From contig NZ_BBJU01000007.1 of the NCBI RefSeq assembly GCF_000739935.1, forward strand, positions 372,001 to 436,000: a stretch of DNA of 64,000 nucleotides, written 5' to 3'. A model generated the notes under the pieces. The model worked only from the letters and a program-made list of their open reading frames with translations. It did not search any database and was not told the origin of the DNA. Position numbers and translations under genes: made by a program. The DNA is from Agrobacterium rubi TR3 = NBRC 13261 (GTDB lineage Bacteria > Pseudomonadota > Alphaproteobacteria > Rhizobiales > Rhizobiaceae). Below are positions 1 to 64,000 of the stretch, piece by piece; within the stretch, counting starts at the first letter, position 1, and every line of letters begins with the position of its first letter.

Positions 1-168
1 GCAACCATACCCTTCGTTGAGAATAATTTTGTCGATGGCGGAGAGCACTTCGGCGCTCTGCCAGTTCATGCTGGCGATGGTGGGGCTTCCACAGTCTGCA
101 GCGTTCGACGCGGATGCGCCTCCCAGCAAACCGAACACCAGACAGGTCGATGCAAGCAGTTTCTTCAT
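1..168 (-). CDS. Betaine/choline-type ABC transporter substrate-binding protein, N-terminal part
   Basis: This is the first 56 codons of a gene that continues past the left edge. The start ATG at 168 is preceded on the minus strand by AAGGGAA. The product begins with a lysine-plus-hydrophobic signal peptide ending near SNAA, and then reads DCGSPTIASMNWQSAE, a start typical of OpuAC/ProX-like periplasmic proteins that bind glycine betaine, proline or choline. The fold, ligand pocket and partner permease lie outside the window, so the ligand cannot be assigned. The assignment rests on the short N-terminal motif and the export signal only. Confidence 0.7.
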   Translation of the reverse strand, partial: MKKLLASTCLVFGLLGGASASNAADCGSPTIASMNWQSAEVLSAIDKIILNEGYGC

Positions 169-516
169 ATCTGTTCCCTTTATTGGCGACGCTTATAAAG
201 AGACGAACCTGCCGCTTGGGTCTGCCCCTGTCTTTGTCTTTGCAAAGTTGTAGGGATGATGGCGTGAAGCTCGTCCGCAACCTACGCAAAATGCGACGGC
301 CATTCGCCAAACCACGACAGGTCACGGCATTTTAATCTTCCGATAACCTTTCAGCCATGTCAGCTTGCGAAGCGTCGATCGCTCATTGTTTGCGGCAGAT
401 GTCAAAAAAAGCTGGATAGTTGGTATTGGCGAGGCAATAGTAGCAACCGTCCGGCAAGGGACAGGATGGTGTTGAGGGATGCCATTCTCAAAAGAACTCG
501 TTTAGGAGGAAATACC
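169..516. other. Intergenic region between divergent binding-protein and aldolase genes
   Basis: These 348 bases separate two divergent genes, so both promoters should lie here. Short open frames inside it lack ribosome-binding sites and recognisable products. I see no convincing sigma-70 pair, RNA gene or strong hairpin. The only clear signal is the ribosome-binding site AGGAGGA at 504-510, which serves the TTG start at 517. Confidence 0.5.
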
Positions 517-1581
517 TTGGCACGAATTACGCTCCGCCAATTGCTCGACCACGCAGCCGAACACGGCTATGGCGTGCCTGCTTTCAACATCAACAATATG
601 GAACAGGCGCTGGCAATTATGGAAGCGGCGGATGCGACGAATTCGCCCGTCATTATGCAGGCATCGCGCGGCGCACGTGCTTATGCAAACGACATCATGC
701 TCAAGCACATGATGGATGCGGTGGTTGAAATCTACCCGCATATTCCCGTCTGCGTCCATCTGGACCATGGCAACGAAGCGGCAAGCTGCATGACGGCCAT
801 GCAGGCTGGTTTCACATCCGTCATGATGGATGGCTCGCTGAAGGCTGACGGGAAGACCCCCGGCGATTGGGATTACAACGTCGGCGTCACCCGCCAGGTT
901 ACGACCATGGCCCATTACGGCGGTATCTCCGTCGAGGGTGAACTGGGTGTTCTCGGCTCGCTGGAAACCGGCATGGGCGAGGCTGAAGATGGCCACGGTG
1001 CTGAAGGTGTTCTCTCGCACGACCAGTTGCTGACCGACCCGGATGAGGCCGTCAAGTTCGTGCAGGAAACCAAGGTCGATGCGCTGGCCGTTGCGATGGG
1101 CACCAGCCACGGTGCTTACAAGTTCACGCGCAGACCTGACGGTTCCGTGCTGGCCATGAACGTCATCGAGGAAATCCACAATAAGCTGCCGAATACGCAC
1201 CTCGTCATGCACGGATCATCCACGGTGCCGCAGGATTTGCAGGACATCATCAACGCCTATGGTGGGGCCATCAAGCCAACTTGGGGCGTGCCGATCGAGG
1301 AAATCCAGCGCGGTATTAAGAATGGCGTTCGCAAGATCAACATCGACACCGACTGCCGCATGGCCATCACCGGCCAAATCCGCAAGGTTATGGCGGAAGA
1401 CCCGGCGGAATTCGATCTGCGCAAATATCTGAAGCCCGCGCGCGAGGCTATGACGAAGCTCTGTAAGGAACGCTTCGAGTTGTTCTGGACGGCTGGACAG
1501 GCTTCGAAGATCACGCCTATTCCGCTTCGGGATATGGCGAAGCGTTATGCGTCTGGTTCGTTGGACCCGGTTGTCTCGTAA
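517..1581 (+). CDS. fba: Class II fructose-bisphosphate aldolase
   Basis: The 354-residue zinc aldolase interconverts fructose 1,6-bisphosphate with dihydroxyacetone phosphate and glyceraldehyde 3-phosphate in the cytoplasm. Zinc-ligand and active-site segments are visible: HLDHGNE near residue 82, [14 protein letters not shown] and VMHGSSTV. The start is taken as TTG at 517 because AGGAGGA lies six bases upstream and the product then begins [19 protein letters not shown], the usual beginning of rhizobial CbbA-type aldolases; an upstream ATG at 466 would add 17 residues with no such site. It converges on the glycerol locus, whose oxidation product DHAP is a substrate of this enzyme, so the pairing makes metabolic sense. 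Confidence 0.92.
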
Positions 1582-1615
1582 GCGATCAGAGAGAGACTGA
1601 ACCCTCCCGGTCGTC

Positions 1616-1638
1616 ATGCTCGGGCTCGTCCCGAGCAT
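1616..1638. repeat. Short extragenic palindrome (ATGCTCGGG arms)
   Basis: A perfect 9-base inverted repeat, ATGCTCGGG and CCCGAGCAT with a five-base spacer, lies just after the aldolase gene. Similar palindromes around CTCGGG...CCCGAG are scattered between genes of Agrobacterium and Rhizobium. A related copy lies at 1780-1802. Confidence 0.6.
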
Positions 1639-1700
1639 CTGCTACAGTTCGTCTTTCACGACGGTAGTGGGCTCTTGACGCAGATAAGAAAACCAAAAAA

Positions 1701-1732
1701 GCCGGAAGCGATGAATTCGCCTCCGGCTTTTT
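1701..1732 (+). terminator. Rho-independent terminator of the aldolase gene, probably bidirectional
   Basis: GCCGGAAGCGA and TCGCCTCCGGC form an 11-base stem with one A-C mismatch and a TGAAT loop, followed by TTTTT. The upstream side carries AAAAAA, so the same hairpin could also stop minus-strand transcription from the convergent glp operon. Confidence 0.8.
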
Positions 1733-1779
1733 CCGTTTCTGGCACAAGCCCGCGTCGCAGCCTGCTTGAGCGGCAGTAG

Positions 1780-1802
1780 ACCCTCGGGACAGGCCCGAGG
1801 GT
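1780..1802. repeat. Short extragenic palindrome (ACCCTCGGG arms)
   Basis: A perfect 9-base inverted repeat, ACCCTCGGG and CCCGAGGGT with spacer ACAGG. It shares its CTCGGG core with the palindrome at 1616-1638, which suggests two members of one dispersed repeat family in a single 300-base gap. Confidence 0.6.
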
Positions 1803-1823
1803 GACGAACGTGGGGTGGTGCCA

Positions 1824-1856
1824 CAAAAAAACCGGGGGCAGGGAGCCGCCCCCGGT
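1824..1856 (-). terminator. Rho-independent terminator of the glp operon
   Basis: Read on the minus strand, a 9-base GC-rich stem (ACCGGGGGC and GCCCCCGGT on the plus strand at 1831-1856) is followed by seven T residues. It lies about 20 bases after the stop codon of the glycerol binding-protein gene. Confidence 0.85.
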
Positions 1857-1876
1857 ATCTCTTCAATCCCGCAGAC

Positions 1877-3598
1877 TTACTTCTGCCAGCTCTTGACCAA
1901 CTCATCATAATTGACGGTCATCGGCTTTTCTTTTTCCTCGGCGATCTTCAACTGTGGCGCAAGGTGGCCCTTCGCAACCGCGTCCTTGTTCCAATATTCA
2001 AGATCGTGTTCTTCAGCCAGCTTCGGTCCGATTTCGCCCTGAACGCCTGCACGTTCCAGACGCTGCATGACCTTTTCCTGTTCGGCGCAGAGCGAGTCCA
2101 TCGCTTCCTGCGCTGTCTTTGCGCCGGAGGATGCATCGCCGACAGCTTGCCACCAGAGCTGAGCCAGTTTTGGATAGTCAGGAACGTTGGTACCGGTTGG
2201 CGACCACTGAACGCGGGCAGGCGAGCGATAGAACTCGATCAGGCCGCCGAGGTCCTTGGCACGCTTGGTGAAGCTTTCGTGGTTGATCGAAGAGTCGCGG
2301 ATCAGCGTCAGGCCGACATGGCTCTTTTTCACATCCACGGTCTTCGAGGTCACGAACTGTGCGTAGAGCCATGCTGCCTTGGCGCGGTCGTCAGGGGTGG
2401 ATTTCATCAACGTCCAGGACCCCACGTCCTGATAGCCGAGCTTCATGCCGTCTTTCCAGTAAACGCCATGCGGGGAGGGGGCCATGCGCCATTTCGGCGT
2501 GCCGTCCTCGTTGACGACGGGCAGTCCCTTCTTGACTGCGTCTGCCGTAAACGCCGTGTACCAGAAAATCTGCTGCGCGACTTCGCCCTGCGCCGGAACG
2601 GGACCGGATTCGGAGAAGTTCATGCCCGCCGCTGCTGGAGGCGCGTAGGCCTTCAACCAGTCGAGGTACTTCTGGATGGCGTAGACCGACGCGGGTCCGT
2701 TGGTATCACCGCCACGTGCAACGCAGGAGCCGACGGGCTGAGACTTTTCGTTGACCTTGATGCCCCATTCATCCACCGGCAGACCGTTTGGCAGGCCCTT
2801 GTCGCCGTTGCCAGCCATGGACAGCCAGGCATCGGTAAAGCGCCAGCCGAGCGACGGGTCCTTCTTGCCATAATCCATATGGCCATAGACCTTCTTGCCG
2901 TTGATTTCGCGGCCGGTAAAGAAGGCGGCGATGTCTTCATAGGCTGACCAATTGACGGGAACGCCGAGATCGTAGCCATACTTGGCCTTGAAGTCTGCCT
3001 TGTTCTTTTCGTCGTTGAACCAGTCATACCGGAACCAATAGAGGTTGGCGAACTGCTGGTCGGGCAGCTGGTAAAGCTTACCATCCGGTGCCGTCGTGAA
3101 CTTGGTGCCGATGAAGTCCTTCAGGTCTAGGCCGGGATTGGTGACGTCCTTGCCTTCATTGGCCATCCAGTCCGTCAGGTTGCGGGCTTGTTGATAACGC
3201 CAGTGAGTGCCGATGAGATCGCTATCGTTGACGAAGGCGTCATAGATGTTTTCGCCAGACTGCATCTGCGTCTGGAGTTTCTCCACCACGTCACCTTCGC
3301 CGATCAGGTCGTGCGTCAGCTTGATGCCGGTGATTTCGGTGAAGGCTTTGGCCAGCACCTTGGACTCGTATTCATGCGTGGTCAGCGTTTCCGAGACGAC
3401 CTTGATATCCATGCCAGCAAAAGGCTTGGCGGCATCGATGAACCATTGCATTTCCTTTTCCTGATCAGCACGGGAAAGGCTCGAGAGATCACCGATTTCC
3501 TTGTCTAGAAAGGTCTTGGCCTCGTTCATACCGGCGTTTGCCACGCCGGTCAGTGCCAGCAGCGCCGCTGCCGTCGTTGTTAAAAGATGCACTCGCAT
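1877..3598 (-). CDS. glpV: Glycerol ABC transporter, periplasmic substrate-binding protein
   Basis: The 573-residue periplasmic binding protein is the last gene of a glpSTPQUV-type glycerol importer. A signal peptide (MRVHLLTTTAAALLALTGV, cleavage near ANA) precedes a family 1 extracellular solute-binding domain. ATG at 3598 is preferred over the one at 3604 because GGGAGG directly abuts the latter and sits at proper spacing from 3598. Assignment to glycerol rather than another polyol comes from the gene order next to glpD and glpR and the resemblance to the Rhizobium leguminosarum locus; the pocket itself was not analysed. A GC-rich hairpin near 3640-3660 precedes the gene, as is common where a binding protein is made in excess of its permease. 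Confidence 0.85.
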   Translation of the reverse strand: MRVHLLTTTAAALLALTGVANAGMNEAKTFLDKEIGDLSSLSRADQEKEMQWFIDAAKPFAGMDIKVVSETLTTHEYESKVLAKAFTEITGIKLTHDLIGEGDVVEKLQTQMQSGENIYDAFVNDSDLIGTHWRYQQARNLTDWMANEGKDVTNPGLDLKDFIGTKFTTAPDGKLYQLPDQQFANLYWFRYDWFNDEKNKADFKAKYGYDLGVPVNWSAYEDIAAFFTGREINGKKVYGHMDYGKKDPSLGWRFTDAWLSMAGNGDKGLPNGLPVDEWGIKVNEKSQPVGSCVARGGDTNGPASVYAIQKYLDWLKAYAPPAAAGMNFSESGPVPAQGEVAQQIFWYTAFTADAVKKGLPVVNEDGTPKWRMAPSPHGVYWKDGMKLGYQDVGSWTLMKSTPDDRAKAAWLYAQFVTSKTVDVKKSHVGLTLIRDSSINHESFTKRAKDLGGLIEFYRSPARVQWSPTGTNVPDYPKLAQLWWQAVGDASSGAKTAQEAMDSLCAEQEKVMQRLERAGVQGEIGPKLAEEHDLEYWNKDAVAKGHLAPQLKIAEEKEKPMTVNYDELVKSWQK

Positions 3599-3676
3599 AA
3601 TCATCCTCCCAGTATTTACGATTGCTTGTAGATGTATCTCCGGGCGGTCCTCCCTCCCGGTATTTCAGTCGAATGC

Positions 3677-3958
3677 CTAAACGAAGCGAAACACGCCAAT
3701 CGCATAGACAACCGAAAGAGCCAGTGCCCACCAAAGGCCGGGGCCGACGAGGCCGAGCCAACCGAGGTGGATGAATGCGGAGCCGAGCAGCGACACGAAC
3801 AGGCGGTCGCCGCGCGTGGTCTCGAAGCGTAGGATTCCGACGCGCGGATTGCCACCGGGCGAGACATATTCCCAAACCGCCATGCCGATCAGCAGAAGCA
3901 ATATGGTCAGAAAGAACAGCGCCGTGGGCAACGTCCATGCCATCCAGGAAAAATTCAT
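3677..3958 (-). CDS. glpU: Small inner-membrane protein of the glycerol transporter (DUF2160-like)
   Basis: This 93-residue protein has hydrophobic segments at about residues 10-29, 52-70 and 74-90, consistent with three membrane spans. It sits between the permease GlpQ and the binding protein, 15 bases after glpQ, which is the place of glpU in R. leguminosarum. The product is short, basic between the first two helices and has no catalytic motif. Its role in transport is not known to me; an accessory or assembly role is inference from position. Confidence 0.75.
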   Translation of the reverse strand: MNFSWMAWTLPTALFFLTILLLLIGMAVWEYVSPGGNPRVGILRFETTRGDRLFVSLLGSAFIHLGWLGLVGPGLWWALALSVVYAIGVFRFV

Positions 3959-3973
3959 CGACCTTCTCCTTTC

Positions 3974-4792
3974 TTAGACGCGACCGAGGGCAAAGCCCTT
4001 GGCGATGTAGTTTCGGACGAAATAGATGACGAGTGCGCCGGGTATGATGGTCAGCACACCGGCGGCGGCCAGCACACCCCAGTCCATGCCGGATGCGGAA
4101 ACGGTGCGTGTCATGGTTGCTGCAATCGGCTTTGCGGCGGTTGTCGTCAGCGTTCTGGCCAGCAGCAGTTCCACCCAAGAGAACATGAAGCAGAAGAAGG
4201 CTGCCACACCGATGCCGCTGGCAATCAGGGGCATGAAGATCTTCACGAAGAAGCGTGGGAATGAGTAGCCGTCAATATAGGCGGTTTCATCGATTTCCTT
4301 GGGAACACCAGACATGAAGCCTTCGAGAATCCAGACCGCTAGGGGAACGTTGAACAGGCAGTGGGCAATGGCCACCGCGATGTGCGTGTCGATCAGCCCG
4401 AATGCGGAATAGAGCTGGAAGAAAGGAAGCGCAAAGACGGCGGGTGGTGCCATGCGGTTCGTCAGCAGCCAGAAGAACAGGTGCTTATCGCCCAGAAAGC
4501 GGTAGCGCGAAAACGCGTAGGCGGCGGGCAGAGCAGCGGCGACCGAAATCACCGTGTTCATCACCACATAGATGATGGAGTTGATGTAGCCGTTATACCA
4601 GGCCGGATCGGTAAAGATGATGGTGTAATTGCGCAGCGTCGGGTTTTGCGGCCAGAGCGAGAAGGCACCGAGAATTTCACCGTTTTCCTTGAAGCTCATA
4701 TTCACGAGCCAGTAGATCGGCAGTAGCAGAAACACGATATAAATCGTCGGGATGAGGAAGGAGAAGCGGGTGATGGATCTGGAATTGCTCAT
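3974..4792 (-). CDS. glpQ: Glycerol ABC transporter permease (second subunit)
   Basis: The 272-residue inner-membrane permease belongs to the MalG-like binding-protein-dependent transport family. Six hydrophobic segments are visible, and the cytoplasmic coupling region contains EIDETAYIDGYSFPRFF, a variant of the EAA loop that docks on the ATPase. The start ATG at 4792 follows GAAAGGAG by five bases; longer upstream readings in the same frame would run into the preceding permease gene. Fourteen bases separate it from glpP. Confidence 0.88.
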   Translation of the reverse strand: MSNSRSITRFSFLIPTIYIVFLLLPIYWLVNMSFKENGEILGAFSLWPQNPTLRNYTIIFTDPAWYNGYINSIIYVVMNTVISVAAALPAAYAFSRYRFLGDKHLFFWLLTNRMAPPAVFALPFFQLYSAFGLIDTHIAVAIAHCLFNVPLAVWILEGFMSGVPKEIDETAYIDGYSFPRFFVKIFMPLIASGIGVAAFFCFMFSWVELLLARTLTTTAAKPIAATMTRTVSASGMDWGVLAAAGVLTIIPGALVIYFVRNYIAKGFALGRV

Positions 4793-4806
4793 GGGTTTCT
4801 CCTTTC

Positions 4807-5673
<867 letters not shown>

Positions 5674-5676
5674 GGG

Positions 5677-6747
5677 TCAGGCTCCCGTGCCAACGCGCCA
5701 GCTATCAGCGTAGATGCCGATGGCCTTGGGATCGAAAGTGACGCGGGGTTCAGACGGAATGTCGCCATCTTCAGGCACCACCACGGTCAGCGGGTGTCCG
5801 GCAAAGCTGGCGCGAACGATCTTCTGACGACCGATATCCTCCACCTTGCTGATGGTCACCGGCATGCCTTCGCGACCCAGAGAGATGAATTCCGGGCGAA
5901 TGCCGAGTTCCGTCTTCGCGCCGGTTTCAACATTTGGTGCCACGTCGAGCAAGACATGCTGATCACCGATCTTTGCCTGCGCGCCATCCAGTGAAACCGG
6001 CATGAAATTCATGCCGGGCGAGCCGATGAAATAGCCGACGAAGGTGTGGCTTGGCCGTTCGAACAGTTCGGCAGGCGTGCCGATCTGCACGATCTGGCCA
6101 TCATACATGACGACGACTTTGTCGGCGAAGGTCATGGCTTCGGTCTGGTCATGCGTCACATAAACCATGGTAAAGCCGAATTGCTTGTGCAACCGCTTCA
6201 ATTGCGAGCGCAGCACCCATTTCATGTGCGGATCGATCACCGTCAGCGGTTCATCGAAGAGGATGGCGTTGACATCGTCGCGGACGAGACCGCGACCCAG
6301 CGAAATCTTCTGCTTCTGGTCCGCTGTCAGGCGATGCGCGCGGCGCTTGGCCCAGGATAAGAGATCGATCATTTCGAGAATTTCATTGACGCGCCTGTCA
6401 ACATCCGGCTCCGAAACGCCGCGATTGCGCAGCGGGAAGGCCAGATTGTCGTAGACTGTCATGGTGTCGTAAATGACCGGGAACTGGAACACCTGCGCGA
6501 TGTTGCGCTGTTCCGTCGGCAGGTTGGTCACGTCTTTGCCATCGAAAAGGATGCGGCCATCGGACGGATTGATCAGCCCGGAAATGATGTTGAGCAGGGT
6601 TGTCTTGCCGCAGCCGGATGGCCCGAGCAGCGCGTAAGCACCGCCATCGCTCCACTCGTAATTAACTTCCTTAAGGGCGTAATCATTGGCTGCCCTGGCC
6701 TTGGCGTTGTAGGCGTGGCGGATATGATCGAGACTGATGCGTGCCAT
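5677..6747 (-). CDS. glpT: Glycerol ABC transporter ATPase with degenerate signature motif
   Basis: The 356-residue ATPase of the MalK/UgpC type has an N-terminal nucleotide-binding domain and a C-terminal regulatory OB-like region. Walker A (GPSGCGKTT, 42-50), Walker B (ILFDEP, about 162-167) and the switch histidine (YVTHDQ, H199) are intact. The ABC signature, normally LSGGQ, reads LTADQ at 140-144, and the D-loop reads VIDPH rather than NLDAK. The partner ATPase GlpS has the opposite defects, so together they probably form one competent and one degenerate ATP site. Confidence 0.88.
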   Translation of the reverse strand: MARISLDHIRHAYNAKARAANDYALKEVNYEWSDGGAYALLGPSGCGKTTLLNIISGLINPSDGRILFDGKDVTNLPTEQRNIAQVFQFPVIYDTMTVYDNLAFPLRNRGVSEPDVDRRVNEILEMIDLLSWAKRRAHRLTADQKQKISLGRGLVRDDVNAILFDEPLTVIDPHMKWVLRSQLKRLHKQFGFTMVYVTHDQTEAMTFADKVVVMYDGQIVQIGTPAELFERPSHTFVGYFIGSPGMNFMPVSLDGAQAKIGDQHVLLDVAPNVETGAKTELGIRPEFISLGREGMPVTISKVEDIGRQKIVRASFAGHPLTVVVPEDGDIPSEPRVTFDPKAIGIYADSWRVGTGA

Positions 6748-6759
6748 GGTCTCTTCTCC

Positions 6760-7842
6760 TCACGCGGCTGCTTGTTGCGGGGTGGAAAGCGAACGGCCAT
6801 TCGCATCGAACGCCATCAGATGGCGGGTATCCAAGTAGATATCGATCTGTCTGTCGGGCTCGATATCGAGAATACCGCGCGTCAGCATGACCCAGCGATT
6901 GCCAGCGAAATCGACGTGAATGAAGCTTTCGGAACCAGCGATTTCGGAGATCAGCGTCTTTGCGCTGAGCTTCACCGCACCACTATGGGTGGGCGTCGGG
7001 TATAGATGGTGTGGGTGGAACGCCACCGTCACCGGGCCATCAGCAATGCTTGAGAGGTGTGCTGGTACGTCGAAAACAGGCTGGCCATTGTGCAGAAACG
7101 AAGGGCCGGAACGGGTCAGCGAGATTATGTTGAGTGGCGGATCAGCAAAAGTCTTTGCTGAGACGAGATCGACAGGATTTCTGTAAAGATCGATGGTGGC
7201 GCCATATTGGGCGATGTGCCCCTGATGCATGGTCGCCGTATTGCCGCCCAGAAGCAGCGCTTCGGATGGCTCGGTCGTGGCGTAAACGAAGATCGCGCCG
7301 GACAAAGCGAAAATTTTCGGCAGTTCTTCGCGCAGCTCCTCACGCAGCTTGTAATCGAGGTTGGCAAGCGGCTCATCCAGCAGCACGAGGCTGGCATTCT
7401 TGACGATAGCGCGAGCAAGGGCCGTGCGCTGCTGCTGTCCGCCGGAAAGGTTCAGCGGGGTACGGTCGAGATAGGGCGTCAGCCGCAGCAGATCGGCAGC
7501 GCGGCGCACTTCACGGTCGATGGTTGCCTTGTCCTTTTTGGCGATCCGCATCGGGGAGGCGATGTTTTCGTAGACGGTGAGTGCCGGGTAATTGATGAAC
7601 TGCTGGTAGACCATGGCAACGCTGCGGTCCTGCACGCGCTTGCCCGTCACATCCGTGCCATCGAACAGCAGTTGGCCCTCGGTCGGTTTGTCCAGACCGG
7701 CCATCAGCCGCATCAGCGATGTTTTTCCAGACAGCGTCGGCCCCAGCAGCACGTTGAGCGTGCCCCGCTTGAGGGTCAGATTGGTTGGGTAGATGTGGTA
7801 TTCACCACCCACCATCTTGGCAATGTTACGTAATTCCAGCAT
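6760..7842 (-). CDS. glpS: Glycerol ABC transporter ATPase with degenerate Walker A and H-loop
   Basis: The 360-residue partner ATPase of GlpT. Walker A reads GPTLSGKTS (34-42), with leucine in place of the usual second glycine. The signature LSGGQ (132-136) and Walker B LVLLDEP (152-158) are canonical. The H-loop, normally THDQ, reads TTEPSEA, so T190 replaces the switch histidine. The start is ATG at 7842; the only longer alternative is a TTG at 7869. It lies downstream of glpD, with a 72-base gap holding a small hairpin. Confidence 0.86.
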   Translation of the reverse strand: MLELRNIAKMVGGEYHIYPTNLTLKRGTLNVLLGPTLSGKTSLMRLMAGLDKPTEGQLLFDGTDVTGKRVQDRSVAMVYQQFINYPALTVYENIASPMRIAKKDKATIDREVRRAADLLRLTPYLDRTPLNLSGGQQQRTALARAIVKNASLVLLDEPLANLDYKLREELREELPKIFALSGAIFVYATTEPSEALLLGGNTATMHQGHIAQYGATIDLYRNPVDLVSAKTFADPPLNIISLTRSGPSFLHNGQPVFDVPAHLSSIADGPVTVAFHPHHLYPTPTHSGAVKLSAKTLISEIAGSESFIHVDFAGNRWVMLTRGILDIEPDRQIDIYLDTRHLMAFDANGRSLSTPQQAAA

Positions 7843-7895
7843 GCTGTCCCGAGGCCTCCCAACCTGCAAGATATCTGCTTCAATGTCAGTCTTTT

Positions 7896-7911
7896 ACGCC
7901 CTTTCGGGCGT
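7896..7911. other. Hairpin between glpD and glpS
   Basis: ACGCCC and GGGCGT form a perfect 6-base stem with a four-base loop, four bases from the glpD stop codon. On the minus strand it is followed by A residues, not T residues, so it does not look like an intrinsic terminator; it may be a processing or stabilising structure between the dehydrogenase and transporter segments of the transcript. Confidence 0.45.
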
Positions 7912-7914
7912 TCA

Positions 7915-9423
7915 TCATGCGGCTATAGACGCCATGTAACTGTCGAGTGTGGCTGCTTCTTCCTTGGAAAAATGCAGGCCCTGCTTGGTTCTGCGCCACA
8001 ACACGTCGTCGCTGGTTCTGGCCCATTCCTGGCGCATTAGCCACTCGACTTCGCGCTCATACAGATCGCCGCCGAAATGCTGACCCAGCGCCGCCATGCT
8101 GGTCGCATCACCCAGCATGGCGTTTGCTTTCGTTCCGTAGAGGCGAACCAGTCTGCGCGCCTGACGGTCTGATAGGAAGCCATACTTTGTGCTGAGCTTT
8201 TTGACTTCCGCCTCATAGCCGGTGGCCGCGAAATCGCCGCCCGGAAGCGAGCTTTTTCCAGTCCAAGGTTTCCCCTTGTCGCCAATGGCCTCAGCCACTT
8301 TCTCAAGGGCATGTTCCGCCAGGCGGCGGTAGGTCGTCAGCTTGCCGCCGAACACGTTCAGCAACGGCGCCTCACCGGAAGCATTCTCAAGTTTCAGCAC
8401 ATAGTCGCGCGTGGCTTCCTGCGCACTGGACGCGCCATCGTCAAACAGCGGGCGAACCGCCGAATAAGTCCAGACGATATCGTCCTTCGTCACTGGCTCG
8501 GCAAAATATTCGCTGGCTGCGTTGCAAAGGTAATCCGTCTCTTCGCCGCTGATCTTCACATCCGCCGGGTCGCCGGTGTAGTCCCGGTCGGTCGTGCCGA
8601 TCAGTGTGAAATCCGTCTCGTAGGGAATGGCGAAAATGATGCGGTTGTCGGGGTTCTGGAAGAAATAGGCCCTGACATCGTTGAACTTCTTTTTCACGAT
8701 GATGTGGCTGCCCTGAACCAGCCGCACATTGTGAACCTGGTTCTTGCCCGCTGCGTTGGACAGAACATTGTCGACCCATGGGCCGGAGGCGTTCACCAGC
8801 ATGCGGGATTGAACGGTCTTGACTATGCCGGTCGCGCTTTCCTTGACATCAACGTTCCAAAGCCCGCCTTCGCGACGAACCGAAACCACTTTCGCCCGGC
8901 TCATGATGTCTGCTCCCTTGTCCGCAGCATCACGCGCATTCAGCACCACTAAACGCGCATCATCCACCCAGCCGTCCGAATATTCGAATGCCTTGGTGAA
9001 CAGCGGCTTCAGCGGCTTGCCAGCAGGATCGCGGCGCATGTCGAGGGATTTCGTGGCGGGCAGAAGCTTGCGACCGCCCAGATGATCGTAGAGAAACAGG
9101 CCGAGGCGAATGAGCCATGCCGGGCGGATGCCACCCTTATGAAAAGGCAGAACGAAACGCATGGGCCAGATGATGTGCGGAGCCATAGCCCACAGCACTT
9201 CGCGTTCCATCAACGCTTCGCGCACAAGGCGGAACTCGTAATGTTCGAGATAGCGAAGGCCGCCGTGAATGAGCTTGGTTGCGCCAGACGAGGTCCCAGA
9301 TGCGAAATCGTTCATCTCGGCAAGGGTCACCGAATAGCCGCGACCGGCAGCATCACGAGCTATTCCGCAGCCGTTGATGCCTCCACCGATCACGAAAATA
9401 TCGCGGACCGCCTGCTCACTCAC
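7915..9423 (-). CDS. glpD: Glycerol-3-phosphate dehydrogenase (FAD, aerobic)
   Basis: The 502-residue membrane-associated flavoenzyme oxidises sn-glycerol 3-phosphate to dihydroxyacetone phosphate and passes electrons to ubiquinone. The N-terminal dinucleotide-binding motif GGGINGCGIARDAAGRG (12-28) and the SSGATKLIHGGLRYLE segment (about 46-61) are typical of GlpD, and the length matches the family. It is the first enzyme of the operon, transcribed toward the transporter genes. No glycerol kinase gene is present in the window, so GlpK must be encoded elsewhere. Confidence 0.95.
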   Translation of the reverse strand: MSEQAVRDIFVIGGGINGCGIARDAAGRGYSVTLAEMNDFASGTSSGATKLIHGGLRYLEHYEFRLVREALMEREVLWAMAPHIIWPMRFVLPFHKGGIRPAWLIRLGLFLYDHLGGRKLLPATKSLDMRRDPAGKPLKPLFTKAFEYSDGWVDDARLVVLNARDAADKGADIMSRAKVVSVRREGGLWNVDVKESATGIVKTVQSRMLVNASGPWVDNVLSNAAGKNQVHNVRLVQGSHIIVKKKFNDVRAYFFQNPDNRIIFAIPYETDFTLIGTTDRDYTGDPADVKISGEETDYLCNAASEYFAEPVTKDDIVWTYSAVRPLFDDGASSAQEATRDYVLKLENASGEAPLLNVFGGKLTTYRRLAEHALEKVAEAIGDKGKPWTGKSSLPGGDFAATGYEAEVKKLSTKYGFLSDRQARRLVRLYGTKANAMLGDATSMAALGQHFGGDLYEREVEWLMRQEWARTSDDVLWRRTKQGLHFSKEEAATLDSYMASIAA

Positions 9424-9481
9424 CTTGTCTCTCCCTGACGCGACATTCCGCCGCTTATTGTTGGAATTCGAAATTGGGGCG

Positions 9482-9510
9482 AGTTAAAATGAAAAGAAAG
9501 TGAATGTCAA
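9482..9510 (-). promoter_or_regulatory. Candidate sigma-70 promoter of glpD with GlpR-like half-sites
   Basis: On the minus strand TTGACA (9510-9505) and TTAACT (9487-9482) are separated by 17 bases. The spacer contains TTTC-TTTTC repeats that resemble the TTTCG-rich palindrome upstream of glpR, so GlpR could bind here and block transcription of glpD. This is pattern recognition, not a tested site. Confidence 0.55.
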
Positions 9511-9526
9511 ACGAATGTTAACCGTT

Positions 9527-10306
9527 TCAGTTTTCCGGTTGTAAGCCTTCGGTTTCGATCAACCGAACGTCGTTTTCCTTGCAGATGGCTTTGACTGATG
9601 GAAGCGGACAGTGGTCCGTAATGAAGGTGTGGACTTGTGAGAGATGACCTATCCTCACCGGTGCTGTGCGGTCGAATTTACTGGAGTCGGAGACCAAGAT
9701 GACGTGCCGTGCATTGGCGATAATCGCCTGCGCGACTTTCACCTCGCGAAAGTCGTAATCCAGCAACGCGCCATCCTTGTCGATGGCCGAGACGCCGATC
9801 ACGGCGTAGTCCACCTTGAACTGCCGGATGAAATCCACCGCAGCTTCACCGACAATGCCCCCATCCGTGCCGCGCACCACGCCACCGGCAATGACCACCT
9901 CGATACCAGGGAATATCCGCAACCTGTTGGCAACATTGATATTGTTGGTAATCACCATTAGTTCCTGATGGTCCACCAGCGCCTCACCGACCGCTTCTGT
10001 GGTGGTGCCAATATTGATGAAGAGCGATGATTTGTTGGGAATGAGGTCGGCTGCTGCCCGGCCTATCGCCTGTTTTTCAGTCGCGGCAATCGAGCGTCTC
10101 GCTTCGTATTTCACGTTTTCCGTACTGCTGGGAAAGATCGCGCCGCCATGGATTCTCGTCAGCGCGCGGGCCTCGCAGAGGTCGTTTAGATCCTTGCGAA
10201 TGGTCTGCGCGGTGACTGAAAATCGCGTGGCGAGATCATCCACGCTGACCTTGCCTTCGGATTTCGCAAGTTCGATAATATCAATCTGGCGCGATGAGAA
10301 AAACAT
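9527..10306 (-). CDS. glpR: DeoR-family glycerol 3-phosphate regulon repressor
   Basis: The 259-residue DeoR/GlpR regulator has an N-terminal helix-turn-helix (SVDDLATRFSVTAQTIRKDL, about 21-40, followed by a RIHGGA wing) and a C-terminal sugar-phosphate-sensing domain (INIGTTTEAVGEAL, then VVRGTDGGIVGEAA). DeoR proteins are released from DNA by a phosphorylated sugar or polyol, here probably glycerol 3-phosphate. The gene lies 103 bases upstream of glpD on the same strand, and a strong TTTCG-containing inverted repeat sits 26 bases before its start, which suggests autoregulation. Confidence 0.9.
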   Translation of the reverse strand: MFFSSRQIDIIELAKSEGKVSVDDLATRFSVTAQTIRKDLNDLCEARALTRIHGGAIFPSSTENVKYEARRSIAATEKQAIGRAAADLIPNKSSLFINIGTTTEAVGEALVDHQELMVITNNINVANRLRIFPGIEVVIAGGVVRGTDGGIVGEAAVDFIRQFKVDYAVIGVSAIDKDGALLDYDFREVKVAQAIIANARHVILVSDSSKFDRTAPVRIGHLSQVHTFITDHCPLPSVKAICKENDVRLIETEGLQPEN

Positions 10307-10332
10307 GGAAGCTTCTACCCGGCAATATCTGT

Positions 10333-10373
10333 GGACTTTCGTTTTATTTCATTTTTTTGAGAAACGAAAGTCC
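10333..10373. promoter_or_regulatory. Inverted repeat, candidate GlpR operator
   Basis: GGACTTTCGTTT (10333-10344) and AAACGAAAGTCC (10362-10373) form a perfect 12-base inverted repeat with a 17-base AT-rich spacer. TTTCG-containing arms are typical of DeoR-family operators. It lies upstream of glpR and could also affect the divergent oligopeptide transporter gene at 10519. Confidence 0.6.
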
Positions 10374-10518
10374 GCTGACGCACTGTTAGGAGCAAGGTTT
10401 TCCACAATCGACTTGGCTACAGATTCTCTAATTTGTCCGCCTGATAAATATTGGGGTTGCGCCTCGGCCCATTTTGTCCTAGTTTGCGCGTTCTCACACT
10501 TTTGGGGAAATAAAAAAA

Positions 10519-12117
10519 ATGAATTCTATAAAAACAACAACGCGTGCCGCAATCCTGCTAGGCTCGCTTCTGATTGGCGCCAGTTCAGCTCTCGCGGAAA
10601 CCGTTCTTCATCGCGGTAATTCCGGCGAACCACAAACTCTCGATCAGGCTCAGACGTCTATCGATATCGAAGCGTTCATCGTGAAGGACCTTTATGAAGG
10701 TCTCACGATCTATGGTGCTGACGGTAAGATCACGCCCGGTGTAGCAGAAAGCTGGACCTTGTCTGACGACGGCACGGTTTACACTTTCAAGCTGCGCGAA
10801 AATGCAAAGTGGTCTGATGGTACGCCTGTAACGGCAGAGGATTTCGTGTTCTCCTACAAGCGTGTAGAAGATCCGAAGACCGCAGCAAAATACGCAAACA
10901 TTCTGTATCCGATCAAGAATGCGGAGAAGGTCAACAAGGGCGAAGCCAAGCTTGAAGAGCTCGGCGTGAAGGCCGTTGACGCCAAGACGCTTGAAATCAC
11001 GCTTGAGCGCGCGACGCCTTTCTTCCTTGAACTGCTCGCGCACCAGACTGCGCTTCCAGTCTCGAAGGCGAGTGTTGAGAAGAATGGTGCGGATTTCGTC
11101 AAGCCAGGCATCATGGTTTCGAACGGTGCTTACAAGCTCGAGGCTCACGTTCCCAATGACAGCTTGACAGTCGTCAAGAACCCTAATTTCTGGGACGCTG
11201 CCAACACCAAGATCGACAAGGTCATCTTCTATCCGATCGACGACCAGGCCGCTTCGGTTCGCCGTTTCGAAGCCAAGGAAATGGACCTCGCTTACAACTT
11301 CTCGGCCGATCAGCTGGATCGTCTGCGCAAGTCCTAAGGTGATCAGGTCCACGTCTCTCCGACACTTGCGACCTATTATTATACCTTCGACACGCGTGAA
11401 GCGCCGTATAACGACGTTCGCGTTCGCCGCGCGCTCTCCATGGCCGTTGACCGCGACTTCCTTGCCAAGGAAATCTACAGCGGCTCGCAGCTTCCATCCT
11501 ATTCCATGGTTCCACCCGGCATGGGCAGCTATGGCGAGCCTGCCAAGGCAGACTTCGCAACACTTTCGCAGCTGGATCGTGAAGACGAAGCTCTCAAGCT
11601 CATGAAGGAAGCCGGTTACGGTGAGGGCGGTAAGCCGCTTTCCATCGAAATCCGCTATAACACCAACCCCAACCATGAGCGCGTTGCCACAGCCATCGCC
11701 GATATGTGGAAGACCACATTTGGTGCGAATGTTTCGCTGGTGAACCTAGATGTTGCCTCGCACTACGGTTATCTACAGGAAGGCGGCAAGTTCAATGTTG
11801 CCCGTGCTGGTTGGGTTGCCGACTATGCTGACGCCGAAAACTTCCTTGCGCTGTCTGTCTCGACCAACAAGACTTTCAACTATTCGAAGTTCAACAATCC
11901 CGAATTCGATGCGTTGATGAAGAAGTCTTACGACGAGAAAGATCCCGCTGCTCGCAACAAGATCTTGCACGAGGCTGAAACGATCCTCATGAAGGAGCAG
12001 CCGGTTGCGCCGTTCCTGACGCAGGCCGATCTTTGGTTGGTGTCCAGCCGCGTCAAGGGCTGGGTGGACAACGCCAACAATGAACACCTCAGCCGCTTCC
12101 TGAGCGTTTCCGAGTAA
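10519..12117 (+). pseudogene. oppA: Oligopeptide ABC transporter substrate-binding protein, interrupted by an in-frame stop
   Basis: The reading frame encodes a family 5 extracellular solute-binding protein (OppA/DppA-like) of about 532 residues, with a signal peptide (cleavage near ALA-ETV) and the segment FKLRENAKWSDGTPVTAEDF near residue 93. A TAA at 11335-11337 follows residue 272 (...DRLRKS). The same frame resumes at once with GDQVHVSPTLATYYYTF and continues to the normal C terminus, so this is a single nonsense codon, not a frameshift or insertion. The downstream half has internal ATG codons (for example 11440) but could not form an exported binding protein alone. The rest of the operon is intact. 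The cause may be a recent mutation or a sequencing error. Confidence 0.85.
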
Positions 12118-12143
12118 GCAGTGCTGCCACGGTGGTTTTGAAA

Positions 12144-12180
12144 CATGTCGCGCAAGAGCTCCACGCTTTTGCGCGACATG
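12144..12180. repeat. Perfect 12-base stem-loop between oppA and oppB, probable dispersed repeat
   Basis: CATGTCGCGCAA and TTGCGCGACATG are perfect inverted repeats with a 13-base loop. The sequence resembles the GCGCGACATG palindromic elements common between Rhizobiaceae genes. There is no T tract after it, so it may limit read-through or protect the 3' end of the binding-protein message rather than terminate. Confidence 0.6.
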
Positions 12181-12263
12181 CTGAAACAACGGGCGAAAGC
12201 GTTACGGCGATGATAAGGTCGCACAACGCCTAGCCGCCGTGCCATGCCGGAGCCTAAAATATT

Positions 12264-13187
12264 ATGATCTCTTTCGTCCTGCGCCGTTTGGCGAGCGCTG
12301 TGCCGACGTTATTTATCGTCGTCACGATTTCTTTTTTTCTGATGCGATTTGCACCCGGCGGCCCGTTCAATCTTGAGCGTCCGCTGCCACCGCAGACCAT
12401 GGAAAACCTGATGAGAACCTATCATCTGGATGAACCATTGTGGCGTCAGTATCTGATCTACATGAAAAACGCCGTCACCGGCGACTTCGGCCCCAGCTAT
12501 ATCTATAAGGACAACACCGTTGCCCAGTTGATCGGCAAGGGTTTGCCCTATTCTCTGGAGCTTGGTTTCTACGCATTGCTGGTGGCGCTGATCGGCGGCG
12601 TGTTGGCCGGTACGTTTGCGGCATTGCGGCAGAACAGCTTTTTTGACTTTTCCCTGATGTCGTTTTCGACAGTCGGTGTCACGGTGCCGAACTTCGTCGT
12701 CGCACCTGTGCTAACGCTGGTCTTTGCCGTTCTGCTGGGCCTTCTGCCCGCTGGAAGCTGGGGTGATGGTTCGCTGCGCTATCTGCTGTTGCCGATGATT
12801 GCGCTCGCCTTGCCGCAGCTCGCCGTCATTGCCCGCCTCACGCGCGGTTCGATGATCGAAGCTCTGCGCATGGACCATATTCGTACGGCAAAAGCTTATG
12901 GGCTTCCCAGCCGCACCGTCGTCATCGTCCACGCCATGCGCGCGGCCATGCTGCCGGTCGTATCCTATCTCGCACCTTGCGCGGCGGCTTTGCTGACCGG
13001 CTCTGCCGTCATCGAAACGATCTTCACCATTCCCGGTGTCGGTCGCTACTTCGTGCTGGGTGCCATCAATCGTGACTATACGCTTGTCATGGGAACCGTC
13101 GTTCTCATCGCGCTCTTCGTCATTGTTTTCAATCTGGTGGTCGATATTCTTTACGGCCTTCTTGATCCGAGGGTCAGACATGACTGA
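12264..13187 (+). CDS. oppB: Oligopeptide ABC transporter permease
   Basis: A 307-residue inner-membrane permease of the OppB/DppB family. It starts with the typical short N-terminal membrane segment (MISFVLRRLASAVPTLFIVV), followed by a periplasmic loop with PFNLERPLPPQTMENL and the five-helix transport domain. The coupling loop (HIRTAKAYGLPSRTV, about 205-219) and the C-terminal DILYGLLDPRVRHD are family hallmarks. It overlaps the next gene by eight bases, which implies translational coupling. Confidence 0.93.
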   Translation: MISFVLRRLASAVPTLFIVVTISFFLMRFAPGGPFNLERPLPPQTMENLMRTYHLDEPLWRQYLIYMKNAVTGDFGPSYIYKDNTVAQLIGKGLPYSLELGFYALLVALIGGVLAGTFAALRQNSFFDFSLMSFSTVGVTVPNFVVAPVLTLVFAVLLGLLPAGSWGDGSLRYLLLPMIALALPQLAVIARLTRGSMIEALRMDHIRTAKAYGLPSRTVVIVHAMRAAMLPVVSYLAPCAAALLTGSAVIETIFTIPGVGRYFVLGAINRDYTLVMGTVVLIALFVIVFNLVVDILYGLLDPRVRHD

Positions 13188-14310
13188 TATCCCCGGCACA
13201 TCAGCCGTTTCTCCTTCGGTGAAAAGCCGAAGCCTCTTCCAGCTCGCAACCATGCGGTTCCGGCGCAACACAGCTGCCATGGCCGGTTCGGTCATGCTGG
13301 TGCTGATCACGCTCTTTTCGTTTCTTGGGCCGCATTTCCTCACTCATACCTATGATCAGGTGTTTTCGTCCTACGTCTCCGTTCCGCCAAGCCTTGAGGC
13401 GCGGCCGGATGCCGATAGTCTTCAGGGTGTGATGGAAGGTGTTGCCGGTCGTGCACGCGTCGATCTCAAGGAATTTGCGGTCGTAGGCCAGAAATTTACG
13501 GCAACCGTCACGTCGTCCAGCCAGATCGACCCGCGCACGACACGCTATTTCGACCGTGCCAACGAGTTCGAAAACACCAAGGTCGTCGCCACCGAAGACG
13601 ATGGTCGCACGCTGAAAATCGAAGGCGATGTGAACCGCGAATATTTCTTCTTCGGCACCGATAGCAATGGTCGCGATCTGCTCGTGCGCGTCATGCTGGG
13701 CGGCCAGATCTCGATTGCCGTCGGCGTTCTCGCCAGCCTCGTCTCGCTCGGCATCGGCGTCGTCTACGGCGCGACTGCCGGTTATATCGGCGGACGGGTC
13801 GACAATGCGATGATGCGTTTTGTGGAAATCCTCTATTCGCTGCCCTTCGTGTTTCTCGTCGTCGTGCTCGTCGTGTTCTTCGGGCGAAGTTTCATTCTCA
13901 TCTTCCTCGTCATCGGCGCGGTGGAATGGCTGGATATGGCGCGTATCGTACGTGGACAGACGCTGGCGCTGAAGCGGCGTGAGTTCGTGGGTGCCGCACA
14001 GGCGCTGGGCCTGACCGACTGGCAGATCATCCGCCGTCACATCATCCCCAACACCATCGGCCCGGTCGTCGTGTTTGTGACTGTCGTGGTGCCGAAAGTC
14101 ATCCTGCTGGAAAGCTTTCTGTCCTTCCTTGGTCTGGGTGTACAAGCGCCGTTGACCAGTTGGGGCGCGCTGATTTCCGAAGGTGCCAGCAATATGCAAT
14201 CGGCCCCGTGGCTGCTGATATTCCCGGCGACATTCTTCGTGTTGACGCTGTTTTCTTTGAACTTTGTGGGCGACGGGTTGCGTGACGCGCTCGATCCCAA
14301 GGATCGCTGA
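13180..14310 (+). CDS. oppC: Oligopeptide ABC transporter permease
   Basis: A 376-residue permease of the OppC/DppC family, longer than the usual 300 residues because of an extended periplasmic region between the first helix and the transport domain (residues about 55-165). The segment EYFFFGTDSNGRDLLVRVM and the coupling loop KRREFVGAAQALGLTDWQ are diagnostic. The start ATG at 13180 lies inside the end of oppB; the upstream alternative at 13036 would overlap oppB by 150 bases. OppB and OppC form the membrane channel. Confidence 0.93.
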   Translation: MTDIPGTSAVSPSVKSRSLFQLATMRFRRNTAAMAGSVMLVLITLFSFLGPHFLTHTYDQVFSSYVSVPPSLEARPDADSLQGVMEGVAGRARVDLKEFAVVGQKFTATVTSSSQIDPRTTRYFDRANEFENTKVVATEDDGRTLKIEGDVNREYFFFGTDSNGRDLLVRVMLGGQISIAVGVLASLVSLGIGVVYGATAGYIGGRVDNAMMRFVEILYSLPFVFLVVVLVVFFGRSFILIFLVIGAVEWLDMARIVRGQTLALKRREFVGAAQALGLTDWQIIRRHIIPNTIGPVVVFVTVVVPKVILLESFLSFLGLGVQAPLTSWGALISEGASNMQSAPWLLIFPATFFVLTLFSLNFVGDGLRDALDPKDR

Positions 14311-14311
14311 T

Positions 14312-15919
14312 ATGAATACGACATCTGAAACCATCCTGACCGTGCGCGGTCTCAAAGTCGATTTCACCACGCCTGATGGCGATGTGAATGCCGTCAAGGG
14401 CATCGATCTCGACGTGAAAGCGGGAGAGACGCTCGCTGTTGTAGGGGAATCCGGCTCAGGCAAAAGCCAGACCATGATGGGCATCATGGGTCTGTTGGCC
14501 GCAAATGGCCGCGTTCAGGGCTCTGCCAAATACCGGGGACGCGAACTGGTAGCGTTGCCGGTCGATGAGCTCAACAATATCAGGGGGGCGAAGGTCACCA
14601 TGATTTTCCAGGAGCCGATGACCTCGCTCGATCCTCTCTACAAGATCGGCAAACAGATCGCCGAGCCTATCATTCACCATCGCGGTTCCAGCAAAGCCGA
14701 AGCACGCGCAAGGGTGCTGGAGCTACTGAAGCTGGTTGGCATTCCCGACCCCAACAGGCGTATCGATAGCTATCCGCACGAGCTGTCCGGTGGGCAGCGC
14801 CAGCGTGTCATGATTGCCATGGCACTGGCAAACGAGCCTGATCTCCTGATCGCGGACGAGCCGACCACCGCACTCGACGTCACCATTCAGGCGCAAATTC
14901 TCGATCTGCTGAAATCGCTTCAACAGCGTTTCGGCATGGCCGTCGTCCTCATCACCCATGATCTTGGGGTCGTCCGGCATTTTGCGGACCGTGTCGCCGT
15001 CATGCGTCGTGGTGAAATCGTGGAGACTGGAACGACGGAAGACATTTTCGAGCGTCCGCAGGCGGATTATACGAAGATGCTTCTGGATGCCGAACCCAGC
15101 GGTCACAAGCCACCGGTGGGTCCGGGTGCGCCGGTCGTTCTGTCCGGCCAGAACGTGACGGTGGATTACGAGATACCCGGTGGCATCTTTACCAAGGCCA
15201 CGGCATTCAGAGCGGTCGAAGGCGTAACCGTCAATCTGCATCAGGGCCAGACTATCGGCATTGTTGGTGAGTCCGGTTCAGGCAAATCAACGCTCGGTCG
15301 CGCTTTGCTGCGGCTGACGCCGTCTACCGGACGCCTGTTCTTCGGCAAGACGGACATTTCCAGTCTTGGAAGAAAAGCCATGCGGCCCATGCGTCGTCAG
15401 CTCCAGCTGGTGTTTCAAGATCCCTACGGCTCGCTGTCGCCACGCCAGACTGTCGGAGAGATCATCACCGAAGGTCTGTTCGTGCATGCTCCGGAGCTGA
15501 GCCGCGCGCAGCGCGACAAGCGCGCCATTGAGGCGCTGACGGAAGTCGGACTAGATCCTGCTGCCCGCAACCGCTATCCGCACGAGTTTTCCGGCGGCCA
15601 GCGCCAACGTATCGCCATCGCGCGTGCGATCATTCTCAAGCCGGATGTGGTCATTCTCGATGAGCCGACCTCTGCGCTCGACCGTTCGGTTCAGGGGCAG
15701 GTCATCGACTTGTTGCGGGAGCTGCAAAAGACGCACGGTCTTTCCTACATCTTCATCAGCCATGACCTTTCGGTCATCAAGGCAATCTCCGATTACGTTA
15801 TCGTCATGAAGGACGGTAAGATTGTTGAAGAGGGCGAAACGGATGGCATTTTCAACAATCCGACTGCCGATTATACCAAGACCCTGATCCAATCCGCCTT
15901 CACGGCAGATGCGGCGTAA
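14312..15919 (+). CDS. oppDF: Oligopeptide ABC transporter, fused double ATPase
   Basis: A 535-residue protein with two complete ATPase domains, equivalent to OppD joined to OppF. Walker A motifs [10 protein letters not shown] and [10 protein letters not shown], signatures LSGGQRQRV and FSGGQRQRI, and Walker B segments LLIADEP and VVILDEP are intact in both halves, so unlike the glycerol ATPases both sites look competent. The ATG at 14312 is one base after the oppC stop codon. Fused OppDF proteins are common in Rhizobiales. It is followed by a terminator at 15927, which ends the operon. Confidence 0.92.
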
Positions 15920-15926
15920 AACAAGC

Positions 15927-15952
15927 TCCCGGCCTCACAGCCGGGATTTTTC
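15927..15952 (+). terminator. Rho-independent terminator of the opp operon
   Basis: TCCCGGC and GCCGGGA form a 7-base stem with loop CTCACA, followed by TTTTTC, eight bases after the oppDF stop codon. Confidence 0.85.
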
Positions 15953-16041
15953 TTGAGGCGGCAAAGGAACAAGCGGTATCTCTGCACGTTATTACCCCTG
16001 AAAATTCATATGTGCCACGATCAAGGCACGAAGGAGGGAAT

Positions 16042-16380
16042 ATGTTCAAGGTATTGCAGATTACGGGTCTTGCGGTTGTTATGGCAGCATCCGGTGTAGC
16101 TATGACATCGCCAGCGAAGGCCCAAGACGTGGAGCTGCAAATCGGCCGTGACGGTGTGCGTCCCGTGATCCGTGACCGCGACATCGACCGCCGTGGCCCA
16201 CCGCGTGATCGTGACCGCGGCTGCAGCGAACGCGAAGCCCGTGCAGCGGCACGCGCATCCGGTCTGCGCGACCCAGAGATCGTCCGCGTCACGCCCCGCC
16301 GCGTTGTCGTGGAAGGCTTCACTCGCCGCGGCCAGGACACGATCACATTCGCAAACGTCCGTGGCTGCCCTGAAATCTAA
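16042..16380 (+). CDS. Small secreted Arg/Asp-rich protein of unknown function
   Basis: A 112-residue protein whose start ATG at 16042 follows AAGGAGGGAA. The signal peptide (MFKVLQITGLAVVMAASGVA, cleavage near AKA-QDV) is followed by a charged stretch (residues about 40-60) with repeated DRD/RDR motifs, then a region with two cysteines (about 56 and 109) that could form a disulfide. I do not recognise a catalytic motif. It is monocistronic, with its own terminator at 16418. Small periplasmic proteins of this look are frequent in Rhizobiaceae and mostly unstudied. Confidence 0.7.
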   Translation: MFKVLQITGLAVVMAASGVAMTSPAKAQDVELQIGRDGVRPVIRDRDIDRRGPPRDRDRGCSEREARAAARASGLRDPEIVRVTPRRVVVEGFTRRGQDTITFANVRGCPEI

Positions 16381-16417
16381 GTCGCAATACGTTTGAGCGT
16401 TTAAACTGCTGTCTATT

Positions 16418-16444
16418 GAAACCCGCTTTGTGCGGGTTTCTTTG
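16418..16444 (+). terminator. Rho-independent terminator after the small secreted protein gene
   Basis: GAAACCCGC and GCGGGTTTC form a perfect 9-base stem with loop TTTGT, followed by TTTG, 38 bases after the stop codon. Confidence 0.8.
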
Positions 16445-16450
16445 CGTTTA

Positions 16451-16479
16451 GAGCGTCTCCGTTTCATAAGAGAACGCTC
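16451..16479. repeat. Imperfect palindrome, probable dispersed extragenic element
   Basis: GAGCGTCTC pairs with GAGAACGCTC, leaving one unpaired A, around a 10-base loop. It begins six bases after the preceding terminator. GAGCGT-type palindromes recur between genes in this bacterial group; no function can be given. Confidence 0.4.
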
Positions 16480-16554
16480 CAAGCCATCGACGACAATTTG
16501 GATTAGTAATTTCTAAAGTTAGCTGTACTAATAGACATAGCTGGTTATTCACTC

Positions 16555-18903
16555 ATGAGGATGGCTGCGGTGTTTGCTGTACTTGAATGCGTTGCGTTAC
16601 AACACGATCAACATATTGTTGGCCTTGCTGCCGCAATTTCTCTTCTCGGGATGTTATCTTTCTTTCACCTGCTTCTTCGCGCAGATGAAAGCCCGGTGAG
16701 ACGACGACCCTATTGGATTCTGGTAGCGGCGTTCGCGTCGGGCCTGAGCGTTTGGGCAACGCATTTCATTGCAATGCTGGCCTATCAGGGTAGCGTGCCG
16801 ATCGGTTTTGATTTCCCGTTTACAGCGCTATCGGCTGTGGTGGCTGTCGCCGGATTTTGGTTCAGTCTGCAATTTTCCTGGCAAAAAAGTGGCGCTGCTG
16901 TCGTGTCTGGCAGCATCATCACGCTGACCGTCGGGGCAATGCATTTCATCGGCATGGCAGGGATGCAGGTTGCGGCAACCCTGGAATATCTTATCCAACC
17001 CATTCTGGTTGGCACGGCCGTGGCCGCAGCCCTTTTTTCCCTGTCCTTTGTTTTTTTCAAGCGACTGCGGGGATGGCGACAGATCGCGGTGGCGGCTCTG
17101 GCATCCATACTTGGCGTGCTGGTCCTGCATTTTACTGCCATGTCTTCAACCATTCTAACCCCCGATCCCAGTATTGTCGGGCCGCTTAACAACGATGTCG
17201 AGCGCGTGATTTTGATGATGGCAATCAGTGGGGTTACGCTCCTTGTGCTTGCTCTCACCGGCGCAGCCGCCCTCTTCGATCGATATCTGGTCGACCTCAA
17301 GGGCTTGGTGGGAGCGACGCTCGACGGATTGGCTGTGGTAAGAGACGGCCGTATCGTTGAGGTCAACAGCCGCTTTGCCAAGCTGTTCGAGGCGAGCGAG
17401 GCCTCTCTGATCGGGGAAAATGCTGCCGAATTGATGCATGCGGATGATGGTATTGCAGCACATCTTCCGCGCGTCGCAGCCGTTGAGGCTGTTCCGAACA
17501 GAGGTGACAGGTCCAGGACGTTCGAGCTTGCAGTTCGAACCATCGAATATCGTGGCCGTCCCTGCGAGGTGATGGCCGTTCGTGACCTTACCGAAAAACG
17601 CCGCGCATTGCGCGAGATCGAATATCTGGCGCGACACGATGTTTTGACGGCATTGGCCAACAGGAAGCTGTTTCAGGAACGGCTGAGCAATCATCTCGCC
17701 AATGCCAAGGATCATGATGAATTTGCGCTTCTGTCCTTGGATCTGGATAGGTTCAAAGCCGTAAATGACCTTTTTGGTCATGCGGAAGGTGACCGCGTTC
17801 TCAAGGACGTCGCGCGGATTTTGCAGCAGACGGCAAGAAAAGGCGATCTGGTGGCACGGCTGGGTGGAGACGAATTCGTCATCCTGACCGCCTTCGGCAC
17901 AACGGCCGAAGATGCCCGCGAACTGGGTGAGCACATTCTGGCGACGTTCCGCCAAGAGATGAATTACGTCAGCGACCCGACGGCTGTCGGCGTCACCATC
18001 GGCATCGCAGCCTTTCCGGAGAACGGAAAGGACATCGAGACATTGATGCATGCCGCTGACCTTGCACTCTACCGTGCCAAGATCAACGGTCGCGGCATCA
18101 TCGCTTTTTATGACCCTGCGATGGATCAGGAAACGAAGGAGCGGAGACGGCTGGAATCCGATCTGCGTCAAGCCATCAGCCGCAACGAACTCGAATTGCT
18201 CTATCAACCTGTTCATTCCGTGGAAAATGGAGAAGTCGCCAGCTACGAGGCTCTGGTCCGGTGGCGGCATCCCACGCGCGGAATGGTCCCGCCCGATGTG
18301 TTCATTCCCATTGCCGAAGAAAGCGGCATCATCATCGCGCTGGGTGAATGGATATTGCAGGAAGCATGCGCCACGGCCGTCCGCTGGAAGCCGCATATCA
18401 AGCTGGCGGTGAACGTGTCTCCCGTGCAGTTCTCGCTCGCCAACCTTGCCTATACCGTCTGCTCAGTCTTGAAGAAAGCGGGTCTCGCCCCGTCCCGTCT
18501 CGAACTTGAAATGACAGAGGCTGCACTTTTGAAAGACAGGGCGATCACACTGGCAACGATGCGGCAGTTGAAGGCACTGGGCGTGACCATCGTGATGGAT
18601 GATTTCGGGACGGGCTATTCTTCGCTCAGCAATTTGCGCAGCTTCCCGTTCGACAAGATCAAGATCGACCGCAGCTTCATCGCCGCAATGAAGCATGACG
18701 AAAATGCCCACTCCATCGTACGCGCCATCATCGGTTTGGGACGCAGTCTCGATCTTCCGGTTACCGCAGAAGGCATCGAGACGGACAGCCAATACAGAAT
18801 GGTGGTCGACGAGGGTTGCACGCAGGCGCAGGGATATCTTTTCGGCAGGCCAGGAAGGGTGCCGTCTCGCAACAGACAAGCTGAAACAGTGGAGGTAAAT
18901 TAG
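16555..18903 (+). CDS. MHYT-PAS-GGDEF-EAL membrane protein (c-di-GMP turnover)
   Basis: A 782-residue integral membrane sensor. Three MHYT-like motifs (THFIAM 69-74, MHFIGM 129-134, LHFTAM 191-196) lie in a seven-helix region to about residue 245; such modules are proposed to bind metal and sense a diatomic gas. A PAS-like segment (about 250-345) precedes a GGDEF domain with intact GGDEF (437-441) and an RKGD inhibitory I-site (428-431), then an EAL domain with EAL at 565-567 and DDFGTGYSS at 682-690. Both domains look catalytically able, so the protein may make or degrade c-di-GMP depending on signal. It is monocistronic and lies upstream of a polysaccharide export gene. The start lacks a clear ribosome-binding site, so ATG at 16561 is possible. 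Confidence 0.92.
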   Translation: MRMAAVFAVLECVALQHDQHIVGLAAAISLLGMLSFFHLLLRADESPVRRRPYWILVAAFASGLSVWATHFIAMLAYQGSVPIGFDFPFTALSAVVAVAGFWFSLQFSWQKSGAAVVSGSIITLTVGAMHFIGMAGMQVAATLEYLIQPILVGTAVAAALFSLSFVFFKRLRGWRQIAVAALASILGVLVLHFTAMSSTILTPDPSIVGPLNNDVERVILMMAISGVTLLVLALTGAAALFDRYLVDLKGLVGATLDGLAVVRDGRIVEVNSRFAKLFEASEASLIGENAAELMHADDGIAAHLPRVAAVEAVPNRGDRSRTFELAVRTIEYRGRPCEVMAVRDLTEKRRALREIEYLARHDVLTALANRKLFQERLSNHLANAKDHDEFALLSLDLDRFKAVNDLFGHAEGDRVLKDVARILQQTARKGDLVARLGGDEFVILTAFGTTAEDARELGEHILATFRQEMNYVSDPTAVGVTIGIAAFPENGKDIETLMHAADLALYRAKINGRGIIAFYDPAMDQETKERRRLESDLRQAISRNELELLYQPVHSVENGEVASYEALVRWRHPTRGMVPPDVFIPIAEESGIIIALGEWILQEACATAVRWKPHIKLAVNVSPVQFSLANLAYTVCSVLKKAGLAPSRLELEMTEAALLKDRAITLATMRQLKALGVTIVMDDFGTGYSSLSNLRSFPFDKIKIDRSFIAAMKHDENAHSIVRAIIGLGRSLDLPVTAEGIETDSQYRMVVDEGCTQAQGYLFGRPGRVPSRNRQAETVEVN

Positions 18904-19156
18904 ATATCAGCCTGCTCTTGACCGAAATTGTTGTTCAGTTAAAAAGGATAGATCAGACCCAAAAAGCTACGCTTTATTCACGATTCATGATGTCGGTTTC
19001 AGTTCTGAAAACATGACGTTACGTGACTGGTTGCCAAATAGCCACAGAGGGTCAGTGACCTATCACGGCTTTTTCAATTTTCGGCTTCAAAGTTATTGCA
19101 GCTTTGCCTCTTGATGCTATTCCTGCGTGTAAGCGATTCTTTCATGGGGATATGGG

Positions 19157-20293
19157 ATGAAGAAGGTTGTTTCGGTTCTTCTGTTGGTTTTGCTCAGCAG
19201 TTGCGCAAAGCCGTCGGACGGGCCTACCGCAGGCAATATACGGTCTGCAAAACTTCCCCAGACCAATGAGAAAATCCGGGTCGTGGAGCTTGCCAATGCT
19301 CCGGCCGCATCTGTTTCCCCATCGCTTGTCGAAAGCGCATCCGGCCCAGGTTTGGCGGCCCTTCGCAACACGGGTTATAACGCGCAACGACTGCGCCGTG
19401 GCGATGTGATCGACATAACGGTGCTGGATACTGGCGAAGACGGATTGTTTTCATCGACCCAGAGCAAGACACTCAATCTCGGCCGGTTTACGGTTGACCA
19501 GAGTGGCAGTGTCAATCTGCCTTTCGTGGGCAAGAAGCGTGTGATCGATTCGACACCCGAAGGTCTCCAGTCGCAGGTTGTGGCGGGGCTCAAGGGCTCT
19601 GCTGTTAACCCGCAGGCGGTTGTTACTGTCGTCGATAAGCCGACCAGTGCTGTGATGTTGAGCGGCGCGGTGAAGACCCCCGGTAAAATCGCACTGACGG
19701 CGCGCCAAGAACGTGTGCTCGACGTCATCAATCAGGCCGGCGGCCCGACGGTTGCGCCAAGTGCGGCGACTGTGACTGTCGTTCGCGGTACGCAGCGCGC
19801 CAGTGCGTCTCTGGATCGTGTCACGCGTGAAGACCGCCAGAATATCCGCGTATCACCTGACGATCAGATCATGATCGACGGCGAAGCCTCGAGCATCACA
19901 GCGCTCGGTGCGTTCAAGAGTGCCGGTGAGTTCCAGTTCGAAACCGGCAAGTTGACGCTTGCGCAGGCCGTTGGCCGCGCCGGTGGTTTGCTGGATGATC
20001 GCGCAGATGCGCGCAACGTCTATGTTTTCCGCAATGAAGTCGTGCAGGTCCCGTCAACCTCTGTCGCGGGCTCCAAGGGCCCAGCCGCCGTTGCCACGAG
20101 CATCAGACCGGTTATCTATCACGTCAACATGCGTGATGCGTCCAGCATCGTCCTGATGCAGATGTTCCAGATGCAAAAGGGCGACGTGCTCTATGCCAGC
20201 AACGCACCTCTTGTCGATACGGCAAAGCTGCTGACCGTCTTCCAGAAGAGCGCAGCAACGGCTGCTGCTCCGCAGCCAGGCGCATCGAACTGA
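19157..20293 (+). CDS. Wza-like polysaccharide export lipoprotein
   Basis: A 378-residue outer-membrane polysaccharide export protein. The lipoprotein signal MKKVVSVLLLVLLSSC places the lipidated cysteine at residue 16. A Poly_export domain follows (LRRGDVIDITVLDTG, then FTVDQSGSVNLPFVGKKRV), with SLBB-like domains after it (VMLSGAVKTPGKIALTARQ and later LGAFKSAGEFQFETGKLTL). Proteins of this family form the channel for exopolysaccharide or capsule export. No polymerase, flippase or tyrosine kinase partner is adjacent, so the polysaccharide is unknown. It converges on the end of the T6SS operon with a 36-base gap. Confidence 0.88.
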   Translation: MKKVVSVLLLVLLSSCAKPSDGPTAGNIRSAKLPQTNEKIRVVELANAPAASVSPSLVESASGPGLAALRNTGYNAQRLRRGDVIDITVLDTGEDGLFSSTQSKTLNLGRFTVDQSGSVNLPFVGKKRVIDSTPEGLQSQVVAGLKGSAVNPQAVVTVVDKPTSAVMLSGAVKTPGKIALTARQERVLDVINQAGGPTVAPSAATVTVVRGTQRASASLDRVTREDRQNIRVSPDDQIMIDGEASSITALGAFKSAGEFQFETGKLTLAQAVGRAGGLLDDRADARNVYVFRNEVVQVPSTSVAGSKGPAAVATSIRPVIYHVNMRDASSIVLMQMFQMQKGDVLYASNAPLVDTAKLLTVFQKSAATAAAPQPGASN

Positions 20294-20329
20294 TTTTTGC
20301 CTGACAGATGTTCAAGCGGTGGATTTATT

Positions 20330-21220
20330 TTATCTGCCGCTCTCTAAGAAGTTGATCGCGTCATCGGCATTTTGAGGACACGTTGTGGCCTCGTTGCGGG
20401 TGCAGGCATGGATGAACCTGATAAGCGCGGGTCTTTCCTCACCGTGATGACCTGCAAGCAGGCGTTCTGCTAACCGTCCGGCAGCGTAGATATCATGGAC
20501 CGCGTGAGCCGGCGCCCCAGCCAGTTGTTCCGGCGCAGAAAACTCAGGCGACCCAGCAACGGCGATACCGAGATCGGCGTGACGCTTACCTTTTTGCAAG
20601 GTGATACCGAAGTCTCCAAGTCTGGCTTTCATGATGTCGTTCTCGGGAAGCATGATATTGCTGGGGCTGACATCACAGTGAACATATCCAGCGTCGTGCA
20701 TGACGGATAACCCTCGCAAGACCCGATGAAGAACTCGAGATATTTCATCCAAGCTGGGTTGCCGGGTTTTCAGCAGCGCGGCGAGGGTGGAAGGCACCCA
20801 GGGCTGTAACAATCCCGGTCGGCCGTCACGCAACCGCAGCAGTGCAGAAATCTCCTGTAAACAGGGGTGGCGCAGACCAAGACCGATTTTGGCTTCACGT
20901 CTTAGTCTGTGAACCAGAACCGGGTCGTCGCGCCGTGAGACCGGCACCGTTTTAACGGCAAAACAATCACCAAGATCTCGCTGCCTGACCTGCAAAATTT
21001 GTGTCGTCTCGCTTTCATAGGCGACGGCATCGACCGCAAAGCTTCCATCAATGAAAACCGTGCCCTCATCCGACGGACGATCGGATTTCCGATCGAGCGC
21101 ATCGCGAATTCGGTCAGTTACGTCTTGCGGATGTTGTGATGCACGAATCGCGGTCAGAAGCTGCGAGAAACGATCGGAAATCTCACGGTCTTTATCCGCG
21201 CCGCTCAAGCTTGTCCCCAA
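20330..21220 (-). CDS. ppkA: T6SS serine/threonine protein kinase PpkA-like (ImpN)
   Basis: A 296-residue cytoplasmic kinase, the last gene of the imp operon. The ATP-anchoring lysine is in FAVK (K90), the catalytic loop reads HCDVSPSN (181-188, with C182 in place of the usual arginine), and the metal-binding DFG is at 203-205. In Agrobacterium tumefaciens the equivalent kinase phosphorylates TssL so that Fha can bind and activate secretion. No transmembrane or periplasmic sensor domain follows the kinase domain, unlike Pseudomonas PpkA. The start overlaps the end of the TagF-PppA gene by 29 bases. Confidence 0.9.
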   Translation of the reverse strand: MGTSLSGADKDREISDRFSQLLTAIRASQHPQDVTDRIRDALDRKSDRPSDEGTVFIDGSFAVDAVAYESETTQILQVRQRDLGDCFAVKTVPVSRRDDPVLVHRLRREAKIGLGLRHPCLQEISALLRLRDGRPGLLQPWVPSTLAALLKTRQPSLDEISRVLHRVLRGLSVMHDAGYVHCDVSPSNIMLPENDIMKARLGDFGITLQKGKRHADLGIAVAGSPEFSAPEQLAGAPAHAVHDIYAAGRLAERLLAGHHGEERPALIRFIHACTRNEATTCPQNADDAINFLESGR

Positions 21221-22613
21221 TCACGATGGCGCTGATGTTTTCTCGCACGTTTTCGATCAATGCTTCCTGCATCAGAGCATTTGCGCAGTCATTGATCGGC
21301 GTGTCATGCAGGATTTCAGCGACGACCCTTTCCTTCAATGCTTGCATCAGTGGGTAGCTGCACAGCAATAGCCGGTCATTGGTGCCAAATTCTTCGGTGA
21401 GGCTACTGGGTCGAAATTGCTGGGAGTGTCCAACACATTGGGAAAGCTGTTTTTTCATGCCGACAATGATGTGATCGCGCGATAGCAGATGCATCGTGCC
21501 ATCCCGCAACAGGTAGGCGCGCGCGTCACCCGACCACAGAACGGTGAGCGTCCGGCCCACGAGCGATGCGACGATCACGCTGGCCATGGGCCGTGCCGTT
21601 TCTGCGGAAACCTGACGGGACAGGAGCAAACTGTTCACCGTGCCAAGCTTGCCTTTGATATCCTGCGTCATGCTGTCAGCGTGGTCGCTATCGGCAATAT
21701 CGGTCAGTGCATTTGTCGTCAGCCGCGCGGCCTCCACGGCGGGGTTGCCATCGCCAATTCCGTCGGCAATGGCAAACAACGTGGGAGATTTCGAGACGAA
21801 CAGCGCATCGGCGTTGACGCTGAGCTTGGTTCCGGGATGCGTCGCATAACTGTAGACGATGTTGGGGGGCGGTATGTCTCTGGCTCGGGCGGGTTGCGCG
21901 ATCTCACCTTGTGAAACCACGTCGGGTCTCATGCTTTTTTGAGTTTTCTCGGGCTCTGCCTTGGGTGGGGGCGCGCTGTCCTCCGGTGCTGCTGTCTTAA
22001 ACAGGCGGACGAAATCCGTCGCGGCTGGTTTGCCGTCAATTTTGAGCCCACGAGGGCGGCGGCTTTCGGCGTCGATGTGCCACCAAAGGCTGGTCGGACG
22101 GCCACGTGTCGGCTCCGGGAGGTTGTCATCATCCTCCCGCGGTTTTGGCATGCGCAATCTCTTCACCGACGTTGTGAAGCGCGACATATCGAAATCCGTC
22201 GTCAGGGATGTCTCCGCCAGGGCTTCAGCCGCCATGAACCAGGTTTCGTCTAGGTAGAGCGCTTTGGGATGCTCTTTGAAATCACCAAGCTGAGCCAGAA
22301 TGACCAGCGGATATTTACGTCCGACACGATCGCGGCTCGGCATCAGCACGCCCGCATAGGCATAGTTCCCCCATACGCCCCGTTCGATGATGAAACGAAT
22401 GGGTGGGAATGTCGAAAAAACCGAAGTCCAGCGATCAACAAAAAGGTCGGCGCAGGCATGCATACCGGAGCGTAACCAGCCATCGATGGCACTGATCAGC
22501 TCGCGGTCTAGGCCTTCGGAGATGAAGTCCCCGTGACTTGGGATTTTACCGAAAAAGCCGATACGATCTGTCTCGACTGCAGCTTTGACGGGTTTTTTGA
22601 CCGGATTTGCCAT
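21192..22613 (-). CDS. tagF-pppA: T6SS regulator TagF-PppA fusion (ImpM) with degenerate phosphatase motifs
   Basis: A 473-residue fusion of an N-terminal TagF domain (GFFGKIPSHGDF at 19-30, to about 150), a linker rich in proline and charged residues (about 205-250), and a C-terminal PP2C-type phosphatase domain (about 253-468). Both parts are post-translational repressors of T6SS assembly in other species. The phosphatase keeps ADGIGDG (283-289) and GDARAY (362-367), but three metal-site positions differ from consensus: NADA at 267-270 for NEDA, SYPL at 419-422 for SDGL, and EN at 458-459 for DN. Phosphatase activity is therefore doubtful, and the TagF domain may do most of the work. An 82-base gap separates it from tssM. 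Confidence 0.9.
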   Translation of the reverse strand: MANPVKKPVKAAVETDRIGFFGKIPSHGDFISEGLDRELISAIDGWLRSGMHACADLFVDRWTSVFSTFPPIRFIIERGVWGNYAYAGVLMPSRDRVGRKYPLVILAQLGDFKEHPKALYLDETWFMAAEALAETSLTTDFDMSRFTTSVKRLRMPKPREDDDNLPEPTRGRPTSLWWHIDAESRRPRGLKIDGKPAATDFVRLFKTAAPEDSAPPPKAEPEKTQKSMRPDVVSQGEIAQPARARDIPPPNIVYSYATHPGTKLSVNADALFVSKSPTLFAIADGIGDGNPAVEAARLTTNALTDIADSDHADSMTQDIKGKLGTVNSLLLSRQVSAETARPMASVIVASLVGRTLTVLWSGDARAYLLRDGTMHLLSRDHIIVGMKKQLSQCVGHSQQFRPSSLTEEFGTNDRLLLCSYPLMQALKERVVAEILHDTPINDCANALMQEALIENVRENISAIVIGDKLERRG

Positions 22614-22695
22614 TAGTTCGGCAAAGCAGCTTTATGACGCTTCTGTTCAGTCATCCTCATCATTTCCTCCGTTGAAATCGTCTACGTGTCAGGGT

Positions 22696-25600
22696 CTAGA
22701 ATTGGACAGGGCAAGAGAAATTGGCAAGCGCGTCCAGTTTGAACGGATTGAGCACCGAGCCGAATTGTATATCGAATTCAGCAGTCTGCCCGCCATTCTC
22801 AAACCGTGCTCTGAGCATATCGCCTGACTGGGTCTCGATTTTCGCATCGTCAAACAAGCGGAACGGTGACCAGTCGCCATTTTCCGTTTTGGCCTGTTGC
22901 CAGCCGCCAGGCTGGAAGGCAATACGGGACAGGTTTGCGGAGTTGCCGCTCGCTGGCCACGTGATCGATTTTGCCTGGACCGGGCCATGGTAATAGACCA
23001 CGCGTTCTCCTTCGATCTCGAGCATGACCGCGCTCGATGCCTCCGTCAGAGAAACGGGCTTCACGTTGATCGAGACAGCCGGAACCTCGCTTCCATTCGG
23101 GAAGAACGCCCTGAAAATCTTGTCCGCATTTTCGAACTGGGCGATGGCTTCGCTCGACATGCCCTCTGCACCAAATGTTCCCTTCCATCCCCAAGGACTT
23201 GCCGTCTTGTCGACGAAGGGTTCCATGCGTTGCTTGAAGAAGGTCTGGAAGGTTCCCGTCGGCCCGAACAACCGCGTGAAGTCGGCCATGGCGACGTCTC
23301 TGGTCGATGATCGATCAAACGGATAGCGGCCTGTGACGATGGATGAGCAGAGCGATGATCCCTCGGCACCCCAAAGATCTGCGATCTTTGTTCTGGCCGA
23401 TTTGACGGCGAGAGAACCGACATCGGCTGCAAGTCCCGCGACCCAGACATCCAGTGGAGCTGGCATCTGGCGCGCCTGCTGGAGAAGGTCCTGGTTGGCC
23501 TTGGTAAGTTGGCTGTCGACATCGAACACCTTCGCCACCTCGTCAGAGGTCGTGGACGAGCGGGCCAATTGTTCATGCAGAGCCTTAATGTTCGCCAGGA
23601 GCTGTTCGGATGGGGAACCAGCCAGCTTTCCGCCATTCGTCTGATTTGCCCCTTCCGATTGGGTCGGGCCTTTCGCCGCCAGCATTTCACGCAGTCGGGC
23701 ATAGGGATCTGCCGCATCAACGGTGGCGGAAAGGATGGTGGCAGTGGTGTCGCCATCGTCAGTCGCAGCCAACGTCGTCAAACTTGCACCTGCGTTCGGC
23801 CGTAGATCGGTGGCGTCGGCGATGGATTTGGCAGCTTCGATGACGATGTTGCGATCGTTTGCCAGAATGCGGGTTGTCTCCACTGCATCGCCCAGGCTTT
23901 GGGAAGGCTTTACGCGAACATCGGTCAGAACCTCATTCCAACGTTTTTCAAAACGGTCGAAATAAATCTGCAAAGCGGCTTGGGCTACGCTTTCAACGGT
24001 GGTTCCGCGAATGGCGTCGTCTGAACCGCGCACCCAGGCTTCAGAAAGCGCGACGCGAGACGCATAGGAGACCTGAGGAATGACGACGGCACGATATCCA
24101 TTGGCCGTAAACAGGCCTTCGATCCCATCCAGCATCGGCGCCTTGCTCTTTCGCTCGATGGCGCGATCACCCAGAGCACCGAAGGCACCCGATGGGCTCC
24201 ATTCGGGAAGCGCCCGCGCTTGTGGAAGACCGGCGAGGATATCGTAGGCCCGTGCGCCGACCGCTTGGTTTCGTATCGTTTCACGCGCCTTAGCGATCAG
24301 CCTTGTATCGAGTTCGATAGGCGCCAGCAGGCCACCGGCCAGTGCGAGCGCATGTTGATGAAGCGCTTCGCGCGCAGCGGCGCGACCATCACCTGGATAA
24401 AGCGAGGCAAACATATCCTGAGACTGCACGTCGAGAAAATCTCGGTCGAGTGTGCCAAGACCACCTAGCATGCCGTAGAGTTTGAGGGAGTTGAACGTGC
24501 GTGTGACGTCGTTTTGATCATCCAGCTGTTTTTGCAGCTGAACGATCATGCGTGGCAAAAGCAACGCATTCAGTGCGCGTTGATAAGCATCGCGTTGGCG
24601 CCCGGCAATTTTCTCTTCCTGGTCAAGCCCGAATCCAACCTTCCAGACGCGACCGTCCGAGAAACCGGCATTCACGTCACGCAGATTATCGAGTGCCGGA
24701 AGAATGCGCAGAAAATCCGCATCCGATACGTCGCGGACGTTGATGCCCTGAACCAGCTGCTGATAGGCATTCAGCTTACGGTCGGCTTCCGCCAGTGCCT
24801 GCGTGTTGGAAAAATAGGTAAAAATCCAGCCGGTAAAGACAATTGCGACCACCGCTGCCGATAGACCATAGGCGATACGTCTGACCAGAAGCTGTCTGCC
24901 GGACAGACGCTTGTCGCGCATGACCAGAGCCGCCTCGGGGAAGATGACCTCCTTGAACAGCCGCGCCAGGAAGTAGCTGCGGCGTGCTCTCGGTGCGGTG
25001 GTGCCTGCTTCTTCCTGGGTGCCGGACGCCAGATAGACGCCGCGCATCAGGGGCGCTTCAACCAGCGGTGAACTGGCGCAGAGTTCCGTCAGAGCCTCAT
25101 GCAGCTTGTCTTTCAACTTGGCCAGTTCGGCAGGGAAGCGGAAGATGCGGCCACGGATTTCCGCATTCTGCTCCTGTTGCAAACGTTCGATGAGCATGGC
25201 GTCGACGCGCTGCTGAAGCAGTTCGAACTCTTCGAGAAAACGCTGCGGCAATTCCTGCGAGGTGTAGCTTTCGTCCAGTTTGAACGTGGTTCCCCACACT
25301 TGGTGGCGATCCGTCTTGTTGAAGCCGTCGAAAAATTCGACGAAGCCATCCAGAAGATCGGCCTTGGTCAGTACGACGTAAACCGGAACGCGCGCATGCA
25401 GATACTCATCCAGTTCCGACATGCGCTGACGGATCGAGCGAAGCTCCTGGCGCTGCTCTTCGGGATCGCGGCTCAAGAGATCGGGGATCGACAATGTGAC
25501 CAGCGCACCGTTGATCGGCTGTGAACGCCTATAGCGACGCAACAGGTTGAGGAAGCCTTCCCAACCGGCTTTGGATGCACCATCCAGATCATCCTGAGTG

Positions 25601-26181
25601 GTATAACGACCGGCCGTATCGATCAGGATCGCTTCGTCCGTGAACCACCAATTGCAGTTTCGCGTGCCGCCGACGCCTTTGACGGCATTTTCGCCCAGAG
25701 CGTCGCCCAAGGGAAATTGCAGTCCAGAATTGGTAAGGGCGGTCGTCTTGCCTGAGCCCGGCGCGCCGAAGATCACGTACCAAGGGAGGTCGTAAATATA
25801 GCCGAACCGCTTCTTGGTGATGCGCCGCAGCAGCGCCAGCGCTTCCTTTAGGCGTGTCTGGATTTCTCCGATTTCCGCCTGCCGGTTAGCCAGCGCCTCC
25901 TGCTCAAGGCTGTCGACAAGCTCCTTATCCTGCTTGCGAGCCTTATAAAGCGAGATGCCGATATAGATGACCCAAACCAGCAGAATGACGCAGATGGCAA
26001 TGATCCGCGCCTGCGTGGTGCCGAAGGGCTTGAAGTTTCCGAACGCGACCAGATAGCCGTAAAACCAGATCACCACACAAAGTGCGACCGCCCAGATGAG
26101 CGAGACGAAGCGGCGACCGACAAGGGCTGCGTAGCTATCGACGTAAGACCGGATCGTATAAAAATAACTCAGCGGATTCAT
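22696..26181 (-). CDS. tssM: T6SS membrane complex protein TssM (ImpL/IcmF)
   Basis: A 1161-residue inner-membrane protein. Two N-terminal membrane segments (about 23-47 and 59-81) flank a short periplasmic loop, a cytoplasmic GTPase-like domain follows with Walker A GAPGSGKTTAL near residue 139, and a third membrane segment near 430-450 leads into the long periplasmic domain that contacts TssJ and TssL in other systems. The Walker A motif is intact, as expected for the Agrobacterium type, where TssM hydrolyses ATP. It overlaps tssL by four bases. No TssJ lipoprotein is in the cluster, which matches the known Agrobacterium arrangement. Confidence 0.95.
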   Translation of the reverse strand: MNPLSYFYTIRSYVDSYAALVGRRFVSLIWAVALCVVIWFYGYLVAFGNFKPFGTTQARIIAICVILLVWVIYIGISLYKARKQDKELVDSLEQEALANRQAEIGEIQTRLKEALALLRRITKKRFGYIYDLPWYVIFGAPGSGKTTALTNSGLQFPLGDALGENAVKGVGGTRNCNWWFTDEAILIDTAGRYTTQDDLDGASKAGWEGFLNLLRRYRRSQPINGALVTLSIPDLLSRDPEEQRQELRSIRQRMSELDEYLHARVPVYVVLTKADLLDGFVEFFDGFNKTDRHQVWGTTFKLDESYTSQELPQRFLEEFELLQQRVDAMLIERLQQEQNAEIRGRIFRFPAELAKLKDKLHEALTELCASSPLVEAPLMRGVYLASGTQEEAGTTAPRARRSYFLARLFKEVIFPEAALVMRDKRLSGRQLLVRRIAYGLSAAVVAIVFTGWIFTYFSNTQALAEADRKLNAYQQLVQGINVRDVSDADFLRILPALDNLRDVNAGFSDGRVWKVGFGLDQEEKIAGRQRDAYQRALNALLLPRMIVQLQKQLDDQNDVTRTFNSLKLYGMLGGLGTLDRDFLDVQSQDMFASLYPGDGRAAAREALHQHALALAGGLLAPIELDTRLIAKARETIRNQAVGARAYDILAGLPQARALPEWSPSGAFGALGDRAIERKSKAPMLDGIEGLFTANGYRAVVIPQVSYASRVALSEAWVRGSDDAIRGTTVESVAQAALQIYFDRFEKRWNEVLTDVRVKPSQSLGDAVETTRILANDRNIVIEAAKSIADATDLRPNAGASLTTLAATDDGDTTATILSATVDAADPYARLREMLAAKGPTQSEGANQTNGGKLAGSPSEQLLANIKALHEQLARSSTTSDEVAKVFDVDSQLTKANQDLLQQARQMPAPLDVWVAGLAADVGSLAVKSARTKIADLWGAEGSSLCSSIVTGRYPFDRSSTRDVAMADFTRLFGPTGTFQTFFKQRMEPFVDKTASPWGWKGTFGAEGMSSEAIAQFENADKIFRAFFPNGSEVPAVSINVKPVSLTEASSAVMLEIEGERVVYYHGPVQAKSITWPASGNSANLSRIAFQPGGWQQAKTENGDWSPFRLFDDAKIETQSGDMLRARFENGGQTAEFDIQFGSVLNPFKLDALANFSCPVQF

Positions 26182-27692
26182 TGCTGGGTTTCTCCTGCTG
26201 GCTGTCCGGTTGTCGTTGTGATCGCTGGAGATAGAATACCGGCATCGCTGAGCTTTTCGTCAGGATTTGTCAGCACCATGATTTCCGTTCGACGGTTTTT
26301 CTCGCGGCCCTCGGCCGTGCTGTTGTCGGCAATCGGGTCGCTGTCCGCGCGGCCTTCCGTCAGGATCGCGTCCTCGCCGGCGAGTGTAGAAAGGATATCG
26401 CCAACCGCTTTTGCACGTGCTTCCGAAAGATGCCAGTTGGACGGAAACTGAACGGTTTTGATCGGCACATTATCGGTATAGCCAATAACCACCGCGCGGA
26501 AGTTTTCCGCCGCAAGCGCACCCCCGATGCGCTGTATCAAATCTCGGAACTGCGGGCTGACATCTGCACTGCCGACCTCAAACAGACCGGAATTGTTGAT
26601 GCGCACGCGAAGGCGGCCATTGACATTTGCAAGTGTCACCAGATTTTTCTGAACTTCCGGCTGGAGAAATGCCAGGAGATTGTCCAGTCGTGTTGGCGCT
26701 GGCGGCGTTTCTGGTGGGAGCGGCTTGATAACGGGCGGCTCTTCTTCTTTGGCGATCACAGGCGGGGCTTCCGGTGGCGGTGCAGCAATCAGCACGCTCG
26801 GCGTCTCATTGGGCGGCAGCGACGCTAGGCGCTCGAAGGTCGCATCCGAAGCATTGTTGAGTGTCAGCGTGAAGAAGAGATAGCCAAATGCGAAAGCGAG
26901 TGCGATCAGCGATAGCAGCGTCCACAATGCAGCCATTGTCCGAAGTGGCGTGTGGCGCGCCTCCACACCCTTCCAGTGAGGCGACAATTCGCGCTCGAAC
27001 ACACCGTATTGGCCGATCAGCGTTTTATAGAGGCTGTCGCGAATGCGGGACAGCTCGAGCGCACCCTTGGCAGAAACGCGGGTTCGTCCTTCAAAGGCCA
27101 GCGACAGGCACAGATAGATCAGCAGCAGCAGATCCTTGTTGGCGCCGGGCGACTGATGGAAATGGTCAAGAATATCGAAAACGCGGTCGCCACCCGTAAC
27201 ATCATTATGGAAGGTGGAAACCAAGCCGGAGCGCGCCCAACCGGCACGCACGCCCCACGGCTTGCTCAAGATGACATCGTCCACAGTGGCGCACACGACA
27301 TAGTGCGCTGCGCGCGCGCGCTCGGGGCTTATGCGGGCCGAGGCCAGGTCCCGCTCATAGCGGGTAATCGCTTCCATGCAAGCGCGGCGCAGATGATCGG
27401 GGTCGGGCTGAGCATCGCTGAACCGCAGGACATGCGCGAGGTTAAGCAGCGGGGCTGCAGATTGAACGAGCGTCGGCACCTCTTCGCCACCAAAACGGAA
27501 ATTAGTGAGAAGGGCATCGATGGGTAGCCCACCGTCGCCACTCGACGTGCGGGCAGGCGCGTCCTCTCCTTCGATGATGTCATCGAGGATCGCTGCCATG
27601 TTTCGGGCACTTTGGTTTCGGGCGCGGCTTTCGTCGGTGATTTCCACCACCGTCGGTAAATCTTGCCAGGAGGAGGGCTTTTCATTGCTCAT
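26178..27692 (-). CDS. tssL: T6SS membrane protein TssL with OmpA-like domain (ImpK)
   Basis: A 504-residue protein: a cytoplasmic DotU-type domain (about 60-255), one membrane helix (about 262-285), a proline-rich periplasmic linker, and a C-terminal OmpA-like peptidoglycan-binding domain (NNSGLFEVGSADVSP, then IGYTDNVPIKTVQFPSNWHL). The ATG at 27692 is chosen because it overlaps the tssK stop as ATGA and places threonine in DLPTVVEIT at residue 14, the position phosphorylated by PpkA and recognised by Fha in A. tumefaciens. The longer start at 27707 would shift this number by five. Confidence 0.95.
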   Translation of the reverse strand: MSNEKPSSWQDLPTVVEITDESRARNQSARNMAAILDDIIEGEDAPARTSSGDGGLPIDALLTNFRFGGEEVPTLVQSAAPLLNLAHVLRFSDAQPDPDHLRRACMEAITRYERDLASARISPERARAAHYVVCATVDDVILSKPWGVRAGWARSGLVSTFHNDVTGGDRVFDILDHFHQSPGANKDLLLLIYLCLSLAFEGRTRVSAKGALELSRIRDSLYKTLIGQYGVFERELSPHWKGVEARHTPLRTMAALWTLLSLIALAFAFGYLFFTLTLNNASDATFERLASLPPNETPSVLIAAPPPEAPPVIAKEEEPPVIKPLPPETPPAPTRLDNLLAFLQPEVQKNLVTLANVNGRLRVRINNSGLFEVGSADVSPQFRDLIQRIGGALAAENFRAVVIGYTDNVPIKTVQFPSNWHLSEARAKAVGDILSTLAGEDAILTEGRADSDPIADNSTAEGREKNRRTEIMVLTNPDEKLSDAGILSPAITTTTGQPAGETQQ

Positions 27693-29029
27693 TCGCGTAA
27701 TGCCCACATTTCCATCTCAAGACCCGGAAACTCGCCGGCGAGATGCAGCGCTATGGCGCCTGAGGTTTCGAGCTGCTTCCAAAGAGGTGTCTTGGTATCG
27801 ATTTCGAAGTAGATCGTGCCCGAGCGATAGGGCAATTGACGTGGCAACACCGGCAAAGAGCGAACCGGAATACCCGGAAGTGCGACGTTGACCAGTTCGG
27901 AGATACGCTCCACCGGACCGACCTTGATTTGGGCGGGAAGCTTGCGGCGAATGTCTTCCGCGGACATATCCGCACGCACCGCCAGAACGAAGCCTGCATC
28001 GCGCAGCAAAGTTCTGTCGTGAATGGTGCCGACGCGCACACCGTGTCTGCGCTCTACAAGCTCGATGGCCACGGCCGACTGTTCCAGCACAGCCGAAAGA
28101 GACGTGCGCAGATCATCGAACACAGCCGCGAAACTCGCCTTCAGATCATCATGCCTATAGGGCGGGAATTCCGTCGCACGCTTCTTTTCGGTGGTGAAGG
28201 TCGCCAGTTCGCCAGCCAGCTGAATGCAATCCTCGTAAAAGCGGATGGGATGGAACCGCGTGGCGTTGGCAGAAAAATGCGCGAGCAGTGGATCTGCACG
28301 ATTGAGGATTTGCAGCAGGAAATAATCGCCGACTTCCGCCGTGCCGCGGATCGTCGGGTCGCCGATACGCTCCGAGATCGCTTGCGCGCGATGACGGACG
28401 ATGCCGAGAAGCTCGGTCAGGAGTTCGCCAAGGCGCGATGACGCCGCGCAGTTCAGAGACGGGGGGATAAAGTCGGGATCAAGGATGACTGCCCGATCAG
28501 ACCGAACTTCGATGACTCGTGCCAGACCGATCAGATCATAGCCCGAGAGATCGTCGCCGGTTTTCAGAAATCTGAGGCTGAGGCGTCCGACATCGATGGG
28601 GGCCACGAAATCGGTATCGACGTTTGCGTCCGAGGCCTCGTAGGTCGTTGCCAGCACACGCACACTGCTGGTGCTGGGAATGGTGCCGCTGGACATGTCA
28701 GCCTTGCCGGGTTGGCGCGCGGGGAGCGCCAGATAGACGATGGCGTTCTTGACGCCCTCATCCAGATCCAGCGGCGGCGGTAGGTCGGAATCCTCAGGAG
28801 CCTCGAACGGCGTTCCATCCGGCAAGATGCCGCGCAGGTTGGACAGAGCAAATTGTCCGATCGCTAACGCGCTGCGGTCGATGCCAATTTCCGCTATGCC
28901 CCAGGGGTATGGGGAAAGGTTGCGCGTTGTATTGCGCACCAGCCGCTCGGTCCAGCGGTCGGATTGCTGAAAATGTTGAACGCGAAGGAACATGCCTTCG
29001 CTCCAGGCAACGCGGTTTTCATGCCTCAT
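27689..29029 (-). CDS. tssK: T6SS baseplate protein TssK (ImpJ)
   Basis: A 446-residue cytoplasmic baseplate subunit. The start RVAWSEGMFLRVQHFQQSDRW (residues 6-26) is the hallmark of TssK, with a central shoulder domain and a C-terminal part that binds the membrane complex. Length is normal for the family. It overlaps the end of the fha gene by 11 bases and tssL by four, so the three are likely translationally coupled. Confidence 0.95.
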   Translation of the reverse strand: MRHENRVAWSEGMFLRVQHFQQSDRWTERLVRNTTRNLSPYPWGIAEIGIDRSALAIGQFALSNLRGILPDGTPFEAPEDSDLPPPLDLDEGVKNAIVYLALPARQPGKADMSSGTIPSTSSVRVLATTYEASDANVDTDFVAPIDVGRLSLRFLKTGDDLSGYDLIGLARVIEVRSDRAVILDPDFIPPSLNCAASSRLGELLTELLGIVRHRAQAISERIGDPTIRGTAEVGDYFLLQILNRADPLLAHFSANATRFHPIRFYEDCIQLAGELATFTTEKKRATEFPPYRHDDLKASFAAVFDDLRTSLSAVLEQSAVAIELVERRHGVRVGTIHDRTLLRDAGFVLAVRADMSAEDIRRKLPAQIKVGPVERISELVNVALPGIPVRSLPVLPRQLPYRSGTIYFEIDTKTPLWKQLETSGAIALHLAGEFPGLEMEMWALRE

Positions 29030-30224
29030 CTTGTCTGCTTACCCCCTTGGTATCTGTCTCAAGTTCGGAAGGTGTTTCTTCCCGCTCCACGTCGCCCTGT
29101 GCTGCGCGTTGCAGAAACTGCCGGATGGACAATTGCCGGCCTTCCTCTTCGAATTGCTGTTTGTATGCTGACCAGTAGTCGGTGCGTTTGATCACCGAGC
29201 GCCATTCCTTGCGTTCGATCTTGGCCCGCCAGTCATTTTCCGCATCCGCCATCGCCTCGATCAGTCTGGGCTCCAGCTTGCGGGTGCAGGTCTGTATCAA
29301 TGTCTCCAGCGTCGATGCGAGCAGACGCTGCTGGCGGATCAGACCTTCCATGCGTCCACGGGTCGTGTTGTCGCTGAGTTCGATCTCGATAGCCGCCTTG
29401 TCGATGTCCAGAACAGCCAGGCTTTCAGCCATTTCCTTCTCCAGCTGGACAAGAAGATCATCAACGGCGTCTTGAGCGGGAGAAAAAGCAGTTGGCTGCG
29501 GCTCCTCGATTTCGACCTCGTCGTCAGTATCCGTGAAAACCGCCTCAAAATCTTCAGGCGCAGCCTTTTTCTTCGGGCGCGCGACCATGACTGGAATATT
29601 CAAAGCGTCGGTATGCTCGTGCTTGCTGCTTTCGTCCGGCTCTTCGTTCCAGTCATTGGGGAGGACGGTGCCGATACCGGATGTTGCAGGTGGAGCATTC
29701 CAGCCGATATCTACATTGCGTGAGATGGATTTGGTTTTTTTGCCCGATGGATTGGCCATCGCATCAGGCCAGTCGTCGTTGGTTGCGCCACCTGCGATCA
29801 CGCCGCGCGCGGAGCGCCCGTTGGGTGCGATGTCGGCAAGGATCGCGGAGATGGTCATGGTCTCATCGCTGACACGCAACGACCTGTCTGGATCGCCGAA
29901 ATCCATTTCAGCCTCACCCGTGATGACAGCTTCGAAGGTCTGGCCACCGATGCCGATCTGCGATCCGTTGTTCAACCGCGCCGTCTGGCCCTCGAGAAGC
30001 AGACGGCCGTCCACCTGCGTGCCGTTTGCGCTCCGATCAAGGATTGTAAAACCCTCACGGTCACGGGTCAGGGTGCAATGGATTTTCGACACGCGCCGCG
30101 CGTCGTCATTGACCTGCCAGTCGCAATCTGTGGAACGCCCGATAATGCGGCTGCCGTGTTCGAAACTCCACTGGGTCGGCTTTGGGCTTCCACTGGTATT
30201 TTTCTCTTTCAGAACAAGTTTCAT
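29019..30224 (-). CDS. fha: T6SS FHA-domain activator Fha (ImpI)
   Basis: A 401-residue protein with an N-terminal forkhead-associated phosphothreonine-binding domain (IIGRSTDCDWQVNDD at 27-41, VSKIHCTLT about 45-53, then SANGTQVDGRLL) and a long charged C-terminal region without a recognised catalytic domain. In A. tumefaciens Fha binds phosphorylated TssL and triggers Hcp secretion. It sits ten bases after tssG. Confidence 0.93.
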   Translation of the reverse strand: MKLVLKEKNTSGSPKPTQWSFEHGSRIIGRSTDCDWQVNDDARRVSKIHCTLTRDREGFTILDRSANGTQVDGRLLLEGQTARLNNGSQIGIGGQTFEAVITGEAEMDFGDPDRSLRVSDETMTISAILADIAPNGRSARGVIAGGATNDDWPDAMANPSGKKTKSISRNVDIGWNAPPATSGIGTVLPNDWNEEPDESSKHEHTDALNIPVMVARPKKKAAPEDFEAVFTDTDDEVEIEEPQPTAFSPAQDAVDDLLVQLEKEMAESLAVLDIDKAAIEIELSDNTTRGRMEGLIRQQRLLASTLETLIQTCTRKLEPRLIEAMADAENDWRAKIERKEWRSVIKRTDYWSAYKQQFEEEGRQLSIRQFLQRAAQGDVEREETPSELETDTKGVSRQDEA

Positions 30225-30234
30225 TGTCTCGTCC

Positions 30235-31239
30235 TCATGCAGACAGCGCCGAGCCTTCGCGCTCGGTCACGATGGCGTCGGTACTATCCTTTTCGGCGGG
30301 TGCTACACGCGCCCAGCTGTTCCAGCCCAACCGGGCAGGCGCGTCCGGTTGTCCCAACTGGCAAAATGGCACGTCCTCTTTTTTCAAAATCACCTGAACA
30401 TCGAAATCAAAGGCGCTGCCGACGAACAGCCGGGTGACAGCGCAAATCTCTGCAAGCCGCCTGGAGCCAGGTGTCAGCGCCAGATAATCGGCATAGCCGA
30501 CAGGCCCCAGCACGATGCGAAAACCACCGCTGAAATCCTGCACCGCGCTTCCGGCAGATACGTTTTTCCCCAGCGACAGACCGCCTGTCTGGCCAAGCTG
30601 GCTTTGTTCGTGAACGGGAAGCGGAACCCAGCGTCTGCGAAACTGTTCGACAGTGACATCAAGACCGGTAAATTCTCGGAGCATTGCCGTCAGTGCCGTC
30701 GCATTTCGGTTGCGGTTTGCCAGAAGCCCGCTGAAGCGCAGCAGAACGTCTTCTTTCACGCCCACCTTTTCGCTGAGCCCGCCGGTGCCGAAACCCGTGA
30801 GAGAAAGCAGGGTCTTGCGGAAGGCGTTGTTATCCTGATCGCGCGACCAGCGCAGTCCTCGCGCCAGCCGGTATTTTTCGGTGGCGGCAACGAAAAGCTC
30901 GCTAAAGCGGGCGGCAAACAGACTGAAGAAGCTGCCCATCGCTTTTGAGCGATTGCGCTCTTCCCGTTGCAACATCTCGCCATAGACAGGCGGCAACGCA
31001 CCGAGCGGACCCATGATCGGCGCAAAAGCCGAGCGCAATTCCATCTTGCCGTTTTTCTTGCGAAAGCCGCCAATGGCGACAGGCGTCAGTCGCGACCCAT
31101 TGTGCGCGCCAATCGACAGTTCCTCATGCTCGGCCAGATGCTGCGCGACGCGAAAGGCCGTTGTCGGCTCGAATGCACCGGGGTCACGCGTTAAGCGCTC
31201 CGCCTGCTGTTCCCGCATATCTGGCGAACCATGCCTCAT
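30235..31239 (-). CDS. tssG: T6SS baseplate protein TssG (ImpH)
   Basis: A 334-residue cytoplasmic baseplate subunit that with TssF forms the wedge around the spike. The family segments FEPTTAFRVAQHLAEHEE (about 23-40) and ELRSAFAPIMGPLGALP (about 68-84) are recognisable. Nine bases separate it from tssF. Its TssF partner and the TssE gene are directly upstream, giving a complete baseplate set. Confidence 0.92.
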   Translation of the reverse strand: MRHGSPDMREQQAERLTRDPGAFEPTTAFRVAQHLAEHEELSIGAHNGSRLTPVAIGGFRKKNGKMELRSAFAPIMGPLGALPPVYGEMLQREERNRSKAMGSFFSLFAARFSELFVAATEKYRLARGLRWSRDQDNNAFRKTLLSLTGFGTGGLSEKVGVKEDVLLRFSGLLANRNRNATALTAMLREFTGLDVTVEQFRRRWVPLPVHEQSQLGQTGGLSLGKNVSAGSAVQDFSGGFRIVLGPVGYADYLALTPGSRRLAEICAVTRLFVGSAFDFDVQVILKKEDVPFCQLGQPDAPARLGWNSWARVAPAEKDSTDAIVTEREGSALSA

Positions 31240-31248
31240 CGCGAACCC

Positions 31249-33033
31249 CTACAGCAATGGGCGGTCTGCCGCACGGGCAGGCCACTTGGCAAGAGGTTCG
31301 GACTGGCCGCGCATGGTAACGGTCAAACGGGTGAAGCTGTTGATCGAGGTGTAGAGACCAAAGAAATGGTTAAGCACGCTTGCAAAGACGAACGCGGCCG
31401 AGCGGTCTATCATCGCCGGATCGAACTCCAGCGTGATGTCCGTTCCCGGTACCATAGCAGAGCCAATCCGTGCATGCGAGTTGCTGGCTTCAACCGACGT
31501 GATCGCCTCCACCAGTTGCCGTGTCTCCGGCGTGTCGCGGAACGCGTAGAGCGACAGGATGTCCTTGAGCGGTGCGCCCCCATTGTCGAATAGCGACAAA
31601 TGGTTGAGCAGCAGGTGGGAGACCAGTCTCCATTCACGCGCCGACCGCTCGGTCATCCGCACGGCGGGCGTTGGCGGCATTAACGCATGTATGGATTCGA
31701 TCGCCTCGTTTCCCGCCGACAGCTGAAGGAAGGGGTGCCCGCCGCCGAAGGGAAGTTGGCTCGGGAGTTCCCGGTTGATGCACAGCGTTTCCACGCTTGC
31801 GACCACATCGATTGGTCCCAGGGGGCCGCGTTGCTGATCGACGAAAGCGATATCGGTATCTGACGAGCCGTCATCATCGTCGAAACGGCGATAGGATTGC
31901 CAGAACACATTGGAGCCATTGCTGCGTTGCGTACGGCCGAAGAAGGGAGACGTGGTCTCGATGTGGCCGGAACGGTTTGTCAGTTGGACACTTTCGACGC
32001 CGTAAATTTCGCGGGTCCGCTGGCGTCTCGCATCCGGCAATAAGCGATATTCCGTGCGCGTGCCATCCAGATTGATGGGTTCGCAGGCTTGCTTGAACAG
32101 GTTTATGACGGGCGACGCGTTCAGCACGAAGTCTTTTGCAGACACCATCCGCTCAAGGCGCGCGTCGGCTGCATCGAGATAGATGTAAAGTTCGCAATCG
32201 CCACCCGTCCACTGATTCATGCTCTCGATATCGAGAAAAAGAAACTTCTGCGGAAGCGCGAAAAACTCCGTCAGCAGCCGGTATCCGTCGAAGCTGTTGG
32301 CAGGATAGGGAAGCATCGCCTGATCGCGGGAAAAGCCCGATGGCTTCAGGTTTCTGGCAGGAAGGAAGACGGCATTCTTGTCCTCCGAATGCTGCGCAAG
32401 CGCCAGCCCAACGCAATGATTGGCCAGCAATTCGTAAAGAGCCGTCGCCTGCTGCCAGGCCGTCGAAATGAAGATCTGAAGCGAACTCAGCCCCATCTCG
32501 CGAAATGTCGTCGGTCGTGGCGAGGTGGTACGTAGCGAAAGTTTCAGGCAGCTTGCAGCACCGGCACTGGTCGCCGAAAACGGCGCGTCGATGGGCTGGC
32601 TGACCAAGGTCGCGCCTGAGATTTCCAACGGAATGATATCGGTGTCCTGCGCGGTGCGAAACCGGCAGCTTTCCCCGCCGATCGGCTCGGCCAGAACTTC
32701 ACTGTGGCGATCCAGTCTCTGCACCGTTGTGAGGGCTGGGCTCGGTGTGAAATGCACCACGCTCATCGAGGGCAGGGGGGCGAGGTAATGAGGATAAAGC
32801 GTCTCAAGCAGGCTGTCGGTGAGCTCTGGAAACTCGTCATCCAGTTTCTGGCGCACGCGTGCTGCGGAATAGGCAAAACTCTGGATCAACCGCTCGACAT
32901 GTGGGTCGTCGGCGACCTCTCCCGTCATCCGCAGCCGCCCCGCGATCTTCGGGAATGCCTTGGCGAAACGGGACGCGCGTTTTCTTAGCGAAAACAGTTC
33001 GTCATTGTATTTTTCGAGGAAGCCGTCAGCCAT
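31249..33033 (-). CDS. tssF: T6SS baseplate protein TssF (ImpG)
   Basis: A 594-residue cytoplasmic baseplate subunit. It begins MADGFLEKYNDELFSLRK and continues with ERLIQSFAYSAARVRQKLDDEFPEL broken over the family-typical helix pair, then LLETLYPHYLAPLPSMS, all characteristic of TssF. The length is within the usual 580-630. It overlaps the end of tssE by eight bases. Confidence 0.94.
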   Translation of the reverse strand: MADGFLEKYNDELFSLRKRASRFAKAFPKIAGRLRMTGEVADDPHVERLIQSFAYSAARVRQKLDDEFPELTDSLLETLYPHYLAPLPSMSVVHFTPSPALTTVQRLDRHSEVLAEPIGGESCRFRTAQDTDIIPLEISGATLVSQPIDAPFSATSAGAASCLKLSLRTTSPRPTTFREMGLSSLQIFISTAWQQATALYELLANHCVGLALAQHSEDKNAVFLPARNLKPSGFSRDQAMLPYPANSFDGYRLLTEFFALPQKFLFLDIESMNQWTGGDCELYIYLDAADARLERMVSAKDFVLNASPVINLFKQACEPINLDGTRTEYRLLPDARRQRTREIYGVESVQLTNRSGHIETTSPFFGRTQRSNGSNVFWQSYRRFDDDDGSSDTDIAFVDQQRGPLGPIDVVASVETLCINRELPSQLPFGGGHPFLQLSAGNEAIESIHALMPPTPAVRMTERSAREWRLVSHLLLNHLSLFDNGGAPLKDILSLYAFRDTPETRQLVEAITSVEASNSHARIGSAMVPGTDITLEFDPAMIDRSAAFVFASVLNHFFGLYTSINSFTRLTVTMRGQSEPLAKWPARAADRPLL

Positions 33034-33589
33034 TTCCCGCCTCCACTAGAAAACGTTGCGTGGACGGGTCGATCTTCGACTCGAAGCTGATGGGCGGCAT
33101 GCCTTCATGCAGGCGGAAGGTCGCCTGAATGCGCATTCTCAGCGCCCGGTCGCCATCTGTCCGATTGCGCAGAATAGTGACCCGGACATCGGAAAGACGC
33201 GTTTCAAACATGCTGATACGACGTTCGATCGTCTGTGCAAGTTTTGCCTTGGAAGCATCCGTCACGAGATTGGCAGAGAGGATGCCGTCCACGCCGTAGC
33301 TCACCAACGCATCCGACAGCTCTTTCAGATCAGCCGACGGCCCGGCCGGATTGCGCCGCGTGTTCAGCAGAGCCTCCAGATCACGTCGAATGACCTCGCG
33401 CATTTCACGGACCTGATCCGAAAGGCTCGCGGGAGGATCATTCTCTGCATCCGGCGCATCGTCCAGCAGTCGGTCCAAAACCGATCGCGACAATGTTCGC
33501 TCTTTTGGCCTGTATTGCTCGAGCGGATCAACCACGCGCGGTCTGCCTCTCGTTGGTTTCAGCCGGGGCGGAAAGGGTAGAGATTTCAT
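33026..33589 (-). CDS. tssE: T6SS baseplate protein TssE (ImpF, gp25-like)
   Basis: A 187-residue protein related to phage T4 gp25, which nucleates sheath assembly on the baseplate. The C-terminal half shows the gp25-like pattern (EVIRRDLEALLNTRRNP, then LVSYGVDGILSANL). The start is uncertain: ATG codons at 33607 and 33589 are both in frame and neither has a clear ribosome-binding site. I prefer 33589 because the product then begins MKSLPFPPRLKPTRGRPRV. Either way the gene begins inside the end of impE, an overlap of 62 bases or more. Confidence 0.85.
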   Translation of the reverse strand: MKSLPFPPRLKPTRGRPRVVDPLEQYRPKERTLSRSVLDRLLDDAPDAENDPPASLSDQVREMREVIRRDLEALLNTRRNPAGPSADLKELSDALVSYGVDGILSANLVTDASKAKLAQTIERRISMFETRLSDVRVTILRNRTDGDRALRMRIQATFRLHEGMPPISFESKIDPSTQRFLVEAGNG

Positions 33590-34352
33590 GGAACGGCACA
33601 AGATCATTGCCAATCAACAGGCAACGCTGGCCCTGTCCGGTAACCAGCGGCCCGTCGTCGTTCCATATCGTTTCACGACCGAGCAGCATGGGCGCACTAT
33701 CGGTGTCGCCGTGATAAATCGATGGCAGCAAGACTGATGCCATCGCGCCATCGCGCAACGACAGTTCCGCCTGCCGGAATGCGATATCACGGGGGCGCTT
33801 CATCGGCTCGACCGTCAGGGATTCGATCCTGTTGTAGTCGATCCAGAGATAGCGACCACCATCCGTCAGCACTTCCAGTGCATGGGGAATGCGGTCATCG
33901 AGATCGCGTATATCGCCAGCTGGCTTGTCATTGCAGGCGATGGAGAGTTCGCCGCGTTGAGCTTCCAGTTCCGCAAGCGCGCTTGTGGCACCCTCGGTGT
34001 CGCCTGCACGCGTGGCAATGTTGGCCTTGATGGCAAGCTGGTCTAGTTCCGAAGGACCGTTCGCGAAATCGGGAACTGCGCCGTTTTCGAACCAAGCATT
34101 ACGGGCAGCCATGGCGCGCAGGTGCTGGCGAATGATTGAAAAGCCGACGGCATCCTGGGGTGCGAAGGTTGCTGCAAGATTGCACTGCGCATCCGCCTTT
34201 TCAAATTCTCCTGCAAGAATCAGCAGGTCGACGTAAAGATTGCGGCCCTCCTTGTCCGATGGCTTGACCTTAACGTGCTCTTTTGCAGCCGCAATGGCGT
34301 CCTGAAGCTGATCGCCGTCGAGCAGGCGGGAGATATCGTCGCGCAGTGTCAT
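33528..34352 (-). CDS. impE: T6SS-associated protein ImpE
   Basis: A 274-residue cytoplasmic protein. The N-terminal third (residues 1-90) looks like tetratricopeptide-type helices (LQDAIAAAKEHVKVKPSDKE, GEFEKADAQCNLAATFAP), and the rest contains the ImpE domain (YLWIDYNRIESLTVEPMKRP). ImpE is an accessory protein found in a subset of T6SS loci, mostly in alphaproteobacteria, with no settled role. It overlaps tssC-like impD by four bases and tssE by at least 62. Confidence 0.88.
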   Translation of the reverse strand: MTLRDDISRLLDGDQLQDAIAAAKEHVKVKPSDKEGRNLYVDLLILAGEFEKADAQCNLAATFAPQDAVGFSIIRQHLRAMAARNAWFENGAVPDFANGPSELDQLAIKANIATRAGDTEGATSALAELEAQRGELSIACNDKPAGDIRDLDDRIPHALEVLTDGGRYLWIDYNRIESLTVEPMKRPRDIAFRQAELSLRDGAMASVLLPSIYHGDTDSAPMLLGRETIWNDDGPLVTGQGQRCLLIGNDLVPFHEISTLSAPAETNERQTARG

Positions 34353-35740
34353 GCGGGGATCCTTTGTGGCTCGGGTGCAGCGCCGCTGCGTACAATCGGG
34401 GTCGTCGTTTCGGCGATGAGGTGGAAGCTGGTTGAAACGTCATCCAGCTGGAAGTGCGGTTGCAGGCGCACGGTGCAGGAGAAGCTTCCGGGTTTTCCGG
34501 GGATTTCGAACACTTCTATGCCAGCTGAGCGCAGGGGGTAGCGTGCGCGTAACGTGGCCTCGGCATCGTCGTTGCCGAGTGTATAGGACGCCAGCCACGT
34601 TTCGAGTTTGCGCTCGATCGTGCGTGAATCGCTCAGCGCGCCGATATCGTCGCGCATGATGACCTTGAGGTAATGCGAGAACCGCGAGGCGCACAACACA
34701 TATTGCAGCATCGCAGCCAGTCTTGCGTTTTGCCGGGCGCTCTCACCAGAATAATGGCCGGGCGCGTGTAGCGATTGATTGGCGTTGAAAATCGCCATGC
34801 TGGAGAGATAGGTTGTCGAGACGGGCACGATGCCGAGATCGGAAAATTGCTGCTCCTGGCCCGTGGTTAGCTGCGCTTCGACGGGTGGCTGCGCGGACAG
34901 GCCGTTGCTCTCGAGCCCGAGGTCCAGCGGCGGGAGCTGCGCCTGCGATAACATGCCGCCATCCACGGCGTCCTGCGTCACACCGCGAATATCGGCAAAC
35001 CAACCGGTATCGTTGAAGTTTCGGACGACAACGGCAGCAAAGGCGAAGGCTGCATTTCCCCACAGCAATGTTTCACCGCCCTCCGATACATGTTCACGGA
35101 AGGGGAATGGATCTGCGCGGCGACGCGAAAACGGCTTGTGAGGAGAGCGCAACAGAATGCGAGGCGCGACGAGACCAACGAACCGGCTATCATCGCGGGC
35201 ACGAAGTGCGTTCCAGCGCAGCCGCGATTTTTCCTGCTTCAACCAGGAAAAATCATGAACGCGACTGAGTTCGGAAAAATCCTGGAGCCCAACGGTCATG
35301 GGAGAGGCCGCAGCGACAAATGGGCAAAAGGCCGCAGCGGCCACCATGCCGATCTGCGAAAGCGCGGTGATGGAATCGATGCCTTCAAAGTCTTCAGGAG
35401 AAAATGTGTAGTCACCGATCAACAGGCCAACCGGCTCGCCCCCCGGCATTCCGAACTCGCGGCTGTAGATGATTTCAAACAGATGGCTCTGGTCGAAATC
35501 CGTCGCCCGCTCCATGCTTCTGGCCAGTTCCCGCCAGCTTGCATTCAGCAGCTTGATTTTCACATCAGGGCTACGGCTCGCTTCACGCACCACCATGGCA
35601 AGCCCGCGCCACCTTGCCTCCATCGCCTGAAACTCGGGATGGTGCAAAATTGCGTTGACCTGTTCATTCAGCGCCTCGTCTATGAGCGCAATGAGCAGGT
35701 CGGCTTGACTGCGGGTGTCCGAAACGGACCGTGGCTTCAT
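34349..35740 (-). CDS. impD: Second TssC-family sheath protein (ImpD)
   Basis: A 463-residue paralogue of the sheath protein TssC, encoded directly downstream of tssC. Family segments are present (MEARWRGLAMVVREA, then EFGMPGGEPVGLLIGDYTF and SRFSHYLKVIMRDDIG). It is shorter at the N terminus than ImpC, lacking about 30 residues before the first conserved helix. Agrobacterium has two such proteins, called TssC40 and TssC41 in the literature. Whether this one enters the sheath or caps it is not evident from sequence. Confidence 0.9.
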   Translation of the reverse strand: MKPRSVSDTRSQADLLIALIDEALNEQVNAILHHPEFQAMEARWRGLAMVVREASRSPDVKIKLLNASWRELARSMERATDFDQSHLFEIIYSREFGMPGGEPVGLLIGDYTFSPEDFEGIDSITALSQIGMVAAAAFCPFVAAASPMTVGLQDFSELSRVHDFSWLKQEKSRLRWNALRARDDSRFVGLVAPRILLRSPHKPFSRRRADPFPFREHVSEGGETLLWGNAAFAFAAVVVRNFNDTGWFADIRGVTQDAVDGGMLSQAQLPPLDLGLESNGLSAQPPVEAQLTTGQEQQFSDLGIVPVSTTYLSSMAIFNANQSLHAPGHYSGESARQNARLAAMLQYVLCASRFSHYLKVIMRDDIGALSDSRTIERKLETWLASYTLGNDDAEATLRARYPLRSAGIEVFEIPGKPGSFSCTVRLQPHFQLDDVSTSFHLIAETTTPIVRSGAAPEPQRIPA

Positions 35741-35769
35741 GGAAGGGCTCCAGGCGGCAATGAGAGAAG

Positions 35770-35787
35770 AGGGGCATTGCTGCCCCT
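35770..35787 (-). other. Intra-operon hairpin after tssC
   Basis: AGGGGCA and TGCCCCT form a perfect 7-base stem with a TTGC loop between the tssC stop codon and impD. On the minus strand it is followed by CTTCTC rather than a T run, so it may stabilise the upstream sheath message or reduce read-through into impD. Confidence 0.5.
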
Positions 35788-35795
35788 TTTCCTTG

Positions 35796-37277
35796 TCAGT
35801 TCTTGGTCGGAATACGAGCGACCATACGCAGAGACGTCGTCAGTTCCTCCATCTGCAGCCATGGGCGCATCCACGCCACGGCGTTGTATGCGCCAGGCTT
35901 GCCGGGAATTTCCTGAACGGTAACCTTGGCATCGCGAAGCGGATATTTCGCTCTGGATTCTTCGCCGGCTTCATCATTGGCATTGACATAATTGGCGATC
36001 CAGCGATTGAGCCAGACCTCGCAGTCGGACGCCTCCATGAAGGAGCCGATTTTGTCGCGACCCATGACCTTGAGGTAATGGGCGAAGCGGGAAGTCGCCA
36101 TCATGTAAGGCAGGCGCGCAGACACGGCAGCGTTCGCGGTTGCTTCGGGCCGGTCATAGAGCTTCGGCTTATGCGCGGTCTGCGCACCGAAGAAGACGGC
36201 GTAATCTGTGTTCTTGTAGTGGCACAGTGGCAGGAAGCCGAGCTTGCCCAGTTCCGCATCGCGACGATCGGTGATGCCGACTTCGGTCGGGCATTTCAGA
36301 TCAAGGTCGCCGTCATCACTGGAGAACACGTGCATGGGGAGGTTTTCCACCTTGCCGCCATTTTCCGCGCCGCGAATGGCCGTGCACCAGCCATTTTTGG
36401 CAAATGCGTCTGTCAGCTTGGTGCCCATGACATAGGCCGCATTCATCCAGCAATATTCGTCATGATCGAGATCGTTGTTTGCAGAGCCCTTGGTCTCATC
36501 ATAGGCAAATTCGTCCACGGGATTGGTCTTGGGGCCGTATGGCATGCGCGCCAGAACACGGGGAAGGGCGAGTGTGACGAAACGTGAATCGTCGCTTTCA
36601 CGGAAGCTGCGCCACTTTGCATATTCGACTGTGTCGAAAATCTTCTCCAAATCGCGCGGGCGGGCCAGATCGCGGTAGTCGTCGAAGCCGAACATGCGCG
36701 GGCTTGCAGCCGAAATGAACGGTGCGAAGGCAGCAGCGGCGATGGAAGACACGCCTTGCAGAAGTTGGACGTCTTCGAATGAGTTGTCGAACTCATAGTC
36801 ACCGATGATCGCGCCCATGGGTTCACCACCGGGTGTGCCGAACTCGTCTTCATAGATGGACTTGAACAGGCGCGACTGGTCAAATTCCACGGCCTTTTCC
36901 AGATCGCGGCTCACTTCGCGCTTGGTGGCGTTCAGCACGCGAATCTTCAAGTTGACGCTGGTTTCGGAATTTTTAACCAGATAGTTCAAGCCGCGCCATG
37001 TGCCTTCAAGCTTGGTGAACTCGGGCGCTTGCATGACCGCTGCAAGTTGGACCGAAATCGCGCGATCCAGTTCGGCGATCGCCTGATTGAGGGTGACTGT
37101 CAGGTTGCGGTCGTATTTGACCGTGCCCTTCAATGCCTGGTCGGTCAGGGTGCGCAAAAGATTTTGAGCGCGGTCAGGTTCGGTCTGGCGTGTAGCGGCA
37201 ACAACCTTGGCCAACAGGCCATTTTCTTCGGTCGTCGTTGCCTGTGCATCATTTTTCAGCAGGCTATCAGCGCTCAT
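35796..37277 (-). CDS. tssC: T6SS sheath large subunit TssC (ImpC)
   Basis: A 493-residue sheath protein (VipB family) that assembles with TssB into the contractile tube. Typical segments are LEGTWRGLNYLVKNSETSVN (about 91-110), FGTPGGEPMGAIIGDYEF and TSRFAHYLKVMGRDKIGSF near residue 407. Length and order match the canonical TssC. The gap to tssB is 97 bases and holds a small GCCCC/GGGGC hairpin at 37329-37343. Sheath disassembly would be done by the ClpV encoded in the divergent operon. Confidence 0.96.
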   Translation of the reverse strand: MSADSLLKNDAQATTTEENGLLAKVVAATRQTEPDRAQNLLRTLTDQALKGTVKYDRNLTVTLNQAIAELDRAISVQLAAVMQAPEFTKLEGTWRGLNYLVKNSETSVNLKIRVLNATKREVSRDLEKAVEFDQSRLFKSIYEDEFGTPGGEPMGAIIGDYEFDNSFEDVQLLQGVSSIAAAAFAPFISAASPRMFGFDDYRDLARPRDLEKIFDTVEYAKWRSFRESDDSRFVTLALPRVLARMPYGPKTNPVDEFAYDETKGSANNDLDHDEYCWMNAAYVMGTKLTDAFAKNGWCTAIRGAENGGKVENLPMHVFSSDDGDLDLKCPTEVGITDRRDAELGKLGFLPLCHYKNTDYAVFFGAQTAHKPKLYDRPEATANAAVSARLPYMMATSRFAHYLKVMGRDKIGSFMEASDCEVWLNRWIANYVNANDEAGEESRAKYPLRDAKVTVQEIPGKPGAYNAVAWMRPWLQMEELTTSLRMVARIPTKN

Positions 37278-37374
37278 GTCTCAATCCTTCCAAATGCGGC
37301 TTTCTGTATCGCCGCTAGAACTGGGGAAGCCCCATAACGGGGCATCTCAACGAAGCAATGCTTGAGCAGCGAAG

Positions 37375-37884
37375 CTATTTGCTTTCGCCGTTCTTCTGTT
37401 TCAGTTCGGCGACGAGTGTTCCCAGATCGGTCTTGTTCTGAAGAATATCTTCGAGAAGGCGCTCTAGATCTTCGGAGCGGTCCGCCTTGGAAAGCAGATC
37501 ACGGAGCTCGTTGCGGGCGTCCAGCAGGGCTTTCAGTGCAGGTACCTGCTCGACCACGGCGCCGGGAAGAAAGTCGTCCATGCTTTCGAATTTAAGATTG
37601 ACCTGTAAATCGGTGCCATCATCCTGAAGGGTGTTGGGAACACTCATATTCAGGCCTGGCGTCATGCGGCGCATGACTTCATCGAAATTGTCGCGGTCGA
37701 TCTGAACGAATTTGCGTTCGCCGAACGGCTTCAATGGTTGGGTCGGGTTGCCTGAGAAGTCGCCGAGCACACCGACGACGAATGGCAATTCCTTGACCAC
37801 CATCGCGCCTTCTGTCTCGACTTCGTATTTGATGTGAACGCGAGGCTTGCGAACCCGCTCCAGCTTCTCATGTACACTTGGCAT
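37375..37884 (-). CDS. tssB: T6SS sheath small subunit TssB (ImpB)
   Basis: A 169-residue sheath protein (VipA family). It begins [20 protein letters not shown] and contains [15 protein letters not shown] (about 34-48) and [15 protein letters not shown], which are diagnostic. The start follows a GGAGG-type site, and 62 bases separate it from impA. It forms the outer sheath heterodimer with TssC. Confidence 0.96.
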
Positions 37885-37946
37885 TCAAACCTCCTTGATG
37901 CTTAAAAGCATTTGCTGACTTTGGGGAGCGTGCAACTCCCGTGGTT

Positions 37947-39008
37947 TCACTGTTTTCCGGTATCCTCGCCGCCCGGCTTTATGCCCGCTGCCGTCAAAAC
38001 GGCGTTGCGTGTGTTTGCTTCGGGCAAAAGCTCTGCGAGCAGTTCTGAAAAATCCATGCGCCCCCTGCGAACCAATGTTTCGATAGCCAGCGATATAGGA
38101 GAATGCGGCTCCGTCCGGCGGAAATAACGCGCAACTGCGAGAAGAGTTTCAAATGCGTCGTCACGTGATGCGATTTCTTCCGGGTTTGAAGTTAAGGTTT
38201 TCTGAACTTCAGGATGTGTAGCAGTAATTTCTGACTTCGCTATAGGTGTATTCTGCGGCGGTGGGGCTGGTGCACCATCTTTTCCACCCAAGGAGCGGAT
38301 CGCTGCTGCTGTCTCGATGAGGATATTGCGGATATTGGAACTGGCCGGTGCATTGGCCCCGCATCGTTCGGAAAGAATTGCGCTGATGGCATCAAACGTC
38401 TCGAGGCAGGCGTTCACGTCGGCCAGATGCGCCGACATAGCAGCGACGCCCACTTCAGACGCTGCCTGATACAGGTCCTCCCGGCGCTTCGTCTCGGCCG
38501 GTCTCTGCGCCAGTTGAAAGTCCCAGAGCGTTCTTTCTCCAAACTTGCCGCCGGGGATCAACGAGCTCAGCCGTAGGGGTTGCACCAGCGTTCCCTCGCT
38601 TCCAACACCGTTCAACCCGGCCAGCGGCGCGAATTTTTCTTCGTCGTCATCGTCACTGATTGATTTGAGCGAGTCCCACTGGTTGCAGAAAATATCATGG
38701 GTCAGTCGGTAAATTTCCAGCAGGCCAACATAGCCTCTCAGCCGAAGCTCTGCTTCGGCAAGCCATGCCAATATTTCGACATCTCGACTTTCCGAATATA
38801 TAATATGCAATCCGAGATTGCTAACCTCTGTCCAGTTGTTGGAAATCCTCAGAACTTCTTGCGGGGAGACAGAGCGTTCTTCTGCTCTTGCCTGGTTTCT
38901 TTCATCCTTAATTCTATAGTAGAGTTCACGAGTTCTTTGGTTGCTTCGAATATTCTCTCCGCAATCTCCAAGATATTCTATATTGCTTGTGACCCCTTGC
39001 GCACCCAA
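37947..39008 (-). CDS. tssA: T6SS assembly protein TssA (ImpA)
   Basis: A roughly 353-residue cytoplasmic protein with an N-terminal ImpA_N domain (residues about 1-145; CGENIRSNQRTRELYYRIKD and EILAWLAEAELRLRGYVGL). It is the first gene of the minus-strand operon. No ATG lies near the expected start. The best candidates are TTG at 39008 or CTG at 39014, with AAGAGG six bases before the CTG; by comparison with the family only about 10 residues precede the conserved CGE motif, so a start within this interval is required. The C-terminal domain is short, as in the small TssA class. Confidence 0.88.
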   Translation of the reverse strand: MGAQGVTSNIEYLGDCGENIRSNQRTRELYYRIKDERNQARAEERSVSPQEVLRISNNWTEVSNLGLHIIYSESRDVEILAWLAEAELRLRGYVGLLEIYRLTHDIFCNQWDSLKSISDDDDEEKFAPLAGLNGVGSEGTLVQPLRLSSLIPGGKFGERTLWDFQLAQRPAETKRREDLYQAASEVGVAAMSAHLADVNACLETFDAISAILSERCGANAPASSNIRNILIETAAAIRSLGGKDGAPAPPPQNTPIAKSEITATHPEVQKTLTSNPEEIASRDDAFETLLAVARYFRRTEPHSPISLAIETLVRRGRMDFSELLAELLPEANTRNAVLTAAGIKPGGEDTGKQ

Positions 39009-39228
39009 TATCAGTCTATCCCTCTTAAAGTATGATGTTTCCGTGACGGTTACTTCCGTTACGTAATGTAAGTCACCAACCAGACTTATGGAAAATAAGG
39101 CAAAATTGTGGTGACTTCATTTTAAACTCGTCAAATAAAAAACGCAACTTTTGGCTGGACAAGTGAGTTTCATCGACCTAACTATGCCACGTCACGTTGT
39201 GGAATGTCGCAAATCGGAGGCTCGCTGC
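39009..39228. promoter_or_regulatory. Divergent T6SS promoter region
   Basis: These 220 bases separate impA and clpV and must hold both promoters. Two symmetric signals stand out: TTCCGTGACG and TTCCGTTACG repeated directly 15 bases apart (39039-39063), and the perfect 9-base inverted repeat AAGTCACCA and TGGTGACTT with a 30-base spacer (39070-39117). The ClpV ribosome-binding site GGAGG is at 39216-39220. In A. tumefaciens this region is under acid-responsive ExoR-ChvG/ChvI control, but I cannot assign either repeat to a regulator. Confidence 0.6.
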
Positions 39229-41898
39229 ATGTCGCAAATAGATCTCAATCGCCTTATAGAAGCGCTTGAGCCTGACCTGCGGGTATCGTTGGAAGCAGCG
39301 GCATCTGTTGCTGCGCGGCGAAATCATCGATATGTGGACATTGCTCACTGGTTGTGCGCAGTTGTAGAAAATGACAGACATGCTGACGTTTTGACTCAAC
39401 TCAAAATCCCGCTGGACAACTTGCGTGCGGAGATCGACAGGGCGCTGGACGATGCGGCAATAGGGGATGGCGACGCCCTTTCGCTATCGCAGAACGTTTT
39501 GACAACTGGTCGCGAGGCTTGGCTGCTTGCATCCCTTCAGGACGGTCGCAGCCATGTCGACCTCGTGCACCTTATTCTCGCGCTTGATGAAGAGGCATCG
39601 TTGCGAAGCCTTGTGCGCGCTGCTTTCCCATCGTTGAAGCTTATCGACCGTGCTGCACTTCAGACATTGCGTGAAGAGCAGGCTTCGCAGCCAACAGGCA
39701 AGGGTAAAAACCATGATACCTCGCCTCTCGGTGCGCAGTCTAAAGACCAAAACGATTTTCTCCGGCTCTATACCCAGGATATGACGGAAGATGCGCGTCA
39801 GGGCAAAGTCGATCCGGTCATTGGGCGTGACGACGAGTTGCGACAGATGATTGATATCCTCACCCGTCGCCGTCAGAACAACCCTATTCTCGTCGGTGAG
39901 GCCGGTGTCGGCAAAACCGCGGTTGCCGAAGCTCTGGCTCTGGAAATCGTTTCCGGCAACGTGCCAGAGAAGCTTCGGGATGTTCGTCTCCTCTCCCTCG
40001 ATCTGTCGCTGCTGCAGGCGGGAGCAGGCGTTAAGGGTGAGTTTGAAAGACGGCTGCATGGCGTAATTGATGCCGTAAAGCGTTCGCCTGAGCCCATTAT
40101 CCTTTTCATCGATGAAGCCCATGCGTTGGTTGGCGCAGGCGGTGCTGCAGGGCAGGGCGATGCTGCCAACATTTTAAAGCCAGCTCTCGCGCGCGGTGAA
40201 GTTCGCACCGTCGCAGCGACGACCTGGAGCGAATACAAGAAATACTTCGAAAAAGACGCGGCGTTGACCCGCAGGTTTCAACCGGTCCACGTGCGTGAGC
40301 CGGACGAAGCGACAGCGATCCGGATGCTCCGTGGCGTAGCAGACACTTTCATCAAGCATCATGACGTGACCATCCGCGACGAGGCTATCGTTGCTGCCGT
40401 ACAGCTGTCTGCGCGCTATATGCCCGCCCGTCAATTGCCCGATAAGGCTGTCAGCCTTCTGGATACTGCTGCCGCTGCCGTTTCCCTTGCGCGCCAGACA
40501 CTTCCCGAAAAACTTCGCAATATGGAAAGCGAGAAGCGTCTTCTTGCGACTGAGCTTGAGTGGCTGTCACGCGAGGCTTCGGACGAAGATAATGTCAAAC
40601 GCACTGACGCGATCAACAGTGAAATCGCGGGGCTTGAAACAGCTATCGACGGCTTGAGAGCCCGTTATGATGCGGAAATACTCGATTTATCGCAGGCGGA
40701 GGGATCGGATGCAGCCGTGACCGATGTCTCCAATATTGCGCCCTTGAGACCGCTAGCCGTCCAGTCCGATAGCCAGGAGGAGAGGCTTGTGCCTCTTGTC
40801 GTGGACCGGGAGATGATTGCTGCCGTGGTTTCAAGATGGACTGGCATTCCGCTTGGAAAGTTGCTTGCCGACCAGATCGAAAGTGCCAAGACGCTGGACG
40901 AGCGCATGAAGCAGCGCGTCATCGGCCAGGACTGGGCGATCGATCGTATTGCGGATGCGATGCGCGCGGCGCGAGCGGGCTTGTCCGATCCTCGACGCCC
41001 ACCCGCCGTTTTCATGCTTGTCGGCATGTCTGGAACAGGAAAAACGGAGACAGCTCTATCGCTTGCAGATCTGCTCTATGGCGGCAATGGCCACCTGACG
41101 ACGATCAATATGTCCGAGTTCAAGGAAGAGCATAAGGTTTCACTGCTTCTTGGTTCGCCGCCCGGCTACGTCGGTTATGGCGAGGGTGGCGTTTTGACGG
41201 AAGCCGTTCGCCGTCGTCCGTTCGGAGTCTTGCTCCTGGACGAAATCGATAAGGCGCATCCTGGCGTGCAGGACATCTTTTATCAGGTGTTCGACAAGGG
41301 AATGTTGAAAGACGGCGAAGGACGCGACATCGATTTTAAAAACACGACGATTTTCATGACCGCCAATACTGGGTCGGAACTTCTGACGGCTCTGTCGGCA
41401 GACCCTGACACGATGCCTGAAGGCGAGGCTCTCGAGGCGCTTCTGATGCCGGAACTGACGAAACAGTTCAAGCCCGCGTTTCTTGGACGTACGGTTATCC
41501 TGCCTTTCATGCCGCTCGGATCAGAGCAGCTGTCGCGGATCGTTGACATACAAATCCGTAAGATCGCCGAGCGGGTACGCACGGCCTACGGCACAGAGCT
41601 GGAACTTTCGGCAGCTGCCCGCGAGGCGCTGGTTGGTCGTGCCGGTTCGAGCGAGATCGGCGCACGCGCCATTGAAATCATGATTGGCAGGGACTTGCTG
41701 CCACCATTGTCCAGCTTCTTTCTGGAGAAAGTCATTGCTGGCGAAAAGGTGAAGCGCGTGACTGTCGATTTTGATGAGACCGGGTTCGGCATTCGCGCCG
41801 ATGAGGTTGGGAATATGGACGAATTCGCAGCGGCCCCCGCGGCTGAGGTGGATAAAGTTGCCGCGTCGGATGGGGTTTCTCGACGCATGCGGCATTAG
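39229..41898 (+). CDS. clpV: T6SS sheath-recycling ATPase ClpV
   Basis: An 889-residue AAA+ protein of the ClpB/Hsp104 class specialised for T6SS. An N-terminal Clp-N domain (to about 150) is followed by two AAA domains with Walker A motifs GEAGVGKTA and GMSGTGKTE and the Walker B segments ILFIDEAHAL and VLLLDEIDKA. The linker between the AAA domains is short, as in ClpV. ATG at 39229 is chosen because GGAGG is eight bases upstream; earlier in-frame TTG and ATG codons at 39151 and 39184 lack a site. ClpV extracts TssC after contraction. Its position beside hcp, not a proteostasis operon, separates it from ClpB. Confidence 0.95.
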   Translation: MSQIDLNRLIEALEPDLRVSLEAAASVAARRNHRYVDIAHWLCAVVENDRHADVLTQLKIPLDNLRAEIDRALDDAAIGDGDALSLSQNVLTTGREAWLLASLQDGRSHVDLVHLILALDEEASLRSLVRAAFPSLKLIDRAALQTLREEQASQPTGKGKNHDTSPLGAQSKDQNDFLRLYTQDMTEDARQGKVDPVIGRDDELRQMIDILTRRRQNNPILVGEAGVGKTAVAEALALEIVSGNVPEKLRDVRLLSLDLSLLQAGAGVKGEFERRLHGVIDAVKRSPEPIILFIDEAHALVGAGGAAGQGDAANILKPALARGEVRTVAATTWSEYKKYFEKDAALTRRFQPVHVREPDEATAIRMLRGVADTFIKHHDVTIRDEAIVAAVQLSARYMPARQLPDKAVSLLDTAAAAVSLARQTLPEKLRNMESEKRLLATELEWLSREASDEDNVKRTDAINSEIAGLETAIDGLRARYDAEILDLSQAEGSDAAVTDVSNIAPLRPLAVQSDSQEERLVPLVVDREMIAAVVSRWTGIPLGKLLADQIESAKTLDERMKQRVIGQDWAIDRIADAMRAARAGLSDPRRPPAVFMLVGMSGTGKTETALSLADLLYGGNGHLTTINMSEFKEEHKVSLLLGSPPGYVGYGEGGVLTEAVRRRPFGVLLLDEIDKAHPGVQDIFYQVFDKGMLKDGEGRDIDFKNTTIFMTANTGSELLTALSADPDTMPEGEALEALLMPELTKQFKPAFLGRTVILPFMPLGSEQLSRIVDIQIRKIAERVRTAYGTELELSAAAREALVGRAGSSEIGARAIEIMIGRDLLPPLSSFFLEKVIAGEKVKRVTVDFDETGFGIRADEVGNMDEFAAAPAAEVDKVAASDGVSRRMRH

Positions 41899-41957
41899 AC
41901 GAAAGGTAACGTGGCCTCAAAGCGAGAGGTCTTTCAATCATTACAGGAGCTTACAGT

Positions 41958-42434
41958 ATGCCAATTTATCTGCAGTTGGACGGCATTCAGGGTGATGCAA
42001 CCCATGAGGAACACCGTAAGTGGATGGATATCGAAGCCCTCCACTGGAACGTCGCTCGTAACATGAATACCTCTGCCGGTTCTGCGGCGAACCGTGAAGC
42101 CTCCGAGCCGACAATCTCGGAAGTGATCCTCACGAAAGTCAGCGACTCCTCGTCCACCAAGCTTTTTGGTGAAGCGTGCGCTGGCCGCACCGGCAAGCAG
42201 GCGACGATCCACCTCGTCACCACCGGCAACCCAGGCAATACCTATATCGAGTATCTGCTGACCAATACTTTGATCGCCAGCTACTCGGTCGATTCAAGCG
42301 GTGACCGTCCTGTTGAGACTATCAAGCTCAACTTCACCAAGCTTGAAGTGAAGTACACACCGTTCGACGATCAGAACAACCCGCAGTCGCCAATGATCTC
42401 GTCTTACGATCTGGCGACAACAAAGGCAGCCTAA
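41958..42434 (+). CDS. hcp: T6SS tube protein Hcp
   Basis: A 158-residue protein forming the hexameric inner tube that is expelled with the spike. Family segments are MPIYLQLDGIQGDATHEEH, then ASEPTISEVILTKVSDSSS and GNTYIEYLLTNTLIASYSV. CAGGAGC lies seven bases before the start. A strong GC-rich hairpin follows the gene and probably reduces transcription into the effector genes, which fits the high dose of Hcp needed. This is the only hcp in the window. Confidence 0.97.
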   Translation: MPIYLQLDGIQGDATHEEHRKWMDIEALHWNVARNMNTSAGSAANREASEPTISEVILTKVSDSSSTKLFGEACAGRTGKQATIHLVTTGNPGNTYIEYLLTNTLIASYSVDSSGDRPVETIKLNFTKLEVKYTPFDDQNNPQSPMISSYDLATTKAA

Positions 42435-42445
42435 TTGCCTTGCCT

Positions 42446-42477
42446 CCGGTGCGGGATTACCCCCGCACCGGGGTTTC
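42446..42477 (+). terminator. Strong hairpin, probable partial terminator after hcp
   Basis: CCGGTGCGGG and CCCGCACCGG form a perfect 10-base stem with loop ATTACC, followed by GGTTTCC. It lies 11 bases after the hcp stop codon and before the immunity-effector pair. The short T tract suggests attenuation rather than complete stop. Confidence 0.65.
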
Positions 42478-42538
42478 CTATGGCGGATGCGGTCTTCGGG
42501 CCGTGTTTGTTTCACTGCGACTTCTGATGGGTGAGCAC

Positions 42539-42925
42539 ATGCCCGATATTGTTCCAGCGCTCATCGCGACCGCAGTCCTATCCATAATGCTGGGTACCGG
42601 GTCAGCGCATGCGCAAGATCGGACCTGGATATTTTCCGGTTCAGAGTTGAAACAGGCGATCGAAGGGAAATTCGCTCCCGAAGCCTCCGATCCGGAACTT
42701 CGCCGCATGATATCTGTGGCAAAAAGCAGCGCCTATATCGCTGGCGTGGCCGATGCGACCGCAAGCAAGCAATGGTGTGGAGCGGGTGTCGCGCCGCATG
42801 AACTTACAGATCGCGTCTATACCTATCTGGTCGATGCGCCCTCAGAAACGCTCAGCCAGGCCGCCGCTAGCTTGGTGGAAAAGGCGCTTGCGAGCTCATT
42901 TCCGTGTGAACCCAAAAAGAACTGA
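42539..42925 (+). CDS. tai: Tai-type immunity protein for the T6SS amidase
   Basis: A 128-residue periplasmic protein with a signal peptide (MPDIVPALIATAVLSIMLG, cleavage near AHA-QDR). The mature part resembles the Rap1a/Tai fold: a helical core with YIAGVADATASKQWCG and a second cysteine near the end (SSFPCEP), which may pair in a disulfide. It precedes the amidase by 12 bases, the order seen for tai-tae in A. tumefaciens. Its role would be to block self-intoxication by neighbouring cells of the same strain. ATG at 42527 is an alternative that adds four residues. Confidence 0.85.
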   Translation: MPDIVPALIATAVLSIMLGTGSAHAQDRTWIFSGSELKQAIEGKFAPEASDPELRRMISVAKSSAYIAGVADATASKQWCGAGVAPHELTDRVYTYLVDAPSETLSQAAASLVEKALASSFPCEPKKN

Positions 42926-42937
42926 TCGGATCCCGTC

Positions 42938-43438
42938 ATGCGCATCGATTTTGACACTCTCTATGCAAACTATCCAAGCAGCGAAGTATCGCGTGGCAAC
43001 CACGTCAGTCAAAAAGACCTGTTCACCGAGATTGGTTGGGACGATTTCATAGGGAACCCTAACTACAACAACACCTGCGCCATTCGTGTCAGTCTTGCTT
43101 TCGTCAAATCGGGTATCAACATCGTCCCCGGTTCTCACAAAATACAAAAGGGACCGTTCGCCGGGAAAGGCGTAGAGGTTTCGATGCGACGGCTTGCCGA
43201 TCTTCTCGCGCGCAACAATTACCTCGGCCGATATGAGCCCTACACACCCGCGAGTGCGCAAAACGGTATCGGGGCTCGCAAAGGCGTTGTCGCCTTCAAC
43301 AACATTCCCGGTTATCGCGGTGGCGGCCACATCGACCTCGTTCTCGGTGGAGCAGACGCAACGCAATGTGGTTCGCATTGCTACTACAATTCCGAGACCA
43401 TCTGGTTCTGGCCACTACAGTCCGGCCGCGTGTCCTGA
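42938..43438 (+). CDS. tae: Tae4-family peptidoglycan amidase effector
   Basis: A 166-residue papain-like amidase of the Tae4 family, which cuts peptide crosslinks of peptidoglycan after T6SS delivery into the periplasm of a competitor. The catalytic cysteine lies in NTCAIRVS (C47) and the histidine in GGGHIDLV (H131), with D133 close by; C144 and C148 (CGSHC) probably form a disulfide. There is no signal peptide, as expected for a T6SS cargo. It is the only effector gene seen in this locus. Confidence 0.93.
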   Translation: MRIDFDTLYANYPSSEVSRGNHVSQKDLFTEIGWDDFIGNPNYNNTCAIRVSLAFVKSGINIVPGSHKIQKGPFAGKGVEVSMRRLADLLARNNYLGRYEPYTPASAQNGIGARKGVVAFNNIPGYRGGGHIDLVLGGADATQCGSHCYYNSETIWFWPLQSGRVS

Positions 43439-43918
43439 TGTTGCTGCTCATGACCGAACAGTCCCCTCCCTTGTTACCATGCGGAGTTGGTTGGTCGTGA
43501 TCGGCTCGACTGCCTGACTTTCTCCCATGATATTTGTAAAGGTGATGCCGTGTCAGGCACACTGTCCTTTCAACCATTACCGGTCATCTGAAACACTATT
43601 GCGCGCGGGTCGGTACTGATTTCTAGAGACTGGCGTTTGATGAAATGCTGCTGGTGGCATCCGGTATTTATGCCGATGACCTTTTCGGCTTTACGCCCGC
43701 TTTCGATATGGCTGAAGTGAGCCGCGAGAGAAACGCAGGCTGTGATGCGCTGAAAGTAAATCTTGCGATCTCTGGCGGGTTCTTCGAAAAAATGTTGAAA
43801 GCAGGCAGGCCTGATTATCGGCTTATGCTAGGGCTATAACGATTCCGCAGAATCCGTCGTCCTCAGCTGTCTGCTGATGGACCGGTTCAAGCCGCGTTTG
43901 TTTTAGAGGAGGCCAGAC
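43439..43918. other. 480-base gap at the end of the T6SS effector operon
   Basis: No vgrG, adaptor, toxin or PAAR gene is present here. A 64-codon open frame (43645-43839, MLLVASGIYADDLFGFTPAF...) has no clear ribosome-binding site, and I do not recognise the product; a stop codon lies a few codons upstream in the same frame, so it could be a fragment of a lost gene. GAGGAGGCC just before 43919 serves the next gene. Confidence 0.5.
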
Positions 43919-44812
43919 ATGACCAAACGTATTATTTTTACAGGTGGCACAGGCAAGGCCGGGCGCCATGCCGTTCAACAGTTGCTAGACAAAGGTTACT
44001 CCGTTTTGAATATCGACCTGAAGCCTCTGGATTTGCCGGGGGTGAACACGTTGATCGCGGATATCACCGACAGCGGTCAGGTTTTCAATGCGCTGACGAC
44101 GCATTTTGGTTTTGGCGGTTTTGAGAATGGCGCGCCGCCCGCTGCGCCTGATGCAGTCGTGCATTTTGCAGCCATTCCACGCGTATTGATCGAGCCCGAT
44201 AACAAGACATTCGAAGCCAATGTCGTCGGCACGTACAATGTCATCGAGGCTTCCATGAAGCTGGGCGTGCGCAAAGTCATTATCGCCTCAAGCGAAACGA
44301 CCTATGGCGTTTGCTTTGCGGAAGGCGACAAGGATTTTCATAGCTTCCCACTGGATGAGAGCTACGATAGCGACCCGATGGACAGCTATGGCTTGTCAAA
44401 GCTCGTCAACGAAAAGACGGCGCGTGCTTTCGCCATGCGCTACGGGGCGGACATTTACGCTCTGCGAATCGCCAATGTGATCGAGCCGCATGAATATTCC
44501 AACTTTCCAGCATATCTGGACGATCCGATGTCTCGAAAACGCAATGCCTGGAGCTATGTCGACGCCCGAGATTTGGGCAATCTTGTTCACCTCTGCATCG
44601 AGAAAGACCGGCTTGGATTTCAGGTGTTCAATGCCGTCAACGACACCATCACCGCCGATCTGCCGACCGCCGAATTTCTTGCCAAATATTGCCCTGATAC
44701 TCCGATCTTGCGTGAGATGGGGCCGGATGAGGCGCCGCTTTCCAACCGCAAGGCGCGTGAGGTTCTGGGCTTTAAAGAAGAGCATCCCTGGAAGCGGTAC
44801 GTCACGCGTTAA
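43919..44812 (+). CDS. NAD-dependent epimerase/dehydratase family protein
   Basis: A 297-residue extended short-chain dehydrogenase. The N-terminal nucleotide-binding motif is TGGTGKAG (8-15), the active-site serine/threonine lies in SSETTYG (about 123-129), and the catalytic pair is YGLSK (about 157-161). It probably acts on a nucleotide sugar or a sugar acid, but the substrate is not evident. It has its own ribosome-binding site (GAGGAGG) and terminator at 44856, so it looks monocistronic and separate from the T6SS effectors. Confidence 0.85.
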   Translation: MTKRIIFTGGTGKAGRHAVQQLLDKGYSVLNIDLKPLDLPGVNTLIADITDSGQVFNALTTHFGFGGFENGAPPAAPDAVVHFAAIPRVLIEPDNKTFEANVVGTYNVIEASMKLGVRKVIIASSETTYGVCFAEGDKDFHSFPLDESYDSDPMDSYGLSKLVNEKTARAFAMRYGADIYALRIANVIEPHEYSNFPAYLDDPMSRKRNAWSYVDARDLGNLVHLCIEKDRLGFQVFNAVNDTITADLPTAEFLAKYCPDTPILREMGPDEAPLSNRKAREVLGFKEEHPWKRYVTR

Positions 44813-44855
44813 CGTTTGAAATCCTTCTGCCGATTCTATGGCCTTGAGAGGACAG

Positions 44856-44894
44856 ATGGCTGTTCCGTGAACACGGATCAGCCATTTATTTTTT
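44856..44894 (+). terminator. Rho-independent terminator after the epimerase gene
   Basis: ATGGCTG and CAGCCAT pair, with an inner TCCG/CGGA extension across one T-T mismatch, and the stem is followed by TTATTTTTT. It lies 44 bases after the stop codon. Confidence 0.85.
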
Positions 44895-45273
44895 GAATTC
44901 GAGCCACCGTTCGTCACTAATAAATGTCCATTACGCGCAGAGTTCGCGGCAATTATCATGGCCGCTCCACTCCACAATCGAGTCCCGATGCCCATCGCCG
45001 CTGGGCAAAGCGTGGCCTTGATCGAGCTATGCATGGACCGCTGTATTCCTTACGATTGTGGGCTTTTTGCCCATTTCTTGGCGCTTACGTTGACCCACAA
45101 GAGGCAACTGCACAGACAAAAAGCGTCCCGACAAAAGAGATCTTACGACTTCTAAAAGAGGCTTTACAAATGATATAAAGTGATAACAATAGAAAGTATA
45201 AAGCGACCTCCTGATGAGGGAAACGGCGGCTGAAATCGGTCGTGCAGGGAGGTCGCGCGTACTGGAGGTCGTC
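44895..45273. promoter_or_regulatory. Upstream region of the catabolic operon with repeated TATAAA motifs
   Basis: This gap should contain the promoter of the 15-gene operon. Near its right end GATATAAAGTG (45173-45183) and AGTATAAAGCG (45196-45206) form a direct repeat spaced 23 bases. A related GGTATAAATG occurs upstream of the operon's GntR gene (minus strand, 60715-60706), so these may be operator half-sites. A low-complexity open frame at 44924-45178 has no recognisable product or ribosome-binding site and is not called. CTGGAGG sits before the ATG at 45274. Confidence 0.45.
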
Positions 45274-45951
45274 ATGGAAACGTCATCGCTCACCGCCCGT
45301 CAATTGTACGAGAACGCCAAGGCAAATCCGACGCGCAAGCGTTTTGGGTTCGGTCGCAAGCCGATGCTGATCAACATCGATCTGCAATGTGCCTACACGT
45401 CTTTGGGCGAGTTTGTCTCCGCTTACGAAACCGACCCCCGGCAGCTCGAATACGTCAACACGCTGTCAAATCTCGCCCGCGACAAGGGCCTGCCCGTGAC
45501 CTGGACCTATGTGGCCTACATGGAATCGGGCGAAGATTGCGGCGTCTGGGGCACACGCACGAATACGCCGGATTCCCTGCAGAACATCAAGGTCGGTTCG
45601 CGCAGAGCCGAGTTCGATCCGCGTCTGGAGATTGACCATGTCAAAGACATCATCATGAACAAGCGCATGGCGTCGCCGTTTCATGAGACTAATCTTCAGT
45701 CGCTGATGGTCTGGCACCAGTGTGATACGGTCGTCCTGACGGGCGGTTCGACATCTGGCTGCGTCCGCGCCTGCGTGGTGGATTCGATTTCGCGCGGATA
45801 CAGGGTCATCGTTCCCGAGGAGTGTGTGGCGGACAAGCATGAGAGCCCGCATTTCGCCAATCTCTACGATATCTCCGTGAAGTATGGCGACGTCATCCCG
45901 GTCTCGGATGCCATTGCCTGGTACGAGGCCTATCAGCCGGAGGTTCGCTGA
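45274..45951 (+). CDS. Isochorismatase-fold cysteine amidohydrolase (N-carbamoylsarcosine amidase/half-amidase type)
   Basis: A 225-residue cytoplasmic hydrolase. The catalytic triad is visible: D36 in NIDLQCAY, K130 in IMNKRMAS and C163 in GGSTSGCVRAC. The closest described relatives by these motifs are N-carbamoylsarcosine amidase, maleamate amidase and related enzymes that release ammonia, or ammonia plus CO2, from amides. As the first operon gene it probably removes nitrogen from a ring-opened substrate made by one of the next two enzymes. ATG at 45274 follows GGAGG by six bases; an earlier in-frame ATG at 45214 lacks a site. Confidence 0.85.
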   Translation: METSSLTARQLYENAKANPTRKRFGFGRKPMLINIDLQCAYTSLGEFVSAYETDPRQLEYVNTLSNLARDKGLPVTWTYVAYMESGEDCGVWGTRTNTPDSLQNIKVGSRRAEFDPRLEIDHVKDIIMNKRMASPFHETNLQSLMVWHQCDTVVLTGGSTSGCVRACVVDSISRGYRVIVPEECVADKHESPHFANLYDISVKYGDVIPVSDAIAWYEAYQPEVR

Positions 45952-45952
45952 G

Positions 45953-46900
45953 ATGGCCGCTGAAGACACCGCCATGAAATCGGATCTGGGGCTCTACGAT
46001 TATCTGCCCTGGCCCAACCGCCCGAAGATCGTCTGGCCCGGCAACAAGAAGATCGCCGTCTGGATTGCGCCGAACATAGAATTCTACGAATACAACCCGC
46101 CCAACAACCCGACCCGTACACCCTGGGCGCGGCCAAACCCGGATGTTCTGCAATATTCCCATCGCGATTACGGCAACCGCGCCGGTTGGCAACGGATGAT
46201 GGCGGCGATGGACAAGGCGGGTTTTCGCGGCTCTGTCTCGCTCAATGTCGCGCTCTGCGATCACCACCCTGAAATCATCAAGGCCTGTGCGGATCGTGGC
46301 TGGGAGTTCTTTTCCCACGGTATCTACAACACGCGCTATGTCTATAATCTCGATATCGAGCAGGAACGCGCTGTTATCCGCGATGCCTTCGATACGGTGC
46401 GCAAGCACACCGGTCAGGAACTGGCTGGATGGCTCTCGCCGGCACTGTCCAACAATTTCTGGACGATGGACATTCTGTCGGAAGCGGGCATTCAATACAC
46501 CTGCGACATGTTTCATGACGACCAGCCAATGCCGGTGAAGGTCAAGTCCGGCAAGCTGATTTCTATGCCGTACTCGCTCGAGATGAACGATGTCATCGTT
46601 TACAACAGCCAGAAGGTCACGCCGCGCCACTATGGCGAAATCATCAAGCGGCAGTTCGATCAGCTTTACAAGGAAGGCGATGAGAGCGGCACGGTCATGT
46701 GCATTCCGCTGCATCCCTATCTCGTAGGCCAGCCGCATCGCATCGACGCCTTTGCCGAAGCCATCGAATATATCGCGGGACATGACGGCGTTTGGCAAAC
46801 GACAGGCCGCGAAATCGCTGCCGCCTATCACGCCAGCGGTGTCTATGACGCCATGAGTGCTGCCATGGTCGCCCATAATTCCGGGAAGGGAGCGCGCTGA
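45953..46900 (+). CDS. PuuE-type polysaccharide-deacetylase-fold amidohydrolase, paralogue 1
   Basis: A 315-residue protein of the NodB/polysaccharide deacetylase superfamily in the allantoinase (PuuE) and cyclic-imidase branch. The typical deacetylase Asp-Asp motif is absent; the strand instead reads APNIEFYEYN (about 39-48). Histidine motifs FFSHGIYN, GWLSPALS and CIPLHPYLV are present. Enzymes of this branch open ring amides such as allantoin, succinimide or maleimide. It has no signal peptide, so it does not act on cell-wall sugars. One base separates it from the amidohydrolase, and it overlaps the next gene by one base. Confidence 0.82.
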   Translation: MAAEDTAMKSDLGLYDYLPWPNRPKIVWPGNKKIAVWIAPNIEFYEYNPPNNPTRTPWARPNPDVLQYSHRDYGNRAGWQRMMAAMDKAGFRGSVSLNVALCDHHPEIIKACADRGWEFFSHGIYNTRYVYNLDIEQERAVIRDAFDTVRKHTGQELAGWLSPALSNNFWTMDILSEAGIQYTCDMFHDDQPMPVKVKSGKLISMPYSLEMNDVIVYNSQKVTPRHYGEIIKRQFDQLYKEGDESGTVMCIPLHPYLVGQPHRIDAFAEAIEYIAGHDGVWQTTGREIAAAYHASGVYDAMSAAMVAHNSGKGAR

Positions 46901-47823
46901 TGTCTATGCCTGAAGAGTATCTCAAATACCCTGCTCGTCATTATGGCATGGATCATGATCGCTATGCGTGGAGCGACTTGTTCACCCGCAAGCCGATCAC
47001 ATGGCCCGATGGTGCACGTATCGCACTCTCCATCGTCACCCATGTACAGCATTTTCCGCTCGATATGCCGTCCAAGCCCTTCAAGGCACCGGGCGCTTTG
47101 TCCATGCCTTACCCGGATTTTCGCTATTACACGAACCGTGACTATGGAAATCGCATCGGCATTTTCCGCATTCTCAAGCTGCTGGCGGAAAAAGAGCTGG
47201 AAGTCAGCTTCGCCATCAACGGCGTGATTGCCTCGCGTTATCCGGCACTGATCGAGGCCGTCGTCAGAGGCGGGCATGAGATCATCGCGCATGGTCTGGA
47301 TATGGGAAAGGTCCATCACTCCGGTCTTGGCGAAGACGAGGAAAACGCAATTATTGCCGAGGCTTTGAGCCTGCTTCGCAAAGCAAGCGGACAGAAGGTC
47401 GAGGGCTGGTTGTCGCCGGGCCGTGCGCAGGGGTTCAACACGCCCGATCTTCTGGCGCGCAACGGGATCGCCTACAGCCTTGATTGGGCAAATGACGACC
47501 TTCCTTACGAGATGCAGACGAAAAACGGTTCGCTGCTGGCCATGCCCATGGCTTACGAGACCGATGACCGTGTGGTGGCAGACGAATATTTCCAGTCGGA
47601 AGCCGAATGGGTGCAGCAGGTCAAGGACCGGTTCGATGTGCTGTACCGCGAAAGTGCGCAATATGGTGGTCGCGTCATGAGCCTGCCGCTGCACAGCTGG
47701 GTGTCTGGCATGCCGTATCGCGTTGAATATCTGCGTGAAGCACTGGATTACATCCTGTCGCATGAAGGGGTGTGGAACGCACCCGCAGGTGACATCTGCA
47801 CGGCGTTCCGTGCCGCTGGCTGA
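46900..47823 (+). CDS. PuuE-type polysaccharide-deacetylase-fold amidohydrolase, paralogue 2
   Basis: A 307-residue relative of the preceding protein with the same order of motifs (IIAHGLDMG, GWLSPGRAQ, LPLHSWV). The first active-site strand reads VTHVQHFPLD, where paralogue 1 has APNIEFYEYN, so the two differ exactly where metal or substrate is bound. They may open different rings, act one after the other, or form a heteromer. The start ATG overlaps the preceding stop codon (TGATG), which implies coupled translation. Confidence 0.82.
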   Translation: MSMPEEYLKYPARHYGMDHDRYAWSDLFTRKPITWPDGARIALSIVTHVQHFPLDMPSKPFKAPGALSMPYPDFRYYTNRDYGNRIGIFRILKLLAEKELEVSFAINGVIASRYPALIEAVVRGGHEIIAHGLDMGKVHHSGLGEDEENAIIAEALSLLRKASGQKVEGWLSPGRAQGFNTPDLLARNGIAYSLDWANDDLPYEMQTKNGSLLAMPMAYETDDRVVADEYFQSEAEWVQQVKDRFDVLYRESAQYGGRVMSLPLHSWVSGMPYRVEYLREALDYILSHEGVWNAPAGDICTAFRAAG

Positions 47824-47860
47824 AACCGAACGTCGAGCCGACTAACAGGAAGACAAGGTC

Positions 47861-49267
47861 ATGGCGCAAGCAGCCGCACCGCGCACAATGTTGGGCAAAA
47901 TCTGGGATGAGCACGAAATATTGCGGCATCCAGCAGGGCCGTCGCTGCTTTATATCGACCGCGATATGATCCACGAGGGCAGCTTCCATGCCTTTGCCGA
48001 TCTTAAGCGGCGTAGCTTGAAGCCACGGCGTCCGCAGCAGATTTTCGGTGTTGCCGACCATTATGTGCCGACACTGGGGCGAACATCGCGCGATGCGGCA
48101 AGCCCGGCTATTGCCCACATGATCGACACCTTCGATGAAAACATGGAATGGGGCGGCATGCGCCATTTCGGACTGTCGAGCCGCGAGCAGGGCATCGTCC
48201 ATGTCGTGGCACCGGAACAAGGCATCACGCTGCCGGGCCTGACCATCGTCTGTTCCGATAGCCATACATCAACGCAAGGGGCGCTCGGTGCCATTGCCTT
48301 CGGTATCGGCCAATCCGAAAATGCCCATGTTCTGGCCACCCAGACGCTGTGGCAGTCTCGGCCCAAGACGATGCGCGTCACCATTGACGGCGTGCTGGGG
48401 CAGGGTGTCACGGCAAAGGATGTCATGCTGGCGCTGATCGCGAAGATTGGTGCAGCGGGTGCCGGCGGCCATGCCATCGAATTTGCCGGGCAGGTGGTAA
48501 GAGACCTTTCCATCGAGGGCCGGCTGACGCTTTGCAATATGTCGATCGAGGCTGCTGCCCGTTTCGGCATGGTCGCGGCAGACGAAACGACGTTTGCCTA
48601 TGTCAGAGGTCGCCATTTTGCACCATCGGAACAGGAATGGGACGGTGCCGTTTCGCACTGGCGCACGCTTTCCAGCGATACCGACGCTTTCTTTGACGCG
48701 GACGTGAGAATGGACGGTGCGGATATTGCGCCGATGGTGACGTGGGGAACAAGCCCGGAGGACGCCGTTTCGATCAATGGGCGCGTGCCAGATCCGACGA
48801 GTTTCGATAGTTCCGACAAGCGCAAGGCGGCGACGAAATCACTTGAGTATATGGAGCTGGCACCCGGCACCCCGCTGGATGGCCTGAAGCTGGACAAAGT
48901 CTTCATCGGCTCCTGCACCAACAGCCGGATCGAGGATCTGCGGGCGGCGGCCTCCATTCTCAAAGGTCGCAAGGCGATGATCCCGGCCATCGTCGTGCCG
49001 GGATCGACACATGTCAAAGAGCAGGCGGAAGCCGAGGGCATCGCCCGCACGTTCCGTGAGGCAGGCTTTGAATGGCGCGAGTCGGGCTGTTCCATGTGCG
49101 CGGCAATGAACGGTGACGTGGTTGGCCCTGGCGAACGGTGCGCCTCTACCTCCAACCGCAATTTTGTCGGTCGTCAGGGCCCCGGTGCGCGCACCCATCT
49201 GGTCAGCCCCGCCATGGCGGCTGCCGCTGCCATCAGCGGCTGTCTGACCGACGTGCGCAGGATGTGA
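47861..49267 (+). CDS. Aconitase-family hydro-lyase large subunit (LeuC-like)
   Basis: A 468-residue iron-sulfur protein. The cluster cysteines are C352 (GSCTNSR), C410 and C413 (GCSMC), and the family signature ITLPGLTIVCSDSHTSTQG is at 122-140. LeuC proteins make isopropylmalate isomerase, but close homologues in other contexts hydrate maleate, citraconate or 2,3-dimethylmaleate. The surroundings (amidase, ring-opening hydrolases, C-C lyase, ABC importer) argue against leucine biosynthesis. Seven bases separate it from its small subunit. Confidence 0.88.
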   Translation: MAQAAAPRTMLGKIWDEHEILRHPAGPSLLYIDRDMIHEGSFHAFADLKRRSLKPRRPQQIFGVADHYVPTLGRTSRDAASPAIAHMIDTFDENMEWGGMRHFGLSSREQGIVHVVAPEQGITLPGLTIVCSDSHTSTQGALGAIAFGIGQSENAHVLATQTLWQSRPKTMRVTIDGVLGQGVTAKDVMLALIAKIGAAGAGGHAIEFAGQVVRDLSIEGRLTLCNMSIEAAARFGMVAADETTFAYVRGRHFAPSEQEWDGAVSHWRTLSSDTDAFFDADVRMDGADIAPMVTWGTSPEDAVSINGRVPDPTSFDSSDKRKAATKSLEYMELAPGTPLDGLKLDKVFIGSCTNSRIEDLRAAASILKGRKAMIPAIVVPGSTHVKEQAEAEGIARTFREAGFEWRESGCSMCAAMNGDVVGPGERCASTSNRNFVGRQGPGARTHLVSPAMAAAAAISGCLTDVRRM

Positions 49268-49277
49268 GGGGACAATG

Positions 49278-49892
49278 ATGAAAGCATTCACTCGCGAAAC
49301 ATCAACGGCTGTCGCCATACCCGGCGTCAACTGCGACACGGACCAGATCATTCCCGGACGCTTTTTGAAGGCGGACCGTGCGCAGGGCTATGGCCAGTTC
49401 CTGTTCCATGACATCAGGCGCGACGAGCATGGGGAAATCGACCCTGCCTTCCCGCTGAACAAGGCGGGTGCCGATGCCGCGACCATTCTTCTTGTCGAGG
49501 ATAATTTCGGTTGCGGATCGTCGCGCGAGGGTGCTGTCTACGCGCTGGTGGATCACGGCATTCGCTCTGTCATCGGGCCGAGTTTTGGCGACATCTTCTT
49601 CAACAATGCGCTGAAAAACGGGCTCGTGCCGGTTCGCCTGACCGCTGAGCATTGTGATGCGCTGGCTGAACATCTCGCCCGCTTTCCCGACGCGGAGGTT
49701 ACGGTTGATCTTGAGGCTGGCGAGCTTGTCTTGCCCGGTAATCTCGGCACTCATCCCATTGCCATCGATCCCTTCGCGCGGGACTGCATCTTACGCGGTC
49801 TGGACGAGATCGAGATGACATTCACATACATGGAGCAGATCACCGCCTTCGAGACGGATCGAATGGCGTCGCATTCCTGGCTGGGCCGTTGA
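49278..49892 (+). CDS. Aconitase-family hydro-lyase small subunit (LeuD-like)
   Basis: A 204-residue swivel-domain subunit that completes the LeuC-like enzyme. Typical segments are VNCDTDQIIPGRFLK (about 16-30), EDNFGCGSSREGAVYAL and GPSFGDIFFNNALKNGL. ATG at 49278 is six bases from GAGGGG; the ATG three bases earlier is an alternative. In LeuD-like proteins the residues after DQI and the GCGSSRE loop contact the substrate, and both are conserved here. Confidence 0.87.
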   Translation: MKAFTRETSTAVAIPGVNCDTDQIIPGRFLKADRAQGYGQFLFHDIRRDEHGEIDPAFPLNKAGADAATILLVEDNFGCGSSREGAVYALVDHGIRSVIGPSFGDIFFNNALKNGLVPVRLTAEHCDALAEHLARFPDAEVTVDLEAGELVLPGNLGTHPIAIDPFARDCILRGLDEIEMTFTYMEQITAFETDRMASHSWLGR

Positions 49893-49948
49893 CGGGCGGA
49901 CCAGCGAGTTTCTTTTGCCGTCTCATAAAAAAACTGGGAGCATAAAAA

Positions 49949-51166
49949 ATGACATTCAAAATCGAACGACGCGACCTTTTAAAAGTCTCTGGTGCCCTTG
50001 CGGTCAGCCTGGCTGCACCATCCATCCTGCGCGCGCAGGCCGCCACCGTGAAGGTTGGCGTCATCGAGCCACTGACGGGCAACCTCGCCTATAACGGTAC
50101 TCAAAGTGCTGCCGGAGCAAAGTTCGCCGCAGAAGCGATCAATGCCGCAGGCGGCATCAAGTCCATGGGCGGCGCGAAAATCGAGCTCGTCATCGTCGAT
50201 GCACAGAGCCGCCCGGAAGCCGCGGCCTCCGCTGTCGATACGCTGATCCAGGCCGATGCCTGCGCCTTCACCGGCGCGACAGCATCCGCACTCGGCCTTG
50301 CGTCCTCGCAGGCAGCAGCAAAGTACAATCTCGCGCAGGTCTTCTCCATCGGTACCGCCGAAACGGTTGTCCAGCGCGGCCTGCCGAATGTTTTCCGCTT
50401 CACGCCGGGCGTCAACAAATGCACGAGCGTCGCGCTTGAAAACCTCAAGCTACTCAATGCAGGCGCTGGCAATTCCATCAAGACAGCGGCCATCGTCCAT
50501 GAGGACGGTCCGTTCGGCTCCAACATGGCGAAAATTCTGGCTGAGCAGCTGCCGAAGCAGGGTATCGAAGTTGTCGAAACAATCTCGCACCCGACACCTC
50601 AGCGCGATTTCTCCAACATCGCGCTCCGCGTCAAGGCATCGAAAGCCGATATTCTTATCCCTTCGAACTACATCAACGAATACACATTGATGGCGCGTGC
50701 GCTGAACCAGCAGCGCGTTGAACTCAAGGCCATCTATTCCATCCTTGGTGGTGCTGCATCCAACATCAAGTTCGTTCGCGAGAACAAGGAAGTCGCCCAA
50801 TATGTGATGGACTGCAATCATTGGTACGATCCGTCCAAGGATCTGTCCAAGGCACTCGCCGCCAGTGTTGCCGCTGCCAAGCTGGACCTGACCTACGACG
50901 TCATGGTGTCCTATGCGACGATACAAGTCATTGCTGACGCTCTGGAGCGCGGCGCTTCGGCTGATCGCCAGAAGATGATCGAAGCCTTGGCCGCATCGAC
51001 CTTCGACCAGTCCATCATGCCTTATGGACCGACGAAGTTCGTCAATGGCGACAATGTCAACTCGCAGCCGGTGAACACGCAGATCCGTGGTGACAAGATC
51101 GAACTGGTCTTCCCGAAGGAATATGCCACGGCCGAAGCGGTCTTCCCGATCCCAGCCAAAAACTGA
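49949..51166 (+). CDS. Branched-chain/amide-type ABC transporter substrate-binding protein, Tat-exported
   Basis: A 405-residue periplasmic binding protein of the Leu/Ile/Val-urea-amide (HAAT) family. The N terminus ERRDLLKVSGALAVSLAAP carries a twin-arginine motif, cleavage near RAQA, and the mature part starts VKVGVIEPLTGNLAYNGTQ. Tat export suggests folding before export. Its place inside the catabolic operon suggests it delivers the operon's own substrate. A hairpin follows before the permease genes. Confidence 0.88.
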   Translation: MTFKIERRDLLKVSGALAVSLAAPSILRAQAATVKVGVIEPLTGNLAYNGTQSAAGAKFAAEAINAAGGIKSMGGAKIELVIVDAQSRPEAAASAVDTLIQADACAFTGATASALGLASSQAAAKYNLAQVFSIGTAETVVQRGLPNVFRFTPGVNKCTSVALENLKLLNAGAGNSIKTAAIVHEDGPFGSNMAKILAEQLPKQGIEVVETISHPTPQRDFSNIALRVKASKADILIPSNYINEYTLMARALNQQRVELKAIYSILGGAASNIKFVRENKEVAQYVMDCNHWYDPSKDLSKALAASVAAAKLDLTYDVMVSYATIQVIADALERGASADRQKMIEALAASTFDQSIMPYGPTKFVNGDNVNSQPVNTQIRGDKIELVFPKEYATAEAVFPIPAKN

Positions 51167-51174
51167 CACGGTCT

Positions 51175-51206
51175 CGCCCCCATGGACGCGGATGTCCCTG
51201 GGGGCG
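51175..51206 (+). other. Hairpin between binding-protein and permease genes
   Basis: CGCCCCCA and TGGGGGCG form a perfect 8-base stem with a 16-base loop, followed by CTCTTC. Such structures often keep expression of a binding protein above that of its permease. Confidence 0.5.
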
Positions 51207-51235
51207 CTCTTCAAACGACAGAGAGGCGAGCCCTG

Positions 51236-52105
51236 ATGTCAAGTCTGATCTTACCTGCCGTGTTGAGCGGCCTGATGATGGGAGCCGTCTATGCGCTTGT
51301 GGCGCTGGGCCTCACCCTGATTTACGGCGTGCTCCACATCATCAACTTTGCGCATGGCAGCCTGTTGATGCTGGCGCTCTACGCCGTCTATTTCCTTTAC
51401 TTCTATTTTGGCGTCGATCCCTATCTCGCCATCCCGCTCGTTCTTCCGGCCTTCTTCGCGCTCGGTTACGTGTTGCAGCGGTTCCTGATTGCGCCGATGA
51501 GCAGCGGTTCGGAACAGAACGTTCTTCTCATCACCCTCGCGGTGTCGATGATCATCGACAATCTGGCGCTCTACTTCTGGACGTCGAATACGCGCACGGC
51601 TGATATCGCCTATGCCTACGACACTGTCGAAGTGCTGGGTGCATACCTGCCGCTTGGTCGTGTCATCGCTTTCGGTGCAGCCCTTGCAGTCGCGCCTTTG
51701 CTCTGGTGCTTCATGGCCTATACCCGCACAGGCTCTGCTATTCGCGCCGTTGCAATCGAAAAGCGCGGTGCAGAACTCGTCGGCATCGATGTCAACCACA
51801 CCTATGCCATCTGTTTCGGCATCGGCACCGCCTGTGTCGCACTGGCCGCCTGCCTGCTGTTGCCCACCTTCTACATCACCCCGCAGGTCGGCTACACCTT
51901 CGTTTTGGTCGCCTTCACGACTGTGGTTCTGGGTGGAATGGGTAGCCTGCTGGGTGCCTTGGTTGCCGGTCTGCTGCTCGGTGTCATCGAGTCTCTCTGC
52001 GGTCTCTTCCTTGGCGAAAGCCTGGGCCAGATCGGCATCTTCCTCGCTTTCATCCTCATCCTTCTCTTCAAACCGTCAGGGCTTCTCGGGAGGGCAAGGA
52101 CATGA
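51236..52105 (+). CDS. Branched-chain/amide-type ABC transporter permease (LivH-like)
   Basis: A 289-residue inner-membrane permease of the LivH family with about eight hydrophobic segments. The segment YGVLHIINFAHGSLLMLALY (about 29-48) and the cytoplasmic SAIRAVAIEKRGAELVGID loop are diagnostic. ATG at 51236 is chosen because the product then begins with the usual hydrophobic segment. It overlaps the next permease by four bases (ATGA). Confidence 0.9.
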   Translation: MSSLILPAVLSGLMMGAVYALVALGLTLIYGVLHIINFAHGSLLMLALYAVYFLYFYFGVDPYLAIPLVLPAFFALGYVLQRFLIAPMSSGSEQNVLLITLAVSMIIDNLALYFWTSNTRTADIAYAYDTVEVLGAYLPLGRVIAFGAALAVAPLLWCFMAYTRTGSAIRAVAIEKRGAELVGIDVNHTYAICFGIGTACVALAACLLLPTFYITPQVGYTFVLVAFTTVVLGGMGSLLGALVAGLLLGVIESLCGLFLGESLGQIGIFLAFILILLFKPSGLLGRART

Positions 52106-53079
52106 GACCTCAATCCATCGGGCAGATTGCCCTCATCGCAGCGGCTCTCGCCTATCTCTTCGGGGTCTATTTCGCCTCATCGCCGGTGTGGATGGGCTTT
52201 ACCATCAATGCGCTGATCGTCGCGGTCGTCGCCCTGTCGTGGAACATCACCGGCGGTTTCGGCGGCCTGTCGTCCTTCGGTCATGCTGCCCTTTACGGCA
52301 CCGGTGCCTATGCATCCGCCATCCTTCAGGTGCAGTATGGCGTCAACGCATGGGTCGGCTTCGGGGCTGGCATTCTTGCCGGTGCCGTCATGGGTGCCTT
52401 CATCGGCGCTCTGGCGTTCCGTTATGGCCTGAAGGGTTCCTATTTTGCGCTCGTTACGCTGGCCTTTGCCGAAGTGCTGCGCATCTGCGCATCGTCCTTT
52501 GACTTTACCGGCGGCGGCAGCGGGCTGCAATTGAAGCTGGCACCAGGCGTGGCCAACCTGCAATTCAACGACCGCGCCGTTGCCTACACTGCTCTTCTGG
52601 TCGTGGTGGCACTGGTCATGGCGCTGACGGCTCTCATCAAATATTCCCGCTTCGGTGCCTATCTCATAGCCGTCAGGGAAAACGAGGATGCCGCCCGCGC
52701 GCTCGGCATCGACACCTACAAGATCAAGGTGCAGGCGATGGCCATCTCGGGTGCTTTCGGTGGCTTGGCTGGCGTTCTCTATCTCCAGCTTTGGCTCTTC
52801 ATCGACAGCAACGTGGTCTATGGCAGCGCCGTCTCCATCGAGGCGCTGATCGGCCCGATTATCGGCGGTGCCGGAACCATCTGGGGTCCGCTTCTCGGCA
52901 CTCTCGGCCTGCATCTCCTCGGTGAAGGCGCAAAACATCTTCTGCCCAATGCGCCCGGTTTGAATTTCGTGCTCTACGCGATTGTGCTGATCTGCGCGCT
53001 GCGCTTCCTGCCCAACGGTCTTGTTGGCCTTGCCGGCAAGCTCGGCACCTTCAAGAAGAAGGAGGACGACAATGCTTGA
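52102..53079 (+). CDS. Branched-chain/amide-type ABC transporter permease (LivM-like)
   Basis: A 325-residue inner-membrane permease of the LivM family. WNITGGFGGLSSFGHAALYG (about 47-66) and the cytoplasmic IAVRENEDAARALGIDTYK loop are typical. With the LivH-like protein it forms the channel. It overlaps the following ATPase gene by eight bases. Confidence 0.9.
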   Translation: MRPQSIGQIALIAAALAYLFGVYFASSPVWMGFTINALIVAVVALSWNITGGFGGLSSFGHAALYGTGAYASAILQVQYGVNAWVGFGAGILAGAVMGAFIGALAFRYGLKGSYFALVTLAFAEVLRICASSFDFTGGGSGLQLKLAPGVANLQFNDRAVAYTALLVVVALVMALTALIKYSRFGAYLIAVRENEDAARALGIDTYKIKVQAMAISGAFGGLAGVLYLQLWLFIDSNVVYGSAVSIEALIGPIIGGAGTIWGPLLGTLGLHLLGEGAKHLLPNAPGLNFVLYAIVLICALRFLPNGLVGLAGKLGTFKKKEDDNA

Positions 53080-53812
53080 GGTTCGTAATCTTTCCAAAAG
53101 CTTCGGCGGCTTGAAGGCTGTCACCGACGCTTCGCTCGATGTGCCCGAAGGCTCCATTGTCGGACTTCTCGGCCCGAACGGCGCAGGCAAGACGACCTGC
53201 TTTACGATGATTGCCGGTTTTACCAAGGCCGACGAAGGCACGGTGCGCTTTCAGGGCAAGAACATCACCGGCCTTGCGCCGCACAGCATCTGCGCGCTGG
53301 GCATGATCCGCACCTTCCAGATTGTCCAGCCCTTTGCGGGGCTCACGGTTCAGGAAAACATCGCTGTTGGTGCCTATCTCCACCACCACGACCGTCGCGA
53401 AGCCATGTCTGTGGCGCGGGATGTGGGCAAGCGGCTGGGCATGGGCGCGATGCTTGATCGCCCCGCATCTTCGCTGACGATTGCCGGGCGCAAACGGCTG
53501 GAGCTGGCGCGGGCGCTGGCAACGGGAGCGAAGCTGCTGCTGCTCGACGAGGTCATGGCCGGATTGATCCCCTCCGAAATTACCGAGATCGTCGGCATCA
53601 TCAGAAAAATCCGCGAGGAAGGGCACACCTTCCTGATGATCGAACACGTCATGCAGGCTGTGATGCAGCTGGCCGAAACGGCCTATGTGCTGAACCAGGG
53701 CAAGATGATTGCCCATGGCACGCCGCGTGAACTCGTGAAGGACCCGTCCGTGGTAGAAGCCTATCTCGGCCACGGTGCCGCAGCGCGGCTGCAGGAGGAA
53801 AACCATGCTTGA
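53072..53812 (+). CDS. Branched-chain/amide-type ABC transporter ATPase (LivG-like)
   Basis: A 246-residue ATPase with Walker A GPNGAGKTT (about 35-43) and Walker B LLLLDEVMAGL. The signature motif reads LTIAGRKRLELARAL instead of an LSGGQ form; this pattern, with DEVMAGL, occurs in one subgroup of LivG proteins, so it need not mean loss of function. The start lies inside the end of the LivM-like gene, and it overlaps the LivF-like gene by eight bases. Confidence 0.9.
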   Translation: MLEVRNLSKSFGGLKAVTDASLDVPEGSIVGLLGPNGAGKTTCFTMIAGFTKADEGTVRFQGKNITGLAPHSICALGMIRTFQIVQPFAGLTVQENIAVGAYLHHHDRREAMSVARDVGKRLGMGAMLDRPASSLTIAGRKRLELARALATGAKLLLLDEVMAGLIPSEITEIVGIIRKIREEGHTFLMIEHVMQAVMQLAETAYVLNQGKMIAHGTPRELVKDPSVVEAYLGHGAAARLQEENHA

Positions 53813-54506
53813 TATCAAGGGTATCCGCGCTGGCTACGGCTCGATGAGCGTGCTGCAAGGCATCGATATGAGCGTCGAAAATGGCGAAATCGTCGCTTTG
53901 CTGGGCTCCAACGGGGTCGGCAAGACCACGCTGAACAACGTCATATCGGGTTTCATCAAGCCCAGCGCCGGATCGATCTCTTTCAAGGGCGTGACCATCA
54001 CCGGCAAGAATGCGCGGGATATCGTGGCGCTTGGCATCGCCCATGTGCCGGAAGGGCGAAAGGTTTTCCCAAACCTCTCGGTTGGCGAAAATCTCAAGCT
54101 CGGCGCGTTTCGCCGTGCCAGCAAAAACACCAAGCAGAACTTCGAGCGCATCTGCGAAATCTTTCCAAGGCTTCGCGAAAGAATGAACCAGCTGGCGGGC
54201 ACGCTGTCTGGCGGTGAACAGCAAATGCTGGCAATCGGTCGCGGCATGATGTCGGAGCCGGAGCTGCTCATTCTGGATGAACCGTCGCTCGGTCTTTCCC
54301 CCATCATGGTCGAAGAAATGTTCGGGCTGATCACCAAGATCAATGCTGACGGTGTTGCCGTGCTGCTGGTCGAGCAGAATGTCATGCAGTCGCTGGGTGT
54401 TGCCAAGCGTGCCTATGTCATCGAGCAGGGGCGTTTCGTCATGCAGGGAGAGGCCGCAACCCTGCTGGCCGATCCGCAGTTGCGCCAGGCCTATCTCGGA
54501 ATGTGA
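53805..54506 (+). CDS. Branched-chain/amide-type ABC transporter ATPase (LivF-like)
   Basis: A 233-residue ATPase with Walker A GSNGVGKTT, a canonical signature LSGGEQQMLAIGRGM and Walker B LLILDEPSLGLSP. It is the second ATPase of the HAAT importer, ending a five-gene transporter block inside the enzyme operon. A GC-rich hairpin follows at 54512. Confidence 0.91.
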   Translation: MLDIKGIRAGYGSMSVLQGIDMSVENGEIVALLGSNGVGKTTLNNVISGFIKPSAGSISFKGVTITGKNARDIVALGIAHVPEGRKVFPNLSVGENLKLGAFRRASKNTKQNFERICEIFPRLRERMNQLAGTLSGGEQQMLAIGRGMMSEPELLILDEPSLGLSPIMVEEMFGLITKINADGVAVLLVEQNVMQSLGVAKRAYVIEQGRFVMQGEAATLLADPQLRQAYLGM

Positions 54507-54511
54507 GACGC

Positions 54512-54537
54512 GGCCCCGGATGGAGTGAGCCGGGGCC
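54512..54537 (+). other. Hairpin between the transporter block and the second enzyme block
   Basis: GGCCCCGG and CCGGGGCC form a perfect 8-base stem with a 10-base loop, followed by AATTTA rather than a T run. It lies six bases after the LivF-like stop codon and could act as a partial terminator or processing site. Confidence 0.5.
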
Positions 54538-54562
54538 AATTTACGGAGAAATGGAGAATAGA

Positions 54563-55456
54563 ATGTCCCTTACACGTACCCAACGTCTGCGGCAGTTGCT
54601 CGCAGGCGAACGAGCCCTCATGGCTCCCGGTGTGGTCGATGCCATGTATGCCCGTCTTGTGACAGAAGCCGGTTTCGACGCCATGTATATGACGGGTGCT
54701 GGCACCTCTGCCACGCGGCTTGGCTATCCCGATGTGGGTTTGCTGACGATGACGGAGATGGTCGATAATGCCACCCGCATTGCCGATGCATCCGATATTC
54801 CGCTGATTGCCGATGCCGACAATGGTTTTGGCGGTCCGCTCAATGTGCGGCGCGCCATTCAGCTCTATGAGCGCGGCGGTGTGGCCGCGGTCCATCTGGA
54901 AGATCAGGTCCTGCCAAAGCGCTGCGGCCATCTGGCAGGCAAGCAGATCGTTCCAGTCGAAGACATGGTGGCGAAGGTGAAGGCCGCTGTAGACGCGCGT
55001 ATCGACCAAGATTTCGTCGTCATCGCCCGCACGGATGCGCTGGCGCTGCATGGCCGGAACGCTGCGTTCGACCGTGCGGAAATGTACCGGGAGGCAGGTG
55101 CCGACGTCATCTTCATCGAAAGCCCCGGCCCGGATGACCTGGCGCATATCGCACCGCGCTTCCCCGGCATTCCGCTGCTCTACAACATGGCGACCTCAGG
55201 CAAGACACCCTTTCTCACGCGGTCTGAAATCGAAGCACTGGGCTTCAAGCTCATCATCTACCCCAACTGGCTGCTGCTTTCGGCCTGCGAAGCCGCGCGC
55301 AAGACGCTTCAGGTCTTGAAGACGGAAGAGACCATCGCTTCGGTCGCTCCAAACGTCATGAACTTCAAGGAGTTCTTCGATATGGCGCGGATGCCTGAAA
55401 TTCAAGAACTGGAAGCCCGCTACGGCACCCCGGAAGCAAACCGTACCAGCTATTGA
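54563..55456 (+). CDS. Isocitrate lyase/PEP mutase superfamily C-C lyase
   Basis: A 297-residue TIM-barrel enzyme of the lyase group. The catalytic cysteine loop is KRCGH (119-123, C121), metal-binding carboxylates are in IADADNGFG (D84, D86) and HLEDQ (E113). The cysteine loop points to cleavage of a 2-hydroxy dicarboxylate (methylisocitrate lyase, 2,3-dimethylmalate lyase and relatives) rather than phosphonate chemistry. Together with the LeuC/LeuD-like hydratase it would give a hydrate-then-cleave sequence yielding pyruvate or a related keto acid. GGAGAATAG precedes the ATG at 54563. Confidence 0.87.
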   Translation: MSLTRTQRLRQLLAGERALMAPGVVDAMYARLVTEAGFDAMYMTGAGTSATRLGYPDVGLLTMTEMVDNATRIADASDIPLIADADNGFGGPLNVRRAIQLYERGGVAAVHLEDQVLPKRCGHLAGKQIVPVEDMVAKVKAAVDARIDQDFVVIARTDALALHGRNAAFDRAEMYREAGADVIFIESPGPDDLAHIAPRFPGIPLLYNMATSGKTPFLTRSEIEALGFKLIIYPNWLLLSACEAARKTLQVLKTEETIASVAPNVMNFKEFFDMARMPEIQELEARYGTPEANRTSY

Positions 55457-55472
55457 ACAGGAGATTTGAGCC

Positions 55473-56873
55473 ATGGCAGTGCTATCTGCGGAAGGCGTGA
55501 CGTTCGATTTTGAAATGCCGGTGGTCGTCGTCGGGGCAGGGGCCTGCGGTCTGGTCGCAGCCCTTGCGGCGCATGATGCGGGTCAGGAGGTGATGGTGCT
55601 GGAGCGGGACGAGAATCCCACTGGCTCCACCTCCCTGTCTGCAGGTCTCATTCCCGCACCCTGCACAAGGTTGCAGAAGGAAGCGGGCATTGAGGACAGT
55701 CCAGAACTTTTCGCACAAGACCTTGTTGCCAAAACCCATGACCATACACCCCACGACATGGCGCTGGTTGCGGCACAAACCGCAGGCCCGATGATCGACT
55801 GGTTGATGGATACGCATAAGGTGGAGTTCGAACTGGTCACGGGGTTCACCTATCCCGGCCATTCGCGCCTCCGCATGCATGGCCCCAAAAGCCGGACCGG
55901 TGCCGATCTGCAGCAGTCGCTTCTCTCTGCTGTGTCCAACGCCGATATCGATATCGTTACACATGCGTCGGTCGAAGACCTCTATGTGGATGCGACGGGT
56001 CGCGTGACGGGCGTCCGTTTCCGCCGCCCCGATGGTGCGCTGGAAATGTTGGGCTGCAAGGCACTCGTTCTTGCCTCCTGCGGCTTTGCAGGCGATGTCG
56101 CGCTTGTCCAGAAATACATCCCGGAAATTGCCGATGCCGAGTGCTGCGGCCACCTTTCCAACACAGGCGATGCGGTGAAATGGGGACAGGCAATTGGTGC
56201 CGCGCTTGCCGATATGGGCTCCTATCAGGGACATGGGTCGGTCGCGCACCCCCATGCCTTGCCGTTGACATGGGCCGTCATCACCAAGGGCGGCATTCTT
56301 CTCAACGTGGAAGGTCAACGTTTTTCCAATGAGATGCGCGGCTATTCCGAACACGCCGCTGAAGTCGCTGCGCAACCTGACCACATCGCTTGGGACATCT
56401 ATGATGCCAGGGGCGACGAGGCTGGGATGGGCTTTTACGACTACCGTGAAATCCGCAAGCTGGGTGCCATCAAGACGGCAAACAGTCTGGAAGAACTTGC
56501 CTCCGTCACGGGTCTTTCGCTCGCTGCCATCCGCGAAGAGTTCGAGGCCATCGAAACCTGCGCACGGACCGGCAAGCCCGATCGGTTTGGTCGAAGCTTT
56601 CCGCCAGATCAGATGCTGAGTGCGCCTTATTATGCGGTCAAGGTCAACGGCGCATTGTTCCACACGCAAGGCGGGTTGGTCATCGATGCCGAGGCGCGGG
56701 TGCTGCGCGAAAATGGCACTGTTTTGCCGAACCTTATGGCGGGTGGTGGGGCTGCGCGCGGCGTGTCTGGCGATTCCAATTACGGATATCTCTCCGGCAA
56801 TGGTCTTTTGACGGCGACAGCCTTTGGCCGCTTGGCTGGCATCACAGCTGCGCGGATTGCTTCCGAAAGCTGA
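55473..56873 (+). CDS. FAD-dependent oxidoreductase of the fumarate reductase/ketosteroid dehydrogenase family
   Basis: A 466-residue soluble flavoprotein (FAD_binding_2 family). The FAD-binding GAGACG motif is at about 21-26 (VVVVGAGACGLVAALAA), and the C-terminal FAD segment reads YGYLSGNGLLTATAFGR. There is no signal peptide or heme motif. Relatives reduce or form a carbon-carbon double bond next to a carbonyl or carboxylate, so it could set the saturation level of the dicarboxylate intermediate. Sixteen bases separate it from the lyase gene. Confidence 0.85.
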   Translation: MAVLSAEGVTFDFEMPVVVVGAGACGLVAALAAHDAGQEVMVLERDENPTGSTSLSAGLIPAPCTRLQKEAGIEDSPELFAQDLVAKTHDHTPHDMALVAAQTAGPMIDWLMDTHKVEFELVTGFTYPGHSRLRMHGPKSRTGADLQQSLLSAVSNADIDIVTHASVEDLYVDATGRVTGVRFRRPDGALEMLGCKALVLASCGFAGDVALVQKYIPEIADAECCGHLSNTGDAVKWGQAIGAALADMGSYQGHGSVAHPHALPLTWAVITKGGILLNVEGQRFSNEMRGYSEHAAEVAAQPDHIAWDIYDARGDEAGMGFYDYREIRKLGAIKTANSLEELASVTGLSLAAIREEFEAIETCARTGKPDRFGRSFPPDQMLSAPYYAVKVNGALFHTQGGLVIDAEARVLRENGTVLPNLMAGGGAARGVSGDSNYGYLSGNGLLTATAFGRLAGITAARIASES

Positions 56874-56891
56874 AAACAAGAGGAGGACATG

Positions 56892-57662
56892 ATGAAGAAG
56901 GTTATGGTCATCGTACCGTTTCCCATGGGGCAGGACGATCTCGCCCGCAGGCAAGCGCAGATGAAGGCGGTCGATCTCGGCCCCGGCATCGAGTTTCACT
57001 ATCGCTCGGTGCGGGTTGGGCCGAAGAATTATTCGAGCCAGCACGATATGGCGCTCGCCGATTTCTCGATCCTCGACGCCGGGCTCGATGCCGAGAAAGA
57101 GGGTTTCGACGCTGTCTGCATCGACACCATGTCCGATAGCGGCATGTCGATGCTGCGTTCCGTTCTGACCATCCCTGTCATCGCGCCGGGGCGTCATTCC
57201 ATGCTGATGGCACAGATGCTGGGCGACAAATTCTCGATCCTGATGATGTGGGATCGCTGGAAAATGCTTTATACCAAGACGCTGGGCGAGCTTGGCATGG
57301 AGCATAAATGTGCCTCCATGCGCTCGATTGGCGTGACGCCCGACAATAAGAGCTTGCTTGCCGGCAAGGAAGACGAAGTCTTCCCGCTTCTGCTGGACGC
57401 CGCGAAGAAATGCGTTGAGGATGGCGCGCAGGTGCTGATCCTGGGCTCCACGACCATGCACGAGGCACATTCCTGGCTCTCCGCCCGCATCGGCGTTCCC
57501 GTCATCAATCCCGGTCCGCTCACCTACAAGCTGGCGTCCATCGCACTCGATCTGAACCTCACCCACAGCAAGGCGACATGGCCGACACCGCTGTCGCCCA
57601 AGCATGACATGATCCGTGCCATCGGCGCTGCCGGTGCGGCCTATCTGGAGGGCAACCAATGA
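56892..57662 (+). CDS. Asp/Glu/hydantoin racemase-fold protein lacking both catalytic cysteines, paralogue 1
   Basis: A 256-residue protein of the Asp/Glu/hydantoin racemase superfamily. Where the active enzymes have the first catalytic cysteine (C-x-x-D-x-G), this protein has T79 in DTMSDSG, and at the second (G-C-x-x-M) it has S186 in GSTTM. Racemase, maleate isomerase or decarboxylase chemistry through cysteine is therefore not expected. Other cysteines at 76, 140 and 174 are shared with the neighbour but lie outside the motifs. ATG at 56892 is preferred because AGGAGG is five bases upstream. Confidence 0.85.
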   Translation: MKKVMVIVPFPMGQDDLARRQAQMKAVDLGPGIEFHYRSVRVGPKNYSSQHDMALADFSILDAGLDAEKEGFDAVCIDTMSDSGMSMLRSVLTIPVIAPGRHSMLMAQMLGDKFSILMMWDRWKMLYTKTLGELGMEHKCASMRSIGVTPDNKSLLAGKEDEVFPLLLDAAKKCVEDGAQVLILGSTTMHEAHSWLSARIGVPVINPGPLTYKLASIALDLNLTHSKATWPTPLSPKHDMIRAIGAAGAAYLEGNQ

Positions 57663-58435
57663 CCCGCATTCTAGTCATCGTTCCCTTCGCGCTGGATGCT
57701 GAGGGCGTGCGCAATCGCGAGGCGCAGTCGCAATATGTACCGCTGCCTGCGGATTGGGAACTGACCTACCGCCCCGTCACCTGCGGCCCGACATCCTTCA
57801 TGTCTCCGCATGACTGGGGCCTGATGGACCTTGCCATCTTCGAGGCCGGATGCAAGGCGCAAGACGAAGGCTTTGACGCCGTCTGCATCGACACGATGTC
57901 GGATAGCGGCATGGTTATGCTCCGCTCCGTCCTCTCCATTCCCGTCATCGGTGCAGGCAAGGCCTCCATGCTTTACGCACTGACGCTCGGCGGCAAATTC
58001 TCGGTGCTGGCACAATGGGAACCGGCGCTGCCGCGATACCGCAAGGCCATCCGCGAATATGGTTTCGACCGCCAATGCGCCTCGGTGCGCAGCTTCGATC
58101 AGCCGCCGGATTTCTCCAACCTGCTGGGTGGCAAGGAAGATAGCGTCTTCCCACGCATGCGCGATGTTGCCATGCGCTGCATCGAGGAAGATGGCGCTGA
58201 GGTCATTTGCCTTGGGTCGACGACCATGCATCAGGCTGGCGAGTACCTCGCTGCGAACCTGCCCGTGCCCGTCGTCAATCCCGGTCCACTGACCTACAAG
58301 CTGGTCGAAACATTTCTGGCGCTCGGCCTTACCCACGGCAGGGACGTCTATCCGCCTCCGGTCGAGCCACGGCTGGATATGCTGCACGCCATGATGAAGG
58401 CGGGAGCGGAAGCTGAGGGCAAGGTGAAAGGCTGA
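57659..58435 (+). CDS. Asp/Glu/hydantoin racemase-fold protein lacking both catalytic cysteines, paralogue 2
   Basis: A 258-residue paralogue of the preceding protein, overlapping it by four bases. It has the same substitutions: T79 in DTMSDSG and S187 in GSTTM. The segments DAVCIDTMSDSGM and VNPGPLTYKL are almost identical in the two, while the N-terminal substrate-facing region differs. Two adjacent, co-translated copies suggest a heterodimer or two related substrates. The conserved Thr/Ser pair suggests retained, altered chemistry rather than decay. Confidence 0.85.
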   Translation: MTRILVIVPFALDAEGVRNREAQSQYVPLPADWELTYRPVTCGPTSFMSPHDWGLMDLAIFEAGCKAQDEGFDAVCIDTMSDSGMVMLRSVLSIPVIGAGKASMLYALTLGGKFSVLAQWEPALPRYRKAIREYGFDRQCASVRSFDQPPDFSNLLGGKEDSVFPRMRDVAMRCIEEDGAEVICLGSTTMHQAGEYLAANLPVPVVNPGPLTYKLVETFLALGLTHGRDVYPPPVEPRLDMLHAMMKAGAEAEGKVKG

Positions 58436-59844
58436 TGATGCAAAGCGCCGCCACATCTCTGGCTTTAGCTGCCGCCGGGACCAATGTCATGGAGGCTGCG
58501 TCGCCCATGCGCGCGGCATATCGCAATTTTGTACTGGATACGATTGCGGTGATGGCGGCGGGAGCGGCGCATCCATCCATATCATCCGCGCGCCAAGCCT
58601 TCGTCATGACCGGCGGATCCGGAAAGTCTTCTGCCTTGGGAATCGCAGAGCCTTGTCCGGCGGGCATTGCGGGTCTCGTCAATGGAATGGCGATGACGGT
58701 GCTGCAATTGCAAGACGGCCATCGTCGGGCGCGGGGTCATCCCATGAGCCACGTCCTGCCCGCCGCACTTGCGGTTGCCGAGGAGACAGGCGCATCGACG
58801 GATGCCTTTCTCAACGCAATCGTGGCAGGCTACGAAGTTTGCGCGCGGATCGGTTCCTCTCTGGGTGGCATGCAGCCCTTGCTCCACGATACTGGAACCT
58901 TTGGCTGCATCGGTGCTGCTGTCGCCGCCGCTTATCTGTTCGGACGAACCTCAGAAGAGCATGGTCGTGCTGCATTGATAGAAGCAGCGATCGGTAACGC
59001 CGCTTCTGTCACGCTCTTTCCTTTTCGCGATACCTGCATGGAGGGTGCGATGACCCATCATCTTTTCGTGGGTTTGGGTGTGCAGAACGGAATTGCTGCT
59101 GCTCGCAGTGCGCAAGCAGGGTTTTTGCCATCTGACGCCACGCTTGAGCGGTTTTTCGGGCCGCGTGCTGGCGACGCTTTCAATCCGGCGCTCTTGACCG
59201 AGGGTATCGATGATAATGGTCAATGGTCTTCCGACGAAATAACCAACGCCTATTTGAAATGGCATCCTGTCTGTGCCCATCTCAGCCCCATGCTGGATTG
59301 TATCGAACTCCTGCGCGAGCGCCTGGGTGGCTTCGAACTCGCCCACCTTCGAAATGTGCGGATCGAGGTGTATTCGACCGCGCTTCAATACGATTCCCCA
59401 AATCCGGCGAGTGATCTGGCTGCGAGGTTCAGTTTCAGACATGCTGCGGCCCTAGCCCTGCGCTTCGGCCCTTTGCGACACGATGGATTTCACCAAGAGC
59501 GTCTCGAACACCCGGATGTGGTTGATCTCGTCAGCAAAACCAGTCTGGTGATCGATAACGCCTTTACCGCGCTCTACCCGGCAAAGCGACCGGCGCGGGT
59601 AACATTGACCTTTTCGGATGGAAGCGAGGAAAGTGCGGAGGTACTGATCCCCAAAGGTGACGGCGAGTGCGCGCTTTCGCGCCGCGATGTCGATCTGAAG
59701 GCGCGACGTTTGATCAATACGGTCTGGGATGAGAGGCAAAGCGACCTGTTGGTGGCGTTGGTTGATCGTCTAGAAAACGATCCGCCTGCGGACTTTATGC
59801 ATGAAATAGGCCACTTGCTCAGACGTCCGATACGAATGGCATGA
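58435..59844 (+). CDS. MmgE/PrpD family protein
   Basis: A 469-residue protein of the 2-methylcitrate dehydratase (PrpD)/MmgE family, which also contains aconitate decarboxylase and other dicarboxylate or tricarboxylate lyases. Family segments include FVLDTIAVMAAGAAHPS (about 32-48), the histidine-containing QLQDGHRRARGHPMSHVLP (about 92-110) and ITNAYLKWHPVCAHLSPMLD. It is the last gene of the operon, overlapping the preceding stop codon. Its reaction may be dehydration or isomerisation of a branched hydroxy acid. Confidence 0.86.
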   Translation: MMQSAATSLALAAAGTNVMEAASPMRAAYRNFVLDTIAVMAAGAAHPSISSARQAFVMTGGSGKSSALGIAEPCPAGIAGLVNGMAMTVLQLQDGHRRARGHPMSHVLPAALAVAEETGASTDAFLNAIVAGYEVCARIGSSLGGMQPLLHDTGTFGCIGAAVAAAYLFGRTSEEHGRAALIEAAIGNAASVTLFPFRDTCMEGAMTHHLFVGLGVQNGIAAARSAQAGFLPSDATLERFFGPRAGDAFNPALLTEGIDDNGQWSSDEITNAYLKWHPVCAHLSPMLDCIELLRERLGGFELAHLRNVRIEVYSTALQYDSPNPASDLAARFSFRHAAALALRFGPLRHDGFHQERLEHPDVVDLVSKTSLVIDNAFTALYPAKRPARVTLTFSDGSEESAEVLIPKGDGECALSRRDVDLKARRLINTVWDERQSDLLVALVDRLENDPPADFMHEIGHLLRRPIRMA

Positions 59845-59848
59845 AACG

Positions 59849-60628
59849 TCAATTTCCGAGCGAGAAATCCTTGCCGTCTTCTCGTTTCAGCGACACACGA
59901 TATTCGTAACGGTCGGCCCGGTAAAATATTTCGGCGGCGTAGAAAGGCGTGAGTTCGGCGTTGAAGAACAGTCGGTTGACGAGCATGAGCGGCGCGCCGA
60001 TGGGTATCTCCAGATGCTTGGCCGCGTAGTCATCGGCCAGTGTCGCTGTCAGCGTCTGTTCGACCTTCTCAACGACAGCGCCCGCCTTTTGAACAAGGTC
60101 AATCATATTGGTCGAGGCTAGGTCCTGACGTTTGAGCGTCTGCCCGATCTCAGGCAACAAATAAGCAATGGAGAGGGAATAGGGTCGGCGATCCAGCGAT
60201 CGGACGCGCACGGCCCGAACGAGCTCTGTGGTTGGGGAAACCCCCATCTGCTCGCAGATCCGGGGTGGCGCCTCGCCCATGTCGAGACTGATGGCCTTCA
60301 GCCGCGTGCTTTTGCCAACCGCGTTCAGATAGCTGAACAGGCCATTGATGTTCGACACGACAGCGCGGTTAAGTTTATTCTCTTTAGATCGATCCGTGAC
60401 ATAGGTGCCGCGCCCGCGCGTGCGGGTCACCAGCCCCTCGGCCGTCAACATCTCCATGGCCTTGCGGATGGTGATGCGGCTGACGGAAAAGCTTTCCGAC
60501 AGTTCCGCTTCGCTGGGCACGGCCACATCGCCGGGATAATAGCCCTTCAAGATACGCTCGCGCATGACCGCATACACCCGATGATAAAGGGGGGTCGGAG
60601 AATGAGTGTCGCGCATGAATAAGGGCAT
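59849..60628 (-). CDS. GntR/HutC-family (UTRA) transcriptional regulator
   Basis: A 259-residue regulator with an N-terminal winged helix (PSEAELSESFSVSRITIRKA, about 38-57, then EGLVTRTRGRGTYV) and a C-terminal UTRA ligand-binding domain. It converges on the operon with only four bases between stop codons, and is the only regulator near it, so it very likely controls the operon and senses a pathway compound. Repeated TATAAA-type motifs occur both upstream of this gene and upstream of the operon. ATG at 60616 is an alternative start. Confidence 0.88.
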   Translation of the reverse strand: MPLFMRDTHSPTPLYHRVYAVMRERILKGYYPGDVAVPSEAELSESFSVSRITIRKAMEMLTAEGLVTRTRGRGTYVTDRSKENKLNRAVVSNINGLFSYLNAVGKSTRLKAISLDMGEAPPRICEQMGVSPTTELVRAVRVRSLDRRPYSLSIAYLLPEIGQTLKRQDLASTNMIDLVQKAGAVVEKVEQTLTATLADDYAAKHLEIPIGAPLMLVNRLFFNAELTPFYAAEIFYRADRYEYRVSLKREDGKDFSLGN

Positions 60629-60872
60629 CCTGGAAAATGAATAGAGCTATAAAATACTTGCACAGGAGACTTGGCGGCGCAAATCAAAAGATTATAACAT
60701 TATGTCATTTATACCATTTATGATTGGGCAGTCTCCTTGAGGCCGACCCACTCATCACTCTGCTTTGAAAGTTTTCGACGGGTGCAGGTTGCAGGATGGT
60801 AAGGATAATGCTGAAATAACGCGCAATACGTTAGGCGTTTAAGCTGTCGCGTATATACGTTTCGGTTGTGAT
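60629..60872. promoter_or_regulatory. Regulatory gap upstream of the GntR regulator and the glycosyltransferase
   Basis: The gap is AT-rich near the regulator. CATTTATACC (60706-60715) and CATTTATGAT (60715-60724) form a tandem repeat; on the regulator's strand the first reads GGTATAAATG, similar to repeats before the operon at 45173 and 45196. The right half, before the GTG at 60873, has no strong promoter, hairpin or RNA gene that I can recognise. Confidence 0.4.
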
Positions 60873-61910
60873 GTGTCTTCTTGGTCCATCGCTTGTCAGG
60901 TGTCGGATGCGGATTTGAAACTATCGATCATTCTTAAAACACTGAACGAAGAAAAGCGCATCGGCGCTGCCATCGAAAGCGTCATCGCGGCTCTGTCTGG
61001 TCTCGAGGGCGAGATCATCGTTGCCGATAGCGGGTCGCGGGACAAGACCGTCGAGATCGCTTCGCGCTACCCCGTTATCATCGCGCAAATCGAGGCCCCG
61101 GCCAAAGCCAGTTGCGGCATTGGTCCTCAGTTGGGCTATCAATACAGCAAGGGCGAGTTCGTTTGCCTGATGGACGGCGACATGTTGCTCGATCCGACAT
61201 TCTTGCCCGCAGCGCTCGATTATCTTGATAAGAACCCGCGTGTCGCGGGGGTGAGCGGCCATGTCAACGAAGTCAATCTCGACAATCTCGAATTCACCCG
61301 GCGGGTGCAGAGAAATGCGCCAGAAAACAAAAGCGGTGTCCTTGATCGGCTGAATGGTGGGGGGCTCTATCGTCGTGCGGCGATTGAAGAGGTCGGCTAC
61401 TTTTCGGATCGAAACCTGCACGGCTACGAAGAATTCGACCTTGGGCAACGGCTTCGTATGCGAGGATGGACGCTCTATCGTCTGGACAGGCGGTTCGTGG
61501 ACCACTTCGGCCACAGCATCAATTCCTATGTGCTGCTCACACGGCGCTGGTCTTCGAAATACCTCCGTGGTGTCGGTGAGCTTTTGCGTGCGGGGTCCGA
61601 ACAGTCCCGCTTGGGGCATTTGACCAACGAACTCTCCGAAATTCGACTGTGGTTTGGTGTCTATGCGTGGTGGGTTCTATTGTTAATTTGTCTGATTGCA
61701 GGCTTCTACAATGGATACGGCTTCATCGCGTTCTTGGCCGTCCTTATCGTCCCGGTCGCCTTGATGAGCATCAAGCAAAAAAGTCTGTTACTTGGATTTT
61801 ATGCCGTCGTTGCCTGGTGTTTCCATGCTGCAGCGCTTCCGCTCGGATTTCTTGCCTCCCGCCAGCCGCCGGACAAGTGGATTGAAAGCAGGCTTTTGAA
61901 GTCCCGATGA
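60873..61910 (+). CDS. Family 2 glycosyltransferase with C-terminal membrane segments
   Basis: A 345-residue inner-membrane glycosyltransferase. The GT-A domain starts LSIILKTLNEEKRIGAAIES (about 17-36), with IIVADSGSRDKT and a DxD-type motif LMDGDMLLD. Three hydrophobic segments between about 260 and 330 would anchor it. GTG at 60873 is the first plausible start, as no ATG lies before the domain; a second GTG at 60900 is possible. It overlaps the following glycoside hydrolase by four bases, so the two probably act on one polysaccharide. Confidence 0.85.
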   Translation: MSSWSIACQVSDADLKLSIILKTLNEEKRIGAAIESVIAALSGLEGEIIVADSGSRDKTVEIASRYPVIIAQIEAPAKASCGIGPQLGYQYSKGEFVCLMDGDMLLDPTFLPAALDYLDKNPRVAGVSGHVNEVNLDNLEFTRRVQRNAPENKSGVLDRLNGGGLYRRAAIEEVGYFSDRNLHGYEEFDLGQRLRMRGWTLYRLDRRFVDHFGHSINSYVLLTRRWSSKYLRGVGELLRAGSEQSRLGHLTNELSEIRLWFGVYAWWVLLLICLIAGFYNGYGFIAFLAVLIVPVALMSIKQKSLLLGFYAVVAWCFHAAALPLGFLASRQPPDKWIESRLLKSR

Positions 61911-64000
61911 AAACACTTGTTCTTGCCAGTCTGGTTGGGTGCCTGCTGCTGTGCCAGCCCGCCGCTGCCGACGCTTGGCTCCCGGTTCGGGAACAGTCAC
62001 TGGAAGTTCAGCCGGGCAGCCCACTGGATTTCTCAAGCATACTACCGAATGGTAGCATTGATGAGGCCGCCAGGATCGTGATCAATTCCGCTGGCAAGCT
62101 GGCCAAGGTCGGAGACAGCGAGACGCCACAGCGCTTTCTTTGTGCGTCGCTTGCCTGGAGCCCGGCATCTGGTGGTTTTCCCGATCATGAAACGGCAGAT
62201 CGCTACGCCGCTCAGCTGAAAATGCACGGCTATAACATCGCTCGCTTCCATTACCTGGACGCGGCCTTGATGGAGGGTCGCGCTGATGATTTCAATTTCA
62301 ATCCGCAGGTTCTTGATCGCGTTCACTACCTGATGGCCGCCTTGAAGCGGAATGGCATCTACTGGATTTTGGACGGGCTCACGTCCTCTCGAGGCGCTTA
62401 TGGTGGTTTTGGTGATCGGTGGGAGGTTAAAGGCGATCTGAAACTGGGTACGCAGATCGATGAAAAGGATTTTGGCCACTGGCTCAAATTCCAGGAGCTG
62501 TTTCTCGCCAAGGTCAATCCCTATACCGGCATGGCCCCCGTTAACGATCCCGCGCTCGTCGCTATCGTCCCGTTCAACGAGAATGGATTAGAATTCGACT
62601 CGATGATGCAGGAGACGACGCGGGGCAGTGTGTTTTCTGATCGCCTCAAGCCCTTGTTCAACGAATGGCTTTTGAAGAAATACGGCACGACGCAAGCGCT
62701 TGCTCAAAAATGGGGCGGGTGGGTAACGGAAGGCGACCTGGCCGATCGCTCAATCGCGTTGCCTGCCAACCGTTATGAACGCAGTGAGCGGATGCGTGAT
62801 CTGCAATCCTTTTTCATCGATGTGGAGCAGGGCGCTACGCGTAAGATGACCGGCGCTCTCCGCGGCTTCGGCTTTCAGGGCATTATCCTGCCTTATAACA
62901 ATTGGCCAACGATCCAGACGGGTATCACCCGCAGCATTCAGGATGCTGTGGCGATGAATACCTATCAAGATTGGGTCGATTCCTACGCACCCGGCACCAG
63001 CATTCAAGGTAAAAGCTCCCTTGAGGATGGGCTTCTGTATCTGCGGACGATTGGTCTAGCGCGCTGGTTCGGGCACCCGTTTTTTGTGACCGAATACGAC
63101 CATCTGTTCTGGAGCCCCTATCGTTATGAGGCGGGGCTCGCCGCGCCGTCATTTGCCGCCATGCAAGGTTGGGATGTGCTGTGTCGGCATGCGCATGGGC
63201 CGATCATTCTCGCCTATGGCGAAGACTTTCCGCATAAGAAGCAGATGCTGCCCTATGCCATTGCGCTCGACCCCGCAGCGCGCGCAGGCGAGACGCTCGC
63301 CGCACTCGTGTTTCGGCGTGGGGATGTAAAAGCATCCCTGCTTCGCATACCCTTTCTGGTGGATGGGCAAACCGGCTTGCCTGACGGTATCAACGATATG
63401 GAGCCGGAAGAGCTGACCCGCCTGGGATTGATCGGAGCCGTTGGCCTTCAGTCGCTAGCAGGCAAAGAGAGTGGCGATGTTGCAGTGGCACCCTCCCGAG
63501 ATGGTCAGACAGCGATGGGTATTGTCGCGAAATTGAAAGAGCAGGGAAAGCTAAGCGCGATTCATGCCGCCGATCTGGACCAGGGACGCGTGGTCAGTTC
63601 CACTGGTGAGTTGCAATTGAATGCGCCGGAAAAAAGCCTGGCCGTGCGCTCGCCTTTGACTGAGGCGCTTGCGTTCGATGTCATCAACACGCCAATTAAT
63701 CTCGGATTTGTGACCGTGCAGTCGACTTATGGCAAAGGGCTGTTTTCTTTGTCGTCTCTTGATGGCCTGCCGCTTGAGACCAGCCGAAAACAGCTGCTCA
63801 TCATGGCCTCTGACGCCCGCAACAGCAATATGACGTTTCGGGATGCGGATGAGCGGATCATCGAGAATTTCGGGCAATTGCCAGTGATGATCCGCCGCAT
63901 GCAGATCGGCCTTCAGTTCGGCAGCAATAGCGCGGTCACGATCTCACCAGTCGGTCTTGATGGTCGTGTTTACCCGCCCTTCGTCCATGCTGGCATCGGC
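61907..64000 (+). CDS. Secreted clan-A-like glycoside hydrolase, incomplete at the right edge
   Basis: The gene begins with ATG overlapping the glycosyltransferase stop and stays open for 698 codons to the window end. A signal peptide (MKTLVLASLVGCLLLC, cleavage near AAA-DAW) precedes a catalytic region. IVPFNENGLEF puts a likely acid/base glutamate at E225 after an Asn, and FVTEYDHLFW a likely nucleophile at E396, the pattern of clan GH-A enzymes. HGYNIARFHYLDA and NGIYWILDGL resemble barrel strands. The family is not identified, and the C terminus lies outside the window. Confidence 0.78.
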   Translation, partial: MKTLVLASLVGCLLLCQPAAADAWLPVREQSLEVQPGSPLDFSSILPNGSIDEAARIVINSAGKLAKVGDSETPQRFLCASLAWSPASGGFPDHETADRYAAQLKMHGYNIARFHYLDAALMEGRADDFNFNPQVLDRVHYLMAALKRNGIYWILDGLTSSRGAYGGFGDRWEVKGDLKLGTQIDEKDFGHWLKFQELFLAKVNPYTGMAPVNDPALVAIVPFNENGLEFDSMMQETTRGSVFSDRLKPLFNEWLLKKYGTTQALAQKWGGWVTEGDLADRSIALPANRYERSERMRDLQSFFIDVEQGATRKMTGALRGFGFQGIILPYNNWPTIQTGITRSIQDAVAMNTYQDWVDSYAPGTSIQGKSSLEDGLLYLRTIGLARWFGHPFFVTEYDHLFWSPYRYEAGLAAPSFAAMQGWDVLCRHAHGPIILAYGEDFPHKKQMLPYAIALDPAARAGETLAALVFRRGDVKASLLRIPFLVDGQTGLPDGINDMEPEELTRLGLIGAVGLQSLAGKESGDVAVAPSRDGQTAMGIVAKLKEQGKLSAIHAADLDQGRVVSSTGELQLNAPEKSLAVRSPLTEALAFDVINTPINLGFVTVQSTYGKGLFSLSSLDGLPLETSRKQLLIMASDARNSNMTFRDADERIIENFGQLPVMIRRMQIGLQFGSNSAVTISPVGLDGRVYPPFVHAGIG

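Follow-up and report, generated by a model that had tools for sequence, protein, structure and literature searches.

Two Adjacent Racemase-Fold Proteins with Threonine and Serine in Place of Both Catalytic Cysteines Belong to a Distinct Subfamily and Lie in a Probable Catabolic Operon

Results

A Gene Run around RacA and RacB

The window analyzed here, by which we mean the whole 64,000-nucleotide stretch of Agrobacterium rubi TR3 DNA, contains a run of plus-strand genes of approximately 15 kb (45214-59844) that includes two adjacent genes for racemase-fold proteins, RacA and RacB. The genes of this run, and the regulator gene that converges on its end, are the following:

45214..45951, plus strand: isochorismatase-family amidase; best solved relatives 4l07/4l08 (isochorismatase-family hydrolase, which we take to be maleamate amidase) and N-carbamoylsarcosine amidohydrolase
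45953..46900, plus strand: PuuE-like protein, copy 1, polysaccharide-deacetylase family, which may hydrolyze a cyclic imide or hydantoin (the coding model starts at 45953; the search query ran from 45884)
46900..47823, plus strand: PuuE-like protein, copy 2, polysaccharide-deacetylase family
47861..49267, plus strand: LeuC-type hydro-lyase large subunit, probably a catabolic paralogue
49275..49892, plus strand: LeuD-type hydro-lyase small subunit
49949..54506, plus strand: Liv-type ABC transporter, with a profile-matched binding protein and, judged by sequence and gene order, two permeases and two ATPases
54551..55456, plus strand: lyase of the PEP mutase/isocitrate lyase family, closest among solved structures to 2,3-dimethylmalate lyase 3fa3 (the coding model starts at 54551; the search query ran from 54503)
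55473..56873, plus strand: FAD_binding_2 flavoprotein of the flavocytochrome c fumarate reductase/urocanate reductase type
56889..57662, plus strand: RacA, 257 amino acids, a Thr/Ser-type member of PF01177 that may instead start at 56892
57659..58435, plus strand: RacB, 258 amino acids, RacA paralogue with the same Thr/Ser site
58435..59844, plus strand: MmgE/PrpD family protein, closest among solved structures to iminodisuccinate epimerase 2hp3
59849..60628, minus strand: GntR/UTRA regulator, convergent, at the operon end

The operon probably degrades a small nitrogen-containing ring compound. Its LeuC-type subunit is probably catabolic because a higher-scoring leuC is present elsewhere in the genome, and its lyase is of the methylisocitrate/dimethylmalate type. 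The idea that the PuuE-like proteins act on imides comes from a chain of likenesses described in PMC9304392, wherein the cyclic imidase HxnM resembles HpPgdA, whose closest characterized relative is PuuE. The imide assignment is weak because copy 2 is closer to the allantoinase PuuE (3cl6, 2.4e-30) than to the imidase-like 3qbu (1.2e-10).

The same window also holds a type VI secretion cluster at 21192-43438, with TagF, IcmF/TssM, VipA, VipB, a ClpB/ClpV-type ATPase and Hcp recognized by Pfam. At the end of this cluster, a Rap1a-family immunity gene (42527-42925) is followed by a Tae4 amidase effector gene (42938-43438).

RacA and RacB are 51% identical over 250 columns, and both match the PF01177 profile above its curated cut-off of 31 (RacA, 5.5e-29 and 101.9 bits; RacB, 4.5e-28 and 98.9 bits). 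The two open reading frames with Thr and Ser motifs that had been reported in a preliminary description of this DNA are present; residue numbers in that description count from the second ATG of RacA (56892), ours from the first (56889). An AGGAGG sequence (56881-56886) lies 2 nt upstream of the first ATG and 5 nt upstream of the second, and initiation at 56892 is plausible because the spacing of the ribosome-binding site is better there. The stop of RacA and the start of RacB share 4 bp (ATGA) and the MmgE/PrpD gene is able to begin on the final base of RacB, so these three genes are probably co-translated.

Both Catalytic Cysteines Are Replaced

An AlphaFold2 model of RacA alone (pLDDT 94.9, pTM 0.91) has the two-domain racemase fold of the PF01177 superfamily. 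Its nearest folds are those of the Klebsiella allantoin racemase KpAllR (3qvk/3qvj; Z 27.5, the highest value, over 239 residues) and 5lfd (Z 27.1), and further matches include the hydantoin racemase 2eq5 (Z 23.0) and OpaE (9qbx; Z 22.7). Scores are Z 16.7 for arylmalonate decarboxylase (3dg9 and 3ixl, 16.7 and 16.6) and Z 15.6 for maleate isomerase.

A site of two thiols is the textbook mechanism of this superfamily. The corresponding motifs of RacA, numbered from the first ATG, are C77-I-D-T80-M-S-D-S-G and G-S187-T-T-M-H, and the RacB counterparts of T80 and S187 are T79 and S187. In HMMER alignments, RacA T80 falls on C79 of KpAllR (Cys in 3qvj, Ser in 3qvk), and S187 falls on C184; the 3qvj chain was numbered by hand from residue numbers in PMC12661438. 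RacA shares with KpAllR not only the fold but also Asp83 and Gly85 of the first motif and Gly186 and Met190 of the second. Where allantoin/hydantoin racemases require two cysteines, however, RacA carries Thr80/Ser187 and RacB Thr79/Ser187. Hence the profile alignments to solved structures agree with the preliminary claim that both catalytic cysteines have given way to Thr and Ser in both proteins. An origin of the motif by chance or misalignment is ruled out by the structure alignments and by the homologue counts given below.

The cysteine that the preliminary description had named as a possible occupant of the catalytic position (its C76, our C77) aligns at the sequence level with a Val of KpAllR. 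It would also lie in a strand (75-78) ahead of the loop in the RacA model, and some members with an otherwise intact site have V, I or G in its place. At the level of sequence, we therefore rejected it as a shifted catalytic cysteine. Also rejected was the notion that loss of both cysteines is unique to these proteins, because other PF01177 members in our sample lack both (A/G, H/G, N/G, T/E and G/Q, although these alignments are distant and less sure).

Residues that contact the substrate have changed as well. The ureido-binding Thr118/Thr119 of KpAllR, as given in PMC12661438, correspond by hand mapping from the alignment to Met119/Met120 in RacA and to Ala/Gln in RacB. Most RacA-like copies have Met at position 120, whereas RacB-like copies have Gln there; L047 and five extra copies have Gln after Thr and match neither pattern. 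This one pocket difference may mean that RacA and RacB take differing substrates or stereoisomers. In the residue comparison described below, position 11, which from the offset of the aligned ranges would correspond to Asn12 of KpAllR, is Phe in 68 of 72 Thr/Ser rows and Asn in the 11 alignable rows of 24 Cys/Cys rows.

Comparison with Known Members of the Superfamily

Maleate cis-trans isomerase (4fq7, 2xed) shares the fold (Z 15.6) and uses two catalytic cysteines, but RacA has no Cys at the positions aligned to those of KpAllR, which presumably are equivalent to the cysteine positions of maleate isomerase. Loss of a single cysteine, by contrast, is already known in the superfamily, as described for EcL-DER, RacX and arylmalonate decarboxylase. 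The last of these shares the fold and lacks the first cysteine (Gly74), but has Cys188 and the motifs LMGTSLSF and ILLSCGGL where RacA has IDTMSDSG and ILGSTTMH (PMC4996985 / PMC8142540). By this motif comparison Ser187 occupies the Cys188 position, and the decarboxylase hallmark (Cys188, Gly74, ILLSCGGL) is absent from RacA. OpaE belongs to the same allantoin/hydantoin-racemase branch, and its pocket, according to PMC12661438, is hydrophobic where that of KpAllR is polar; nevertheless, OpaE retains both cysteines (Cys90 and Cys199), whereas RacA and RacB have neither.

A precedent for a Thr at the first catalytic position is the L-Asp/Glu racemase EcL-DER, which also has the superfamily fold (Z 13.4 and 14.0). 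According to PMC12838360, a Thr83/Cys197 pair supports activity in EcL-DER, as does Ala79/Cys193 in RacX; the C197S change leaves EcL-DER with no racemase activity, and C193S strongly lowers that of RacX. Ser would thus be a poor stand-in for the second thiol, and it is Ser that RacA and RacB have at the position where EcL-DER retains Cys197, so that the Thr/Cys pair of EcL-DER is not found in them. These data bear on the view that RacA and RacB are conventional racemases or epimerases in which Thr/Ser serve as weak acid/base in place of Cys, as Thr83 of EcL-DER does at one position. The racemase fold, the tolerance of EcL-DER and RacX to replacement at one position, and a group of Thr/Cys relatives (see below) are all consistent with such a view. 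Yet here both cysteines are gone and several more positions are altered, the second Cys matters in both precedents, and some loci hold a Cys/Cys racemase besides. We consider a conventional racemase improbable.

The Thr/Ser Site Is Old and Conserved

Two genome searches with RacA (101 and 289 genomes) provided an unseeded sample of 50 listed copies with 44% identity or more, among them the two of the window; it comprises 37 copies, counted after removal of four rows that repeated the window's genes, and 13 more, and all 50 were inspected. The catalytic pair is Thr/Ser in 47, Ser/Ser in one (L048) and Ala/Ser in two (L189, L190). Ser187 and T188 are present in 50/50 copies, Y213 in 49/50, D79, T189 and H191 in 48/50 each, and T80 and N207 in 47/50 each. 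The exceptions include Asn for D79 (L187, L188), Tyr for H191 (L185, L186) and Ala for T80 (L189, L190), and L185-L190 are extra copies in multi-copy genomes. The proposal in the preliminary description that the replacement is old and conserved is therefore well founded. Among the distant copies inspected (at most 40% identity, and part of those listed) the Thr/Ser pair was not found; three second genes of 38-40% identity (L039-L041) have D in place of the Thr and Q or R in place of the Ser.

The invariance of Ser187 and Thr188, which Thr80 does not share, would suit a hydrolase or lyase with Ser187 (or Thr80) as the nucleophile and His191 as a helper, and hydrolases are among the neighboring genes. 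However, candidates for both ring and amide hydrolysis are already present in the operon, and we know of no member of the racemase fold that is a serine hydrolase. A nucleophilic serine thus seems a poor prospect.

A larger scan, which covered 84,980 species genomes, yielded 228 relatives, and 80 loci were retained from these. With gene calls by a codon-usage model, which missed at least one copy (in L105), 74 of these loci contain 109 family members. In this collection together with the window's two proteins, T is found in 105/110 and S in 106/111, although the scan was partly seeded with the peptide AVCIDTMS, which inflates the counts for T80, D79, C77 and S82. In a separate draw of 398 genomes across the phylum, in which at most 6 candidates were scored per genome, at least 6 genomes, counting that of the window, hold a protein of this kind at an E value of 1e-40 or better.

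To these counts can be added a comparison of 72 Thr/Ser rows (loci L001-L147) with 24 Cys/Cys rows, both below 90% identity; because the rows were selected on the catalytic pair, T80 and S187 are constant here by design. Other positions separate the two groups as follows:

D79: 72/72 Thr/Ser rows, 3/24 Cys/Cys rows (mostly A)
T188: 72/72 Thr/Ser rows, 3/24 Cys/Cys rows (mostly A)
T189: 72/72 Thr/Ser rows, 0/24 Cys/Cys rows (mostly G)
H191: 71/72 Thr/Ser rows, 0/31 unfiltered Cys/Cys rows (mostly A in the 24 filtered rows)
N207: 72/72 Thr/Ser rows, 3/24 Cys/Cys rows (mostly D)
Y213: 72/72 Thr/Ser rows, 0/24 Cys/Cys rows (mostly V)
G209: 72/72 Thr/Ser rows; Cys/Cys rows mostly V

With few exceptions, then, new residues accompany Thr/Ser, and from the sequences the site looks retooled, not decayed. 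The highly conserved set reads Asp79-Thr80, Ser187-Thr-Thr-Met-His191, Asn207-Pro-Gly and Tyr213.

A quick tree of 84 rows (below 80% identity, drawn partly from the seeded scan, with the 13 later-inspected copies outside it) places 46 Thr/Ser rows and one Ser/Ser row on one side of a branch with an SH-aLRT value of 98, a support measure used here without bootstrap. Two Thr/Cys rows and several rows with a degenerate site lie beside this clade and not inside it. Thr/Cys copies occur among the relatives in L052, L053 and L191-L195, and it is possible that this group, two members of which adjoin the clade, represents an intermediate state. RacA and RacB are members of a distinct Thr/Ser subfamily within the allantoin/hydantoin-racemase branch of PF01177.

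Gene Neighborhoods of Distant Relatives

Genes of the operon recur near distant members of the subfamily. Of the 80 loci, 56 have a RacA below 70% identity, and 39 of these also extend over at least 12 kb. Searches of these 39 by tblastn found the lyase in 19, the flavoprotein in 17, PrpD in 26, PuuE-like genes in 17, LeuC in 11 and the amidase in 8. By comparison, 20 regions of 19-20 kb around Cys/Cys racemases contain one PuuE-like gene and none of the other five; these regions are all from the window's own class, so that taxonomy differs between the two groups, and related loci cannot be counted as independent. Among the 39 distant loci, five show no pathway gene of the six and seven show one alone, and of 24 near loci, 17 gave no tblastn match for PrpD. 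The transporter does not tell the groups apart because Liv-type ATPases also match, weakly, near 15 of the 20 Cys/Cys racemases.

The gene kit around the Thr/Ser gene varies by lineage. Among the 80 loci, HyuB-type genes are found in 12, HyuA-type genes in 12 and both in 11, and other loci carry additional isochorismatase-type amidases, an amidohydrolase or a carbon-nitrogen hydrolase. Five loci of Comamonadaceae and Burkholderiales (L122, L125, L129, L136 and L139) mostly have a PhyH-type dioxygenase with SnoaL-like and tautomerase-like proteins, and neither the lyase nor LeuCD was found within their available flanks.

Three conclusions are very likely correct, and far safer than any claim about the reaction: T80/S187 stand in for the catalytic cysteines, the clade is a coherent one, and its genes are linked to this catabolic kit.

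Pairs, Single Copies and Partner Genes

By the gene calls, 39 of 74 loci have a single family member, although some contigs are short and the second copy in L105 was missed. Adjacent pairs occur at 34 loci, with the 4-bp overlap in 22 of them. Single copies are common, and an obligate pair, such as the heterodimer that the preliminary description put forward as a possibility, is not a rule of the family.

In 5 of the 34 adjacent pairs (L095, L096, L097, L102 and L147; about 10770-11500), the second copy lacks D79, T80, S187, H191 and N207 together. Judged from these substitutions, such pairs could possibly combine a catalytic RacA with a non-catalytic partner subunit. The second genes of L039-L041, with D and Q or R, resemble these degenerate partners. 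We did not take the partners as evidence for joint loss of the site or for covariation, because the tree places them beside the clade and the residue set was perhaps never present in them. Their existence does lend something to the view that RacA and RacB are binding or regulatory proteins devoid of catalysis. Both window copies have the full residue set, however, and many polar residues are highly conserved across 47 rows below 80% identity and 72 rows below 90%, which is unlike decay. A purely non-catalytic function is accordingly hard to credit.

At four loci (L101, L114, L124 and L131) a Cys/Cys racemase gene is found together with the Thr/Ser gene, which suggests a division of labor. The Thr/Ser gene of L101 is broken into two open frames.

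Discussion

Our search of titles and abstracts in the open-access literature on imidases, hematinic acid/methylvinylmaleimide degradation, replaced cysteines and this gene combination found no description of the clade or of the operon. The preliminary description had suggested that the pair is a different type of enzyme, and the operon and the changed allantoin-contact residues do point to one; the reaction itself we can only infer. From the ring-racemase fold, the loss of both thiols and the gain of Asp79 and His191, our tentative preference, held at somewhat below even confidence, is that RacA and RacB are cofactor-free proton-transfer isomerases in the catabolism of a cyclic imide or hydantoin-like compound.

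A pathway can be drawn up from family membership. The substrate would be taken up via the Liv-type transporter, and its ring would be opened by the PuuE-like proteins, or by HyuAB in some other species. The isochorismatase-type enzyme would then hydrolyze an amide, releasing ammonia and leaving a substituted dicarboxylate. The fumarate-reductase-like flavoprotein might carry out a redox step, LeuCD would hydrate, and the lyase of the PEP-mutase/isocitrate-lyase family would then cleave a carbon-carbon bond. In such a scheme RacA and RacB might epimerize the ring compound or its first product, or shift its double bond. Asp79 and His191, both of which adjoin the former cysteines in sequence, could form the acid/base pair, and Ser187 and Thr80 could hold an enolate-like intermediate. 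The Asp/His proposal is weakened by the natural exceptions noted above (D79N, H191Y and T80A), and Asp79, which directly precedes Thr80, may face away from the pocket.

Alternatively, RacA and RacB might act after ring opening, on an open-chain dicarboxylate or half-amide, in the manner of a cis-trans isomerase or decarboxylase but non-covalently. Maleate isomerase and arylmalonate decarboxylase have the same fold, the operon encodes an isochorismatase-family amidase, LeuCD and a lyase with relatives that handle substituted maleates and malates, and the flavoprotein is of the fumarate reductase type. The ring racemases, however, are much nearer in fold (Z 27.5 versus about 16), and neither Cys188 of the decarboxylase nor the two cysteines of the isomerase have a counterpart in RacA. 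In addition, LeuCD-type enzymes take cis acids directly, so a cis-trans isomerase is not obviously needed. We regard action on an open-chain acid as unlikely, if worth keeping in view.

A more far-reaching picture is that of a thiol-free rebuilt racemase fold (a hydroxyl pair with Asp/His/Asn) whose reaction would be new to the superfamily. It would be one step of a so far undescribed route by which alkyl-substituted cyclic imides are opened and converted to pyruvate and a short carboxylic acid. This fuller picture is speculative and, as a whole, rather doubtful. As a guess, its substrates might be maleimides or succinimides left from tetrapyrroles.

Plasmid records annotate such proteins as racemase-family proteins or HupH, names that are probably wrong for the reaction. 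The Thr/Ser clade provides a concrete case in which to study how the chemistry of a cofactor-free fold can change, and the operon points to a nutrient pathway that can be searched for by growth tests.
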